48,763 nucleotides of DNA from positions 1-48,763 of IMG/VR virus record IMGVR_UViG_3300020147_000013, one strand, 5' to 3'. The DNA comes from a virus. A program made the position numbers and the translations under genes. Below are positions 1 to 48,763 of this stretch, piece after piece (positions within the stretch are counted from its first letter, which is position 1; each line of letters begins with the position of its first letter). The notes beneath the pieces were generated by a model. That model searched no databases and had not been told where the DNA came from. It worked only from the letters and a program-made list of their open reading frames with translations.

Positions 1-131
1 TTGGTGGCAAGGAAGGCGAGAAGCTGGGTAACCAAATTAAGGTTAACCACGCGGCCAGCCAGTTCATCAAAACGACTCCCGCGATGGGATGGTTTCAAGG
101 AAGTGCAACCGCGGCAGCGACCGGGTTCACA
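1..131. repeat. Left copy of the end-to-end overlap
   Basis: Bases 6-131 are identical to 48638-48763. Bases 1-5 match 48632-48636 if one C (48637 in the right copy) is skipped. The repeat lies inside a coding gene that reads through intact when the ends are joined. This is what a circularly permuted or circularised assembly shows. A true terminal repeat cannot be excluded. The missing base shifts frame only for the first five bases and is probably an assembly-end error. Confidence 0.9.
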
Positions 132-422
132 CTTGGTACCGGTGGAATTGGTGCTGGTCTGACCATTCCCGCTACTGCGGCGATGCTTACAGCCTCTACC
201 CCTAAGGCGGTTTTCAAGGGAATTGGTGCGGCCAAGGCCGTACTTCCTTACGCCAATATGGCTTTAGATACTCTCAAATTCATGCCCAAACAGGGCGTTG
301 AGCTCATGAAAAAGAACCCAGAAGCTATGGAAATCTTTTTACGCTCGGTAGCTGTTGGTGTGGGCAAGGAACAAGAATTTGGCCAGAAACTTCAAGAAGG
401 AATAAAGAGCCGTGTCAAATAA
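6..422 (+). CDS. Internal virion (ejection-type) protein, C-terminal part
   Basis: This is the 3' end of the gene that starts at 47048 and runs off the right edge. Joining 48763 to base 132 gives one uninterrupted 668-aa frame. An ATG at 84 lies inside the protein and is not the real start. The visible part has a glycine/alanine-rich hydrophobic stretch (ATAAATGFTLGTGGIGAGLT region) that could insert in a membrane, followed by a lysine-rich helical tail. The next gene starts with GTG at 412 inside its end. Placement after two other internal virion genes suggests a protein packaged in the head and ejected with DNA. That role is inferred from position and size only. Confidence 0.7.
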   Translation, partial: GKEGEKLGNQIKVNHAASQFIKTTPAMGWFQGSATAAATGFTLGTGGIGAGLTIPATAAMLTASTPKAVFKGIGAAKAVLPYANMALDTLKFMPKQGVELMKKNPEAMEIFLRSVAVGVGKEQEFGQKLQEGIKSRVK

Positions 423-606
423 GAGTATTTTTTCTGGGATTGATTGGGCTTTTACGGACTACGCGCGCACTGAACTCCAATATCTGATGGATAAAGGGAT
501 GCAATACGATTTGGCTGTTGCAATTTTGGAAAAGAAGATTGAAGCGGGCTTGTTAAGTGAAGCTGAAGTTTATCAATTGCCGCCTGACGTGGGAGCTACT
601 GATTAA
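412..606 (+). CDS. Small protein of unknown function (64 aa)
   Basis: I do not recognise this protein. It starts with GTG inside the end of the preceding virion gene (11-nt overlap) and its stop overlaps the next ATG (TAATG). It is mostly helical and acidic, with no membrane segment or cysteine motif. Translational coupling on both sides ties it to the virion/lysis transcript. Confidence 0.7.
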   Translation: MSNKSIFSGIDWAFTDYARTELQYLMDKGMQYDLAVAILEKKIEAGLLSEAEVYQLPPDVGATD

Positions 607-872
607 TGAAACTGCGCGATTACCTTGAAGAGATTAAGACGGAGATGATTACCATCCGTAAGGATCTTAATTATCACATTCACAGAACTGACCTTCTGGA
701 AGAAAAACAGGCTGAGGACGTTAAGCGTCTTAGCGCGAAGCAATCTGAGGACGATAGACACCTTCGTTACCAGATTAAGCCATTGGTAAAGGTGTATCAC
801 TTCTTCCAGATCCTAGGAGCTTTGATAGTAGTCGCGGCGGCAGTCGCGGGAATTATTCGACTGTTTATTTAA
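606..872 (+). CDS. Holin-like or XhlA-like membrane protein (88 aa)
   Basis: Residues 1 to about 60 are charged and predicted coiled coil. The C-terminus (about 66-88) is a single hydrophobic segment (ILGALIVVAAAVAGIIRLFI). A soluble coiled coil with one C-terminal membrane span is the layout of haemolysin XhlA-type and other small phage lysis proteins. The start overlaps the previous stop (TAATG), and the next gene starts at its last base. Its neighbour is a secreted protease, so a role in lysis or envelope disruption is plausible. A purely structural membrane protein is possible too. Confidence 0.5.
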   Translation: MKLRDYLEEIKTEMITIRKDLNYHIHRTDLLEEKQAEDVKRLSAKQSEDDRHLRYQIKPLVKVYHFFQILGALIVVAAAVAGIIRLFI

Positions 873-1507
873 TGAAATTTGCTAAGTTTTTGTTTGGTAT
901 TGCCTTTGTAACTGCGATTAGTCTCGGCGCGCAGATTCAAATTCCTACTAATTTTAGTGGCGGTGTAGCGCTTTTTACAGGAAGCTCCCCTGGCAGCGCA
1001 TATGCGCATTGCTCAGGATCGGTTATAAAGACCGGCTATGTACTGACTGCCGGACATTGTGCGCTAGTAGGACAAAAAGTTTACGTCCAAATCAACAAAC
1101 AACTGCGTCCCGCCGAACTGGTTAAGAACGGTATGAAAGATCCAGTAGGACCTAAGCATTTTGTTGAGTCGAGCGACTGGGCGGTTTTGAAAGTCGACAC
1201 AACAGGGATGGAACCCTTATTGGTTCAGGAACGCGAACCAATTGTAGAACGTGTAGGAATGATGATTAGTAGTAGGCGCGCGTTTCAGCACGCAGTACCA
1301 TTCTTTTTTACTGGGGTTGTGGAAGAAGGATTGGATACGTGGGTATTAGTTGGAACAGTTATACCGGGCGATTCTGGTTCGCCGGTGCTGGACGAAGATC
1401 AATTTATAGTAGGCGTAATGGTTGGACGCGATGTACAGGACGGGCGCGATGTTGGCCTTATGTGTCCGGCTACAGCGTTTGCAGAGTTTGTTAAGGGATT
1501 ACCTTAA
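872..1507 (+). CDS. Secreted trypsin/V8-like serine protease
   Basis: The 211-aa protein begins with a signal peptide: lysines at 2 and 5, hydrophobic 7-19, likely cut after LGA. The full chymotrypsin-fold triad is visible: His62 in LTAGHC, Asp102 in SDWAVL, and Ser168 in GDSGSP. The protein is therefore expected to be an active endopeptidase of the S1 family, acting outside the cytoplasm. The start overlaps the previous stop (TAATG), and the 49-aa membrane gene follows with another TAATG. S1 proteases are rare in phage genomes. Possible roles are degrading periplasmic or outer-membrane proteins at lysis, or processing a virion or host surface protein. The enzyme class is clear; the role is inferred. 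Confidence 0.85.
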   Translation: MKFAKFLFGIAFVTAISLGAQIQIPTNFSGGVALFTGSSPGSAYAHCSGSVIKTGYVLTAGHCALVGQKVYVQINKQLRPAELVKNGMKDPVGPKHFVESSDWAVLKVDTTGMEPLLVQEREPIVERVGMMISSRRAFQHAVPFFFTGVVEEGLDTWVLVGTVIPGDSGSPVLDEDQFIVGVMVGRDVQDGRDVGLMCPATAFAEFVKGLP

Positions 1508-1656
1508 TGGCTTGGATTGCAGCGGCTTGCATTGTTCTTTGGATTTCTGCGTGGCAGATTTCTAGGATAAGGATGCGTGCTGTTGTTGTCAGGCAGAAGC
1601 GAGTGCGCGCTAACTTGAAGCTGATTCAGGGCGGGCGTGCTCCCAAGAAATTCTAG
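1507..1656 (+). CDS. Small membrane-anchored basic protein (49 aa)
   Basis: The ATG overlaps the stop of the serine protease (TAATG). Residues 2-18 form one hydrophobic segment (AWIAAACIVLWISAW), followed by a tail rich in Arg and Lys (RIRMRAVVVRQKRVR). This is the layout of a type II or N-terminally anchored inner-membrane peptide. Its 3' end overlaps the convergent minus-strand gene by 47 bases. The function is unknown; coupling to the protease suggests a lysis-group protein. Confidence 0.6.
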   Translation: MAWIAAACIVLWISAWQISRIRMRAVVVRQKRVRANLKLIQGGRAPKKF

Positions 1657-1882
1657 TATTCGAAGGGGCTAGACTCGCGATAGTTGCAAACGGGTACACT
1701 TCAGTAACTTCGTATCCCATATCTACCAATCTTTGCTTAACTTTCTTGTCCAGTAGTCCGTACTCTGTAAGCTCTGTTTCACCACGTTCCGCTGCATGCC
1801 TAATGAGTTTTAGAAGCATCTCTACCTTGGGTGTAACAGTATCGATACCTGCCGCTACTTGTTTGGCTTCCCAAGCTTTCAT
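1610..1882 (-). CDS. Conserved-looking phage hypothetical (90 aa)
   Basis: This is the last gene of the long minus-strand early operon. A purine-rich site (GAGAGAGTACG) precedes the ATG. The protein is helical through residue 55, with a beta-like C-terminal half ending in the TRISW element seen in a family of small phage proteins of unknown function. It converges on and overlaps the 49-aa plus-strand gene, and no terminator is visible between them. Confidence 0.65.
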   Translation of the reverse strand: MKAWEAKQVAAGIDTVTPKVEMLLKLIRHAAERGETELTEYGLLDKKVKQRLVDMGYEVTEVYPFATIASLAPSNTRISWEHARPESASS

Positions 1883-1901
1883 CGTACTCTCTCCTTAATT
1901 C

Positions 1902-2186
1902 TTACCAATGTTTAAATCTCTGATCATAATCTCCCATCAGAGCTAACGCGATCTCTTCCCAAGGAATTGGGCGTTTCGCGAAAACTTCATACATACCTTC
2001 TCGCCACCGACCGTATGTGGTGCCGATGATATCTTCCTTAGTAGCGTAGTACTGGGCGTCTTCGAATTTCCATGAATGAATGTTGTTAGCGTGGTCGCAA
2101 ATGCAATGATAGTGTTCGCCCGATTTCTCGATAACGATATACCAGACTCCATCCACCCAAAGCAGTTCTCCCTTTCGAAGCTTCAT
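1902..2186 (-). CDS. Hypothetical protein (94 aa)
   Basis: I do not recognise this protein. It is rich in aromatic residues (Trp, Tyr, His), with an N-terminal beta-rich part (GELLWVDGVWYIVIE), and is soluble. It follows the metallophosphoesterase gene by two bases in the same operon. Confidence 0.65.
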   Translation of the reverse strand: MKLRKGELLWVDGVWYIVIEKSGEHYHCICDHANNIHSWKFEDAQYYATKEDIIGTTYGRWREGMYEVFAKRPIPWEEIALALMGDYDQRFKHW

Positions 2187-2188
2187 CC

Positions 2189-2971
2189 TTACTTCTTCCC
2201 CTTACTTACTATGCGCGTTCTGCGCTTTTCCTTCCTACCGTCAAAGAACTTCCCATTAACCACGCACGTGTAATCCACGATCGGAACCGGCGTGATGTAC
2301 ACGACACCTGTCTTGGTGTCCAAGTAACCAATTCCAAAACCAAGCGTCCAGTCTTTGCGGGCCTTCATGCGATGCATGTAGTCCGCGGCTTCAACGTCTC
2401 CTAGCCAACCGAACTGGGCGGCTACTTTACTTTGGCCTGCGGCGTCTGCTTCTACGACATATGCCATGCGGTGAGTGTGGCCAGTAATGTTTGAATGTTG
2501 GTAAGCATCCATGCACTTGTATACCGAGCCGCGCCCTGCAGAACCAACGTCGTGAGTTAGGTAGATTTTACCAATCTTCACATCTTCGCGGTAAGGGATG
2601 TACGTCCAACCGCCTTTATCCAGTTGCAATATTTCAGGGATACTAACAAAGGAGTCTAGTTCGGGCGCACGATCCATCATGTAGCGCGACAGACGATCTT
2701 CATGGTTGCCTGCAATAAAAATCTTCTCATCTGCACCGAGACTTTTTAACTCGTTCAAACCAACTCGCACGTCCGCAATCTCGTCGTCCAGCTTAAACGC
2801 GCGCTTAGGATCTTTTGAATGGCTTGATACGGAAAAGAAGTCTGCAAAGTCTCCCAAGCAAACAACTATATCGGGGTTAAGAAAATCGCCTACTTCGAGA
2901 ACCAAATTCCATGCGCGTTTGTCGTGGTAGGGGCGATGCGTGTCGGGGATAAACAGAATAGTTTTAAGCAC
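2189..2971 (-). CDS. Calcineurin-like metallophosphoesterase
   Basis: All five metal-binding blocks of the family are present: DTH at 10-12, GDFAD near 40, GNHE near 88, THD near 138, and GHTH near 160. The 260-aa length is normal. It should be a di-metal phosphodiesterase or phosphatase acting on nucleotides or nucleic acid. The start is a GTG overlapping the previous stop (GTGCTTAA). It closes a group with a DUF5664 protein and a CYTH protein, which suggests nucleotide or signal-nucleotide hydrolysis. The substrate cannot be told from sequence. Confidence 0.9.
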   Translation of the reverse strand: MLKTILFIPDTHRPYHDKRAWNLVLEVGDFLNPDIVVCLGDFADFFSVSSHSKDPKRAFKLDDEIADVRVGLNELKSLGADEKIFIAGNHEDRLSRYMMDRAPELDSFVSIPEILQLDKGGWTYIPYREDVKIGKIYLTHDVGSAGRGSVYKCMDAYQHSNITGHTHRMAYVVEADAAGQSKVAAQFGWLGDVEAADYMHRMKARKDWTLGFGIGYLDTKTGVVYITPVPIVDYTCVVNGKFFDGRKEKRRTRIVSKGKK

Positions 2972-3221
2972 TCTTTAAGATCCTTTTAATAGCTTCGAGT
3001 TCTTCAGTTGTGGTTTTCTTCTTAGCGGCCGGTGCAACGCATTCGCGCAGCGCGGAATAACCGCCGTACTTTTTCAAGGTCCAATCTCCTAAGCGACCAT
3101 TGGCCACTAGAAGGAATTGGTGTCGGGTAATCTGAGATTCGTCTTTCGCAAATGTCTTTGCAGCTTCTTTAAGAATCGATTTGAAAAGCTTCGCGATATC
3201 TGAGCTACTTTTTGGTTTCAT
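2964..3221 (-). CDS. Small basic helical protein, partner of the phosphoesterase gene
   Basis: A longer reading from 3455 exists but overlaps the membrane gene completely. The ATG at 3221 overlaps that gene's stop (TAATG), so the real protein is 85 aa. It has a short helical region with ITRHQFLLVANGR and YGGYSALRE, resembling the small DNA-binding-like segment found at the N-terminus of some phage phosphoesterases. It overlaps the phosphoesterase start by 8 nt, so the pair may be a split form of such a fused protein. That comparison is from memory. Confidence 0.6.
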   Translation of the reverse strand: MKPKSSSDIAKLFKSILKEAAKTFAKDESQITRHQFLLVANGRLGDWTLKKYGGYSALRECVAPAAKKKTTTEELEAIKRILKSA

Positions 3222-3481
3222 TAACGCTTCCGGTATTTGATTAAAAGAGATACCCAGTACAAATTTGCAACGCACACCGCTCCCGCAGCGATAGAGCTCC
3301 ACACTTGTCCCAGATATGGGTAGTAGTAGATGTTCCAAAGTCCCCAGGATGTGAAGAAGGCGACAGTGAGGATTGAGACTCCGGCTACCTTTTTGTCTTT
3401 GCGCACCTTGAGACAGGAGAGAAAGACTGCGGCGGAGCCAAAGAGCTCGAAGCATCCATTGATAAGATCGGGTAAACTCAT
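3221..3481 (-). CDS. Small multi-span membrane protein (86 aa)
   Basis: It has three hydrophobic segments: about 5-23, 35-52 and 57-80. The middle one contains VAFFTSWGLWNIYYYP, characteristic of a phage membrane-protein family distantly like PQ-loop/SemiSWEET repeats. The C-terminus is basic (LIKYRKR). The start overlaps the previous stop (ATGA) and the stop overlaps the next start (TAATG). Solute binding or membrane scaffolding are both possible. Confidence 0.7.
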   Translation of the reverse strand: MSLPDLINGCFELFGSAAVFLSCLKVRKDKKVAGVSILTVAFFTSWGLWNIYYYPYLGQVWSSIAAGAVCVANLYWVSLLIKYRKR

Positions 3482-3720
3482 TTACGTTTATCCCGCTTCT
3501 TCGGCGCAGTTGTGCGAGCTATTTTTCTGCCGCGATAAAAGGGGTGATCTTCTACTTGGTCTAATTCGATTATTACCAATTCTTCTGATGCATTGAATGA
3601 GTATGAGCAAGCGGCTAAGAACCAACGCAGCCTATTCAACATGTCTGGAAGATCGTCACACTCGAAACTATGTTCAACCTTACTGGTTGGGGATTCTTCT
3701 TGAATGAGTCGGTATTTCAT
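3478..3720 (-). CDS. Hypothetical protein (80 aa)
   Basis: The start at 3720 was chosen because its ATG overlaps the stop of the DUF5664 gene (ATGA). A further in-frame ATG lies five codons upstream. The protein is soluble and acidic in the middle, with a strongly basic tail (KKRDKRK). I do not recognise it. Confidence 0.6.
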   Translation of the reverse strand: MKYRLIQEESPTSKVEHSFECDDLPDMLNRLRWFLAACSYSFNASEELVIIELDQVEDHPFYRGRKIARTTAPKKRDKRK

Positions 3721-4163
3721 TTCTTGTTCTTCCACCTATCGTCCCGCTCAGGACGGTTCTTAGCGATCCACCAACAAATCATCGCGTTTACGGCAATCGA
3801 GGCAAAGTGACTCTCGCCGTGGTCTGAGTCTATGTCCGACTCGAATGCAGAATTGATTTTGGCTTCATGTCGACCAAGCGAGTCCATCCGGCCTTTGACT
3901 GTGACCTTGGGATTGTCGCGCCAATCTTCTTCGGCGTACTTCTTGGTTCCGAAGTCCATTACTTTGGCCATTGCCTGCAGGAAGTCAGGATCAAGGAGAG
4001 ACATTCGGGCTTTGAGCTCAGTAGTTGATACTGGCGCACCAACCTGTATTTCAGTAACCATTGGTGATTTGAAGGCGCAGCACAAATCGCGAGTAGCCCA
4101 ATCTTTTAAGGGACCAAACCAACCGCACTTGTCACATTTGTGCATGTAGGGAGTAGTGCTCAC
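3717..4163 (-). CDS. dATP/dGTP diphosphohydrolase-like (DUF5664/MazG-like) protein with zinc ribbon
   Basis: The N-terminus (about 9-30) carries CDKCGWF and a following CC pair, a zinc-ribbon-like element. From about residue 55 it matches the DUF5664 fold: FGTKKYAEEDW, then GRHEAK, then DHGESHFASIAVNAMICW. These give the acidic/histidine helix bundle shared with MazG-type NTP pyrophosphatases. Such proteins hydrolyse (d)NTPs and can shift nucleotide pools. The GTG start overlaps the previous stop. It sits between the CYTH gene and the phosphoesterase group. Confidence 0.8.
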   Translation of the reverse strand: MSTTPYMHKCDKCGWFGPLKDWATRDLCCAFKSPMVTEIQVGAPVSTTELKARMSLLDPDFLQAMAKVMDFGTKKYAEEDWRDNPKVTVKGRMDSLGRHEAKINSAFESDIDSDHGESHFASIAVNAMICWWIAKNRPERDDRWKNKK

Positions 4164-4762
4164 TCAGCTAACTCCTTCTCGCGTTCCAAAGTGAACGGCA
4201 GAATATAAATCTCAAAAAGCGAGCGCGTCTCAGGCTTCAACTTTTGTGCAAAGAAAGTACAGAAACTCTCAACCCTAGCCATGGTCGGTCCTTCAACTTC
4301 AAACACAATGGCGCGCCCGTTAATCTGACAGGCGCTAAGTACAACTTCGCCTTCGGGTACCGTGACGAACCAAATTTGTTCTTCTTTAGTCAGCGAACCA
4401 GCCGGGCCGTGACCAATCAGATCACCCAAAAGCGCATGCGCGGTTTCAATATTGGTTACTTGTAGGTTTCGCTCAAGACGGTCAGTGTTGTTACCCTTAT
4501 CCTTGGCCTTGATCGTAATCTCTTTAAGGATGCGGTACTCACCGTTAGCTTGCTGGCCAACGCTATCACGCGTTCTAGCAAACTGAATGGAGCTTCCATT
4601 GTTAGGGAGATAGTAAGTATCGGTAGTGTCGCACCAGGGGAGATGCACGTAATCAAGTTCGAGATTATCCAGTTGGTAAGTAATCGATTCACAGAATTCG
4701 CGAAGAGTCAGACCTTCCACCCAGAACTTCTTTTCTAACTCTCTCGAAGTATTGTTACTCAA
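4160..4762 (-). CDS. CYTH-domain (triphosphate tunnel) protein
   Basis: The signature ExExK is at residues 8-12 of the 200-aa product (RELEKKF). It is followed by the expected strand DTYYLP...QFARTR, the KEITIKAKD strand, an RLER pair, and the late FEVEGP strand. This order is that of CYTH enzymes (thiamine triphosphatase, class IV adenylyl cyclase, tripolyphosphatase), which bind a triphosphate in a beta-barrel. I chose the TTG start at 4762: it overlaps the HNH stop (TTGAGTAA), has AGAAGGAAG upstream, and puts the motif at the N-terminus as usual. A GTG at 4786 is the alternative. The reaction is unknown. Confidence 0.75.
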   Translation of the reverse strand: MSNNTSRELEKKFWVEGLTLREFCESITYQLDNLELDYVHLPWCDTTDTYYLPNNGSSIQFARTRDSVGQQANGEYRILKEITIKAKDKGNNTDRLERNLQVTNIETAHALLGDLIGHGPAGSLTKEEQIWFVTVPEGEVVLSACQINGRAIVFEVEGPTMARVESFCTFFAQKLKPETRSLFEIYILPFTLEREKELAE

Positions 4763-5126
4763 TTTTTCGCTTCCTTCTATAAACACGTCTTAACGTGTTC
4801 TCTCGGTTACTCTTCGCTTTGTGACAGGGCTTACAGAGAACTTGCAGGTTCTCTTCATCACAGAGCCAGCGATCTATTGCCTCGTCCCAAGTTGCGTAGT
4901 CGGCATGGTTTCGCACGTCGACTTTAGGAATGATGTGGTCCACCGCTGTTTCGTGGTCAGGAAAAATCTTCTTACAAATCGCACAACGACTATGGTCCGG
5001 GCGTACCTCGGCGCGAGCTCGCACAGCACGACGCGGTGGATACCAGTTCCACATTTGCGACAAACGGGGTTCTAGATATCGGGCTATCCACGCGTCACGA
5101 TCAAACGGACGCTTTTTTCTACGCAC
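4755..5126 (-). CDS. HNH endonuclease
   Basis: The 123-aa protein has a basic N-terminus (RRKKRPFDRDAW) and a classic HNH core: CAICKK, then AVDHIIPK, then ENLQVLCKPCHKAKS. Two CxxC pairs bind a structural zinc, and the DH plus N plus H residues form the metal finger. The start is GTG. It lacks NUMOD domains, so it is more like phage recombination or packaging nucleases than a homing enzyme. It overlaps the CYTH gene start by 8 nt. Confidence 0.85.
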   Translation of the reverse strand: MRRKKRPFDRDAWIARYLEPRLSQMWNWYPPRRAVRARAEVRPDHSRCAICKKIFPDHETAVDHIIPKVDVRNHADYATWDEAIDRWLCDEENLQVLCKPCHKAKSNRENTLRRVYRRKRKIE

Positions 5127-5134
5127 TTACGCTA

Positions 5135-5398
5135 CTAGTTCAGTAGGTGTTTTTCGGGATTGAATTTGGTTGTCAGAAACGCTTTAGCGAGCGTATCGAC
5201 TGTGACCAAATTCAGGTCGTTGTCTTTTAGAAAATCTCTTGCGATCTCGAAGGCCTCAGCCTCGTCGAGATTCATATCAATGAACGTAGCGAATCGGGCT
5301 AAGATTGCTGCCATTGATGCGGCGTCGTCGCCAGTAAACGAAAAGTCTTTCATGCGCACGTAATAGTGACTCGGTACTTTCTTGCTATTGTTGCTCAT
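5135..5398 (-). CDS. Hypothetical acidic helical protein (87 aa)
   Basis: A longer frame from 5482 would overlap the upstream gene heavily. The ATG at 5398 overlaps the GroES-like gene by only 14 nt and begins MSNNSKKV. The body is helical and acidic (MNLDEAEAFEIARDF). No motif is recognised. Confidence 0.6.
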   Translation of the reverse strand: MSNNSKKVPSHYYVRMKDFSFTGDDAASMAAILARFATFIDMNLDEAEAFEIARDFLKDNDLNLVTVDTLAKAFLTTKFNPEKHLLN

Positions 5399-5873
5399 TG
5401 GGGTAAAGAAGCTTATGCATCGTCTGAAAAGCTTCGTTATACTCGTCCACAGTTTCATAAATATATTGAACGTCAGCATCACATGCGATCCCTATGCGCT
5501 TACCTTCGGTAGCTACGATTGGTCCGAAGTAGCTGAGCCACTTTACGTTAAGGCTAACCAAACAAACGTTACCAGGGCGCGCGCGACACGGTGTGATTGC
5601 TCCACACTTACATCCTGTTTGCAGTACTTCGTCGGAACATTCACAGGACTTGTCTCCGGCGTAACCTTGGCCGGTTGCAAGTACGATCACTTCAATTGGT
5701 CTGTTTTGGTCGAACCCGTCTCGAACCTGGCGTGGATCGGTCGCGACCACGAGACTCGATTTTCCATACGTCACTTCAGGCTTCGGAACTTCTTCAACTA
5801 GAATGCAGTCGTCCATGAGGGACAGTTTGTCGGCTACTGCACTGATAATATGAATGTACTCACTCTTCTTCAT
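5385..5873 (-). CDS. GroES-like co-chaperonin candidate with zinc-knuckle insert
   Basis: Residues 16-70 (DKLSLMDDCILVEEV...VIVLATGQGY) and 100-140 (RPGNVCLVSLNV...EGKRIGIACDADVQYIYE) follow the strand order of GroES: an opening 'DR(V/I)xV' strand, a mobile-loop region, 'xVLAxGxG', 'GDxVLV', and a closing 'IxxDSDI'-like strand. Between the halves lies a cysteine insert, CECSDEVLQTGCKCG, also found in two other proteins of this phage. Phages sometimes bring a co-chaperonin for capsid folding, so this is a reasonable reading. Similarity is judged by eye and is weak. It overlaps the recombinase gene by 14 nt. Confidence 0.5.
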   Translation of the reverse strand: MKKSEYIHIISAVADKLSLMDDCILVEEVPKPEVTYGKSSLVVATDPRQVRDGFDQNRPIEVIVLATGQGYAGDKSCECSDEVLQTGCKCGAITPCRARPGNVCLVSLNVKWLSYFGPIVATEGKRIGIACDADVQYIYETVDEYNEAFQTMHKLLYPNEQQ

Positions 5874-6594
5874 TCTTCTCTTTAAGTACCTTTTCGATTC
5901 GCTTCTTACGTCCTGGTACGTAGCTCATAGCCGTACTAATGTCCGACCACCCAGCTACCTCGACCAAGTCGTAAGGGTTGTTGTCTAACAAATTTGAAAT
6001 TCGCGTTAGGCCAATCTTACGTAAGTCGTGCGGCTTTAATCCCGCTTCCTTCTTCAAGATGCGCCAGAAGGATTGGTAGGTGCCTTTGAACTCAGGACCA
6101 GGGATTTTTGGTACATACGCTTGTCGTACCTTCTTACCCTTGCCGGTCACCATACCTTCTTTGAGCGTCAAACTTTCTTCGTATCGAAGTCCCGCGTACA
6201 GGAGCTCCAGAGCCTTTCGCTGGGCCGCTTTATGCTTCATTTGGCGAATCGCCTTAATGGCTTCGTCAAACGATAAGTGGGCCGGGCGGCGCGTGTAGTT
6301 GTTGCGAAACATGAAGCCGAATCTACGTCGGAAGGTCGAATACGGGTTACCTTCAGCCGGATCTACGTGGCCTTCGGTAATGAGCCAGTCGTAGAAACTA
6401 GATACGCGCGTCCACACCGTGTTTCTGGTGTAGGGGGCGAGCTTGCGATTTTCGAGCTCTTCCCACAACTTACGAGGATCGCGGCTATCTAATATACTTG
6501 CTAGTTGCGTTAACCGGTACTTCTCTGACCGGGCCGTATTAGGGCTCCAGTAGGACTTCATCGATTCGAGATATTGTTTAATCAACTCCAGCAT
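5860..6594 (-). CDS. Tyrosine recombinase (R-K-H-R-W-Y type)
   Basis: The N-terminal half is a SAM-like core-binding domain (YLESMKSYWSPNTARSEKYR). The catalytic half has GLRYEES (first Arg), a KGKKVR beta-hairpin lysine, KPHDLRKIG (His and second Arg), GWSD with Trp where most enzymes have His, and SYV (nucleophile Tyr). The same His-to-Trp exchange is known in Cre. The 244-aa size is small. ATG 6594 is preferred over TTG 6633, which lies only 8 nt after the promoter -10. It is driven by its own strong promoter. It may resolve genome multimers or integrate the phage. Confidence 0.85.
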   Translation of the reverse strand: MLELIKQYLESMKSYWSPNTARSEKYRLTQLASILDSRDPRKLWEELENRKLAPYTRNTVWTRVSSFYDWLITEGHVDPAEGNPYSTFRRRFGFMFRNNYTRRPAHLSFDEAIKAIRQMKHKAAQRKALELLYAGLRYEESLTLKEGMVTGKGKKVRQAYVPKIPGPEFKGTYQSFWRILKKEAGLKPHDLRKIGLTRISNLLDNNPYDLVEVAGWSDISTAMSYVPGRKKRIEKVLKEKNEEE

Positions 6595-6641
6595 ATACCC
6601 AACCCCAGCTTGTGGCCGCTTAACTGCGTCCAACTAATAAG

Positions 6642-6670
6642 AGTGTAACAAGGTTTATGCTAGTTGTCAA
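6642..6670 (-). promoter_or_regulatory. Sigma70-type promoter for the recombinase group
   Basis: On the minus strand a perfect -35 (TTGACA, 6670-6665) is followed after 17 bases by TACACT (6647-6642). The -35 overlaps a 9-bp-arm palindrome, so binding of a regulator there would block RNA polymerase. Confidence 0.8.
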
Positions 6671-6688
6671 CTAACAAAATGTTAGTTG
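6668..6688. promoter_or_regulatory. Operator-like palindrome CAACTAACA-AAA-TGTTAGTTG
   Basis: Perfect 9-bp arms separated by three A. It overlaps the -35 box of the recombinase promoter by three bases. The half-site TGTTAGTTG recurs at other promoter regions of this genome (14113-14147, 17541, 24331, 30363). Confidence 0.7.
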
Positions 6689-6689
6689 G

Positions 6690-6836
6690 TTAACGGTCCT
6701 CGAAGTAAGCCATAGCGGCGTCAATCGCTTCGCCTGGATCTCGCTCGTACCCACAATCAAGACACATATCGTGTTCGAACTCATCGTGTGGGCAACATTC
6801 CTGACAGTCGCTTTTACAACCCTCGTGCTCGTGCAT
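6690..6836 (-). CDS. Small Cys/His-rich zinc-finger-like protein (48 aa)
   Basis: This 48-codon frame directly follows the stop of the membrane gene (TAG then ATG). It has C-x3-C-x2-CC and a second CLDCGYE pair with several His, so it probably folds around one or two zinc ions. The acidic C-terminus ends FEDR. It may be a DNA- or protein-binding adaptor. Confidence 0.65.
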   Translation of the reverse strand: MHEHEGCKSDCQECCPHDEFEHDMCLDCGYERDPGEAIDAAMAYFEDR

Positions 6837-7241
6837 CTATTCGTCCTCACCAACATCGTCCATCGCACGGCGGTTTCTCGCCGCGGCGGAGTTCTTATTG
6901 GTTGCTCCACCGCTCGCTTGCTGGAAGCGCGATTCGACGTGGTTCACATACTCAACCAAGTAGGACAGGGCCTCGTTGCTTCGCTGGATAGACTGTGCGA
7001 CAACTGCCATTTGTTCGGCAACGTCCGCATTATCTTTGGCAACTTCAGCCGGAGTGCGTTTGGCGAAATGCTCACCAACGTTGCCCGCGATGTAGCCACT
7101 AAAAATCGTTTGAAGTAGCACAAGTACTCCAGGGGGCACGTCACCTTTGAGGTACGCAAATGCGATACCAACTACGAGCATTGTAAGCATCGCGAGGGCT
7201 TTGCGACCGCCTATCATATTAATCAGACTCATGAGATTCAT
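6837..7241 (-). CDS. Membrane protein, holin-like (134 aa)
   Basis: It has two hydrophobic segments: about 13-31 (KALAMLTMLVVGIAFAYL) and 36-55 (PGVLVLLQTIFSGYIAGNVG). These are followed by a charged coiled-coil region and a hydrophilic tail. Two close spans at the N-terminus are typical of class II holins, though the long cytoplasmic tail is unusual. A second in-frame ATG three codons in is an alternative start. Confidence 0.6.
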   Translation of the reverse strand: MNLMSLINMIGGRKALAMLTMLVVGIAFAYLKGDVPPGVLVLLQTIFSGYIAGNVGEHFAKRTPAEVAKDNADVAEQMAVVAQSIQRSNEALSYLVEYVNHVESRFQQASGGATNKNSAAARNRRAMDDVGEDE

Positions 7242-7244
7242 TTC

Positions 7245-7589
7245 CTAATCCTTCTCTTCGATAAAGTTATACTTCTTGTTAAATCTTACTTGCGGGGGGA
7301 GCGCGCCCTGTACGAACTGGTCAAAGGTGTAGCCTTTGGGGTGCCAAAACTTCTGGTTCTCGTCCATGAGGTTGCACGACCAAAGAGCACTCTCTAACAT
7401 CGATTCTTCAATCCACATGCGGCGTTTGCCGAGACGAGTTATAAAGTCGTCCATGGTATTGTTCGAATCTTCGAAGCCAACATTTTTGTGTTTGGCCCCA
7501 TTAAACATATTCGTTAGCAAGACCACGGCCTCTAGGACCGTGATCTTGCGATAACGTTTGTTGAGAAATCTAGGCGGTAACGGCTTCAT
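7245..7589 (-). CDS. Hypothetical basic protein (114 aa)
   Basis: I do not recognise this protein. The N-terminus is strongly basic (RFLNKRYRKI), with a helical middle containing RLGKRRMWIEE. It lies between the holin-like and ssDNA-binding-like genes in the replication part of the operon, with intergenic gaps of only 2-3 bases. Confidence 0.65.
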   Translation of the reverse strand: MKPLPPRFLNKRYRKITVLEAVVLLTNMFNGAKHKNVGFEDSNNTMDDFITRLGKRRMWIEESMLESALWSCNLMDENQKFWHPKGYTFDQFVQGALPPQVRFNKKYNFIEEKD

Positions 7590-7591
7590 TA

Positions 7592-7984
7592 TTAATCTTC
7601 GATTTCCTTCTTTTTCTTAGAAGCGGCCGTGCGCGAAGAAGAGCTAGACGATGCAGAAGCACCAATCGTTTCACTGGCGCGAACGCTGAAGTTGTGGAAG
7701 TTCTTACCTTTGAAACGACCTTTGGTCAGCTTTTGTTCGCCGTTGTATTCGATTTCAACTTCGGCACCCTTCGGCACTTTGCTGAGCAAACGAACCAATT
7801 GTTTGGTTCCATTAAGGCCAACGGTTCCATCTTCGGTTTCAATGTGGAACGTAGGCGTATCGTAGTCCCCGTATACCTCATCAAGGTATACGCCCGCGAT
7901 AACGTCGCCTTCTTCCATTTCGCTAGGCTTCACGAAAGTAATCTCGCTCAGCTTAACTTCAGTAAGGTTTGATTTCTTACCCAT
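7592..7984 (-). CDS. OB-fold-like protein, possible ssDNA-binding protein
   Basis: The 130-aa protein has a beta-rich core (residues about 12-105: AGVYLDEVYGDYDTPTFHIE, NGTKQLVRLLSKVPKGAEVE, FKGKNFHNFSV). It then has a flexible Ser/Ala/Lys/Glu tail ending KKKKEIED. A beta core with a disordered tail is the layout of phage ssDNA-binding proteins, and the neighbours are a nuclease and a polymerase. The tail is less acidic than usual for an SSB, so the assignment is tentative. Confidence 0.5.
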   Translation of the reverse strand: MGKKSNLTEVKLSEITFVKPSEMEEGDVIAGVYLDEVYGDYDTPTFHIETEDGTVGLNGTKQLVRLLSKVPKGAEVEIEYNGEQKLTKGRFKGKNFHNFSVRASETIGASASSSSSSRTAASKKKKEIED

Positions 7985-8198
7985 TAGTTTTTTTCTCCTG
8001 GTTTTGTCTTTTTAGGGTTTCAACCAATTCCGGACTTTCCAGAACTGGAATAATGGCTCCGCCGTTTCCGAGTAGGTGAGTACTTGCCGAGTTGGGCGAT
8101 CGGTACCAAACGAAAAGTAGATCTAGGTCTACGTAAACTGGGATAGGGGACTTGGTTGTCGGATCGACAATGGTCCCATGTTTAAAAATATGAATCAT
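7977..8198 (-). CDS. Hypothetical protein (73 aa)
   Basis: I do not recognise this protein. It opens with beta-like MIHIFKHGTIVDP and ends in a Lys-rich helix. It overlaps both neighbours by 4-8 nt, so it is translated with them. Confidence 0.6.
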   Translation of the reverse strand: MIHIFKHGTIVDPTTKSPIPVYVDLDLLFVWYRSPNSASTHLLGNGGAIIPVLESPELVETLKRQNQEKKTNG

Positions 8199-8548
8199 GC
8201 GCTCAGTTTCACCGTGCAGGAAGTGAGCAACGCTTTGAGCTCGCTCAGTCGACCAGCGACAGACGGATCTTGTTCTTCAATCTCTGCGGTCGGGTTTTGG
8301 AGCTTCAATTCGGCATTGGCTTCGGCTTTAGCGATTTGAGCTTGGATAAGCTTTTCGCCGGTCTGCATAAGGTTGAGAAGAAACGCCCGGTCGCGCGGCT
8401 TCAAGTAGAAGGTCTGAGCGCTAGGCTCGAACTTCTTACCAACGCGCGTAAGGTTGCGGCGGGTTTCGCGGTTTGGAGCTACGCTAACCAAATTGGCTAC
8501 CAGCGATAGCAAGTAGGCACGTTCTTCGTCTGTGAACTTGATTTGCAT
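8195..8548 (-). CDS. Hypothetical helical protein (117 aa)
   Basis: Almost entirely helical and charged, soluble, with no cysteine. Its stop overlaps the next start, and its start coincides with the last base of the nuclease gene. It may be a small partner of the nuclease, but nothing in the sequence shows this. Confidence 0.6.
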   Translation of the reverse strand: MQIKFTDEERAYLLSLVANLVSVAPNRETRRNLTRVGKKFEPSAQTFYLKPRDRAFLLNLMQTGEKLIQAQIAKAEANAELKLQNPTAEIEEQDPSVAGRLSELKALLTSCTVKLSA

Positions 8549-9705
8549 TACAGTTTACTCCGTTTAATCTTCAGCGCATCGTCACCTTTGTAGTAACGAA
8601 GCTCGTATATGTTTCCGTTGGGGAGTCGGATTTTCTTCAACTCGCGGTCAGAAAGTTCCTTCGAAATTTCCTGTTCAAGGCGTTGGCGTTTGGCTTCCTG
8701 AGTCGTCAAGTCCTCATATGCCTCGAACATGTTAATGAGCTCTTCACCGCCCTTGATCCGGTCCAAGTCTTTAGGCCAATTGGTCGGGGGTAGGTTGTTA
8801 TAGAATGCTTTGAGCGCGTCGCGATCGCCCCAGCATTGGTTGGAGTAGGGACAGTAGGCGCACACGATTGAACCAAGCCCATAATCGCGCTCGGCTAACT
8901 CCGGCTTTTTCTGGTCGACTGCAGCATTGACTGTGTTGCACTTGTCGCGAAACGCTTCGAACAATTCCGGAGTAGGTGGGAAGCGAATTTCTAAGTGGCG
9001 CGAGTCGTTCTTACAATAGCGATAGATAAAGCCGTGATCGAAGCCATGCTCCTTGGCCCAGTCGGTGCAAAGATACGAATTTACCTGCCAAAAGTTGTGA
9101 GCGAAAAAGGGATCGTTCAGTTCATCGAGAAACGCAATTAGATCCGGCGCGTACCAGCTTTGTTCGCTAATAGCGACAAGCGACGACATGCCATTGAACT
9201 TAGCCACACTCTCATCCCATTTGGTTCTGTACGCCGCGGAGAACTTATCCTTAACGCTCTTCACGTCACCAATACCGCCAGCGCCACTGACAACCATGGA
9301 TAAGTCGATTGAACCTTCGATGAGCTCAGGCGGGCGAGCTTTGGTTTCGTCTAACCTAAATAGAGTTACGGCTTGCTGTTTGTACTTAACTCGAAACTCT
9401 GGATACAAATCGGGAATGAGTTCGAAGTTACGAATGCTATGCCACTCTACCGAACTGCCAAGGCTAAGAAGCCGCGTAATGTCGGGCTCCTTAACTTCCT
9501 TCGGGTACTTGGCAAAGCCACGAAAGTTCATCAAGTCGTAAGCCAAACGGCGCGTGCAGTATCCGGCGCTTGATGGTCGAAGGGGGAAGTAATCTTCACG
9601 CTCCGCCGCTTCCTTGGCGTTCTTCGTGAGAACTTCATCAATCATGTCTGTATAGCCCTTAGCCGGGCCAGGGATAACTAACTTTTTGGTTTTCTTTTTA
9701 GCCAC
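8548..9705 (-). CDS. Cas4/RecB-like PD-(D/E)XK exonuclease with Fe-S type cysteines
   Basis: The 385-aa protein has an N-terminal lysine-rich start, then SSAGYCTRRLAYDL with the first cysteine. The catalytic region follows: GSIDLS (Asp) and GIGDVKSVK (D-x-K). The C-terminal cysteine cluster is VCAYCPYSNQCW. One early Cys plus three late Cys around a PD-(D/E)XK core is the Cas4/AddB-like arrangement that holds a 4Fe-4S cluster. In phages such proteins serve as recombination exonucleases. It lies upstream of the OB-like protein, consistent with an exonuclease/ssDNA-binding pair. There is no CRISPR context. Confidence 0.8.
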   Translation of the reverse strand: MAKKKTKKLVIPGPAKGYTDMIDEVLTKNAKEAAEREDYFPLRPSSAGYCTRRLAYDLMNFRGFAKYPKEVKEPDITRLLSLGSSVEWHSIRNFELIPDLYPEFRVKYKQQAVTLFRLDETKARPPELIEGSIDLSMVVSGAGGIGDVKSVKDKFSAAYRTKWDESVAKFNGMSSLVAISEQSWYAPDLIAFLDELNDPFFAHNFWQVNSYLCTDWAKEHGFDHGFIYRYCKNDSRHLEIRFPPTPELFEAFRDKCNTVNAAVDQKKPELAERDYGLGSIVCAYCPYSNQCWGDRDALKAFYNNLPPTNWPKDLDRIKGGEELINMFEAYEDLTTQEAKRQRLEQEISKELSDRELKKIRLPNGNIYELRYYKGDDALKIKRSKL

Positions 9706-10310
9706 TAGTCTCTGTACTCTAAAACGGTGTCAGCAAGGCCCAGGTCTACGGCTTCTTGTGCACTCAGGATTGTGTCGATCTTCAGTAACTCTTGAATCTT
9801 TTCCCGCGAGAAGTTGGGATGCTTTTCGTAGATGCGTTCGAGATAAATATCCTCGAACTTTCTATCCATCTTCTTTGACTCGTCCGCCCAACGATAAACC
9901 GTCTGAGGGTTGTCGCTGATACTCAGGTGACCATAGTGGAGCATGATGCGAGCATTCGGGGCGACTACACGATGAGAGGCAGCTTGAAGGATCAAGCTTC
10001 CCATGCTGTAAGCCGCCCCGTACACGACGACATTCACGGGGTTCTTGCAGGACCTTATGGCATCGTAGATTGCCAGCCCGTGATCCTTGTCTCCCCCTGG
10101 GGTATTGAGGAGAACAGTGATGGGTTTTTTTCCACTTGGCTCTAGCAGGTCGAGGGCCAAGAGCGATTTAATGGCTTGTTCAGCCATTGAAAAGTCTACG
10201 CCAGCATCTTGTTCATGTAGATTCGAAATACTCCCGAGATAGATAATCCGAGAGATAGGATCTACATTCAACTGTAGCCAACTAGCCAAATCTATCTTTT
10301 GTTTAGCCAT
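9705..10310 (-). CDS. ClpP-like (S14) serine protease
   Basis: The 201-aa protein shows ClpP hallmarks: LNTPGGD, the nucleophile Ser near 103 in AAYSMGS, the His near 128 in IMLHYGH, and a late EAVDLGLAD segment. In phages this family normally matures the prohead and sits beside the portal or capsid gene. Here it is in the early replication operon, more than 20 kb from the capsid genes and on the other strand. Either the maturation protease has moved, or this enzyme acts on host or regulatory proteins. It shares one base with the nuclease gene. Confidence 0.85.
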   Translation of the reverse strand: MAKQKIDLASWLQLNVDPISRIIYLGSISNLHEQDAGVDFSMAEQAIKSLLALDLLEPSGKKPITVLLNTPGGDKDHGLAIYDAIRSCKNPVNVVVYGAAYSMGSLILQAASHRVVAPNARIMLHYGHLSISDNPQTVYRWADESKKMDRKFEDIYLERIYEKHPNFSREKIQELLKIDTILSAQEAVDLGLADTVLEYRD

Positions 10311-10513
10311 TCATTCACCATGGCTTCAGCCTTCGCAATATCAGCACTAAAACGCTCACGATAGGCGGCGCGGTTTGCAAGCACGGCGAAAATTCCAGAG
10401 AGTTCGAAAAAAGCCATTGCTAGTCCAGCTTGCCAGCCGAAAAAGGCGCACGCGGTGACGAATGCACCTACGTGAAAGACGAGGGACAGAGTTTGTAAGG
10501 TCTTAGTGCTCAT
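10292..10513 (-). CDS. Small two-span membrane protein (73 aa)
   Basis: Two hydrophobic segments: about 8-25 (LSLVFHVGAFVTACAFFG) and 28-45 (AGLAMAFFELSGIFAVLAN). A charged C-terminus follows. A strong Shine-Dalgarno (AAAGGAGTGAA) precedes the ATG. It sits next to two spanin-like genes, so a holin role is possible. Confidence 0.65.
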   Translation of the reverse strand: MSTKTLQTLSLVFHVGAFVTACAFFGWQAGLAMAFFELSGIFAVLANRAAYRERFSADIAKAEAMVNEWLNKR

Positions 10514-10839
10514 TTCACTCCTTTAATAAGTACGATGCCGCCAGCCGCGCCCATCAGTACCCAGAAGAACCAGGGCAATCGGCCGGGTTCTCTAGCGTCA
10601 GCGGCCTCTGTAATGGCTCGATCGCGCTGCGCTTTGTAGATTTGGTTTAGGGACTCTTCTTTGACTAAAAGTTCTTTGAGTTGGCCAATCTCTTTGGTGC
10701 TGAGATCAAGCGCGCGTTTATACGCTTCTTCTTTATTCGTCGTCTCCGCTTTCGCCGGGACGCCAAGGCTTATCAGGCTGAAAATTAGAATTATCGATAC
10801 GAAGGTTCTCAATCCTGTCGATTTCTGCGAGGGCATCCA
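10510..10839 (-). CDS. Exported coiled-coil protein with C-terminal anchor, spanin-like
   Basis: ATG 10839 has AAGGAG seven bases upstream and is preferred over 10872. The 109-aa product has a signal peptide (FVSIILIFSLISLGV, likely cut at AKA|E), a charged coiled coil of about 50 residues, and a C-terminal membrane span (WFFWVLMGAAGGIVLI). Its first third is encoded inside the end of the upstream gene in another frame. The nested arrangement is like Rz/Rz1 spanins. However, this protein has a type I signal and C-terminal anchor rather than a lipobox. Confidence 0.6.
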   Translation of the reverse strand, partial: WMPSQKSTGLRTFVSIILIFSLISLGVPAKAETTNKEEAYKRALDLSTKEIGQLKELLVKEESLNQIYKAQRDRAITEAADAREPGRLPWFFWVLMGAAGGIVLIKGVK

Positions 10840-11029
10840 TGCGCTCCTTGTCAGTGACCGAGAGGGCTTCACGGTCCACTTTTCGTTCAGCTTCTAGAGC
10901 AATGGTTTCGATTGAATTCTTAAGGATCGTATTATCAAGTTTCAGTTTGTTCACGCGATGTCCAAGGTACTTGACTGTAAGGGCAAGTAGGCCGACTCCG
11001 GCTACGAGAAATCCAAGTAAGTAATTCAT
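10733..11029 (-). CDS. N-terminally anchored coiled-coil protein, i-spanin-like
   Basis: The 98-aa protein has one N-terminal span (NYLLGFLVAGVGLLALTV) and then a long charged coiled coil, ending in a Pro/Gly-rich acidic tail. This is the layout of an inner-membrane spanin (Rz). Its last 107 bases overlap the start of the exported partner in another frame, as in embedded Rz/Rz1 pairs. It lies in a block of four small membrane genes. Confidence 0.6.
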   Translation of the reverse strand: MNYLLGFLVAGVGLLALTVKYLGHRVNKLKLDNTILKNSIETIALEAERKVDREALSVTDKERMDALAEIDRIENLRIDNSNFQPDKPWRPGESGDDE

Positions 11030-11226
11030 ACCAACGCTCCGATAAGAATTAGTATAACTAACATAACTAACAAGTGCAAGAATAATCTACAGGCAATCAA
11101 AATTAAGAGGTAGGTGGTAAGTGCTCCTAATTCCAGGAAAAACAGAACGCCTTCCTTGGTATGGCCGATTTCCTGTCTAATAAAAGTGTATGTATTAACG
11201 GCCGCGCTTTTTATAGTCAGTCTCAT
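11026..11226 (-). CDS. Very hydrophobic small membrane protein (66 aa)
   Basis: The ATG at 11226 begins within the end of the FmdB-like gene; an earlier ATG at 11259 would overlap more. The C-terminal half is almost wholly hydrophobic (FFLELGALTTYLLILIACR, then LLVMLVILILIGAL), giving two spans. It may be a holin or antiholin, judged by position only. Confidence 0.55.
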   Translation of the reverse strand: MRLTIKSAAVNTYTFIRQEIGHTKEGVLFFLELGALTTYLLILIACRLFLHLLVMLVILILIGALV

Positions 11227-11419
11227 AGAAACCTGATCCTTTGAAATGAGCTTTTGCACTGGTTACTTGCTTGGTAAGCGTGCCTTCACAGGCCTTATCC
11301 CCATTCCCAGCTTTGTCCTCTACTCGAAGCTCACACCTAGTTAACGGCGCGTCGCTAATCCTCTGACTGACTTCCGTCACTCGACCACATTCTTCGCATT
11401 TATAGACATAGATAGGCAT
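11195..11419 (-). CDS. FmdB-family zinc ribbon protein
   Basis: The 74-aa protein opens with MPIYVYKCEECGRV and continues with ISDAPLTRCE and the GSGFYETDYKK segment typical of the FmdB/CxxC_CXXC family. Two Cys pairs should bind one zinc. In bacteria these are putative regulatory proteins. A charged loop with an extra Cys (GNGDKACEG) replaces the usual second CxxC spacing. It lies directly upstream of the membrane block. Confidence 0.8.
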   Translation of the reverse strand: MPIYVYKCEECGRVTEVSQRISDAPLTRCELRVEDKAGNGDKACEGTLTKQVTSAKAHFKGSGFYETDYKKRGR

Positions 11420-11421
11420 AT

Positions 11422-11733
11422 TTACTTTTTCTCCGTATTGGTTTCCGTATCTGGCAACTCTCCCTGCCGCTCCCAGTTCTCACGCAATTTCTGCATATCA
11501 AGAAGGAACGGCCGGAAGAGAGGGTACTCTTTCATGATCTGAGTCCAGGTTTTCACAATGGTTGTTTGGCTTTTTCTGTGACGAAAATAGAAAACTTCTT
11601 CGCTGCCAGCTTTGGTTCTCCGAGTGGCGCGACCAAAGTATACGTACACTTCGTAGCACGGTTGCTTAGCCATATTGAATTCGGCCCAGAACCGAATTCC
11701 AACCAGTTCATCTTCATGTTTTATTTTGTCCAA
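11422..11733 (-). CDS. Hypothetical protein (103 aa)
   Basis: I do not recognise this protein. It has a beta-like N-terminal half (PCYEVYVYFGRATRR), a helical C-terminal half with Trp, and a Lys/Glu tail. It overlaps the end of the DNA polymerase gene by 13 nt and may be a polymerase-associated factor. Confidence 0.6.
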   Translation of the reverse strand: MDKIKHEDELVGIRFWAEFNMAKQPCYEVYVYFGRATRRTKAGSEEVFYFRHRKSQTTIVKTWTQIMKEYPLFRPFLLDMQKLRENWERQGELPDTETNTEKK

Positions 11734-13682
11734 TGGTCACCTATATGCCCTTCGCTCTTAAGCTGGATCGGGCCAAGCGGTGTATCGAGCTTGTAGCTGG
11801 TCAAGTGTTTCATTGCGATATCGAACGCTTCTTGAACTTGGTCCTCCCGCGCTTCACCAACGATTTCGTCGTGCACATAAAGGAGTAGACGAGCGTCCAG
11901 TTTCTTAGCGAGATATTCTTGCGTCGCCTTGTATGCAGAATTCAGGAGCATGTTCGACGCACTTCCCTGAATCTTGGTGTTGAACGCCTTCATGTAAATG
12001 TCCTGGCGGTCGGGGTAGGAAGTGAGAAACCCGAAGATATCCGGGATTGGTTGGCGCTCAGCCATTTTGTCGATATCGGCTTTGTAATCGAAAACTTGTT
12101 TGTATGCTTCTCGGAAGCGGCGGACTTTCAACGCGCAGTCACTATCCGGCCAGTTGTAGCCGTGAGTGAGACCGGCGTGTTGAGCTCTTGGTCCCGCAGC
12201 GCCGTAGAAGGCAGCATAACCAATGGTCTTAGAAACGCCGCGCGCTTTGGGTTCTTTCGTTTTGACTTCGTTAGGCGAGATAACTAGGTCACACCAAATC
12301 GTCGCATGGAAGCCATGGATATCGTCACCGTTTTGAATCAGCTTGATGAGCGTCGGATCTTCTGTGAAGTATGCGATTAGCATTGCCTCAATCGCACTCA
12401 TATCGAGGCTGAACATTTTGTATCCAGGACGAGGGATAAAAAGTTCATGGAGTCGGCCAGGCACTTGCTGCAGGTTTGGTCCGCTACAGCTAATGCGGCC
12501 GGTACGCGTTCCGTCTGGATTGAAATTGGTGTGTATTACTCCGTTGAGTTGGAGCTCCCGATACGTGGGAAAGAAAGACGTGCTGAGTTTTCGCCAAGCC
12601 CGGTACTCAAGAAATGTCTCGATATCTTTTCGACCTTGGGCGGCCAAAAGTTTCAGGACCGCTTTGCCGGTTGATTCGTCGCCTTCAAAGTCAGTGATAT
12701 CCAGACCAAAGTAGTCCCGAAAGATCCAGGCAAGCTGGGCCGGACTGTTAAGATTCATTCCATAGGGAACTTTCTTAACGGCGTTCTCGCAAAGCTTTGC
12801 GTAACGAAGGCGAGTCTTTTTGGCGCGCTCTAGGTATGAAGGGGAGTCAACGCCTGCGGCGATTTTATTAATGGCCTGTGCAAGCTTTGCGTCGTAACCG
12901 GCGCGACATTCTTTAATCTTTTTTTGGCGATACGCTTCGTAAACCTCAGCCCACTCTTTATCGAGCTTCCGTTTAATCTCTTCGGTTTTCTGTTCGGCTT
13001 CCTTCTCGAACTCCGCGAGCTTATCCATATCAATGCGGATACCGATTAGTTCCGATTGAAGTAGCATGCGAGCCCACTTCATGCGCTTGTTATAGAAAAG
13101 ATCGAACTGACCTTCCTTCTTGAGCTTGTCGTCAAAGAAGTCGACCAAGCGATAAGCGTATTCGCAGTCTTTCAGGACGTATTCGTCGTTATCGTGCTCG
13201 GTCGGATCTTCCCAGAAGGGTTTGACGCGAAGAAAGTAGGGCGCGAGAACCTTCAAGCTCTTAGGTGTTCCGGCGCGATGTTTCCGACTACCGCGGGGAA
13301 GTTTGCGATTGCGGATCTCTCGTTCGTTGGCGTACCAGCTTAAGTATTTCTTATCGACTTTGGCGAGTGAGGTAGCTGCCTGGAGTTGCGAGTCGGATAC
13401 CCAACTGTCCAATTCAATCTTCACTCCATGAAAGTGAAGCATCTTAATATCGAACTTAAAGTTCTGACCAACAAACTCGTAGCCTTTAGGCAGGCTCTTT
13501 AACCAACGCTTAAATAAACTAAGGTCTCGGAATGTGCGCTGAAAAGTCGGACTCCACACACCAATAACCGTAATCCGCGCCAAGTGCGGAGTGAGGGCAT
13601 GCTCGCAGGTAGAGTCTGTACATCCATCAACGTTGCATTCTGTTTCTAAGTCGAGCGCGAATCTATTTGGTCGCGTTACCAT
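11721..13682 (-). CDS. polA: Family A DNA polymerase with 3'-5' exonuclease
   Basis: ATG 13682 overlaps the previous stop by 7 nt and gives 653 aa. An earlier TTG at 13751 runs deep into that gene. Exonuclease motifs: FALDLETE near residue 10, GQNFKFD, and EYVLKDCEY. Polymerase motif A is FSLDMSAIEAM near 425, motif B is RGVSKTIGYAAFYG near 480, and motif C is YVHDEIVG near 605. The motif B aromatic is Tyr, as in T7 polymerase, where E. coli Pol I has Phe762. There is no 5' nuclease domain. It should be the replicative polymerase, working with the Prim-Pol/helicase at 17616. Confidence 0.95.
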   Translation of the reverse strand: MVTRPNRFALDLETECNVDGCTDSTCEHALTPHLARITVIGVWSPTFQRTFRDLSLFKRWLKSLPKGYEFVGQNFKFDIKMLHFHGVKIELDSWVSDSQLQAATSLAKVDKKYLSWYANEREIRNRKLPRGSRKHRAGTPKSLKVLAPYFLRVKPFWEDPTEHDNDEYVLKDCEYAYRLVDFFDDKLKKEGQFDLFYNKRMKWARMLLQSELIGIRIDMDKLAEFEKEAEQKTEEIKRKLDKEWAEVYEAYRQKKIKECRAGYDAKLAQAINKIAAGVDSPSYLERAKKTRLRYAKLCENAVKKVPYGMNLNSPAQLAWIFRDYFGLDITDFEGDESTGKAVLKLLAAQGRKDIETFLEYRAWRKLSTSFFPTYRELQLNGVIHTNFNPDGTRTGRISCSGPNLQQVPGRLHELFIPRPGYKMFSLDMSAIEAMLIAYFTEDPTLIKLIQNGDDIHGFHATIWCDLVISPNEVKTKEPKARGVSKTIGYAAFYGAAGPRAQHAGLTHGYNWPDSDCALKVRRFREAYKQVFDYKADIDKMAERQPIPDIFGFLTSYPDRQDIYMKAFNTKIQGSASNMLLNSAYKATQEYLAKKLDARLLLYVHDEIVGEAREDQVQEAFDIAMKHLTSYKLDTPLGPIQLKSEGHIGDHWTK

Positions 13683-14092
13683 GAACGTCTTGAGTCTCTG
13701 AAAAGGTTGGATTTGATGCGGATAAAGTCGATATCCGACATTTGGTACCAAAGGTCTTTGCGGCCCACACCAATTGGACCTTCCACGTCCACAATCTCCG
13801 GATACCGCTTATCGGTGCGGACAATCAGTACAACGCCTTCGCGCACCCAGGTTGGTCCGACGCCTTGGAGCATCTTGAACCCATTGGTTACTTTGAGCTC
13901 GCCGGGCATCTTGAATGGTTTGATTACTTCGAAGCGGTAGATCTCTCGTTCGTCGACGTGGAACATCTTCTCTAACCAAACCGATAATGAGATAGCGCGC
14001 GGCTTAGCGTTGACGATGGGACGGACAAGTATGTCCCCGATATCATGGATGTAAGTTTCTTTTTGCTGACGGAATTTCCGTTTGTTGTACAT
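13676..14092 (-). CDS. Hypothetical protein upstream of DNA polymerase (138 aa)
   Basis: The frame opens at a TTG (14116), but a TATACT -10 box covers those bases. The ATG at 14092 is the likely start and lies eight bases after the -10, so the message may be leaderless. The product is basic at the N-terminus (MYNKRKFRQQKE) and beta-rich later (REGVVLIVRTDKRYPEIVDV). I do not recognise it. Coupling to the polymerase suggests a replication role. Confidence 0.6.
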   Translation of the reverse strand: MYNKRKFRQQKETYIHDIGDILVRPIVNAKPRAISLSVWLEKMFHVDEREIYRFEVIKPFKMPGELKVTNGFKMLQGVGPTWVREGVVLIVRTDKRYPEIVDVEGPIGVGRKDLWYQMSDIDFIRIKSNLFRDSRRSW

Positions 14093-14100
14093 GTGTATAC

Positions 14101-14147
14101 AGTATAGCCAATCCAACTAACAAAATCTAGTTAGTTATGTTAGTTGG
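14101..14147 (-). promoter_or_regulatory. Promoter with flanking CAACTAACA / TGTTAGTTG sites
   Basis: A TATACT -10 lies at 14106-14101 on the minus strand. Upstream, CCAACTAACA (14113-14122) and TGTTAGTTGG (14138-14147) form perfect 10-bp inverted arms around 15 bases that contain another TTAGTTA. No good -35 box is visible, so activation by a protein bound at these arms is possible. Confidence 0.55.
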
Positions 14148-14148
14148 C

Positions 14149-14682
14149 TTAGGGTAAAAAATTTTTACGCTCGTAATACAGCTTAGAGATTGTTTGCTGA
14201 GTTACGCCGAAAATATCCGCAATCTCACGTTGAAGTAATCCGCTAGCTCTTAGACGTTTAATTTCTTCAAAGTCTTTGGGCGAGATTTTGGTGCAAGATA
14301 GCGAATCTCCCCACTTGTAAAGCCCGCTACTCACTGCATGTCTTTTGTTCTCAGCGTCCGTAACCCACTCTAAGTTTTCTGCACGGTTGTCAGTTTTTAA
14401 ACCATTAATATGGTTTACATAAGGTTTGTTGTGAGGGTTCGGAACGAAAGTGATAGCGATAAGTCGATGAGTGAACTGAGCATGCGCGCCCCGCAGTTTA
14501 GATCTTCTGTATCCCCGTTGACTTAGTTTTGTTCCACGTAGAACTTTTCGATCTTTGCGTCTACGTACTTCACCCGCACTAGATGCCTCATACTCCAAGA
14601 ACCCCGGTATTGGCTTCCAAATAACTACGGTAGAAATACACGTCTCCCTGAGGCTGGGGCAATGTCCTGGAAGTGGAGCCAA
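14149..14682 (-). CDS. HNH homing endonuclease (NUMOD4-HNH-HTH)
   Basis: From about residue 21, WKPIPGFLEYEASSAGEVRR is a NUMOD4 segment. The HNH core follows (HRLIAITFVPNP, YVNHINGLKTDNRAENLEWVT), then a C-terminal helix-turn-helix (REIADIFGVTQQTISKLY). This is the standard architecture of free-standing phage homing nucleases. The 5' end overlaps the end of the M15 peptidase gene by 58 nt in another frame. The true start could be later than the ATG at 14682, because the first 20 residues fit no domain. It is inserted between the endopeptidase and the polymerase promoter. Confidence 0.85.
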   Translation of the reverse strand: MAPLPGHCPSLRETCISTVVIWKPIPGFLEYEASSAGEVRRRKDRKVLRGTKLSQRGYRRSKLRGAHAQFTHRLIAITFVPNPHNKPYVNHINGLKTDNRAENLEWVTDAENKRHAVSSGLYKWGDSLSCTKISPKDFEEIKRLRASGLLQREIADIFGVTQQTISKLYYERKNFLP

Positions 14683-15011
14683 TTTCTAGTACAAGTGGGA
14701 TCTTCAATGTAGAGTCCACACTGTGCTAACTTATCGAGATTGGCCATGCAGTATTCTTTAAGCTGGCGGTCACGGTCGGAAAGATCAACCGCGCGGCAGA
14801 ATAGATGCGCGCTCTTCATCGGCGGCTTCTTACCGCTTGATTGATAGATGCGGATTTGGTCCTCAACGCTGCGATAGCCAGAGGTAACGATGATTTCGCC
14901 GGGAAAGTCTGCGAGAAATAGATTTAGTTTGGTTAGGAACGTCTCGCCGTTTTTGGTGAGCTCAGGAGTTAGTTGGTAACCGCGGTGATTGAGTTGGGAT
15001 AAAGTAATCAT
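14625..15011 (-). CDS. M15-family D-Ala-D-Ala or L-Ala-D-Glu peptidase, endolysin candidate
   Basis: ATG 15011 overlaps the previous stop (ATGA) and gives 128 aa. The zinc-peptidase motifs are SGYRS, SAHLFCRAVD (the SxHxxGxAxD motif with Cys-Arg in place of x-Gly), and NWLHFQ with the final zinc His. This family cleaves peptidoglycan peptides and serves as endolysin in many phages. No signal peptide is seen, so it would need a holin. It lies far from the plus-strand lysis-like group but in the same operon as the spanin-like genes. Confidence 0.8.
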   Translation of the reverse strand: MITLSQLNHRGYQLTPELTKNGETFLTKLNLFLADFPGEIIVTSGYRSVEDQIRIYQSSGKKPPMKSAHLFCRAVDLSDRDRQLKEYCMANLDKLAQCGLYIEDPTCTRNWLHFQDIAPASGRRVFLP

Positions 15012-15181
15012 TCGATTATGCACTCGCAAACCGCTTCACCGCAGTCAGCACATACGCAGATCTCACTACGGAGCGTAATTTCCCAGTAAAACAACCAAAG
15101 AGTTTTACACTTGCACGCTTGGTCTAGATAAAAAATCGGTCGCCAGGTAAATCCCCAGCCTTTACCAACGGAAATCTTCAT
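15008..15181 (-). CDS. Small zinc-ribbon-like protein (57 aa)
   Basis: This short frame fills the gap between two genes, with ATGA overlaps at both ends. It has ACKCK near residue 23 and then CVCADCGEAVCEC at the C-terminus, seven Cys in all, with an aromatic middle (LWLFYWE). It is a likely zinc-binding protein of unknown role. Confidence 0.65.
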   Translation of the reverse strand: MKISVGKGWGFTWRPIFYLDQACKCKTLWLFYWEITLRSEICVCADCGEAVCECIIE

Positions 15182-15546
15182 TCCTTGTTCTCCAATGCGG
15201 CGCGGGCACGCTCGCCAAACTCTAAAACGGAATATAATTTGCGATTCAACCCTCTCGGCTGCATGTCTTTTAGTGCACCAGTTTCGTGGTCGTAGTTCTC
15301 AGTGTCTGCGTAGAACTCCAGCGCCTCGCGCAGTTTTTCATTCTCCTCGCGGAGCGATTTAAGCTCTTCACGTTCTCGTCTAACTCGCTCAATATCTGCT
15401 TTGGCACGCTCTTCCATCACGGCACCCATTGCATTAGCCGCATTTGCCGCGTGCTGGGCCATGCCTCTATTTTGTAAACCTTCTGGCGAGCAACGATGAA
15501 AGATCGGGCCTTCGTCTTTCTGTCCGCACCATTGGCAATAGTTCAT
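15178..15546 (-). CDS. Zinc-finger plus coiled-coil phage protein (122 aa)
   Basis: The N-terminus has YCQWCG and a second HRC, a zinc-knuckle-like element. Residues about 35-80 form a strong coiled coil (ERVRREREELKSLREENEK). The C-terminus has the EFYADTENYD...RARAAL segment common to many small phage accessory proteins. The function is unknown. Confidence 0.7.
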   Translation of the reverse strand: MNYCQWCGQKDEGPIFHRCSPEGLQNRGMAQHAANAANAMGAVMEERAKADIERVRREREELKSLREENEKLREALEFYADTENYDHETGALKDMQPRGLNRKLYSVLEFGERARAALENKE

Positions 15547-15755
15547 AGTTCGCCTCGTAGAATGCGGGCGAGTTCGGCGTTGTTTTTATCCAAACAATAA
15601 ATAGGCTGTACAATCCCTGCCTCGCTCGCCTCGGCACAATAGAAGTCCCGTTGCTCAATCGCTTTCCTGAGCGCTGCGATGAGGGTGAATGTGTCGACGG
15701 TGTTCGGCTTATTGATTGCCCGCGCTTCCATTTCCTTCAACAACGCTTCAATCAT
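15543..15755 (-). CDS. Hypothetical helical protein (70 aa)
   Basis: The ATG at 15755 overlaps the upstream gene by 8 nt and begins MIEALLKEM; the longer frame from 15803 would overlap it by 56 nt. The protein is helical and soluble, with two cysteines. I do not recognise it. Confidence 0.6.
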   Translation of the reverse strand: MIEALLKEMEARAINKPNTVDTFTLIAALRKAIEQRDFYCAEASEAGIVQPIYCLDKNNAELARILRGEL

Positions 15756-15933
15756 CTTGTTCACTCGCTTCGTAATTCGCAATGGACACACCGTCCTCAT
15801 CAATCACTTCTTCATCGCCTTCTGTATCACCACGCTTGGCCTTCTCAATAGCCTCAGCTTCTGACTCAGCATACACAGTGACTACGACCGTATTGATTAC
15901 AAGGTGTTCATAGCTGACTAAATACTTTTTCAT
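15748..15933 (-). CDS. Small acidic protein, DpnD/PcfM-like pattern (61 aa)
   Basis: ATG 15933 overlaps the previous stop (ATGA). The protein reads KKYLVSYEHLVINTVVVTVYAES then EAEAIEKAKRG, and ends in a very acidic tail. A beta hairpin followed by an 'A-x-s-x-x-E-A' helix resembles the DpnD/PcfM C-terminal domain found in small phage proteins. Confidence 0.6.
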   Translation of the reverse strand: MKKYLVSYEHLVINTVVVTVYAESEAEAIEKAKRGDTEGDEEVIDEDGVSIANYEASEQDD

Positions 15934-16163
15934 TGCCACTCCACACAGAAATATTCTCGACACTTACCCTTCCACTTCTTGCACTTTCGCCACTTCCACT
16001 TAACGCAAACCAAATCCTCAGTCTCACTCGGTGTCGCAGTCTCTTCGGCCGCGTCACTAAACTGCGGTGGAACGACTACCGTCACTTCCTGATTGGTTCT
16101 GCCACAATAAGCCAGGGCAAGGAGTGCGAGTAGGGCGAGAATGGCTAGGTAAACTTTATTCAT
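15930..16163 (-). CDS. Exported small Cys/Trp/Lys-rich protein (77 aa)
   Basis: The N-terminus is a signal or anchor sequence (VYLAILALLALLALAYCGR). The Cys at 20 resembles a lipobox, but Tyr at -1 is atypical. After a Pro/Glu/Thr linker, the C-terminus is dense in Cys, Trp and Lys (CVKWKWRKCKKWKGKC, then REYFCVEW). It probably forms disulphides outside the cytoplasm. It could act on the envelope or block a receptor; both are guesses. Confidence 0.65.
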   Translation of the reverse strand: MNKVYLAILALLALLALAYCGRTNQEVTVVVPPQFSDAAEETATPSETEDLVCVKWKWRKCKKWKGKCREYFCVEWQ

Positions 16164-16452
16164 TGGTTACTTCTTCGGCTTCTTCAACTTCTCGATAATC
16201 AGGCATCGGCGCAGAGAGATATTTCATATCAGGATCATTTAAATAGATTTCGTTTCTTACTTCTTTGTCCGCATCGTACGCTTCATCAATTTCATTATAT
16301 GCTTCGTAACAACGACAGTTTCCATTTCCATCCAGTAACCATTCGTTCTGGACTTTTGAACAAGTGAACTCACAAGCGAGCTCATCGTCGTAAGACGATC
16401 CATAAGCTGCCGCCGTAAAGAGAATCGCGCTAACCAAAATAAAGAACTTCAT
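16156..16452 (-). CDS. Secreted small acidic protein (98 aa)
   Basis: ATG 16452 overlaps the previous stop (TAATG). A clear signal peptide (KFFILVSAILFTAAAYG, cut near AYG|SS) is followed by four cysteines (ACEFTCSK and CRCYEA) and a long acidic tail rich in Glu, Asp and Tyr. It should be periplasmic. I recognise no family. Confidence 0.65.
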   Translation of the reverse strand: MKFFILVSAILFTAAAYGSSYDDELACEFTCSKVQNEWLLDGNGNCRCYEAYNEIDEAYDADKEVRNEIYLNDPDMKYLSAPMPDYREVEEAEEVTNE

Positions 16453-16736
16453 TAATCTCTGTACCTCGTAATATGTCCGCAAGTGCATCCCGACTGAAGG
16501 AGTAAGTGTGTGGCGCAGGTGCAGCGCGAGATTACTTGGGTTTGGGTGTCGTCGAACCAATCATCGAACCAATATAGCCATTGACCAGATACGCCAGTAA
16601 TTGAATCGGGACTATTCTCGCGCTGATACAGCACGTGAAATATGTTTCTGGCAACGTCTGCGTCGACTAATGTGTAAATATTGTTCCCCACGACATATGG
16701 AACACCAAGTCGCATCTTGTTCGCAGGTAATTCCAT
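16452..16736 (-). CDS. CxC/GCxCG zinc-knuckle protein, paralogue of 25989-26345
   Basis: The ATG at 16736 has GGAG eight bases upstream; an earlier ATG at 16757 overlaps the previous gene. The 94-aa protein has a KMRLGVPYVVG start region, a WLYWFDDWFDD segment, and a C-terminal CTCATHLLLQSGCTCGH motif. The same motif occurs in the GroES-like protein and in the protein upstream of the amidotransferase stop, which also shares the 'GxPY ... DWF' layout. It probably binds zinc. Confidence 0.6.
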   Translation of the reverse strand: MELPANKMRLGVPYVVGNNIYTLVDADVARNIFHVLYQRENSPDSITGVSGQWLYWFDDWFDDTQTQVISRCTCATHLLLQSGCTCGHITRYRD

Positions 16737-16740
16737 GCCA

Positions 16741-16887
16741 CTAGCTCCGCTCACCATTTCGCAACTGAATCACTCGCAACTGTTCAATCAATTGCTGCAA
16801 GCGCGCCTTTTCGGCCTCAGTGATTTGCCTGGTCGTCTGCTTAAATTGCAACGAATAAATCTCTTTACGCAATTGTTGTTCGTCCAT
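16741..16887 (-). CDS. Small helical protein (48 aa)
   Basis: The protein is MDEQQLRKEIYSLQ, a Gln/Arg/Leu-rich helix, then NGERS. GGGAGAAG lies upstream of the ATG. It is a predicted coiled coil with no other feature, and it fits the gap between its neighbours exactly. Confidence 0.55.
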   Translation of the reverse strand: MDEQQLRKEIYSLQFKQTTRQITEAEKARLQQLIEQLRVIQLRNGERS

Positions 16888-16889
16888 TG

Positions 16890-17072
16890 CTACTTCTCCC
16901 TACAGATAAAGGCCGGATCTATTCCGCGCCCAGTTGTTCGATGAAAACTTTCTAGCTTACCGCGCATCTCTTCAAAGCCGCGCCGGTAATAGAATTCGTT
17001 ATGGTTACTTTGTAGGACAAGATAGACTAGAGTCACACCTATCAGTGCCCACAGAATCGGTAGATACTTCAT
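16890..17072 (-). CDS. Small membrane-anchored protein (60 aa)
   Basis: One N-terminal span (YLPILWALIGVTLVYLVL) is followed by a charged tail with one Cys near the end. The layout resembles a small i-spanin or other inner-membrane peptide. The function is unknown. Confidence 0.6.
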   Translation of the reverse strand: MKYLPILWALIGVTLVYLVLQSNHNEFYYRRGFEEMRGKLESFHRTTGRGIDPAFICREK

Positions 17073-17157
17073 GATTCACCGCAGATTTGTATTGCCAATA
17101 ACTACTGGCTACCGTCAGTGCTAAAAGGATCAGCACGACGTAAAGTAATTGCCTCAT
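17005..17157 (-). CDS. Possible embedded small membrane protein (50 aa)
   Basis: This frame lies across the end of the 17102-17326 gene and the start of the 16890-17072 gene. It begins MRQLLYVVLILLALTVASSYW, a signal or anchor, then a polar tail with two Cys. Nested small membrane proteins are usual in spanin pairs. It has no Shine-Dalgarno, so expression is uncertain. Confidence 0.35.
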   Translation of the reverse strand: MRQLLYVVLILLALTVASSYWQYKSAVNHEVSTDSVGTDRCDSSLSCPTK

Positions 17158-17326
17158 TGATATGCCTCATAGTGCAACTATCAATGGCACGACTTAGGTG
17201 TTGGTCTGACTTGCCAACCATTACTAACTGGGCGAATGCCCTGTCGAGTTGGTCTGCTACGATGTAAAGTCCATAGGAGTTCAGTAACGTCACGGCAACT
17301 AGAATAAGTAGGAGCCTTAAACCCAA
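17102..17326 (-). CDS. Small membrane-anchored protein (74 aa)
   Basis: The N-terminal span (GLRLLLILVAVTLLNSYGLYIVA) is followed by a soluble helical region with one Cys. It is translated after the 64-aa acidic protein with a 10-nt overlap. The function is unknown. Confidence 0.6.
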   Translation of the reverse strand: MGLRLLLILVAVTLLNSYGLYIVADQLDRAFAQLVMVGKSDQHLSRAIDSCTMRHINEAITLRRADPFSTDGSQ

Positions 17327-17511
17327 AACTCTACCTCAGCTTCGTCCCGGTAATCGGCTTCCAACAGCATCCAGCACTCATTAGTTTCCGGATCGCCCGC
17401 CACGGCAATTGAATCGTTCTCATCAGCCGCGTCCAGTTCGTTAAGAACTGAATCGAGCTCAAGAGCATTGCCCAGGATAGGGTATGTTTTATTCCTGCAA
17501 CGTGCCACCAT
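17317..17511 (-). CDS. Hypothetical acidic protein, first gene of the early operon (64 aa)
   Basis: ATG 17511 has GGAG six bases upstream, so it is preferred over the ATG at 17544. The protein is acidic and beta-rich, ending DEAEVEFWV. It is the first gene of the long leftward operon, next to the divergent promoter region before the primase. Confidence 0.65.
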   Translation of the reverse strand: MVARCRNKTYPILGNALELDSVLNELDAADENDSIAVAGDPETNECWMLLEADYRDEAEVEFWV

Positions 17512-17540
17512 ATGTTTCTCCGTACAATTTAAATCTAACA

Positions 17541-17606
17541 CCAACTAACAATCGGTGCAACAAAATAATGTTAGGCTTGATAGTCAGTGATTAGTTATGT
17601 TACACT
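17541..17606 (+). promoter_or_regulatory. Divergent control region and primase promoter
   Basis: The plus-strand promoter is TTGATA (17577-17582), an 18-base spacer, and TACACT (17601-17606). The primase ATG at 17616 is only nine bases further, with no ribosome site, so the mRNA would be leaderless or nearly so. CCAACTAACA at 17541-17550 and ATGTTAGGC near 17568 match the phage-wide operator half-sites. Confidence 0.6.
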
Positions 17607-17615
17607 TATGTCTAC

Positions 17616-19757
17616 ATGCCGAACAAGCGATCCCGCAAATCTTCAAATGAATTGATAAAAATAGCCACAGACTACGGTAATCGTGGCTGGCAAGTATTTC
17701 CGGTCCAACCGGGATCTAAAGTCCCAGCTACGCCTAATGGTCTTAAAGACGCTTCCGATGATCCTAGTGTTATTAGAGAACTGTTCATAGATAAGAATCA
17801 ATGTAACATCGGAATTAGGACCGGAGTTTGCTCTAATTTAGTTGTATTAGACATAGATGCTAAGTCCGGCGGACTAGATTCGTTAGAGCAATTAGTTACC
17901 GAACATGGAAAAATTCAAACGTTGTGCGTCCAAACAGGCGGCGGCGGGTTTCACTTTTACTTTCAAGCGCCCAGCGAACCATTAAAGAACCGCGTCGATA
18001 TTAGGCCCGGTGTAGATTTTCGCGCCGAGGGTGGATATGTCGTTGCGCCGCCCAGTGACCATGCGTCTGGGAATAAATATAAATTTATAAACGACGACAA
18101 ACCTGCACCAATACCAAATTGGTTACTGACGCTCGTCGCTCGACCAGAAAAGAAGCGCACTAAACCTAGCGAGAAACCTACAGATATCGGCGAGGGTGGA
18201 CGGAATAATTACTTAACTAAAGTTGCAGGTAAAATGCAACGAAGCGGTATTCTTACCCTCGAAGGATTAGATGCGGTAAATCAGCGCGACTGTGAGCCGC
18301 CGCTTGACGATGCGGAGCTCAACACAATTTTTGAGTCAGTATCACGTTATGAGATTGAAGAAGAGATCGACGAGGATCAAGACGCGCTCAACGCATTCGC
18401 CGCGGCCAAACTGTACAAAGAGAACGCCGCGCGGCTTCATAGCTGGCAAGAAGATTTCTATACATGGACCGGAACGCACTACAAACGCTTGCGCGAACAG
18501 GATTTGTTTTGGTCTATCGCAGCGTTTCTTCAGAAACAGTCTGAGAAAACGACGAGTAAGATAACTAGCAGGTTTGTTAAGGATGTTATTGCTAACCTCG
18601 GTGCGTTGACAGTTCTACCAAGCGATACCAAGCCGCCAACCAATATCGGAACCTTGGATGGGGATTTTAGTCGCAGTCTCTTTTTGGCTAACGGTGTCCT
18701 CAACTTAGAAACGAAAGAGTTTCAAGAGCATAGCCCTGAAATTTTCAATCTAGGGATTATCCCGCACAAGCTTGATCCCGATGCTAAGTGCCCGACCTGG
18801 CTTAAGTTTCTGGAGTCCTGCCAACCGGACCAAGATACCCGCGACCTACTTCAGGAATGGTTCGGGTACAACCTGGTGTTCGATACCAGCATGGAGAAAT
18901 TCGCGCTTTTCGAAGGTAGTGGAGCGAATGGTAAAACTGTGTGCTGCGTCGTACTGCGTGAACTAGTTGGTCCTGGTAACTACTCGTCCGTTGAACTAGA
19001 AGCCTTCAACCCGCAACGGACCTTCCCCTTGGCTGAAACCGCGGGTAAACTTTCAAACATAGTAGAGGAGTTAAATGAACTCGACAAAACCGCCGAAGGA
19101 CAACTCAAAAAATTTGTTACAGGTGGAAGCTTCACAGTTGAACGAAAACACCAACATCCGTTCACGCTACTTCCTACTGCAAAGCTTACCTTCGCTACTA
19201 ACGTATTACCTCGATTTACAGATCGATCAGAGGGAATTTGGCGACGCCTTATATACATCCCCTTTCGAAATACTATCCTCGATCCCGAAAAACAAGATCG
19301 ACGACTAATCACAAGTTCATTTTGGCAACGCTCTGGCGAACTTCCAGGAATTCTTAACTGGGCTCTAGAAGGATTGTATCGTCTTTGGGAACGCGGCTAC
19401 TTCAAGGAGCCAAAAATAACTCATGAAGCAAAGCTTGCTTATCGACGAGAAATGAACCCTGCGGCAATCTTCCTGGACGAAACCTACGTCGCAACTGGCA
19501 CGTCCAGTGACGAGGTTAGTACCGCATCAATGTACAAGGCCTACCAAGACTTCTGTTTGGAAAATGGTTACCGCGGAGTCTTTAGTAGCCGAGGCCTTGC
19601 CGAAGAAGTTAAACGGTTCTTCCCTAAGATCGATATTAGTCCTAACCCCCTATACCGGGACGGAGTTCGAACGAGAGTCTGGCGCGGTATTAAAGAACGC
19701 GGTGAAGGCGGTCTGACCGTAGTAACGTCGAACGACAAGAAGAAACTTATAGAATAG
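17616..19757 (+). CDS. Primase-polymerase / SF3 helicase fusion (Prim-Pol, PriCT, D5-like)
   Basis: The 713-aa protein starts with an archaeo-eukaryotic-type Prim-Pol domain: VVLDID (D79/D81), GGGGFHFYF (His113), and FRAEGGYVVAPPS. A PriCT-like segment follows (GGRNNYLTKVAGKMQ). Then comes a D5-type N-terminal region and an SF3 helicase with Walker A GSGANGKT near 435, Walker B NIVEELNELD, and motif C TFATN near 528. Such fusions prime and unwind DNA at phage or plasmid origins. It lies between two control regions, next to a candidate origin at 20096-20271. Its 3' end overlaps the convergent 70-aa gene by 11 bases. Confidence 0.92.
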   Translation: MPNKRSRKSSNELIKIATDYGNRGWQVFPVQPGSKVPATPNGLKDASDDPSVIRELFIDKNQCNIGIRTGVCSNLVVLDIDAKSGGLDSLEQLVTEHGKIQTLCVQTGGGGFHFYFQAPSEPLKNRVDIRPGVDFRAEGGYVVAPPSDHASGNKYKFINDDKPAPIPNWLLTLVARPEKKRTKPSEKPTDIGEGGRNNYLTKVAGKMQRSGILTLEGLDAVNQRDCEPPLDDAELNTIFESVSRYEIEEEIDEDQDALNAFAAAKLYKENAARLHSWQEDFYTWTGTHYKRLREQDLFWSIAAFLQKQSEKTTSKITSRFVKDVIANLGALTVLPSDTKPPTNIGTLDGDFSRSLFLANGVLNLETKEFQEHSPEIFNLGIIPHKLDPDAKCPTWLKFLESCQPDQDTRDLLQEWFGYNLVFDTSMEKFALFEGSGANGKTVCCVVLRELVGPGNYSSVELEAFNPQRTFPLAETAGKLSNIVEELNELDKTAEGQLKKFVTGGSFTVERKHQHPFTLLPTAKLTFATNVLPRFTDRSEGIWRRLIYIPFRNTILDPEKQDRRLITSSFWQRSGELPGILNWALEGLYRLWERGYFKEPKITHEAKLAYRREMNPAAIFLDETYVATGTSSDEVSTASMYKAYQDFCLENGYRGVFSSRGLAEEVKRFFPKIDISPNPLYRDGVRTRVWRGIKERGEGGLTVVTSNDKKKLIE

Positions 19758-19959
19758 ATTCAGTGCAATACTGATCATCGACGCCAGGTAACTCCACTAC
19801 AAAATCCACTGATGGCTCCAATCGATACAAGTAGCCACAACAGACTGCTTCAGCTAGGTGAGGCGACCTAGGCTCAAATTCAAGCACCAGCATCTTGCTA
19901 CAGCCTAAACACTTCTTCTCACTACCTTGCACCCAGCGCTTTCTAACTATCTCTTTCAT
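19747..19959 (-). CDS. Small Cys-containing protein (70 aa)
   Basis: The start is ATG 19959 (MKEIVRKRWVQ). The protein contains KCLGCSK and VCCGYLY, giving four cysteines that could bind zinc, and an acidic end. It is transcribed leftward from the inverted-repeat region and converges on the primase gene. Confidence 0.55.
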   Translation of the reverse strand: MKEIVRKRWVQGSEKKCLGCSKMLVLEFEPRSPHLAEAVCCGYLYRLEPSVDFVVELPGVDDQYCTESIL

Positions 19960-20365
19960 GTTGTATCTATAGCCACACTTCCTTATATTTAACAACTTCT
20001 AAATTATCTAAATAAATTCAACTACTTCCAAGCTATTCGCGCCGGTATCACATCACAAGCTTGGTAACTTCTGAACTTGGTTATTGGTCAATCTCTGACA
20101 CTTTGACACGGATACTTCCTATTTTATTTTCTATAGAGATATAGCCATTACGTGGGCACGCCGTAAAAGCTGGGAAATGGTTGGAATGCCTGAAGAATCG
20201 GTCAGGGAGTGGGGTGTGTTGGGCGGAACCCTATAGAAAATAAAATAGGAAGTAAGCGTGTCAACGTGTCAAAGCGTGTCACTCAGGCACGAAGCTGACA
20301 CATTTCTTAGTTGTCTAGCCTCAAGGCTTGCGCCTAACTAACATAACTGGTAAGATGGATGTTAG
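19960..20365. other. Non-coding control/origin region
   Basis: About 400 bases without a convincing gene, between the leftward 70-aa gene and a rightward small-gene operon. It holds the 41-bp inverted repeat with GTGTCA repeats (20096-20281) and a CTAACTAACATAACT element at 20332-20346. The spacer inside the inverted repeat is purine-rich on the plus strand. It is the best candidate for a replication origin or a bidirectional operator in this genome. Confidence 0.6.
20096..20271. repeat. 41-bp near-perfect inverted repeat with 94-bp spacer and GTGTCA repeats
   Basis: Arms 20096-20136 and 20231-20271 match at 38 of 41 positions. The inner 23 bp (20114-20136 / 20231-20253) are perfect. Each arm carries TGACAC twice, 8 bp apart, and the right side has a third copy at 20275. 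Each arm also contains TTGACA and, 16 bases on, TATTTT, pointing into the spacer. Two identical promoters would therefore face each other. Iteron-like repeats near a primase suggest an origin, and promoter symmetry suggests a shared operator. Confidence 0.85.
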
Positions 20366-20491
20366 ATGAAAAAGAAGAAAAAACAAAAGGAAGATGAAGT
20401 GTCGGTATTGATAGCGCGAGCCGCAATCGTGGTTCTTGCGTACTACGTTGGTTTTAAATTCGGCTGTTACTTAGCCAGCATAACTTTCTAG
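20366..20491 (+). CDS. Small basic membrane protein (41 aa)
   Basis: The N-terminus is MKKKKKQKEDE. One span follows (IARAAIVVLAYYVGF) and then FGCYLASITF. It is the first rightward gene after the inverted-repeat region. The positive N-terminus predicts an N-in orientation. The function is unknown. Confidence 0.55.
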   Translation: MKKKKKQKEDEVSVLIARAAIVVLAYYVGFKFGCYLASITF

Positions 20492-20498
20492 AGGACTA

Positions 20499-20612
20499 AT
20501 GGAACTCGAAATCATTTTAACCCTAGTTCACGGCTTCTTCCTAGGACTCGGCATCGTGTCGGCTGGGATCATCCTCGGGATCATCCTCTATTCCATGGTG
20601 TTTCCACAATAA
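20499..20612 (+). CDS. Small membrane protein (37 aa)
   Basis: MELEIILTLVHGFFLGLGIV, then a second hydrophobic part (GIILGIILYSMVF), probably one or two spans. AGAGGAC lies upstream of the ATG, and its stop overlaps the next ATG (TAATG). The function is unknown. Confidence 0.55.
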   Translation: MELEIILTLVHGFFLGLGIVSAGIILGIILYSMVFPQ

Positions 20613-21142
20613 TGAAACGAGATATCGAAATATTGAAGGAAGCGCTGGCGAGAGGACCGACGGAAGGGCCATGGAAATGGGTGCAACACTACTCTATTTC
20701 CCAACCTAAGCGGGTAGAGTTTGAAGAGCTAGTAGACGAAAAGGAAACCAGTGTCGTACTTTCTGATGGATCGTCCTGCGGGGAGTACGGTGCCTACATA
20801 TCCTCAGAAGAGCCAAATGGGGTTTTTATAGCCGCCTGTTCCCCCGACCGCATCGCCCGGCTGATTGCCCACACTAAGGCAATGGAAAATGCAGCGCTGA
20901 TTGAGTGTGAGCGCGCCAATACGTACCAACTGGAGAATGCGCGGTTGCGAGCTCAAGTTACGGATTATGAGAAGGCGCTTACCCTCGTAATCGAGAGTAT
21001 AGACGCTGCCGAGGTTGAGGGACTTGTACATTACATTCAAGAAGGAAATGAGCGTAACCTATCGGATTTATTGACGAGACGTATATTACATCATGTTCCG
21101 GAAGCGCGCGCCGCGCTCGCGAAATATCGAGGGAACGAATGA
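20612..21142 (+). CDS. Ea22-like accessory protein (176 aa)
   Basis: The N-terminal half reads like lambda Ea22/Ead-type proteins: GPTEGPWKWV, a DGSSCGEYGAYISSEEP stretch, then FIAACSPDRIARLIAH. A helical region and a PEARAALAK end follow. Such proteins are common non-essential early genes of unknown function. It is translationally coupled to the small membrane gene before it and the basic gene after it. Confidence 0.7.
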   Translation: MKRDIEILKEALARGPTEGPWKWVQHYSISQPKRVEFEELVDEKETSVVLSDGSSCGEYGAYISSEEPNGVFIAACSPDRIARLIAHTKAMENAALIECERANTYQLENARLRAQVTDYEKALTLVIESIDAAEVEGLVHYIQEGNERNLSDLLTRRILHHVPEARAALAKYRGNE

Positions 21143-21396
21143 ACCCGGACATAATGAACCTCGTCCCCCGCACCTGCATTTGTGGCTGTAACCGCACCTG
21201 GCGCACACTCCCTTCAAGCCAAAACCAGTACTACTCGTTCGACGACTGCAAGCGACCGCCTACGCCTTGGATATTGGCTCAGCGACGCCGGGCAGCTAAG
21301 GCGCGTTCTCACGGCAAGGGATGGGAAGGACCGCGGCGGCCAATGGAGTTGATGAACGAAATTGGTGTGGCAAGGAGTAGGAGAAAGAAGAAGTGA
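21139..21396 (+). CDS. Small Cys- and Arg/Lys-rich protein (85 aa)
   Basis: It has CICGCN and a later DDC in the N-terminal part, a basic middle (AQRRRAAKARSHGKG), and a tail SRRKKK. It might be a nucleic-acid-binding zinc protein. ATGA overlap at its start and GTGA at its end couple it to its neighbours. Confidence 0.6.
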   Translation: MNPDIMNLVPRTCICGCNRTWRTLPSSQNQYYSFDDCKRPPTPWILAQRRRAAKARSHGKGWEGPRRPMELMNEIGVARSRRKKK

Positions 21397-21596
21397 AGGA
21401 TACAAAATTGGTTCGCTTCATTTGTGGAGCGTTATTCTTGCCCGCTTGCTTACTTGCCCTCTACTTATTCGTCGAGCTCACGCGCTTCCTAGCCAGGTTC
21501 ATTGGTGAACAAGCCCCTAGCATTACCTTCATCGTATTCCTCCTGTGCCTGTTCTTTGGCTACATAGCCGCAAGCGACGACGGATACGACGTCTAA
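21393..21596 (+). CDS. Two-span small membrane protein (67 aa)
   Basis: The GTG start overlaps the previous stop (GTGA). Two hydrophobic stretches (FICGALFLPACLLALYLFV and SITFIVFLLCLFFGYIA) are linked by a short charged loop, and the tail is acidic (DDGYDV). It is holin-like in form only. About 200 bases of non-coding DNA follow. Confidence 0.6.
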   Translation: MKDTKLVRFICGALFLPACLLALYLFVELTRFLARFIGEQAPSITFIVFLLCLFFGYIAASDDGYDV

Positions 21597-21794
21597 TTTA
21601 GCTCAACCAATTCGCACACTTCTATTCCCTTGACTCACTCCGTCAATTCCCGTATAAACCTCCAATTAGGTCGCTGGTGTGTTGGCCTTCCGGTCCACAT
21701 GCACACAGGGTAACTACTTGAAATCATTCATCTTCGTCCCCTGACACCGCGTCCTATAAGGCCGCTGCGGTAGCGAGCCGATAAGGGGGTTAAG

Positions 21795-22913
21795 ATGCCA
21801 TACGAAGTTAAGAAGCGGTATACTCGCGCCGATGGCTCAGTATGTTGGCGCGTCGTCTTTAACAACTGGACCAAGTCAGTCCGTGAACAAACGTCGGTGA
21901 AAGTCTCCGACTATATTCATATTGGTTTGAGGCCGGAAATGGCTTACGACGAGGCCAAGTCGGTAGTGCGCAGCTATAACGCCGGCAAGGCCGCGGAGTC
22001 GAGAGAGTTACGGATACTTAAGACACGCGACCGCTTGAGGGACGAACAGGCCACACTCTCGGCTTACTTCCCAGCGCCGCTTCTAGCCGCCTTTGAGCTC
22101 GAACTTCCACCCGACGGGAAAACCCGCTCATACTGGCGCGCCGCTCAGAGGGTAATTGCCCACATAAAGATCGAACCGCCCGATTGGCGCCGCCGAGCGG
22201 AGACGATTTATCACTACCTGGAAGAACGCGAAACGTCCTTGAGCTACACAAAAAAGATTATTGGCCTCATGAATCGCTGGGGAGAGTTCTGGGCCTACAA
22301 AACAGGCCGCCCATTTCTTCCTTTGAAGCCGCCCACTGGCAAATGGTTCTTTAGGATAGAGAACGCGTACCGAAGGTCCTCGAAGCCGGAGCGTGAAGCC
22401 GCGCCGATTTCCCCTGGCGACTTGGAAACGGCGCGATCGAAGCTCAAACCCGAACACTACAACTTTTTCTTTATTACGCTTTGGCTTGGGCTTAGACCAC
22501 ATGAGCTACATAACACTCGCAAGGGGGAAGGTAAGAATTGGTTTATTGAGAAGCAAGAAGGACTAGAGGTACTTGCGATTTATCAAACCAAGATTGAAAC
22601 CAAAGTAGTCGAACACCTGCGCTGGAAGCGTATTCCCTTGCTATTCCAAGAACAGCGCGCAGCCGTAGACTGCATACGTCGCGGCGCTTGGGCACAGCCA
22701 CTTAATAAGACGGGTGCTCTACATATCAAGGAAGGAGTGAAGGGTTACTCAGGCCGTAATGGTTTTGAGCCTCTCATGCACTCGCTGGGCCGGAGCTTCA
22801 TGGAGATTTCAATTTGGTTGGGGCATACGAGTCCCAGGACTACGTTTCAGAATTATCGCGAAGAAGGTAGAGTGTTTTTGGATGCGCCACATGATAAGAA
22901 GCGAAAGTCTTGA
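21795..22913 (+). CDS. Tyrosine recombinase/integrase with altered box II
   Basis: The 372-aa protein has an N-terminal DNA-binding part, a helical core-binding domain, and a catalytic domain with LWLGLRPHELH (first Arg near 233). Box II reads YSGRNGF, with Tyr where His is normal before the second Arg. It keeps WLGHTSPRTT (His) and ends with the nucleophile region FQNYRE (Tyr near 354). It should still be able to cut DNA, but the HxxR change is unusual. The ATG follows AAGGGGGTTAAG. It ends at a terminator shared with the convergent operon. It could be the integrase, and no attachment core can be identified here. Confidence 0.8.
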   Translation: MPYEVKKRYTRADGSVCWRVVFNNWTKSVREQTSVKVSDYIHIGLRPEMAYDEAKSVVRSYNAGKAAESRELRILKTRDRLRDEQATLSAYFPAPLLAAFELELPPDGKTRSYWRAAQRVIAHIKIEPPDWRRRAETIYHYLEERETSLSYTKKIIGLMNRWGEFWAYKTGRPFLPLKPPTGKWFFRIENAYRRSSKPEREAAPISPGDLETARSKLKPEHYNFFFITLWLGLRPHELHNTRKGEGKNWFIEKQEGLEVLAIYQTKIETKVVEHLRWKRIPLLFQEQRAAVDCIRRGAWAQPLNKTGALHIKEGVKGYSGRNGFEPLMHSLGRSFMEISIWLGHTSPRTTFQNYREEGRVFLDAPHDKKRKS

Positions 22914-22945
22914 ACTTGTTAGCGTATCCGGCGCGCGACCTTAGC

Positions 22946-22978
22946 AAAGGCACTCAAAGGCGCGAAGTGAGTGCTTTT
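22946..22978. terminator. Rho-independent terminator after the recombinase
   Basis: Stem GCACTCA (22950-22956) / TGAGTGC (22968-22974) with an 11-base loop. It is followed by TTTT and preceded by AAAG on the other side, so it could work in both directions between the convergent genes. Confidence 0.65.
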
Positions 22979-23405
22979 AGTTCAATTCCCTTACTCTGCG
23001 CGGCACTCGCTGATACTTCAACTTCTCATCCAGCTTCTCACCCAACTCACGCCCAGCATAGAACCCATCGCCGCTTACCCCAAACGCCTGCGGCAAACTT
23101 TGAATGGTTTCCCGCTCGATCCGACCTTCAAATTGTTTGTAATAAGCGATGATAGTACCGCGGCGATTAGGGGCTAACGTCATGATTTTAAAGCGATTTA
23201 GCTGCGGATTTACAAAGCAGACATAGTGACCAACCGGAAGCTTATCAATATCCACTCCAGCCTTGCGAGCAATTTCAAGGAGTCCTTCATGTCCATTACG
23301 CAAGTCGACATTCAATATAACCTGCGCGAGCCGCCCAGAGTGCCCACTAACAACCCGACCTACGTCAGGTTTACGAATAATACCCTTACCTTTATCTTTC
23401 CCCAT
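22977..23405 (-). CDS. Hypothetical protein paired with the HTH gene (142 aa)
   Basis: It overlaps the end of the HTH gene by 14 nt. The N-terminus is basic (GKDKGKGIIRKP). The middle has VGHYVCFVNPQLNRFKIM and the end is charged. The pairing and shape recall accessory proteins encoded beside transposase-like HTH proteins, but no known family is clearly matched. An ATG at 23414 is an alternative start. Confidence 0.6.
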   Translation of the reverse strand: MGKDKGKGIIRKPDVGRVVSGHSGRLAQVILNVDLRNGHEGLLEIARKAGVDIDKLPVGHYVCFVNPQLNRFKIMTLAPNRRGTIIAYYKQFEGRIERETIQSLPQAFGVSGDGFYAGRELGEKLDEKLKYQRVPRRVRELN

Positions 23406-23826
23406 CATCCACATCCATGTTCAATGCTAGTTCGATCAGCCTTTGCTGTTTTTCTAACATATCCAGGATGCGACTGCGATGATCTCGTGCAGAGCCAGAA
23501 TGGTTGTTGTTGTTGTGACCGTTCCGCGGAGCTCCGTCGGTACTAGCTTCTAGCTCGTCCAACTTCACTTTGAGTGCAGGCATGATACGTTCTGCGATTT
23601 CTTGCGGGGAACGCTTGTTAGGATTGAGTCTGCGCGCTTCGGGCTTAGCGTAATGTTTACCGGCGCGGTGCGCCTTCCACCAATTGTAGATCGAGAGATT
23701 GACGCCCGCCGCTCTGCAAGCATCTTTGAGGTTCATTGGCTTCTTGCCTTTTCCCCCGGCGCGGAGTGCATCGACACGCTTGACCATTTCGTCTTTTTGT
23801 TCTGGTGAGTATTTATTAACTGGCAT
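23392..23826 (-). CDS. Transposase-type helix-turn-helix DNA-binding protein (144 aa)
   Basis: ATG 23826 has GGAGG just upstream. Residues 4-55 (KYSPEQKDEMVKRVDAL...LKDACRAAGVNLSIYNWWK) are the HTH of IS3/Tn3-type transposase orfA-like regulators. A polar region with NNNN and a C-terminal coiled coil (ILDMLEKQQRLIELAL) follow. There is no catalytic domain, so it is more likely a phage regulator. It may be the factor that binds the TGTTAGTTG elements, but this is only a guess. Confidence 0.65.
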   Translation of the reverse strand: MPVNKYSPEQKDEMVKRVDALRAGGKGKKPMNLKDACRAAGVNLSIYNWWKAHRAGKHYAKPEARRLNPNKRSPQEIAERIMPALKVKLDELEASTDGAPRNGHNNNNHSGSARDHRSRILDMLEKQQRLIELALNMDVDDGER

Positions 23827-23912
23827 TAATCCTCCAAATATGGCACTGCGCATTCTAGGGGATCATGTTAGCACTGTCTAGTATGCAAATTATGTCGCCA
23901 GCTTATACACTC

Positions 23913-24170
23913 TTATTTCGTAGCTAAATAGTACTTGCTAGTTCCCATAAAATTTCCACTCTGATAGTCAAAGTAGGCCTCGTTATGGTCGAGCCGCTCA
24001 CTGAAGGCAAGGAACATGAAGGCGATCTCGTGCGGCGCGATCTCAAGTGACCGCAGAGTCGCTACCAGCCCCCTTTTTGTAAGAAGCTCCCGCTCAACCC
24101 CTTGAAAATAAAAGTGCTTACCGGCTTTGCGGATTATAATAGGAGAAGTGGTATCAAGAATATGAGGCAT
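23913..24170 (-). CDS. Hypothetical protein, first gene of the 24-kb leftward operon (85 aa)
   Basis: I do not recognise this protein. It has an N-terminal beta-like part (PIIIRKAGKHFYFQG), a helical middle and a basic aromatic end. It is transcribed from the promoter at 24388-24416 ahead of the HTH gene, so it may belong to the same regulatory unit. Confidence 0.55.
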   Translation of the reverse strand: MPHILDTTSPIIIRKAGKHFYFQGVERELLTKRGLVATLRSLEIAPHEIAFMFLAFSERLDHNEAYFDYQSGNFMGTSKYYLATK

Positions 24171-24387
24171 TCGAAAGAATTCCCCCGGTCTTAGGATTTT
24201 GTAAAGTTCGTATCGAGCGTTTAACGGGCACTTTGTGAATCGGCGCGGGGAGTGCGTAGCCCATCTAGGCTTTTGGTGTGTGCCAACTAGTTAGTGACTT
24301 TTATCAATGCTAAGTTGTTCTACACAACTAACATCTCGATATCGTTGACTAATCAGGCGAAATGCCCTAAGTGTCAACCGACTATGC

Positions 24388-24416
24388 AATATAACACGCG
24401 GTGTATATTAGTTCAA
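24388..24416 (-). promoter_or_regulatory. Leftward promoter with overlapping palindrome
   Basis: The -35 is TTGAAC (24416-24411), with a 17-base spacer and -10 TATATT (24393-24388). The spacer and -10 coincide with an imperfect palindrome (24388-24409), a likely operator. It points at the 23913-24170 gene and the HTH gene. Confidence 0.6.
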
Positions 24417-24638
24417 CAGAATTGTTAGATGGTTGATAGTTAAGACTAACCAAGGCAAGGCGACGTTTGTTAGTTAGGCGAGGGGTACGGGTACCATCAG
24501 ACTGCGCGACGCCGTATAAACGAAATTAGACGGGTAGCGGCGGTATCAGGCTGGAACGCTCCGCGTGGATAGATTGATATTGGTTATGTGCAGGTAATTA
24601 AAAGATAGGCCAGTTGGCTTTAACAACGGAATAGTAAT

Positions 24639-24691
24639 TAAAAAGGCCGGATACCTAGGGAATGAGAGGGAACCCTAGATACCCGGGCCTT
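24639..24691 (-). terminator. Terminator of the amidoligase operon
   Basis: On the minus strand a long hairpin forms between AAGGCCCGGGTATCTAGGG and CCCTAGGTATCCGGCCTT. It is nearly perfect, with one bulge and one or two mismatches, and is followed by a run of T. It lies just past the last gene of the 30271-24736 operon. Confidence 0.75.
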
Positions 24692-24735
24692 CGTGGGCTG
24701 GGGGTGTTAGCGTGGGAGCTAACTCGCTTTGGGAA

Positions 24736-25047
24736 CTATCGGCGCTCGCCTAAAATAAAATCTAGTAACATATTACCAATCTGTTCTCCGTCTCCGTGCC
24801 CGTACTCCGCGATCCACACCTCAGTATAATTATCCATTAGGTATGAACCGCCCTTGTAACCTTCATAGAATTTATTTACGGCAGACCGCGCAGCGTCTAG
24901 CATATCCCCTACGGTTGTATTTTCCTTTGGTTCGAATGCAAGTTGATCATAGTAACCGCGATATGAATGCGGATTATGAAACCCATGCTTAATTTTTCTA
25001 TCACGCGGGTAATTTTCTAGACGCGCGATTAGCTGCTGTAGGTTCAT
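24736..25047 (-). CDS. Conserved phage hypothetical (103 aa)
   Basis: It contains the HSYRGYYDQLAFEP stretch followed by NTTVGDMLDAARSAVNKFYEGYKGG, a pattern seen in many phage proteins of unknown function. It is soluble and acidic at the end. It is the last gene of the amidoligase operon, three bases after the first C-terminal-module paralogue. Confidence 0.7.
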   Translation of the reverse strand: MNLQQLIARLENYPRDRKIKHGFHNPHSYRGYYDQLAFEPKENTTVGDMLDAARSAVNKFYEGYKGGSYLMDNYTEVWIAEYGHGDGEQIGNMLLDFILGERR

Positions 25048-25049
25048 AC

Positions 25050-25349
25050 TTAACCCGCCTTTCGCTTATCAAGATACTCAATCACATTAGTCAAACCCAA
25101 CTCCATCGCCACATTCCTAATTTCGTCAACCAAGGGGATCGTGGAACCGAATTCGTCGACTAATCGAAGGTTAGGGTTAAATGCGGTTAGACAATCTGTT
25201 CTAGACCACTGACCTTCGTTGCCACGCAGGCTACGACAACGCACCGTAGAATTACTGACTTTAATAAACTCATAGAACCAAACGCGGTCTACTACGAACG
25301 CCGCAACCGTTCCGACCGGCTTATCTATAAAATATTGTTCGACGTTCAT
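25050..25349 (-). CDS. C-terminal-module paralogue 1 (99 aa, ends EYLDKRKAG)
   Basis: Shares with its two upstream neighbours an N-terminal 'PVG(T/S)' turn followed by a 'W/Y-E-(F/I/V)-(I/V)-K' strand, a variable middle, and a conserved C-terminal module of about 26 residues (EIRNVAMELGLTNVIEYLDKR) ending in Gly. The DNA of the modules differs at many third positions, so the protein end is kept by selection. No family is recognised. It may be a substrate or partner of the amidoligase encoded upstream; that is inference. Confidence 0.7.
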   Translation of the reverse strand: MNVEQYFIDKPVGTVAAFVVDRVWFYEFIKVSNSTVRCRSLRGNEGQWSRTDCLTAFNPNLRLVDEFGSTIPLVDEIRNVAMELGLTNVIEYLDKRKAG

Positions 25350-25354
25350 ATTGG

Positions 25355-25651
25355 TTAACCAACTCTCCGCTTATCTAAATACTCAAGTACGCGCGTTAGA
25401 CCATGCTCCGTTGCGACGTCGCGAATTTCTTCGACCAAACTGCGCGGCGGTCCCGGGATTAGGTAATCAACCAGGGTCCAATACTTATCCAGATTATCAA
25501 CAAAATGCTTACTATAACATTCCAGATAATACTGTTGACCGCCTATGCGACGCTCAATGTGTTGAGTATCGCTAATCTTGATTACTTCCCACATACTATG
25601 TCCGCCGCTCATGATAGCTAGAGAACCGACTGGAAGATCTTTGTATTCCAT
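25355..25651 (-). CDS. C-terminal-module paralogue 2 (98 aa, ends EYLDKRRVG)
   Basis: It opens KDLPVGSLAIMSGGH with a WEVIKIS strand, and ends EEIRDVATEHGLTRVLEYL then DKRRVG. Same organisation as the genes on either side, separated by only a few bases. The middle is rich in Tyr and His. No enzyme motif is visible. Confidence 0.7.
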   Translation of the reverse strand: MEYKDLPVGSLAIMSGGHSMWEVIKISDTQHIERRIGGQQYYLECYSKHFVDNLDKYWTLVDYLIPGPPRSLVEEIRDVATEHGLTRVLEYLDKRRVG

Positions 25652-25654
25652 AAT

Positions 25655-25996
25655 TCACCCAACTCTCCGTTTATCTAAATATTCAATCACATTCTGCAAT
25701 CCAAACTCCTTAGCAACGGCGCGAATTTCGTCCTCAAGGGGAACGGGAACGTAGTTATAGGGAATGTAATCAATCAAGCAATACTCATAATCTTCCCACA
25801 CATAGAATTCTATAGGTCCGCGAAAATCATCTGAATACACGCTATTTCGAAACCGCCACACACAAGTCTTACGAGAATATTTTACAATTTCGTATTCAGA
25901 ACGCACGCCGTACGCAACACTATAGGCATAGATAACCGAACCAACCGGCAACGCATTCAATGCCTCACGTACTGAAGTGAATTCACTGTTATCCAT
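25655..25996 (-). CDS. C-terminal-module paralogue 3 (113 aa, ends EYLDKRRVG)
   Basis: The longest of the three: a short N-terminal extension, then ALPVGSVIYAYSVAYG, a YEIVKYSRKT strand, a tyrosine-rich middle, and the module DEIRAVAKEFGLQNVIEYL then DKRRVG. It overlaps the zinc-knuckle gene upstream by 8 nt. The last six residues are identical to paralogue 2. Confidence 0.7.
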   Translation of the reverse strand: MDNSEFTSVREALNALPVGSVIYAYSVAYGVRSEYEIVKYSRKTCVWRFRNSVYSDDFRGPIEFYVWEDYEYCLIDYIPYNYVPVPLEDEIRAVAKEFGLQNVIEYLDKRRVG

Positions 25997-26345
25997 AATT
26001 CACCCTCTGTTCATACGGCACAATCGCGCCACACTTGCATCCATGCTGAAACACCGCGAGCGTGTCACATTTACATGGATCATTCGCCACGCTGGTTGAC
26101 GCTGACGCGGAGCCCGAATTGGTTACCGTAGGCGTTTCGAACCAATCGCTAACGGTAAATTCGCGATCTAGATCCCATCGCACACCACGATTGAAAACGT
26201 TGTGGCCGTATTCAATACTCCCTGATACGATCGTTGCCTTAGTACTCTGTTTTCCGTACTTCGATACCCGCATTAGCCACATACTCCCATCGGCGGATAG
26301 GTATGGAATGCCGTACTTCATATTCCTGAGTTTAATATTCTTCAT
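25989..26345 (-). CDS. CxC/GCxCG zinc-knuckle protein (118 aa)
   Basis: It opens with YGIPYLSADGSMWLMRV and has a FTVSDWFETP segment, a Ser/Ala linker, and then CKCDTLAVFQHGCKCGAIV. The same cysteine motif occurs in the GroES-like protein and the 16452-16736 protein; the latter also shares the overall order. It ends in Tyr-Gly. Its start overlaps the amidotransferase stop (ATGA), so the two are co-translated. Confidence 0.7.
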   Translation of the reverse strand: MKNIKLRNMKYGIPYLSADGSMWLMRVSKYGKQSTKATIVSGSIEYGHNVFNRGVRWDLDREFTVSDWFETPTVTNSGSASASTSVANDPCKCDTLAVFQHGCKCGAIVPYEQRVNYG

Positions 26346-27436
26346 ACATCGTCTCCCGTTCCATACCGAGCCAAACGATTATCAATCAGCGCACGGTCAG
26401 CATCGTCGAACTCATCATCATCTTCAGTCAGCGCATCGATCTCAACCATTTCGGCAACTGTCAATCCGGTATCAGGATCGACGTACTCGCCTTCAATCAA
26501 CTTAGCATCGTCGCCACGGTATCCTTCATACGTCGAAGGAATACGATCAACTCCCATAACGCGATCCAAGTATTCGTTTTCTTCACGTTCCCATTGATTT
26601 TGGTTAGCGTTCCAGCGCGTGCCGTAATTCACCTTGGGATTGAAGTTTTCCATTGTAATACCAATCGCAGTCTTGGCGTCGACACGCGCGAGTTTTCCAT
26701 CAGCAACTTCGAAGATCTTGCCTGCTTTGAAGCCGGACGCCTTGCAAGCACGTTCAATGATATCCTCAGTTGTCGCGAATACGATTGCATCCAATGCAGC
26801 AACGTATGAGAGAACCAAGTTAGCGCCGCTATTCCTGAAAATATCCATAACCCAGCGACCGTGACCGTCTTTGGTTAACACCGCGCACGCGAACCAGCCT
26901 TCGAGGTTAGGTATCATTTCGCCTATATTCTTAGGCGTCTTATCAACATCGTAATCCAAGTATTCATTGAGGATTGTTTCACTATCACAATCGGAATACT
27001 TCTTAACCAACTGCGCGTGGTTGCTAATCATTCCATTGTGGATTAGCGCGGTATCGCCACTGACAAACGGATGCGTATTGGTTACATTGATCGCGCCCGT
27101 TGTTGCCATGCGGGTATGAAGGATTACCGCGCTGGTATCGGCGAAACTCTTATCAATGGTTCCGAATGAGTTGTATCCCGCCGCACCAGGAACTATTTCC
27201 AGAATTGACTTGAGTTTTCTCACTTCATTGGTTTCAAGCGTTAGGTCAATGCGGTGTTTGAACGCGTCCGCATTCTTAACCCATCGCTCGCCACACAATC
27301 CGGTTGAGTTGATTGCAGCGTAACCTAGACCGTGGTTATCGCGCACACTCATTACTTCGGCGGCGTTCTTAATGAACGTCTTAAGAGCTTTTCTGTTGGT
27401 TTTCTTAACACCAGCAACAGCAAGTACTTTACACAT
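26342..27436 (-). CDS. Class II glutamine amidotransferase (Ntn type)
   Basis: Catalytic Cys2 follows the initiator Met (MCKVLAVAGV), as required for an N-terminal nucleophile. Other marks are HTRMATTG, NTHPF, ALIHNGMISNH and DCDSETILNEYLD, the glutamine-binding and oxyanion residues of GATase II. The domain covers about residues 2-240. A C-terminal extension rich in Asp/Glu (ALTEDDDEFDDADRAL) replaces the synthase or isomerase domain of GlmS/PurF. So it releases ammonia from glutamine for another protein, most likely the amidoligase just upstream. GAGAGG lies eight bases before the ATG. Confidence 0.9.
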   Translation of the reverse strand: MCKVLAVAGVKKTNRKALKTFIKNAAEVMSVRDNHGLGYAAINSTGLCGERWVKNADAFKHRIDLTLETNEVRKLKSILEIVPGAAGYNSFGTIDKSFADTSAVILHTRMATTGAINVTNTHPFVSGDTALIHNGMISNHAQLVKKYSDCDSETILNEYLDYDVDKTPKNIGEMIPNLEGWFACAVLTKDGHGRWVMDIFRNSGANLVLSYVAALDAIVFATTEDIIERACKASGFKAGKIFEVADGKLARVDAKTAIGITMENFNPKVNYGTRWNANQNQWEREENEYLDRVMGVDRIPSTYEGYRGDDAKLIEGEYVDPDTGLTVAEMVEIDALTEDDDEFDDADRALIDNRLARYGTGDDV

Positions 27437-27469
27437 TTTATTTACCTCTCATTTATTAGTTTGGAACTA

Positions 27470-28915
27470 TTAAGCGACTTCGCTCATTTCGTGCGTATCC
27501 TCGACCGGCCGGTTTTCTGGATTGATCCAGTCAACCGACGTAGGCGAAAACTTAGCTAATCGACTTTGAACGTACTGATATAGTTCGGGAGACAATCGCG
27601 GCGCATACTTGGCTAGAATTTCGCGCGCCGTATATGTAATTGGATGATTTAGGGCTTCATATACGGGGCGTCGCGTGTGCGCGACAACGTGTAACAAACT
27701 AATCCAATTTAGAATTTTGTTAGCGTTGATAGTTCCAGAATGCACGCGTACTTCAATTGTCTTAAGGTCCCGATAGGACGCGCCGTTGATTACACGGTAT
27801 CGATGGTCAGCGCGACCTAATAGATAACCATCGCGATCGTCGTTATTAAACGTATTACGCATGCAATAATGGTTACCTTCCTGACGAGACTTTGGTTGCA
27901 TCGCGATTAGCAGATCCTGCGCGTAACAAAGCCTTTCATACATACTCTGCGGCGTCGTTCCCGCTATTCCCATAGCCTCAGGACGCGCATCCAGGTGGAC
28001 GTGAAACCCACATGATTTATTTACGTCGCATCCCGTTTCAGTGAGTTTCGCGCACAATTCTCGGATAACAGGTTCCAACTCTTTAACAGGAATGATTGCA
28101 GTTACCTCGTGTCCATACCAGCCACGTGTGGCGTTTGGATCGTAACCACAATCGCATTCGTGGCTATATTCGCAGTCTTCATCGCTGCAGTCTTGACCAT
28201 CGGCACATAGTTCCGAGCATTCGCATTCTTCGGGCCCGTTATCCTCGCCGCGCGGTAACGAAATACTCCCGTCCGACTTAACATGGATATAGTCAGCACA
28301 ATCTAGCTTGGCTAACTCACGGTTGAATTTGGTTCGGGTTAGTTGGTTGAACAATTCCAACTCAATCCCAACATACTGTTCATTAGGTCGACCGCTAGGA
28401 GTTTTCTCATTCTCGATAATTCGCGCCTTTCGCTGTTTCAAACTATCAATTGCATCGGCAAGCTTGATAGGCCCGTCTAGAGTTACAGAATATTCTTCAC
28501 CTAACTTAGACTTAGTCGTAATCTGCAGCGTCTCATTATACGAACCAATATTACGTTTCAACTCGCTCTTTACATCGCGCATTCGACTATCTAATTGCAG
28601 GCGTTGACGCACGCTATGATTAGCGCCGATTAGTTTCGCAACGTCTTTTAACAACTTTCGATCATCCAAAGCCTTTTTAACCTTGGCTTTGTCGCCACGC
28701 CGCGATTGTGTTTCACGCGTAATGGTTAGGTTCCCAACTTTAGTTTGTTTCGTGCTCACGTCCTCATTCTCCTTTTTATTTTTCCAATTCCCATAATAGG
28801 CAGACTCAATCCAGGTTTGGGCGGACTCGAAGTCTACTATCCACTCGCCGCCCGAGCTTTGTGCTAAATAGTTATAAATAATTCTAGTGTTCGAATTGTC
28901 GTTGTTGTTCGGCAT
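27470..28915 (-). CDS. Amidoligase (COOH-NH2 ligase, PF12224-like) with Cys-rich insert
   Basis: The 481-aa protein has a charged helical N-terminus and the glutamine-synthetase-like amidoligase core: EQYVGIELELF near 183, HVKSDGSI near 215, HEVTAIIP, SCGFHVHLDAR near 305, and KTIEVRVHSGT then NWISLLH. An insert between the DGS strand and HEVT strand has seven Cys (CECSELC, QDCSDEDCE, HECDC), probably a metal site. Family members make amide bonds at carboxylates of peptides or small molecules using ATP. Paired with a GATase II, ammonia may be its nitrogen source. GAGGA precedes the ATG. Confidence 0.88.
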   Translation of the reverse strand: MPNNNDNSNTRIIYNYLAQSSGGEWIVDFESAQTWIESAYYGNWKNKKENEDVSTKQTKVGNLTITRETQSRRGDKAKVKKALDDRKLLKDVAKLIGANHSVRQRLQLDSRMRDVKSELKRNIGSYNETLQITTKSKLGEEYSVTLDGPIKLADAIDSLKQRKARIIENEKTPSGRPNEQYVGIELELFNQLTRTKFNRELAKLDCADYIHVKSDGSISLPRGEDNGPEECECSELCADGQDCSDEDCEYSHECDCGYDPNATRGWYGHEVTAIIPVKELEPVIRELCAKLTETGCDVNKSCGFHVHLDARPEAMGIAGTTPQSMYERLCYAQDLLIAMQPKSRQEGNHYCMRNTFNNDDRDGYLLGRADHRYRVINGASYRDLKTIEVRVHSGTINANKILNWISLLHVVAHTRRPVYEALNHPITYTAREILAKYAPRLSPELYQYVQSRLAKFSPTSVDWINPENRPVEDTHEMSEVA

Positions 28916-29063
28916 TCATATCCTCGCAATCAAACAATTCTAGTTCCCACCGTGTTTCCAATTCATCCAATCGCTCCGCGTATGCTTCATTAGTTTCAAG
29001 CGATACTTGGTCCGCATACACTGACCAGATTGCATAGAATGTTTTCAACTTCAGACTATTCAC
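28884..29063 (-). CDS. Small acidic helical protein (59 aa)
   Basis: The GTG start overlaps the previous stop (GTGAATAG), and the end overlaps the amidoligase start by 32 nt. The protein is helical with many Glu, Trp and Leu (YAERLDELETRWELELF). It may be a small subunit of the system; no family is recognised. Confidence 0.5.
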   Translation of the reverse strand: MNSLKLKTFYAIWSVYADQVSLETNEAYAERLDELETRWELELFDCEDMNAEQQRQFEH

Positions 29064-29256
29064 GTCCCACGTCCTTTCGAGTCACGTAACAAACCAACTG
29101 ATTAGCGCCGTTCATAGTCTGCGCGGTTACGATGTAATCCACATCGACTAAATTCTTAAACTCAATCCGATCCGCATCGGTTACCTGATACTTATGCCAA
29201 GGCTCTAGTTCCCCTGTTTCAGGTATTCGGCGTGGAGTGTAATCACGTGCTCCCAT
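29056..29256 (-). CDS. Hypothetical protein (66 aa)
   Basis: AGGTGAAAC precedes the ATG. The N-terminus is YTPRRIPETGELEPWHKYQV, the middle is charged, and the C-terminus is beta-like (QLVCYVTRKDVGRE). I do not recognise it. Confidence 0.55.
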   Translation of the reverse strand: MGARDYTPRRIPETGELEPWHKYQVTDADRIEFKNLVDVDYIVTAQTMNGANQLVCYVTRKDVGRE

Positions 29257-29263
29257 GTTTCAC

Positions 29264-29404
29264 CTATCTAATGTACGGATACTCTGGATATGGACGCTCG
29301 CCACACACTCGATACCCGCATGGTTTGTGTGCGCATCCCGATGCACTTGCCACTAGGGCTAAGAGTGTTAGGTAAACTAAAAGCAGTTTGATAATTGGTT
29401 GCAT
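29264..29404 (-). CDS. Small lipoprotein (46 aa)
   Basis: ATG 29404 overlaps the previous stop. The signal (IIKLLLVYLTLLALVASASGC) ends in a lipobox-like ASGC. The mature part is about 25 residues with two more Cys and a Pro/Tyr-rich end (ERPYPEYPYIR). Short Pro-rich lipoproteins are typical o-spanins, and exclusion lipoproteins look similar. Confidence 0.65.
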   Translation of the reverse strand: MQPIIKLLLVYLTLLALVASASGCAHKPCGYRVCGERPYPEYPYIR

Positions 29405-29405
29405 A

Positions 29406-29696
29406 CTATTCTCCGTTCCCTTCGGCTTTGGCGATTGCTGCAAGCAACAGTTCACGTGCATAGCCACAACCAATTACACCTTCAGTTGCATCAACTGCAC
29501 GTTTAGCTGCATTCAACAGGTCAGGTGCCGCCGCGATCATGTGTCCGGCCGTAAATGAAACCGTCTTTAACTCCGCGATAATGGTTCGTCCGGTTTCAAA
29601 CGTTCCCGGCGCGGTAATTAGGAAAGGTCCTTCGGTATGCGGATCAAAATGCCAACCGGGAGACGTTGCGGTAACTTTCTTATGGTATTTACACAT
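29406..29696 (-). CDS. Phage accessory hypothetical (96 aa)
   Basis: It contains TAPGTFETGRTIIAEL, FTAGHMIAAAPDLLNAAK, and an alanine-rich helical end. The 'AAPDLLxA' element is common in small phage proteins of unknown function near eae-type genes. It is coupled to the lipoprotein that follows. Confidence 0.65.
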   Translation of the reverse strand: MCKYHKKVTATSPGWHFDPHTEGPFLITAPGTFETGRTIIAELKTVSFTAGHMIAAAPDLLNAAKRAVDATEGVIGCGYARELLLAAIAKAEGNGE

Positions 29697-29697
29697 A

Positions 29698-29844
29698 CTA
29701 TTTACACTCCGCTAGATACTGCACATTGTGATAACCATAGCGGTAACAAACTTTGGAACTGCGAACGCGCTTGGTTGAACAGCCGAGCACGCTAACTGCG
29801 AGCATGCCGATTAGGATTGAGAATTTGATAATAGTCAGTTTCAT
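29698..29844 (-). CDS. Small lipoprotein (48 aa)
   Basis: The signal KLTIIKFSILIGMLAVSV is followed by a good lipobox (VLGC|S), then a basic mature part of 27 residues with two Cys (STKRVRSSKVCYRYGYHN). It would be lipid-anchored, with Ser at +2 favouring the outer membrane. It lies between two soluble accessory genes. Confidence 0.65.
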   Translation of the reverse strand: MKLTIIKFSILIGMLAVSVLGCSTKRVRSSKVCYRYGYHNVQYLAECK

Positions 29845-30116
29845 TTAAGCACCTTCTTTACAGCGGCTACAAAAGCCTCAGTTTGATAAGGGATCTCAAA
29901 ATCTAATTCACGTTCTTTACCGTCGATTGTGTACGTTGCCGTGAGCATGCAATACTCGGCATCTTGTCCACATGGATAGAATTCACAATTAAGACCGTCT
30001 GGACGTGCGATGTTTAGATAACCGTCGCCAAACGCTAAACTGAAGTCAGTGTCTGAAAACGCATCGTCCAGTTCGGATCTAAGAGCACGTGACCATCCGT
30101 TCTTGAGTGTTTTCAT
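29841..30116 (-). CDS. Hypothetical protein (91 aa)
   Basis: ATG 30116 has GGAG six bases upstream, better than the ATG at 30128. The protein is mixed alpha/beta with two Cys, and its C-terminal strand-helix is DFEIPYQTEAFVAAVKKVL. No motif is recognised. Confidence 0.6.
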   Translation of the reverse strand: MKTLKNGWSRALRSELDDAFSDTDFSLAFGDGYLNIARPDGLNCEFYPCGQDAEYCMLTATYTIDGKERELDFEIPYQTEAFVAAVKKVLK

Positions 30117-30127
30117 ATTCAACTCCA

Positions 30128-30271
30128 TTAGAGTGATTTACGGAGCACAACCAATGCTCCGAAGTTGAAAACCCAAGCACACTCAGTTAAGCGTGCGCCT
30201 AATTCAGGGCTGAATGCGTAGCTGATAATCGCGATGAAGAATAGAATTGAACTGAGGATAATTGACTTCAT
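30128..30271 (-). CDS. Small two-span membrane protein (47 aa)
   Basis: It reads MKSIILSSILFFIAIISYAF, a short loop, and a second hydrophobic part (CAWVFNFGALVVL) ending RKSL. AAAGGCGGAACGT precedes the ATG. It is the first gene of the leftward accessory operon. Confidence 0.6.
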   Translation of the reverse strand: MKSIILSSILFFIAIISYAFSPELGARLTECAWVFNFGALVVLRKSL

Positions 30272-31003
30272 ACGTTCCGCCTTTCGAGCGTCGCCAACTT
30301 AGCGCCGCATACACTCACTAACAATTGCATCTAACATGCCAACTAATAAACCTAATAGTTTCAACTAACATAATTGTGTGAAACGTCCACACTCTGAACA
30401 CAATTGACCGTATTCGTCTCCGTATTCTGAATGCGCGCGAGTACTTATGCTACAATTGTCAATTAGTTGGTCAACGATTGGTTGTTAGTCAGGCTTAAGC
30501 TAACTAACATCTGAGTGTGAATACAATCTAGTTCCATACGCGAATGCCTGAAGGGCTTAAACTAGTCCTTCGATCCATATATAAGGTTCCGACGCGTGAA
30601 TGTGTGCAACTTGGCATGGTTGCCGCAAGGTTAGTGTATCCGCATACACTCACACCTTAAGTATTGGATATCATTGATTTTCGACCCTTTTATTTAACAA
30701 ACTAAGGGGTATTTTCTCTCCGAATTACTTGACAACTTAGTTTACGAAACACCATGTAACTCCCCGATACTACTGCACTAACACCCCAAATGGGCTTCAG
30801 CCCCCAAACGTTGGTCAAACAGTGTGCCAAACGGGCGTTTTTAATAATCAGTACTTAGATAGGCTCACCTATCTATATGTATTTATTAAATTTTAGACCC
30901 CCCGTGGGTGCCCTTCCTCCCACCTCAACCCTAGCAGTTGTTGGCTATGAGCGGGACCAGATTTTAAAAAACGACCTCTGTAAGTGGTCGAAAGGATTAA
31001 CGA
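30272..31003. other. Divergent intergenic control region (732 bp)
   Basis: No convincing gene. It separates the leftward accessory operon from the rightward packaging genes. It holds several TGTTAGTT/AACTAACA elements (30315, 30363, 30480-30510) and a leftward promoter candidate near 30470-30445 (TTGACC, 16 bases, TAGCAT). It also has AATTGTGT/ACACAATT inverted arms near 30372-30406 and the perfect palindrome at 30856-30875. As it precedes the small terminase gene, it may also contain the pac or cos site. Confidence 0.6.
30856..30875. repeat. Palindrome TAGATAGG-CTCA-CCTATCTA
   Basis: Perfect 8-bp arms with a 4-base loop, upstream of the terminase genes. It is not followed by a clear T run, so a protein site or packaging signal is more likely than a terminator. 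Confidence 0.6.
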
Positions 31004-31387
31004 ATGCCCAGACCTAAAAAAGGCCGCAGAGACGGTCACAGTAACCAAAATCGAATGGTTAAGACGATAGATGAGATCCGCCAGTACGAAGAGTGGCGGG
31101 AAGAGATTCTCCCCCTACTCCAGGCCGACATTAAGAAGGGCCTACCCCCCGCGGAGATGATCAAAAAGTACCGTTCGATGATTGCCGCCCGGCAGATCAT
31201 GCGAGCTATCAAGCCAGAGGACGACTCCGTATCCGCTGCCGCGGCTAAAGATTTGTTAGACCGCTCCGAAGGCAAGCCAGTTGAGAAGAAGGAAATCAAA
31301 CACGCTCTAGAGGACCTACCCGAAGAACAGCTAGACGCCGTTCTGCTTACCAAATTGGCCGACATGAAGTCCAAGGAACGAAAGTAA
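31004..31387 (+). CDS. Terminase small subunit
   Basis: The 127-aa protein has a basic N-terminus (PRPKKGRRDGHSNQNR), helical DNA-binding-like body, then SVSAAAAKDLLDRSEGKP and VEKKEIKH, the order usual in phage small terminases. It directly precedes the large subunit. It should bind the packaging site, probably in the region just upstream. Confidence 0.8.
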   Translation: MPRPKKGRRDGHSNQNRMVKTIDEIRQYEEWREEILPLLQADIKKGLPPAEMIKKYRSMIAARQIMRAIKPEDDSVSAAAAKDLLDRSEGKPVEKKEIKHALEDLPEEQLDAVLLTKLADMKSKERK

Positions 31388-32923
31388 TTGAGCTCGAAGA
31401 ACCTCAAGCACCTTTCGAAGGATGAAAAGCTACGGCTTATCGACCTTCTGAATGAGAAGGAGCGTAGACTCCGCGACCGCTTGGACGTTTATAGTCCGAA
31501 CGCCGGTCAATTGCCGGTTCATACCTCAGTTGCCCCCAACCGATTCGTCTTTTCCGGTAACGGCGGCGGTAAAACAACCCTTGGTGTGAACGAAGTGATC
31601 TGGGCCGCTACTGGTTATAACCCCGTCACCGAAACTTTCTATCCCGTACCGACGACTTCTATCGTAGTTCTCGATCATCCGGACAAAGTAGATAACCTTT
31701 GGCTTCCGGAGCTCAAGAAATGGACCAATATTCAGCCGGAATGGTTATTCAAACACGGCAAGCCATACGTTACTGAGATTCGCTGGCCGACTGGCTCGCA
31801 AACTTTCTTCTTTTTCCACCAACAGGACGCTACGGCGTTCGAATCTATTTCGGTGTCGGGCATTATCGTGTTCGATGAGCCGCCGCCTCGACATATTTGG
31901 GTAGCGTTGAAGCGTTCCGGCCGCGTGAAGGATCGGCAAACGAGGTACTTGATGATTGGTACCCCCATTACCCAAGCATGGATGCGTACAGAGATCTATG
32001 AAAGATGGGTAGCCGGGGAGTTGCCGGATACTGAGTGTTTCCGTTTCGCAACACAAGTGAACGAACAGAACCTGGCGACTGGTTATATTGAGGACTTCTC
32101 GCGCGTTCTGACCGAAAAAGAGAAGCGTCAGCGTTTGCAGGGTGAGTTTTTCGACCTAGAGGGATTGGCTCTTGCCCACTTGTTCCGTCACGATACCCAC
32201 GTTATCCAGCCGTTCCAATGGAACCCGGATAATCCTTGCGTTGTAGCGATTGATCCGCATCCATCCAAGGCCCACGTCGCAGTACTTCTGGGAGTGGACG
32301 AGCACGACAATCTTTATTACCTCGACGAGTATAAGGAAAAGGCCCTAGCTCGCAATTTCGCCCAGAGACTCGTAAACCGTGGATGGTTCCAAAATTACCG
32401 GGTGATCGACATTGTGTACGATTCGCTTGGTTCTGCCGACTTAACGGGCGGTGAGGGGTTTAAGGCATTTGGTCAGATTCTCAACGAAGTATTAGAGGAT
32501 AACGAGATTGGCCACGCCCGTGCCACTACGTACAGCGATAAGGACGATGAAGATTTTATTGAGCGTATCCGCGATGCACTGCTAATTCCCGCGGAGCCAG
32601 ATAACTTTGGTCAGCGAAGTCCCAAGCTGAAGTTCTTTGCAGGCAATCCGGGGATTGTGCTGGATATCGAAAACGTCCAATGGGCGCAGTACGCGAAGAA
32701 CCGCAACGTAGATGAGAATAAACCGAAGCTAGATATCAGGCATCGCGACTACCTTTCGGCACTCAAGTACGCACTTGCGGCTAACCTGTACCACAAAAAG
32801 CCAAAAGAAAAGATGTATCGCCGTTTGAAGGGTGCGGAGTCGTATGGTGTGAAGCTCCAGCCATCGAAGTCCTTCTATCGGATGAAGCTAAATTTACGAA
32901 CTAAGAAAAATGGTAAAATATAG
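31388..32923 (+). CDS. terL: Terminase large subunit
   Basis: The TTG start is immediately after the small subunit stop. The 511-aa protein has Walker A GNGGGKTT near 60, Walker B GIIVFDEPP near 162, and nuclease acidic residues in VVAIDPHPSKAH, IVYDSLGSADL and RHRDYLSALK. It cuts concatemeric DNA and drives it through the portal. The nuclease fold resembles headful-type terminases, which would suit a circularly permuted genome. Confidence 0.93.
   Translation: MSSKNLKHLSKDEKLRLIDLLNEKERRLRDRLDVYSPNAGQLPVHTSVAPNRFVFSGNGGGKTTLGVNEVIWAATGYNPVTETFYPVPTTSIVVLDHPDKVDNLWLPELKKWTNIQPEWLFKHGKPYVTEIRWPTGSQTFFFFHQQDATAFESISVSGIIVFDEPPPRHIWVALKRSGRVKDRQTRYLMIGTPITQAWMRTEIYERWVAGELPDTECFRFATQVNEQNLATGYIEDFSRVLTEKEKRQRLQGEFFDLEGLALAHLFRHDTHVIQPFQWNPDNPCVVAIDPHPSKAHVAVLLGVDEHDNLYYLDEYKEKALARNFAQRLVNRGWFQNYRVIDIVYDSLGSADLTGGEGFKAFGQILNEVLEDNEIGHARATTYSDKDDEDFIERIRDALLIPAEPDNFGQRSPKLKFFAGNPGIVLDIENVQWAQYAKNRNVDENKPKLDIRHRDYLSALKYALAANLYHKKPKEKMYRRLKGAESYGVKLQPSKSFYRMKLNLRTKKNGKI
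32911..32919 (+). promoter_or_regulatory. Possible extended -10 late promoter
   Basis: TGGTAAAAT at the end of the terminase gene, followed by a 110-base leader before the portal gene that contains two small hairpins (GTGG-AAA-CCAC and GTGCT...AGCAC type). Similar TGTTATAAT boxes precede two other late units. Confidence 0.4.
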
Positions 32924-33032
32924 ATTCGGTTAGTGGAAACCACATCGAACACCAGCCCGGTTAGGGAATTAGTGCTCAGATAGCACACCAAAGTCGAGTC
33001 GTTCTCCCCACACTGAAGTTTCAAAGAGAAGT

Positions 33033-35258
33033 ATGTCTAGAATTAATGATGATAAGTCTGTCGTCCAGAATGGGCGTAAAAATGCCCTTAAGGACGTGGA
33101 CGCCAATAAGCGCGACCAAATCCCTTCAAAGTTACTTGATAAACTTGAAGAGCTCGAAGTCGGCCGCAAGGTCGATGAGTTGTGGAACCTTGGTAATACG
33201 GATCGTGCTGAATGGCTTCAACGCCAAGAAGAGTATCTAGCGGATTGGGACGAGCATGTCGTTTCGACATCCGAAGGTGCCTTTACTGGTGCGTCGACTC
33301 TTCACCTTCCTATCCCTCTCATTGTTTGCAAGACGGTGCACGCTCGCTTCCTTCAAGCGATTCTCGGCATCGATCCCTATTTTACGGTTAAGTCCCGAAC
33401 GGCCGCTCTGACGGACCGCGCTCCCGCTATTCAGGAGCTTATGAGTTACACCCTTAAGGATTGGGTTAACTACTATACGGGTATCGACGAAGCCCTTGAT
33501 GCTTGGTTGTGGGATTGGGTGACTACTGGTTGCGGGTTGATGAAGGCGCGCTGGGATACCCAGTATGAGCGCTTTGTAGATGTTGTTACGGAAATTAAGC
33601 AAGACTTCGAATACCAAGTTGATCCAGAAACCGGCCAAGAAGTGCGCGTGCCGAAGATGGTTCAAGAAGAAGTTGAGAAAGCTGTAACAAAGCTCAAGTT
33701 TGCTGGTCCTGTATTTGAACATAGACACGTAGAAGATGTTCTCTTCATTGGCGGTAAGGGTGATCCCCAACGCGCTGACAGTGTTATTGAGTGTTATTAC
33801 TTAACGGCTTCAGAGCTTTGGACTCTAGCCGACCAAAAGATTTTCGATGCGGACGTTGTAGAAGAAGCGATTGATAGTGGCCCAGACCGCATTGATGGTG
33901 AGCCGCATACCCAAATAAAGCAACAACGTGCAGCGAACGCCGGCAAGGCGACGCACGACACTGAGGCGGATTTGGACCGCTATAAGGTGTACGAAGCGTA
34001 CATGCGCATGGATGTTGATGGTTCGGGAATTAATACCGACGTTGTGGTTTGGGTGCATGCGCGGTCTAAGAACATTCTGCGCGCGACGTACTTGCATCGG
34101 ATTAATAAGTCCGGCGAGCGTCCGTACTTTAAAATTGATTTCCACAAAAGGGCTGGCCAGGACTACGGAACTGGGCTGATAGAAATGCTCCATCCCTTGA
34201 GTGTCGAAATGGATGCCCTACACAACCTACGCATCGATTTTGGACTCATATCGACCATGCCCTTCGGCTTCTATCGGCCCACTTCTTCCTTGGAGCCGGA
34301 GACTTTGCAGCTTGAGCCTGGCGCGCTTATCCCCGTCGACAATCCCCAGACGGACGTATTCTTTCCGAACCTCGGTAATCGGACCGCATTTGGTTTCCAA
34401 GAAGAAGCCGCGGTGTACACACTTATCGAACGACTCACTGGTATCAATGATTTGAGTCTTGGTGTTCTTTCGGGAGCTCAAGGAGCGACGAGAACCGCCA
34501 CGGGCGCGCGTGCTTTACTTGGTGAGAGTAACGCGAACTTGGACGTTTTCTTGCGTCGGATGCAGCGTGGTTGGAAACAAGCGCTGAAGTATCTGATGCA
34601 CATGTTGCAGCAACGCTTGCCGGATGGTTTCTCGTTCCGAGTGCAGGGAGAGGATGGTTCGGATTACTGGCGCGAAGTTGCGAAGCGGTCAGATATTGCT
34701 GGCGACTTTGATTTTGAGATTTCACCGAATACGGCCAACTCCAATGTGTCGATTCAACAGGAAATGGCTACAACCATTTTCCAATCTGTGCAGAACCCGT
34801 TGTTGATTCAAATGGGTGTTGTTGGTCCGGGTAATATCTATGAAGCCTTCAAAGATTACTTAAAGGCGCTCGGAATAAAGAATTGTTCGAAATACGTTAG
34901 TAAGCCTCAAGGCTACGAACTGATTTTGACTCCCCAAGAAGAAGTGGATCGAATTCTGCGCGGATTTGATGTGCAGGTTGTCCCGCAAATGGACCATCAA
35001 GGATATCTGGAGTACTTCCAGCAAATCTACGACGACGATCAACTGTTAGCCCAGTTCTCTGAAGAGCAAGCAAAGATTCTTAAGATTCAGGCGATGAAGC
35101 ATGAAAAGATGATTGAAGCTCTTGAAGCCGCTGCGGCCCAAGCTGCCAATCAAGCGGCCGCGCGACAAAACGCGCAGACGAGCGCTATTCAAGCTCCCCC
35201 TGGACAAAACCCCTTAGCCGGAGCAATGGGAAGTGTCGGAACCCAAAACCAACAGTAA
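33033..35258 (+). CDS. Portal protein
   Basis: The 741-aa size and sequence match podovirus-type portals: LHLPIPLIVCKTVHARF, GLMKARWD, FKIDFHKRAG..YGTGLIEMLHP, GFYRPTSSLEPE, and AQGATRTATGARALLGESN. The C-terminus is an Ala/Gln-rich coiled coil (EALEAAAAQAANQAAARQN), as in barrel-forming portals. It makes the dodecameric ring through which DNA passes. A small gene starts inside its end. Confidence 0.88.
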   Translation: MSRINDDKSVVQNGRKNALKDVDANKRDQIPSKLLDKLEELEVGRKVDELWNLGNTDRAEWLQRQEEYLADWDEHVVSTSEGAFTGASTLHLPIPLIVCKTVHARFLQAILGIDPYFTVKSRTAALTDRAPAIQELMSYTLKDWVNYYTGIDEALDAWLWDWVTTGCGLMKARWDTQYERFVDVVTEIKQDFEYQVDPETGQEVRVPKMVQEEVEKAVTKLKFAGPVFEHRHVEDVLFIGGKGDPQRADSVIECYYLTASELWTLADQKIFDADVVEEAIDSGPDRIDGEPHTQIKQQRAANAGKATHDTEADLDRYKVYEAYMRMDVDGSGINTDVVVWVHARSKNILRATYLHRINKSGERPYFKIDFHKRAGQDYGTGLIEMLHPLSVEMDALHNLRIDFGLISTMPFGFYRPTSSLEPETLQLEPGALIPVDNPQTDVFFPNLGNRTAFGFQEEAAVYTLIERLTGINDLSLGVLSGAQGATRTATGARALLGESNANLDVFLRRMQRGWKQALKYLMHMLQQRLPDGFSFRVQGEDGSDYWREVAKRSDIAGDFDFEISPNTANSNVSIQQEMATTIFQSVQNPLLIQMGVVGPGNIYEAFKDYLKALGIKNCSKYVSKPQGYELILTPQEEVDRILRGFDVQVVPQMDHQGYLEYFQQIYDDDQLLAQFSEEQAKILKIQAMKHEKMIEALEAAAAQAANQAAARQNAQTSAIQAPPGQNPLAGAMGSVGTQNQQ

Positions 35259-35511
35259 GTTTAAATTAACTGGCGACGAAAAATATGCGCTGCAGTTAGT
35301 AATAACTAACCCCGGATTTAAGGCCGCGCTCAAAGTTTTGAAGGAGCTCGTAGAGGACCAGGAGCGAATGTTGCTGGATCTTTCCGCGGAAACGGCTCCG
35401 CCTAATACCTTATTGGTTAAAAAAGCCAAAGCTGAAGGTGCCCGTAAGCTTGCGAACGAGTACACCCGGTATTTAGAGAATTTACTCACCAAGAAAAATG
35501 CAAACGATTGA
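35233..35511 (+). CDS. Small virion-region protein (92 aa)
   Basis: The GTG start lies within the portal gene's last codons. The protein is helical and charged (KALKVLKELVEDQERMLLDL), with no Cys. Genes in this place in podoviruses are often unknown head proteins. Confidence 0.6.
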   Translation: MSEPKTNSKFKLTGDEKYALQLVITNPGFKAALKVLKELVEDQERMLLDLSAETAPPNTLLVKKAKAEGARKLANEYTRYLENLLTKKNAND

Positions 35512-35514
35512 TTT

Positions 35515-35523
35515 TGTTATAAT
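35515..35523 (+). promoter_or_regulatory. Extended -10 promoter upstream of the scaffold gene
   Basis: TGTTATAAT, a perfect extended -10, is followed by a 124-base leader before the ATG at 35648. No -35 box is seen. Confidence 0.55.
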
Positions 35524-35647
35524 GAACTCAGTCAACCCTTCCTAGCCCGTACATACCCTTCGAGTAGCGACGTTATCGCGTAAGAAACTGTCACTTTCTG
35601 ACAGTATCTAACAAAATCCCGATTAACCCACGTAATGGAGAATAAGC

Positions 35648-36376
35648 ATGGCTGATGAAAATCAGGCCCAAGGCGGAGATACGTCTGGTCAACCAGATCC
35701 GCTTGCGGAGCTTAAAAAGAGCAATGAGACGCTGATTAAGACTTTGAACGAAGGTCTTACCAATCTCAAAGCTGAATTCAATCGAAAGATTGAAAATGTA
35801 TCGAAACAAACCCCGGCGCCACAAGATCCCCGAAAGAAGTTTAAGGATCGTTGGTACGAGGGTGACGAGGACGGTGCGATTGAGTCTCTCACTCAAGATA
35901 TCAAGTCGGAAGTCCTCACCGAAGTTCAAAGACACAATGAACAGAGGGAAAAGATTGCTATCACGATGGGTAGCCTTCTGAATGATTATCCCGAGTTGAA
36001 CGACAAGACGACTCCCATGTCTGTAAAGACTGACGAGATTTATCGTGAGTTGTCGAAAACTGAGGGAATGAGCCGAGCGACGATGGAATTGGCCGTACAT
36101 AAAGCGGCTATGGAAGTCGGATTGCTGCCGAAAGGAAAACGTAAAATGGTCGAGAATAACGACGATAGTTTTAGCCTTGGCGGTGGAAGCGGCGGCGCTG
36201 GAGAACGCGGAAAACGTGGAAAGAAAAATGAACTTTCCCAAGACGTGATTGACGCGGCTCAAATGATGGGACTCGACGTCACGGACGAAGATGTGATCGA
36301 GCGTCTCAAAGTGCGCCAACAACGGCCTAATTTTGGTTCTTATGATGAACCGGCCCGAATCAAAAGGAAGAAATAA
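35648..36376 (+). CDS. Scaffold-like protein
   Basis: The 242-aa protein is acidic and helical, with a coiled coil (AELKKSNETLIKTLNEGLT), a flexible Gly/Ser stretch (LGGGSGGAGERGKRGKKN), and a basic C-terminus (EPARIKRKK). Acidic coiled-coil body plus basic capsid-binding tail, placed before the major capsid gene, is the layout of phage scaffolding proteins. GGAGAATAAGC precedes the ATG. Confidence 0.7.
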   Translation: MADENQAQGGDTSGQPDPLAELKKSNETLIKTLNEGLTNLKAEFNRKIENVSKQTPAPQDPRKKFKDRWYEGDEDGAIESLTQDIKSEVLTEVQRHNEQREKIAITMGSLLNDYPELNDKTTPMSVKTDEIYRELSKTEGMSRATMELAVHKAAMEVGLLPKGKRKMVENNDDSFSLGGGSGGAGERGKRGKKNELSQDVIDAAQMMGLDVTDEDVIERLKVRQQRPNFGSYDEPARIKRKK

Positions 36377-36853
36377 ATGAGTGACACGAATTCAAATAAG
36401 CCCGTTCGTAAGCCAGTAGTGGCGCGGAGACGAGCTCTAATTAACCCGGACGAAGCGTTTACGAACAAATTGGCTATTCCGGAAGCGATAAAAAAAGATT
36501 TGGCCGAAAAAGGCCTAGAAGCCCACTGGGTTGATAGTAAGAAGCTGTACGAGAATGGTGGATACCACGATCGTGACTGGGTTCCTTACGTCAATAAGGA
36601 AATTAAATCCAATCCTGTTGGTTTCAAATTTGGAAATGATCCCGATGGAGTCCTTCGTCGGGGAAGCTTGATTCTTGCAGTCAAGACTAAGGACCAAGCT
36701 GATGTTCATCGTGCGCATCTTTCTGCGAAGGCAGAACGGTACGCTGCGGTTACTAACCGTAGAAATCGCGATGAGATTAAGCAATTGGCAAAGGAAAGTC
36801 GTGGAACGATTCGCGTCTATGAAGAAGGCGATGAAGAGTTTGGCGACGAATAA
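36377..36853 (+). CDS. Head-region hypothetical (158 aa)
   Basis: The ATG follows the scaffold stop directly. It has a basic N-terminus (KPVRKPVVARRRALI), YHDRDWVPYVNKE in the middle, and an acidic end. The family is not recognised. It may assist capsid assembly. Confidence 0.65.
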   Translation: MSDTNSNKPVRKPVVARRRALINPDEAFTNKLAIPEAIKKDLAEKGLEAHWVDSKKLYENGGYHDRDWVPYVNKEIKSNPVGFKFGNDPDGVLRRGSLILAVKTKDQADVHRAHLSAKAERYAAVTNRRNRDEIKQLAKESRGTIRVYEEGDEEFGDE

Positions 36854-36905
36854 CATAACTAACTGAATTCAGATTTAATGAGTTCAACTCTTAAGGAGTA
36901 CAAAA

Positions 36906-37385
36906 TTGGCTAACTTAGATAGACCAAGTGGGTTTCAACCGATCGGTGTTAACCGACGGTCGCGCCCTTATACTGCGGGTGGAACGGTTTATCCCGGCGA
37001 CGCAGTAGCGCTTAATTCAAGCGGATTGGTAGTTGCTGCGGCCGCTGGCGGAGTGATCCTCGGCGTTGCTGCTAACTACGCAGTCAGCACTGGTGAAGTT
37101 TCTGTGTACGACGATCCTCAACAGCTTTTCGCTGTTCAGGCGAGCGCGGACGAAGTGAACGCCCAGACTGATATCGGACAAATGTACGACATTCTGGCCA
37201 CGGCTGGCGACAGCACGTACAGAGCGTCTCGCATGGAACTCGACAGTTCGACCGGAACTAGTTCCGCTGCCCAGCTTCAGCTTTTGGGCATCGAACGTCG
37301 TGTCAATAACGCTCTTGGCGCAAACGTGATGTGCATTGTTCGTATCAACGAACACGCTCACGGCTCTGACGCTGCAGGCGTTTAA
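36906..37385 (+). CDS. Head decoration-like protein
   Basis: The TTG start is supported by AAGGAG seven bases upstream. The 159-aa beta-rich protein (SRPYTAGGTVYPGDAVALN, GVILGVAANYAV) resembles capsid-decorating proteins encoded just before major capsid genes. It should trimerise on the head surface; this is inferred from position and composition. Confidence 0.65.
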   Translation: MANLDRPSGFQPIGVNRRSRPYTAGGTVYPGDAVALNSSGLVVAAAAGGVILGVAANYAVSTGEVSVYDDPQQLFAVQASADEVNAQTDIGQMYDILATAGDSTYRASRMELDSSTGTSSAAQLQLLGIERRVNNALGANVMCIVRINEHAHGSDAAGV

Positions 37386-37414
37386 TTAACTTAATTTAGA
37401 AAGGACTAACATAA

Positions 37415-38335
37415 ATGTCAGCTCCAGTTGTTGTCCGGGGTAATCACAGCCACTTATTTGGCCCGTCGATGCTCCCGGTGTTGGAAGAATTGTTCATGAG
37501 TTCTTATGAACAACATCCTTCCCGTCGTGAAGTGCTGTTTCAAACGAAACAGACCGATCGCGATATTTGGCAGTATTCGAGTATCGAGGATATGGACCTT
37601 TTCGTCCAAATGTCTGAAGGTCAAGAATACGACTACAAGCGGCCCAAGCAGGGCGCTTCGAAGACTCTCTCGATCCTGAAATACGGATTGGGAGCTTCGA
37701 TCTCTCAAGAGACGATTGACGACGGTAAGTTTGATCTTGCTGCCGATATCGTTCGCAAGATGGGACGTAGTGCGCGCGAGACGAAAGAAATCTCAGCGAT
37801 GAATGTGTTTAACAATGGTTTCAGTTCTGAGACGACTGCCGATGGTTTGTCGCTCTTTAACGCTGCCCATACGATGCCCAGCGGCGGAACGTTCCGAAAC
37901 GTTCTCGCTACGGATGCGGATCTTTCTCCGAGCTCGCTTGACCAAGCGCTCGCGGATTTCGAAACGCAGTTTGTCGGTGACAGTGGAATTATCGAGTTGA
38001 TCCGACCGGAAATCCTTCTCGTATCGCCTAATCAAAAGCGCTACGCGAAAGAGTTGGTTGGTTCCGACTTGAAGCCGGACTCGGCCGAAAACAACATGAA
38101 CTCGCTGAAAGGCGAAGGCCTCATGGTTGTGGCGAGCCCGCACCTCACTGATCCTGATGCTTGGTTCCTGCTTTCGAGCAAGGCTAATCACGGTCTGCGC
38201 ATTATCAATCGCGCTGACGTGCAAACCAAGTCTGAAGTGGACTTCGATCGCGACGCGATCAAGTACAAGTCGATGTATCGCGAGATCATCGGTGCCGTTC
38301 ACGGTAAAGGCGTGTTCGGTTCGGACGGAGTCTAA
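37415..38335 (+). CDS. Major capsid protein
   Basis: The 306-aa protein has the pattern of Mu gpT-like/HK97-fold capsids: NVFNNGFS, DGLSLFNAAHTMPSGGT, NVLATDADLSPSSLDQAL, RPEILLVSPNQKRYAKEL, SPHLTDPDAWFLLSSKANHGL and FDRDAIKYKSMYREIIGAVH. AGAAAGGAC precedes the ATG. There is no N-terminal delta domain, consistent with a separate scaffold gene. A terminator follows directly, as expected for a very highly expressed gene. Confidence 0.88.
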   Translation: MSAPVVVRGNHSHLFGPSMLPVLEELFMSSYEQHPSRREVLFQTKQTDRDIWQYSSIEDMDLFVQMSEGQEYDYKRPKQGASKTLSILKYGLGASISQETIDDGKFDLAADIVRKMGRSARETKEISAMNVFNNGFSSETTADGLSLFNAAHTMPSGGTFRNVLATDADLSPSSLDQALADFETQFVGDSGIIELIRPEILLVSPNQKRYAKELVGSDLKPDSAENNMNSLKGEGLMVVASPHLTDPDAWFLLSSKANHGLRIINRADVQTKSEVDFDRDAIKYKSMYREIIGAVHGKGVFGSDGV

Positions 38336-38347
38336 TTAAATTCGAAT

Positions 38348-38386
38348 TGGGGTAGCTATCTTAGTTACCCCAGTTCTCCCCTTTTT
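38348..38386 (+). terminator. Terminator after the major capsid gene
   Basis: The hairpin TGGGGTAGCTA-TCT-TAGTTACCCCA has one G-U pair and is followed by CCCCTTTTT. It would limit downstream transcription of the tail genes. Confidence 0.8.
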
Positions 38387-38426
38387 ATCTATTTCAGCGC
38401 ACTAGCGCCTTAATGAAAGACTAACA

Positions 38427-39128
38427 ATGCCTACACGTTTCCCTGGTCCCGTACTTAACCGTGATTGTAATCGCGGCGAACGCGAATGGTTCTCGAACCT
38501 TCCCGTTGGTAAATCTCCGGACCTTATTGAATATTTTAATGATTTTTTGGTTGCTCAAGACTATGCCGCTTCCGACTGGGTTGTTACTGAAACCCAATCT
38601 GGTGCGACGCAAGCCCTTGCTGCCGATGAAGTTGGTGGAGCTCTGTTGCTCACTAACGATGCCGCTGACGACGATGTTGTTCAGCTTCAAAGCACCGAGA
38701 TGTGGTTTAAAATCTCGCCCGGCAAACGCGCCTGGTTTGAGTGCAAATTCAAAATTTCGGACGCCACGCAAGCGGATTGCTTTGTTGGTTTCGCCTCGAC
38801 GGATACGTCGCTCATCGCCGGGACGACTGATTCGATCGGTTTCCGTAAGCTTGATGGCTCAACTAGCTTACTGTCGATTACGGAAGATAACACGACTGAG
38901 ACAACTAATAGTGCCGCGACCATGGTTGCGGACACGTACGTCACGGCCAGTTTCTACTGGGATGGTGTTTCGTCGATTAAGTTCTTTATCAATCGCGCTC
39001 TGACTGCCACGCACACTACGAATATCGAGCAAACGAACAAGTTGGCGCTCACGCTCTGCCTCCAAAACGGTGAAGCGGTCGCGAAAACCATGTCTGTGGA
39101 TTACGTATACGTCGGCTTGGAACGCTAA
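38427..39128 (+). CDS. Jelly-roll (lectin-like) virion protein
   Basis: The 233-aa beta-rich protein has YFNDFLVAQDY, WFKISPGKRAWFECKFKISD, FVGFASTDTSLIAG, VTASFYWDGVSSIKFFING-like and VDYVYVGLER segments. These are typical of concanavalin/LamG-like phage proteins encoded after the capsid. It is probably a head surface protein. The N-terminal NRGEREWF motif is common to the group. Confidence 0.6.
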   Translation: MPTRFPGPVLNRDCNRGEREWFSNLPVGKSPDLIEYFNDFLVAQDYAASDWVVTETQSGATQALAADEVGGALLLTNDAADDDVVQLQSTEMWFKISPGKRAWFECKFKISDATQADCFVGFASTDTSLIAGTTDSIGFRKLDGSTSLLSITEDNTTETTNSAATMVADTYVTASFYWDGVSSIKFFINRALTATHTTNIEQTNKLALTLCLQNGEAVAKTMSVDYVYVGLER

Positions 39129-39153
39129 TCCGATAATTTAAGGAGTAGCGAAA

Positions 39154-39465
39154 ATGGTTAAGCTAAAAACACTTGCTGATTTGACGGTTACTACTGCGGG
39201 AACGCGTGTCCAGATAAACTCGGGCACGCTTCTTCGCTGCACTAGTTGTGTTCTTCAGGCTCATGAGGACAACACAGGAAAAATCTACATCGGCGATGCA
39301 GACGTTGCGGCTGGACGCGGTATCGCGCTCGCGCCCGATGCGGTTTTCGCCTACGGCGCAGACCAATCTGGTCGTCCCGGCGGTGAAGAGTTTGATTTGG
39401 CATCGATCTATGTGGACGCAGAGACGAACGGCAACAAAGTAAAAATCCTCTACGTCGCTCGATAA
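39154..39465 (+). CDS. Small beta-rich virion protein (103 aa)
   Basis: GGAGTAGCGAAA precedes the ATG. The protein reads as a short beta barrel (GTRVQINSGTLLRCTSCVLQ, KIYIGDADVAAGRG, VKILYVAR). Proteins like this lie near capsid genes in several podoviruses. The function is unknown. Confidence 0.65.
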   Translation: MVKLKTLADLTVTTAGTRVQINSGTLLRCTSCVLQAHEDNTGKIYIGDADVAAGRGIALAPDAVFAYGADQSGRPGGEEFDLASIYVDAETNGNKVKILYVAR

Positions 39466-39485
39466 TCTCTTCCTGAAAGAAATAA

Positions 39486-40376
39486 ATGCCTTTTTCAATA
39501 TCTAATCCGCCTTCTAGCGGCGGTTCCAGCGGTTCGTTCGAGGATGCTGCATTTACTGGGGATGAAGCTGATTTTTTTGATAGCTTGCTGGTCCTGAGTG
39601 ATGGGAGCGATCGCCCAATTATCACATCCAATTTCGCTCAATTCGAGGATACAGAGGGCGATGCCTATCTGTTTCTAGGCGGCGATGTAGATAGCGACGG
39701 GCCGCAAGTTGCAACTCTCGGTTCAGATATATGGATGGAAGTCGGGCCTGGTGATAGACCTCAAGGGGACATAGGCTTCCTAACCAATAACATATCGTAT
39801 ATTGGCTGGGTGAAGCGCGAAGGGCAGCAAATTGCGTTGCCGGGCTATCGGGCACCTAAAGGCATATTTGTAAATGAGACGATTGGTTTCGTTCCGTCTA
39901 GCGAAGCGACTTCACTTAATCTAAGCAGTAATATCGCTCAATTTTCTTATTCTGGAACAGTCGCTGGTAGTAATCGCCGCGTTGACTTGAATAACGTAGA
40001 GGCATTTTCTGTTAAAAATCCCGCCGGACCGTATGTGGAAATCTACACCGGACTTTCCAGCATTTATCGAATGCAGACCAACTTGAATTTCGGTTTGAAT
40101 TCGAATGGAAGTACATCAGGGAAACTTTGTTTCACAGACACTAACGGCAATGCTGACGGTAAGCGGCTTGAAACAAAGACTCTTTCGGGCGGCACGCTTA
40201 GCGTTACCAATGCAAGTGTAACTGCTAACACGTGCTTCTATGCTAGTTGTACGAGTGCATCTAACCAAGGATTTCTGACCTTCACGCCCAGTGCAGGTAG
40301 CGGCTACACGATTACTTCTTCTAATGCCTCGGATGCGTCGACTTACAAAATCTTATTGATTGAAAACGGGTATTAA
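39486..40376 (+). CDS. Probable fibre or spike protein (296 aa)
   Basis: The Ser/Gly-rich start (ISNPPSSGGSSGS) is followed by a beta-rich, Asn/Ser/Thr-rich body. The C-terminal stretch (GGTLSVTNASVTANTCFYA, TFTPSAGSGYTITSSNASDA) resembles the trimeric tips of phage fibres. The two Cys pairs are unusual for a fibre. A receptor-binding or head-fibre role is inferred. Confidence 0.5.
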   Translation: MPFSISNPPSSGGSSGSFEDAAFTGDEADFFDSLLVLSDGSDRPIITSNFAQFEDTEGDAYLFLGGDVDSDGPQVATLGSDIWMEVGPGDRPQGDIGFLTNNISYIGWVKREGQQIALPGYRAPKGIFVNETIGFVPSSEATSLNLSSNIAQFSYSGTVAGSNRRVDLNNVEAFSVKNPAGPYVEIYTGLSSIYRMQTNLNFGLNSNGSTSGKLCFTDTNGNADGKRLETKTLSGGTLSVTNASVTANTCFYASCTSASNQGFLTFTPSAGSGYTITSSNASDASTYKILLIENGY

Positions 40377-40378
40377 AA

Positions 40379-40684
40379 ATGAAACGGAAGCGCTCAAAAC
40401 CGTCTCTTGATCAGAATGTCGTAACAAATTTCGCATTTGCTGTTCAGCCTGACCAAAGCGGTATTAATGCCGCGAGAGTGCTCTGTTACACACAATATCG
40501 AGTCGAAGGTAAGCCAGAACTAACCGGCCGTTCTCCCGCTATTCAGATTGAACTGAGTGGGGAAGAGCTAGAAACCTTTCGTGCCATGTACGATTCACTC
40601 CTTAGTTTTGTGGCGAAGCAAAAGAATTTTATCGTTCCTAAAGAACTGCCAGAAGCACTTACGCCTGCCAAAGAAGAAAAGTAA
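40379..40684 (+). CDS. Virion-region hypothetical (101 aa)
   Basis: Start ATG two bases after the fibre-like gene. It has a basic N-terminus (KRKRSKPSL), a SPAIQIELSGEELETFRAMY segment and a Lys-rich tail. I do not recognise it. Confidence 0.6.
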   Translation: MKRKRSKPSLDQNVVTNFAFAVQPDQSGINAARVLCYTQYRVEGKPELTGRSPAIQIELSGEELETFRAMYDSLLSFVAKQKNFIVPKELPEALTPAKEEK

Positions 40685-40984
40685 ATGGCCAATAAGCGTA
40701 GTGGAAATACGTTCTATATTGATACCGAATACGAAGGGGCTGACGATGAGTTGGCGCTTCCTTGTCGAGTTACGTCGATTATCGTTTCAGCTACCACCGC
40801 TGACGCTGAAGTGGTTCTAGCAGACGGTGCACTTGCAACTAAATTGGATCTGAGAGTTGCAACTGATGGTACCACACAAATTTTCGATTTTTCTCAATCT
40901 CCGATCGTTTTTACGTCGAGTATCCGACCCACAACCCTAACGAACGCGGTTGTGACGTGCGTACTTCGCGAAAGTAAAGGTTAA
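40685..40984 (+). CDS. Small beta-rich virion protein (99 aa)
   Basis: It directly abuts the previous stop. Beta strands alternate (RVTSIIVSATTADAEVVLAD, TQIFDFSQSPIVFTS, NAVVTCVLRES). It resembles the 39154-39465 protein in size and style, so the two may be related minor virion proteins. Confidence 0.6.
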   Translation: MANKRSGNTFYIDTEYEGADDELALPCRVTSIIVSATTADAEVVLADGALATKLDLRVATDGTTQIFDFSQSPIVFTSSIRPTTLTNAVVTCVLRESKG

Positions 40985-40990
40985 CTAGTC

Positions 40991-42184
40991 TTGGCTATCA
41001 GTTACAGAGTCAGAACATTTTCAGATATCGTGGCCGCAATCCGCGAAGAAATGAAGATTCAAGCTGGTGACTTAGAGTCTATCAAGCGGATTAAACGCAA
41101 CGTAAACGAGATTTACGAACAAGAAGTTGCGGCTTTTCATAACTGGAAGTGGCTTAAGAAGAGTATTGACCTGACAGTTCCCGCGGCGATTGAAACGGGC
41201 ACTGTATCGGTTACTGAAGGCTCGCCTTCTATTACGTTTTCGTCCGCCCCGGCTAATTCTCAGTCAGGCCGCTGGTTCAGCGTTCAGGGCCAAATTGAAC
41301 GGTATCGGATTTTGTCGCATACCGCTGGCGATGCTACTGCGATTCTCGAAGCCCCTTTTTCCGGCGAAACAGACACCGACCTTACATATACTGTTTGGTC
41401 TGACCGCATCGCGCTTCCGGTTGATTGCTCTGAGACTGTAGAAGTCACGCACGACGATCTTGAGAGTCCACTTGAAGGTAAAGGTCTACAAGAGTTTCGA
41501 CGTATCGTTAACGCAAATCCCAAGTGTGAAGGCGTTCCTTCTTGCTACCACACTGGTGAGCCTGTCGATCCTGTTCAATTTACAGCTATCTCTGGACTCC
41601 CGGCCTCGGCTACGCGCGCGTCGGCTGGATATGTAAAGACGATTGTATTTGCAACCTCTGTTGCGGATTACCTTGAAGAAGGCGACCGCATTCTTATTAC
41701 TGGCGCTGGACACTATAGCTATTTGGGTACGGCCGTTGTGGTTTCGTCGGTTTCGACTACCACAATCACATATACCAACGCGATCGAATACACTGAGTCG
41801 ACCACTGCGGATACCAGTATTTCTATTAGCCTTCTGAATCAGGACACTGAGACGGAAGCCTACAAAGAACTGCACCTTTATCCTGCGATTTCGGAAGATA
41901 GGCACACGCTTCACATCGATTACATCCAGAGCCCGCCCGCGTTGGTCGAGGACTCGGACGAACCGCGGATACCGCTCAAAGATAGAAACGTATTAGTTTA
42001 CGGCGGCTTAATGTTATCGTGGGATCGTGAGCGCTTTCCTGATGCTGCAGCCAAAAATGAAGCGAGATTTTATAACAAACTCGCGCGCATGGCTGGCCGA
42101 ATTGGCGATAGCACCGACCAAGCCAAACTTATTCCATCTAAGTCCTACTTACAGAACTTGAGACGTAGACGTAGGGGGCGCTAA
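40991..42184 (+). CDS. Head-tail adaptor protein
   Basis: The TTG start follows AAAGG. The 397-aa protein has the N-terminal helices of podovirus adaptors (RIKRNVNEIYEQEVAAFHNW, KWLKKSIDLTVP), an inserted beta domain with Cys, and a C-terminal helical part (RIPLKDRNVLVYGGLMLSW, KLARMAGRIGDSTDQ). It should bind below the portal ring and connect it to the tail. Confidence 0.75.
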   Translation: MAISYRVRTFSDIVAAIREEMKIQAGDLESIKRIKRNVNEIYEQEVAAFHNWKWLKKSIDLTVPAAIETGTVSVTEGSPSITFSSAPANSQSGRWFSVQGQIERYRILSHTAGDATAILEAPFSGETDTDLTYTVWSDRIALPVDCSETVEVTHDDLESPLEGKGLQEFRRIVNANPKCEGVPSCYHTGEPVDPVQFTAISGLPASATRASAGYVKTIVFATSVADYLEEGDRILITGAGHYSYLGTAVVVSSVSTTTITYTNAIEYTESTTADTSISISLLNQDTETEAYKELHLYPAISEDRHTLHIDYIQSPPALVEDSDEPRIPLKDRNVLVYGGLMLSWDRERFPDAAAKNEARFYNKLARMAGRIGDSTDQAKLIPSKSYLQNLRRRRRGR

Positions 42185-43755
42185 TGCCGCCTATTCCATT
42201 AAAGGTTTTCCCCTGGATCGGGGGACTAAATACCTCACTCGACGCATCCACGATTGGTGCGAACGAGCTCACGATTGCAGATAACATCGTATTCGGTACT
42301 CAAGGGAGCCGAAAGAAGCGCGATGGTATCGATTTCGACTGGGACGATGCATCTAATGGTACTGACTCACTGATAGCCGGTATTGATTTCTGGTATGGAA
42401 CCGCTGCGGGTAAGACTCAGAAGGTTGTCACTCTGAGCGACGCGAAGAACTTCTATACATATAACCCCACGTCTGGCGCGCGCACAGCAATTACAGACGG
42501 AGGCACTGCATATCCTGCAGCTATCACAACTGCAACGATGTTAGTGTTTAACAATAAGTTGTTGGTTGCCGTAGACGGAGCAAACAACGTTGTGAAGGCT
42601 TGGACAGGCTCGGGGGATATCGCGGATCTCGGTGGAACTCCCCCAAAAGCTTCGCTGTTACAGTCCCATCTTGGTCGAGTCTGGTGCAACGATAAGACTC
42701 GTATAGATAGATTACACTACTCGACGACAGGTAATGAAGAAGAGTGGAACGGCATCGGAGATAGCGGAGCTCTAGATATAGGCACTGGCGACGGAGATCC
42801 AGAAGGTATTACGGCTATCTTCCCGACATTTAAAGGTGTCCTTTATGTCGCGAAGAAAACGAAGCTGTACAAGATTTTAGGGGAAACGCCTGAGACGTTT
42901 CAAATCGTAGAGGTCAGTAAGGGCTTAGGTTGTGTTGGACAAAATTCCATAGCCCAAATTGACCAAGACGATATGGTCTTTGTCTCTGAGCGTGGAATTC
43001 ACTCGCTGGCGTCCACAGATAAGTTCGGTGATTTCGAAGCGGCGTTTTTGTCGGCCCCGATCCAAGCGACTTTCATCGAAAGTATTCCGGCAGCACGGCG
43101 CAAATATATTTGGGGAAGGTACCTTAACCACATTAACAGTGTGGCATTTGCATTGACCGACGAACAGACTGCGTCCGGCGAGAATAAATCGATCTATCTA
43201 TACAACTTGCCGCTTAAGAGTTGGTACGTTTGGCCGGACGTTTCCTGCGAATGCATGTTCATTGTTCAACAGACCGATATGAAACGACTGTTTCTGGGCG
43301 GCTCCACTACTCGACTTGCAAAGACCTTCAACGGAACCAATTACGACTTAAATACGTCTGGTACGGAAACGGCGATTATTCCGAGAATTCGAACCGGATA
43401 CATTGCACCTTCTGGTGATAACTTAATAATTCACGCCTTTAAGGGCTTCGGATTGATTTACCGCCCGATTGGGACTCACACAGTTACCGCGTCAGTAAAG
43501 ATAGATAACTTTCCGACTCAATCATTCGCATTTTCTCAGCAAGATTCGGCAGATCTTCTTGGCAGTACATTCGTATTGGGAACGTCACTCTTGGGAGTCG
43601 ACGCCGTACTGGCTCCCTATGTCTACAGCATGGATGGTTATGGCCGGTCTGTTCAAATCACAATTACGCAATCCGGGACAGACGAAGAAATAGAAATTCA
43701 AGGATTTGTTTTGTTCTACGAGCCTTCGAGCCCGATGAATGAGGTTACTGAATAA
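42184..43755 (+). CDS. Tail nozzle-like beta-propeller protein
   Basis: The 523-aa protein starts FPWIGGLNTSLDASTI and NIVFGTQGSRKKRDGI, the opening of a family of podovirus tail proteins next to the adaptor gene. Repeated blades follow (LLVAVDGANNVVKAW, VLYVAKKTKLYKILGE, MVFVSERGIHSLAS). It probably forms the tail tube or nozzle below the adaptor, like T7 gp12 or P22 gp10 in role. It overlaps the adaptor stop by one base. Confidence 0.7.
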   Translation: MPPIPLKVFPWIGGLNTSLDASTIGANELTIADNIVFGTQGSRKKRDGIDFDWDDASNGTDSLIAGIDFWYGTAAGKTQKVVTLSDAKNFYTYNPTSGARTAITDGGTAYPAAITTATMLVFNNKLLVAVDGANNVVKAWTGSGDIADLGGTPPKASLLQSHLGRVWCNDKTRIDRLHYSTTGNEEEWNGIGDSGALDIGTGDGDPEGITAIFPTFKGVLYVAKKTKLYKILGETPETFQIVEVSKGLGCVGQNSIAQIDQDDMVFVSERGIHSLASTDKFGDFEAAFLSAPIQATFIESIPAARRKYIWGRYLNHINSVAFALTDEQTASGENKSIYLYNLPLKSWYVWPDVSCECMFIVQQTDMKRLFLGGSTTRLAKTFNGTNYDLNTSGTETAIIPRIRTGYIAPSGDNLIIHAFKGFGLIYRPIGTHTVTASVKIDNFPTQSFAFSQQDSADLLGSTFVLGTSLLGVDAVLAPYVYSMDGYGRSVQITITQSGTDEEIEIQGFVLFYEPSSPMNEVTE

Positions 43756-44601
43756 ATGCCCACGTTAACGATTACAAAAAGCTATGATGATGGTTCAGTT
43801 CTTACTGAAGCGCATCTAGATGCCATTAAAGATTCGATCGAGGCTTTCGTCAATTCGACCAAACTTGACTCCGACAATATTCAAGCCGGAGGGGTTAGTG
43901 CAGCTAATCTTGCGTCTAACAGCGTTGTTGCTGCAAAGATCGATACAGGTGCAGTAGAGACTGCGAAGCTGGCTGACGGTGCCGTTACAACACTTAAGAT
44001 TGCGGATGATAATATTACAACGGATAAGCTTGCTGATGATAGTGTTACTGCGGATAAGATTGCGGACGATAGCGTTACTACCGATAAGATCGCGGATAGT
44101 AATATCACTACGGATAAGATAGCTGACTCCAACGTTACAACTGCCAAGATTGCCGCGGCGAACGTTACGAACGCTAAGCTTGCCAATCCAAATTACGCCG
44201 TATCAGGTGCAAGCGGAACGTTTGATACTACATCAAGTAGTTATACTGATGTAACTAACCTGAGCGTTTCAATCACGACTGTAGCTAATCGCCACGTTGA
44301 GATTGGTTTGATACCGTCGTCAGAAGGAGCTTCAATCGTTGGTTTCTTTAACGCGGGCGTCGATCAGTTTTGTGAGGGAACATTAGCTATCCTAGAAGAT
44401 GGAAACGCTATCGCAGAGATACGACTTTCTACCTACGCTGTTACTACAAACCTTGCAGGCTTTGGACCAGGCTCTGTAAGGCACGTTAGGATTGCTCCCA
44501 GCGCAGGCTCACATACATATAAGGTACAGATTCGTGCAACTGTTGGAACATCCGCGAGGGCGGCAGTTTATCATTGTCGCCTATATGTTAGAGAAGTCTA
44601 A
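43756..44601 (+). CDS. Trimeric fibre-like protein with decapeptide repeats
   Basis: After a short N-terminal domain (LTEAHLDAIKDSIEAFVN), residues about 45-140 carry tandem ten-residue repeats of the type SVTTDKIADD / NITTDKIADS. The beta-rich C-terminal domain (about 150-281) is the likely tip. Such repeats make stalks in phage fibres and collars. The 281-aa length suggests a short fibre attached to head or tail. Confidence 0.75.
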   Translation: MPTLTITKSYDDGSVLTEAHLDAIKDSIEAFVNSTKLDSDNIQAGGVSAANLASNSVVAAKIDTGAVETAKLADGAVTTLKIADDNITTDKLADDSVTADKIADDSVTTDKIADSNITTDKIADSNVTTAKIAAANVTNAKLANPNYAVSGASGTFDTTSSSYTDVTNLSVSITTVANRHVEIGLIPSSEGASIVGFFNAGVDQFCEGTLAILEDGNAIAEIRLSTYAVTTNLAGFGPGSVRHVRIAPSAGSHTYKVQIRATVGTSARAAVYHCRLYVREV

Positions 44602-44622
44602 ATTAATATAACTAACTAGAAA

Positions 44623-44631
44623 TGTTATAAT
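44623..44631 (+). promoter_or_regulatory. Extended -10 promoter giving a leaderless start
   Basis: TGTTATAAT ends six bases before the ATG at 44638. Transcription would start at or next to the A of ATG. A CTAACTAG element lies just upstream. Confidence 0.6.
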
Positions 44632-44637
44632 AATGGG

Positions 44638-45027
44638 ATGTTAGTTCGGGAATTCAATCCCCACAGTGATTACGCGATGTTAGTTGATTGGTGGACCAGG
44701 CGAGACTTCCCGCCGGTACATCTTCACAGTTTGCCGCCCACAGGCATAGTAGTTGAACGAGACGGATTACCTGTCTGTGCAGGCTTCCTTTATAAGCCCG
44801 AGAACATAGCTTGGGCTGAATGGATTGTTTCGAACCCGGATGCAGATAGCGATACTAGGCACTACGGCCTGGATCTTCTAATGAGCATGCTGCACTCCGT
44901 AGCTAAGAATTTTGGATATCGAGTCGTTTTCACGTCCAGCAATAATGCTGAATGGATGGAACGGCTAAAAAAACATGGTTATTTGGTTGGGGATACAAGT
45001 GTAACCCAACTATTTAAACCGCTTTAA
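44638..45027 (+). CDS. GNAT-like acetyltransferase of podovirus type
   Basis: The 129-aa protein opens LVREFNPHSDYAMLVDWWTRR, then LPPTGIVVERDGLPVCAGFLY, WAEWIVSNPDAD, and GYRVVFTSSNNAEWMERLKKHGY. This pattern is the GNAT-like protein often found near tail genes of podoviruses. No clear acetyl-CoA loop (Q/RxxGxG/A) is visible, so it may be inactive or structural. No ribosome site is seen, and it is probably read from the leaderless promoter just upstream. Confidence 0.65.
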   Translation: MLVREFNPHSDYAMLVDWWTRRDFPPVHLHSLPPTGIVVERDGLPVCAGFLYKPENIAWAEWIVSNPDADSDTRHYGLDLLMSMLHSVAKNFGYRVVFTSSNNAEWMERLKKHGYLVGDTSVTQLFKPL

Positions 45028-45040
45028 AGTTAGTTAGTGA

Positions 45041-46132
45041 ATGCCTGCATTTTCTAGTATAGCCCTTGGCGTAGCTGGCCTTGGGGCCGGAGCCGTATCC
45101 GGCGCGATGGGTAAGCGTAGAGAAGATTCTTCTGGAATTACCCTTTCAGCGGCCTCTGACACAGAGACAGGTGCCCTTGGTTTACAGAACCGTGGAATGG
45201 CTGGGTTGGAAGATCTGACCAATGCCGGACCTGGGTTGTCCGATGTTCAGAATGCTACTTCGGCTGGACGTAGTTTCTCGTCCATGTTGGAAGAGTATTC
45301 TCGTACCGGCGGTATCCCCACTGCCGATGATATCTCTACTGGTAACAATCTTGCTGGCGGCCTTTTTAATCAACGCCGCACCCAACTCGAACAAAACTTT
45401 AATGATCAAAATACTGAAGCTAGTCGCCTTGCTGCGCGACTTGGCCGCGGTGTCGACGATCCTATTATTCAAGCGAAACTCCGTACTGGTTTCATGAAAG
45501 ACCAGGCCCTTCTGGATGCTGAGCAATCCGACTATGGTAATACTATTGCGATGAATCTCCCGGGCGCGCGCCTCGGATATGCCCAACAGAACGTTGGACT
45601 TCTTGATTCTATGGCAGCCAAAGCTTTTAGTAACCGCGCAGCGATTACAGCACTTGGTTCGAACATAGTGAACTCGGAACGGAACTTTAGACTACAAACC
45701 GGCGAACGTTGGGGTAAGTCTCAACAGGGCGGCGGTCTTGGCGATGCACTGACTGGCGGTATTGCTGGCCTCGGCGCAGGTCTTGGCATGGCTGATAACA
45801 TTGCGGGACTCTTCCCCGGAAGCCCGCCCCCTGGAGTTTCTGGATATGGTCCGACCGCTCCAGGCTCTTCTACGGGAATTGGTTCCCTTGGAGCTTGGTC
45901 CGGAGCTAGTCCCGGCGCGGTAAGCCGTGGCATATCTGGATTTGGTCCTACCATCCCCGGAGCTACAACCGGATTTGGTTCACAAGGTCCCTATAGTGGC
46001 GGTGGAAATACCACGGGCTTAACGTTCGACGGTATGAGTATATCGCCTTCCCCTGTTGGCCCTGCGGCCGCATCGGGATTTGGTCCTTCGTCTGTTTGGA
46101 GTTTCTTACAACGAATGGGAACACGAGGTTAA
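45041..46132 (+). CDS. Internal virion protein with Gly/Pro/Ser repeats (363 aa)
   Basis: The N-terminus is hydrophobic and glycine-rich (SIALGVAGLGAGAVSGAMG). A helical middle (NQRRTQLEQNFNDQNTEASR) is followed by a hydrophobic glycine block. The C-terminal third has repeats SGYGPTAPGSSTGIGS / SGFGPTIPGATTGFGS / SGFGPSS. Proteins of this composition in this position are minor internal or ejection proteins in podoviruses. Confidence 0.65.
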   Translation: MPAFSSIALGVAGLGAGAVSGAMGKRREDSSGITLSAASDTETGALGLQNRGMAGLEDLTNAGPGLSDVQNATSAGRSFSSMLEEYSRTGGIPTADDISTGNNLAGGLFNQRRTQLEQNFNDQNTEASRLAARLGRGVDDPIIQAKLRTGFMKDQALLDAEQSDYGNTIAMNLPGARLGYAQQNVGLLDSMAAKAFSNRAAITALGSNIVNSERNFRLQTGERWGKSQQGGGLGDALTGGIAGLGAGLGMADNIAGLFPGSPPPGVSGYGPTAPGSSTGIGSLGAWSGASPGAVSRGISGFGPTIPGATTGFGSQGPYSGGGNTTGLTFDGMSISPSPVGPAAASGFGPSSVWSFLQRMGTRG

Positions 46133-46135
46133 GTA

Positions 46136-47047
46136 ATGGCTGATTTGAGTGAAATTTTATCAGCTTTTAAGGCTTTGGATAGTGGCGTTACACGCCTTGC
46201 TACTTCGAAGGCGATAGCTGGTGCGAATGAGCAAGTGAACCAAATGAATGCGTCTATTGCTGACGAGCAAGAGCGAACTATGGGTTTGCGTCAGATTGCG
46301 AACAGCCTCACGATGCAACTCTCGCAGATTGGCGCGCCCAACGAAGATATCGCTCAGGTGTCTCAGTCTATCGCGCCCAAGGCCCCTCTGATTCAGTCGG
46401 CCGAACAAGGTTATATTTCTGGAACTCCTTTGGAGCGGCAACGTTCTAAGGAGCTTCTGGATAGGGAACGCGCTACACGCATGGAACAAATCAAGACCAT
46501 GTATGGTTCAAAGTTGGACCAAAAGTCTCTTGGTATTCTTGAGCGGAGTACTGCTAAGTTTAATTCCTTGTCCGCTAAAACTTTTGAAGCTTTAGATGCA
46601 TCTCAAAAACTCTTTAAAGCAATAACCAATAAAGAATCGCTTACTGACGAAGTTCTCAAAACCTTCGCCGCTAAAGCTTCAGGCGAAGTTGGTAACTTGA
46701 CCGAAGCCGAACGTAACGCGTTCGCAGGCGGACGTAGTTTGTTGGATCGCATTATGCGCTCGACTAAAAAGAATATCTGGGGAACTCTCCTCGATTCTGA
46801 CCGTCAGCAACTAATGAATCTCGCCAAAATCTTTAATAGCGGTGCCAAGGGTGCGCTTATGCGCCGGGCCGACCTTCTCTCTGGTCAGGCTTCCAAACTC
46901 ACTGGTCGCGATAAGGCCGAAGTGATGGACCTTATGTTGCCTGCCGACGCTTTAATGCTCATGGAAATGGGCGATCCCGCGGTTCCTGGCCAAGCTTCTG
47001 CGCCTGCGCCCGGCGGTCTTGGAGCCCCTAGTCGTTACCTTAAATAA
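46136..47047 (+). CDS. Internal virion protein, helical (303 aa)
   Basis: It lies between two other internal-virion-type genes. It is mostly helical with coiled-coil stretches (ANEQVNQMNASIADEQERTM) and a Pro/Ala-rich end (VPGQASAPAPGGLGAP). No catalytic motif is seen. Ejection into the periplasm with DNA is a reasonable inference. Confidence 0.65.
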   Translation: MADLSEILSAFKALDSGVTRLATSKAIAGANEQVNQMNASIADEQERTMGLRQIANSLTMQLSQIGAPNEDIAQVSQSIAPKAPLIQSAEQGYISGTPLERQRSKELLDRERATRMEQIKTMYGSKLDQKSLGILERSTAKFNSLSAKTFEALDASQKLFKAITNKESLTDEVLKTFAAKASGEVGNLTEAERNAFAGGRSLLDRIMRSTKKNIWGTLLDSDRQQLMNLAKIFNSGAKGALMRRADLLSGQASKLTGRDKAEVMDLMLPADALMLMEMGDPAVPGQASAPAPGGLGAPSRYLK

Positions 47048-48763
47048 ATGGCTGACCAAAAACAAACATTCGATGTTGGTCTGTTGATCAACGATCTTGG
47101 GTTGAAGTTCTCGCGTGTCGACGATGCAGGACAACCCTTTGTGCTCGATCCGGAAGGTAACGAGAAGGCACTAGACCTTCCACGCCTTGCCACGGATATT
47201 GGTGTTGACCTGACCAAGGTTAAAACCGAGTACAACTCTCCTTCCGATCCTATTCAAATCTCCCCCGTCTCGTTTGCTGACCGCGCCAAACTGTCTATGG
47301 GTAACACCAAGGGATCGGTGCAATACCTTAAGCAGAACTTTGAGGATGCCATGTTCGACCAAGAGCAAGGCATGGTTGTGAAGAAGAACGGCGCTTGGCA
47401 CAGAGTTGATCCGAAGTTTCTAGGTAACGGCGATGCTTGGCAGAAAACGAAAGAGCTCGCGAAAGACGTTCTCGACCTTGGTGATATCGCGATCAACGCG
47501 GTGACTTCTTCTATTGGTGCTGCAGGCGGTGCCGTTGCTGGTTTTGGCGGCATGATTGCTGGTGCAGGTGCGGGCGGTACGGCTTCTGGTTTGATTCGTA
47601 CATCGCTCGGGCGCATCGCAGGTACTTATGATGCGACTCCCGAAGAACAACTGATGGATGTTGGTCTTGAGACGATTTTCACGATGGGCGGACAGGCTAT
47701 CGGCATGGGTGCGAAGCCCGGTCTGGATAAACTTGGTAAGGCTATTAAGAATATTGCTGAAACATCGTCCGATGCTTCGAAGGCGCTATTTACACGCGCC
47801 GTTGGTTCTCTGGCCAAAATCCAACCAGAAGCGATGGAAACGGTAGTTGACCAGTTTGGTGAAGTTGGAAACGCGATGATGAAGGCGCGCAGCGCTGTTG
47901 GTCCCAAAGCGCGCTGGGAAGCTGGTAAAGAATTCTTAGTTAAAGAAAATATTGATCTTGGTGAAAAGCTCTTAACTCTAGCTAAAGAAGAACTGCCTCG
48001 ACAGTTTGGTAAGGCAGTTGACGACGTTGTTGAAGCTGCCGGCCAGAACAAATTGGTTGTAAATCTGAGAGAGTTTGCGGATGGAGCGATCTCCAAAGTA
48101 GAAGAACTCGGAATGGGATATATTCAGAAGGGAAAGAACGGACAGAGCTTGTTCGTTCCCTTTACTGAACGTCAGATCGGTATTCGTACTAGTCAAGGTT
48201 TGGCTGTAGAGCCCCTCTCTGCAGAGTCCGCCCAAGCCGTGAAAAAGATTGTGACCATGCTGGATAATTTTGGCCGTGCTGGTCAACTAAAAGGCAAAGG
48301 CGCAGCTAAGGCTCTAGTGGCCTTCGAAAAACTTTTGAACAACCTCACCGATGAAGCCTTCTCGGGTTCGAATGCTCAACTTCAGCGTATAGTGACTACA
48401 ACCAAGAGTGGTTGGAAGAACCAGGTTAAGCAAACATTTAAAGATGCCGGACTCGGCGATGCATGGAATGCGCGAAGCAAACTATACGAAGAGTACGGCG
48501 GTGCAGTTACGCAAGCGCGAAATCTCCTTAAGCAAGATACTACCAAAGGTATCGAAGCGCTGACGAACCAGTATGTTTCCACTGCAGGTAAAAACGTCTC
48601 TGCGAAATCTGTAATGGGTGACCTTATTGGTTTGGTCGGCAAGGAAGGCGAGAAGCTGGGTAACCAAATTAAGGTTAACCACGCGGCCAGCCAGTTCATC
48701 AAAACGACTCCCGCGATGGGATGGTTTCAAGGAAGTGCAACCGCGGCAGCGACCGGGTTCACA
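47048..48763 (+). CDS. Internal virion (ejection-type) protein, N-terminal 572 residues
   Basis: The frame runs off the right edge and continues at base 132 of the window, giving 668 aa in total. The N-terminus is acidic (FDVGLLINDLGLKFSRV). Residues about 155-180 are a long glycine/alanine hydrophobic segment (SSIGAAGGAVAGFGGMIAG), a possible membrane insertion. The rest is helical. No lysozyme or peptidase motif is visible. It is the largest internal protein and probably part of a conduit through the envelope. Confidence 0.75.
   Translation, partial: MADQKQTFDVGLLINDLGLKFSRVDDAGQPFVLDPEGNEKALDLPRLATDIGVDLTKVKTEYNSPSDPIQISPVSFADRAKLSMGNTKGSVQYLKQNFEDAMFDQEQGMVVKKNGAWHRVDPKFLGNGDAWQKTKELAKDVLDLGDIAINAVTSSIGAAGGAVAGFGGMIAGAGAGGTASGLIRTSLGRIAGTYDATPEEQLMDVGLETIFTMGGQAIGMGAKPGLDKLGKAIKNIAETSSDASKALFTRAVGSLAKIQPEAMETVVDQFGEVGNAMMKARSAVGPKARWEAGKEFLVKENIDLGEKLLTLAKEELPRQFGKAVDDVVEAAGQNKLVVNLREFADGAISKVEELGMGYIQKGKNGQSLFVPFTERQIGIRTSQGLAVEPLSAESAQAVKKIVTMLDNFGRAGQLKGKGAAKALVAFEKLLNNLTDEAFSGSNAQLQRIVTTTKSGWKNQVKQTFKDAGLGDAWNARSKLYEEYGGAVTQARNLLKQDTTKGIEALTNQYVSTAGKNVSAKSVMGDLIGLVGKEGEKLGNQIKVNHAASQFIKTTPAMGWFQGSATAAATGFT
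48632..48763. repeat. Right copy of the end-to-end overlap
   Basis: Identical to bases 1-131 except for one extra C at 48637. With this base the reading frame of the internal virion gene is intact, so the right copy is likely the correct one. Confidence 0.9.

Follow-up and report, generated by a model that had tools for sequence, protein, structure and literature searches.

A common amidoligase–glutamine amidotransferase pair in a phage genome, probably an accessory amidation cassette with passenger genes

What might a phage do with an amidoligase and a class II glutamine amidotransferase (GATase) encoded next to each other, ahead of a run of small genes? The question is raised by positions 24,736 to 29,063 of IMG/VR virus record IMGVR_UViG_3300020147_000013, which was analysed over a stretch of 48,763 nucleotides (positions 1 to 48,763; the window). 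All genes of the locus lie on the minus strand, in the order amidoligase, GATase, four-cysteine protein, three small paralogues (B1, B2 and B3), phrog_12889 gene and terminator. The features are as follows.

28884..29063, minus strand: 59-aa ORF with a GTG start and no family, at the 5' end of the stretch
27470..28915, minus strand: Amidoligase_2 (PF12224) enzyme, 481 aa (Pfam)
26342..27436, minus strand: stand-alone class II GATase, 364 aa (Pfam GATase_6)
25989..26345, minus strand: four-cysteine protein, 118 aa (sequence)
25655..25996, minus strand: small paralogue B1, 113 aa, C-terminus KRRVG (blastp with B2 and B3)
25355..25651, minus strand: small paralogue B2, 98 aa, C-terminus KRRVG (blastp)
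25050..25349, minus strand: small paralogue B3, 99 aa, C-terminus KRKAG (blastp)
24736..25047, minus strand: final gene of the unit, 103 aa, phrog_12889 family (E 9.7e-23)
24637..24692, minus strand: intrinsic terminator, a long GC-rich hairpin followed by UUUUU (-30.4 kcal/mol, z -4.96)
16452..16757, minus strand: paralogue of the four-cysteine protein, 101 aa, outside the operon

The sequence-only reading had the gene order right and omitted the fourth small gene (24736-25047) and the 59-aa ORF (28884-29063). The tight coupling that it described is borne out: from the GATase through the final gene of the unit, intergenic gaps measure between -8 and +5 nt, and the amidoligase and GATase genes are 33 nt apart. 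The 59-aa ORF overlaps the amidoligase start by 32 nt. The phrog_12889 protein is unrelated to B1-B3; its family has no assigned function and has homologues in unrelated large phages.

Both enzyme assignments were confirmed. The amidoligase matched PF12224 with 60 bits (E 4.1e-16) in a Pfam profile search with a curated cut-off of 22. Its core spans approximately residues 180-410 and is interrupted around residues 229-262 by a Cys-rich insert (CECSELCADGQDCSDEDCEYSHECDC). Across nine aligned phage amidoligases, G183, E185, E187, D215, E229, H305, H307, R344, N377, E388 and R390 are invariant; among them are the residues expected at the metal/ATP site of a GCS-like ligase, namely ExE (E185/E187), HxH (H305/H307) and ExR (E388/R390). 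An AlphaFold model of the amidoligase was poor (pLDDT 49), and its PDB fold matches, such as HMG-CoA reductase at a TM-score of about 0.12, were discarded. The GATase matched GATase_6 (E 5.9e-9) and GATase_4 (E 5.6e-6), both above the Pfam cut-offs, and carries an acidic C-terminal tail. It was described earlier as lacking a synthase domain, and this holds: no synthase-type Pfam domain was found in it even at E <= 1, and its NCBIfam matches span just the GATase portion of GlmS, PurF and AsnB. The catalytic residues Cys2, Arg109, Asn134-Gly135 and Asp151 are present, and are taken by us to correspond to Cys1, Arg73, Asn98-Gly99 and Asp123 of GlmS.

Phage amidoligase/GATase cassettes have a published context (PMC5498523, PMC10580990, PMC3890496, PMC11318856). 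The larger version was published under the name phage "peptidoglycan modification cassette", in which action on peptidoglycan is a hypothesis, and is carried by RIO-1/PSA-HP1, phiEco32, PA11 (Paundecimvirus) and LUZ24/PaP3/tf. These cassettes and the present locus have in common an Amidoligase_2 and a class II GATase placed among early or replication genes. However, those cassettes add a COOH-NH2 ligase (PF14395), an ATP-grasp protein and often a gamma-glutamyl cyclotransferase, whereas none of the three (PF14395, ATP-grasp, PF06094) was detected in the window by searches that matched other records. The locus thus has the composition of a two-gene cassette (an Amidoligase_2 adjoining a stand-alone GATase II) and not that of the full cassette. 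The Manatee Spring phage ctUh1700 (MW202637) likewise lacks PF14395, ATP-grasp and PF06094. The OM43 phages MEP401 and MEP402 also carry the ligase–GATase pair (PMC10580990) and were compared on the pair alone. In the Arthrobacter phage Salgado group (Laroyevirus), the amidoligase and GATase genes are adjacent as they are here, but a gamma-glutamyl cyclotransferase-type (GGACT) gene lies beside the pair.

How common is the pair? Among 80 related GATase loci on IMG/VR viral contigs, 74 have an amidoligase nearby; after clustering of the GATases at 60% identity, this linkage was observed in 34 of 35 clusters, and in 29 clusters the two genes share a strand, ligase first. In 57 of the 80 loci, the pair occurs with no detected COOH-NH2 ligase or ATP-grasp gene, and these loci, together with those of ctUh1700 and (on the pair alone) MEP401 and MEP402, constitute the two-gene loci most like the present one, usually with the ligase first. 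Their proteins share just ~20-26% identity with those described here, and none of these loci contains B1-B3. Searches of viral contigs with the amidoligase as a single-sequence query gave no usable match. No small-protein family was constantly linked to the pair in the GATase loci survey; the enzymes alone recur. Because the pair is common and the small genes proposed as its targets are missing from the other pair-bearing phages examined, the locus is mostly an ordinary instance of a widespread and previously described pair. PF12224 was found in none of 21 relatives identified by their portal protein, including the complete ct7ZZ929, so the pair appears to be accessory in this phage lineage.

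These observations lead us to regard as moderately probable that the locus is an accessory two-gene cassette that amidates a small carboxylate or peptide, accompanied by passenger genes. Judging from its conserved residues, the GATase would hydrolyse glutamine at its N-terminal Cys2 to yield ammonia and glutamate. The Amidoligase_2, as expected for its family, would activate a carboxylate with the aid of ATP and metal, then couple it to an amine or to ammonia from the GATase; the conserved linkage and intact active sites are consistent with amidation by GATase-derived ammonia. The likeliest target may be a small peptide or a host cell-envelope precursor such as the peptidoglycan stem peptide, which is the target proposed for phiEco32/RIO-1-type phages. 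The phage presumably acquired the pair as an accessory module within the operon. No experimental test of the substrate of the pair, peptidoglycan included, was found in the published work consulted. A two-gene example free of extra ligases offers a simple system for finding the product of the pair.

Could the target instead be a protein? The pair may modify host or other phage proteins for takeover, by amino-acid addition or side-chain amidation, with the Cys-rich insert of the ligase binding the target. Modification of host proteins has been suggested for phage peptide-ligase families (ATP-grasp R2K), and of the 88 amidoligase ORFs present at GATase loci, 59 contain at least two C-x1-3-C pairs, indicating that Cys-rich, probably metal-binding parts are common. 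The gamma-glutamyl cyclotransferase and COOH-NH2 ligase of the wider cassette, however, fit small gamma-glutamyl peptides better, and protein modification is considered unlikely.

Independent action of the two enzymes is somewhat more doubtful; in that case the GATase would serve as a glutaminase or deamidase, and the ligase would take its amine from an amino acid. The ligase and GATase genes lie on opposite strands in approximately one third of loci, as separate action might allow; an opposite-strand arrangement alone characterizes just 3 of the 35 GATase clusters. Against this, the ligase linkage in 34 of the 35 clusters implies a shared pathway. The earlier view of ligase and GATase as a functional unit is supported in this respect, by the linkage in 74 of 80 loci and by the intact active sites; its extension to the small proteins as substrates is not.

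What, then, are the small paralogues? Three paralogues with a conserved C-terminus ending in Gly had been described correctly. Pairwise blastp gave E values of 5e-13 (B1/B2), 1e-11 (B1/B3) and 3e-11. Identity is 36-40% across ~100 aa in two of the pairs, whereas the B1/B3 match has 72% in the last 29 aa. In the final 27 codons, pS is 0.61-0.79 compared with a pN of ~0.20, which shows that the C-terminus is kept by protein-level selection. No database family was found for B1 (Pfam, PHROG, NCBIfam), and a search relaxed to E <= 10 gave no convincing phage homologue of B2. B1-B3 were not found among the 21 portal relatives, nor were they detectable in IMG/VR or GTDB contigs with a query built from their alignment; as B1-B3 are an orphan family, the sensitivity of these searches to distant relatives is limited. 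A match of the B profile to Bacillus 035JT001 (E 6e-4) contained five in-frame stops and was rejected as noise.

The sequence-only reading took the small proteins to be substrates, tags or targeting subunits and stated that this would be refuted if the small paralogues did not accompany the ligase in related phages. The survey showed no co-occurrence: B1-B3 are absent from all 80 related GATase loci, and no convincing match was found in 11 other records carrying the ligase or GATase. It is hence very unlikely that the C-termini of B1-B3 (RVG/KAG) are substrates of the ligase, converted with GATase ammonia into modified tags or C-terminal amides, despite the shared tight transcription unit and the selected C-terminus, at which the paralogues are most conserved. 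The terminal Gly codons overlap the ribosome-binding region of the following gene, and unrelated genes of the window (those of the four-cysteine protein and two structural proteins) also end in Gly. The B1 model is poor overall (pLDDT 54; PDB fold matches were discarded), and at this low confidence assigns the C-terminus to a two-helix element (pLDDT ~75-80 for residues 91-110, ~48 for the last three residues) and not to a long flexible tag. Pup/PafA tagging shares with such a scheme the idea of an ATP-dependent carboxylate-amine ligase and a small protein, but it uses a different ligase family, and here B1-B3 and the ligase do not co-occur. B1-B3 end in RVG, RVG and KAG, respectively; the GG-Q/E C-terminus of Pup is missing.

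In the best reading, none of B1-B3, the four-cysteine protein and the phrog_12889 protein is a required part; they ride in the operon as phage-specific or unrelated passengers. Since they share a tight unit with the enzymes, B1-B3 may have a lineage-specific role with them; a version in which they are dedicated lineage-specific carrier/tag partners or acceptors, the ligase recognising the C-terminal two-helix element and the fast-evolving N-termini choosing targets, is given slightly less credence than C-terminal tagging. Unless tied to the enzymes, B1-B3 add little.

Synthesis of a modified nucleotide or DNA base is the least probable role. In its favour, amidotransferases occur in some DNA-modification pathways, and PF18909 (E 4.4e-19), the N-terminal domain of dATP/dGTP diphosphohydrolase, is encoded in the window. 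Against it, the subset of window ORFs scanned with Pfam yielded no further enzyme of base modification.

The four-cysteine protein had been labelled a zinc knuckle, a name that does not fit: its motif near the C-terminus, CKCDTLAVFQHGCKCG, is CxC-x8-GCxCG (extended form CxC-x8-GCxCGxIxxY) and not the CCHC pattern C-x2-C-x4-H-x4-C. Its query gave no usable match in viral contigs. A Matrilin_ccoil match (E 3e-4, under the cut-off) arose from the CxC motif and was taken as coincidence. Matches of the Cys motif to a Rogunavirus "head morphogenesis" protein and to an Erwinia phage were put down to chance: the motif is missing from the Rogue1 protein, and the inspected Erwinia phage match lies on the strand opposite the annotated genes. 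A homologue of the four-cysteine protein was found in a contig fragment (L041) that lacks PF12224, and the 16452-16757 paralogue, about 9 kb away, carries CTCATHLLLQSGCTCGHITRYRD at its C-terminus.

The window, a viral record of 48.8 kb, belongs to a tailed phage and encodes a DNA polymerase and a primase as well as a portal/head-tail connector protein and a capsid protein of the Phage_capsid_4/Mu gpT type. Among annotated phages, the closest relative is Manatee Spring phage ct7ZZ929 (portal identity 42-43%). The operon region comprises minus-strand genes from ~30.3 kb down to 24.7 kb; intergenic gaps are -8 to +5 nt from the glutamine amidotransferase (GATase) through the last gene, which is followed 3' by a strong hairpin with a U-tract. 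The features considered here are as follows:

27470-28915, minus strand: Amidoligase_2 (PF12224; Pfam E 4.1e-16)
26342-27436, minus strand: stand-alone class II GATase (Pfam E 5.9e-9)
25989-26345, minus strand: four-cysteine protein, 118 aa (from the sequence)
25655-25996, 25355-25651 and 25050-25349, minus strand: B1, B2 and B3, three small proteins paralogous by blastp, between the four-cysteine protein and the last gene
Last gene of the operon, minus strand: 103-aa protein matching phrog_12889

These Pfam matches confirm the amidoligase and the class II GATase proposed from the sequence alone; as also proposed, the GATase lacks a synthase domain, none being found by domain-profile searches. 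The GATase can be aligned with the GATase domain of GlmS and retains Cys2, Arg109, Asn134-Gly135 and Asp151, while E185/E187, H305/H307, R344 and E388/R390 of the ligase are invariant across nine aligned phage sequences. Both enzymes therefore look functional as judged from these residues. The amidoligase carries between its core motifs a Cys-rich insert (residues ~229-262, at least seven Cys) that is absent at that position from eight aligned relatives. At least two C-x1-3-C pairs were counted in 59 of 88 amidoligase ORFs at GATase loci; since Cys-rich parts are common in such ligases generally, the insert is a variation on a theme.

With a GATase alignment as query, 80 viral GATase loci were retrieved. 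An amidoligase was observed close to the GATase in 74 of them, and when the GATases are clustered at 60% identity, 34 of the 35 clusters show this linkage, which bears out the suggested pairing in phages; the ligase-first, same-strand order occurs in 29 of the 35 clusters. At about one third of the loci the two genes lie on opposite strands, often less than ~1 kb apart, which is a distinct layout of these two genes. The families, residues and linkage of the two enzymes are thus established, and the pair is not new. Later publications reportedly credit the cassette idea to Iyer et al. 2009. The full gene set has been described in RIO-1-like, phiEco32, PA11 and LUZ24-like phages (PMC5498523; gene table in PMC3890496), with a proposed role in altering peptidoglycan against superinfection (PMC5498523), and a ligase and GATase have been reported in OM43 phages (PMC10580990). 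Among annotated phages, Alcaligenes QDWS535, Pseudomonas K4 and Pseudomonas DMTU_1 have the full cassette, and Salgado and ctUh1700 have shorter forms. COOH-NH2 ligase (PF14395), ATP-grasp and gamma-glutamyl cyclotransferase-type (PF06094) genes were not found in the window by searches that did match other records. Neither COOH-NH2 ligase nor ATP-grasp genes were detected at 57 of the 80 loci, possibly an undercount with profiles grown from single seeds and only the available flanks covered.

PF12224 was found in none of 21 portal-related records, of which three are informative (the complete ct7ZZ929 plus two contigs, 46.0 and 35.7 kb long), most others being short fragments. Because of this absence, the pair is not fixed in the phage lineage and is best regarded as accessory. 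We infer its chemistry as follows: the GATase would free ammonia from glutamine, and the ligase would activate a carboxylate with ATP and then couple it to this ammonia or to an amine. If the published cassette is taken as a guide, a small peptide or host wall precursor is the most likely substrate. We regard the locus as a real, ordinary phage cassette of known kind with a putative substrate.

As first read, B1-B3 are genuinely paralogous (blastp E values from 5e-13 to 3e-11) and share a conserved C-terminus. Over the last 27 codons pS is 0.61-0.79 versus pN of ~0.20, and this conservation is therefore a protein feature. In a low-confidence model of B1, an N-terminal part rich in beta structure is followed by two helices at the C-terminus (pLDDT ~75-80 at residues 91-110). 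The results speak against their proposed membership in the ligase/GATase system: no credible homologue of B1-B3 was found at the 80 GATase loci, in 11 other records with a ligase or GATase, among portal relatives, in IMG/VR, in GTDB contigs or among 50,697 phage records, where the search with B2 went up to E <= 10. The B profile works, since the window itself matched strongly three times in the search of ligase/GATase records. Recurring beside the pair are only enzymes (ATP-grasp, COOH-NH2 ligase, class I GATase-like) and apparently structural or replication genes, with no small protein constantly among them. The small neighbours are most likely passengers; the protein-tagging model is very improbable, and then only as a lineage-specific addition.

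The shared terminal Gly is weak evidence for a tag. B1, B2 and B3 end in CGG AGA GTT GGG, CGG AGA GTT GGT and CGA AAG GCG GGT, and the following start codon lies 2-5 nt past each stop codon, so that these codons sit at the next gene's expected ribosome-binding site; judged by eye, the match to a Shine-Dalgarno sequence is fair at the ends of B1 and B3 and weak at that of B2. Gly is also terminal in the four-cysteine protein and in two structural genes (40685-40984 and 45041-46132).

The four-cysteine protein, initially called a zinc knuckle, is a member of a small family: the window encodes a paralogue at 16452-16757 (-), and a 14-kb viral contig without PF12224 carries a homologue at 2979-3308 (-). 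The Cys motif also lies within the otherwise unrelated window protein 5385-5873 (-). Three proteins of the window, including two related beyond the motif, and one protein of that contig thus carry CxC-x7/8-GCxCGxI; when IMG/VR was scanned with a degenerate DNA version of the motif, only two matches appeared, one a real relative. The motif is possibly a small metal-binding tail common to phage proteins. The phrog_12889 family also occurs in unrelated large phages.

Downstream of the operon, two ORFs at 22977-23853 (-) weakly match transposase-type families (HTH_Tnp_1 at E 6e-5, slightly short of the cut-off; TnpB_IS66 at E 0.006). Matches of 5860-6633 (-) and 21795-22913 (+) to phrog_1, a phage integrase family (E 4e-12 and 1e-6), suggest recombinases and a possibly temperate phage. 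The protein encoded at 3717-4163 (-), a nucleotide-pool enzyme, matches PF18909, the N-terminal domain of dATP/dGTP diphosphohydrolase (E 4e-19). The phage also encodes two proteases, a trypsin-like serine protease at 872-1507 (+) and one of the ClpP type at 9705-10310 (-).
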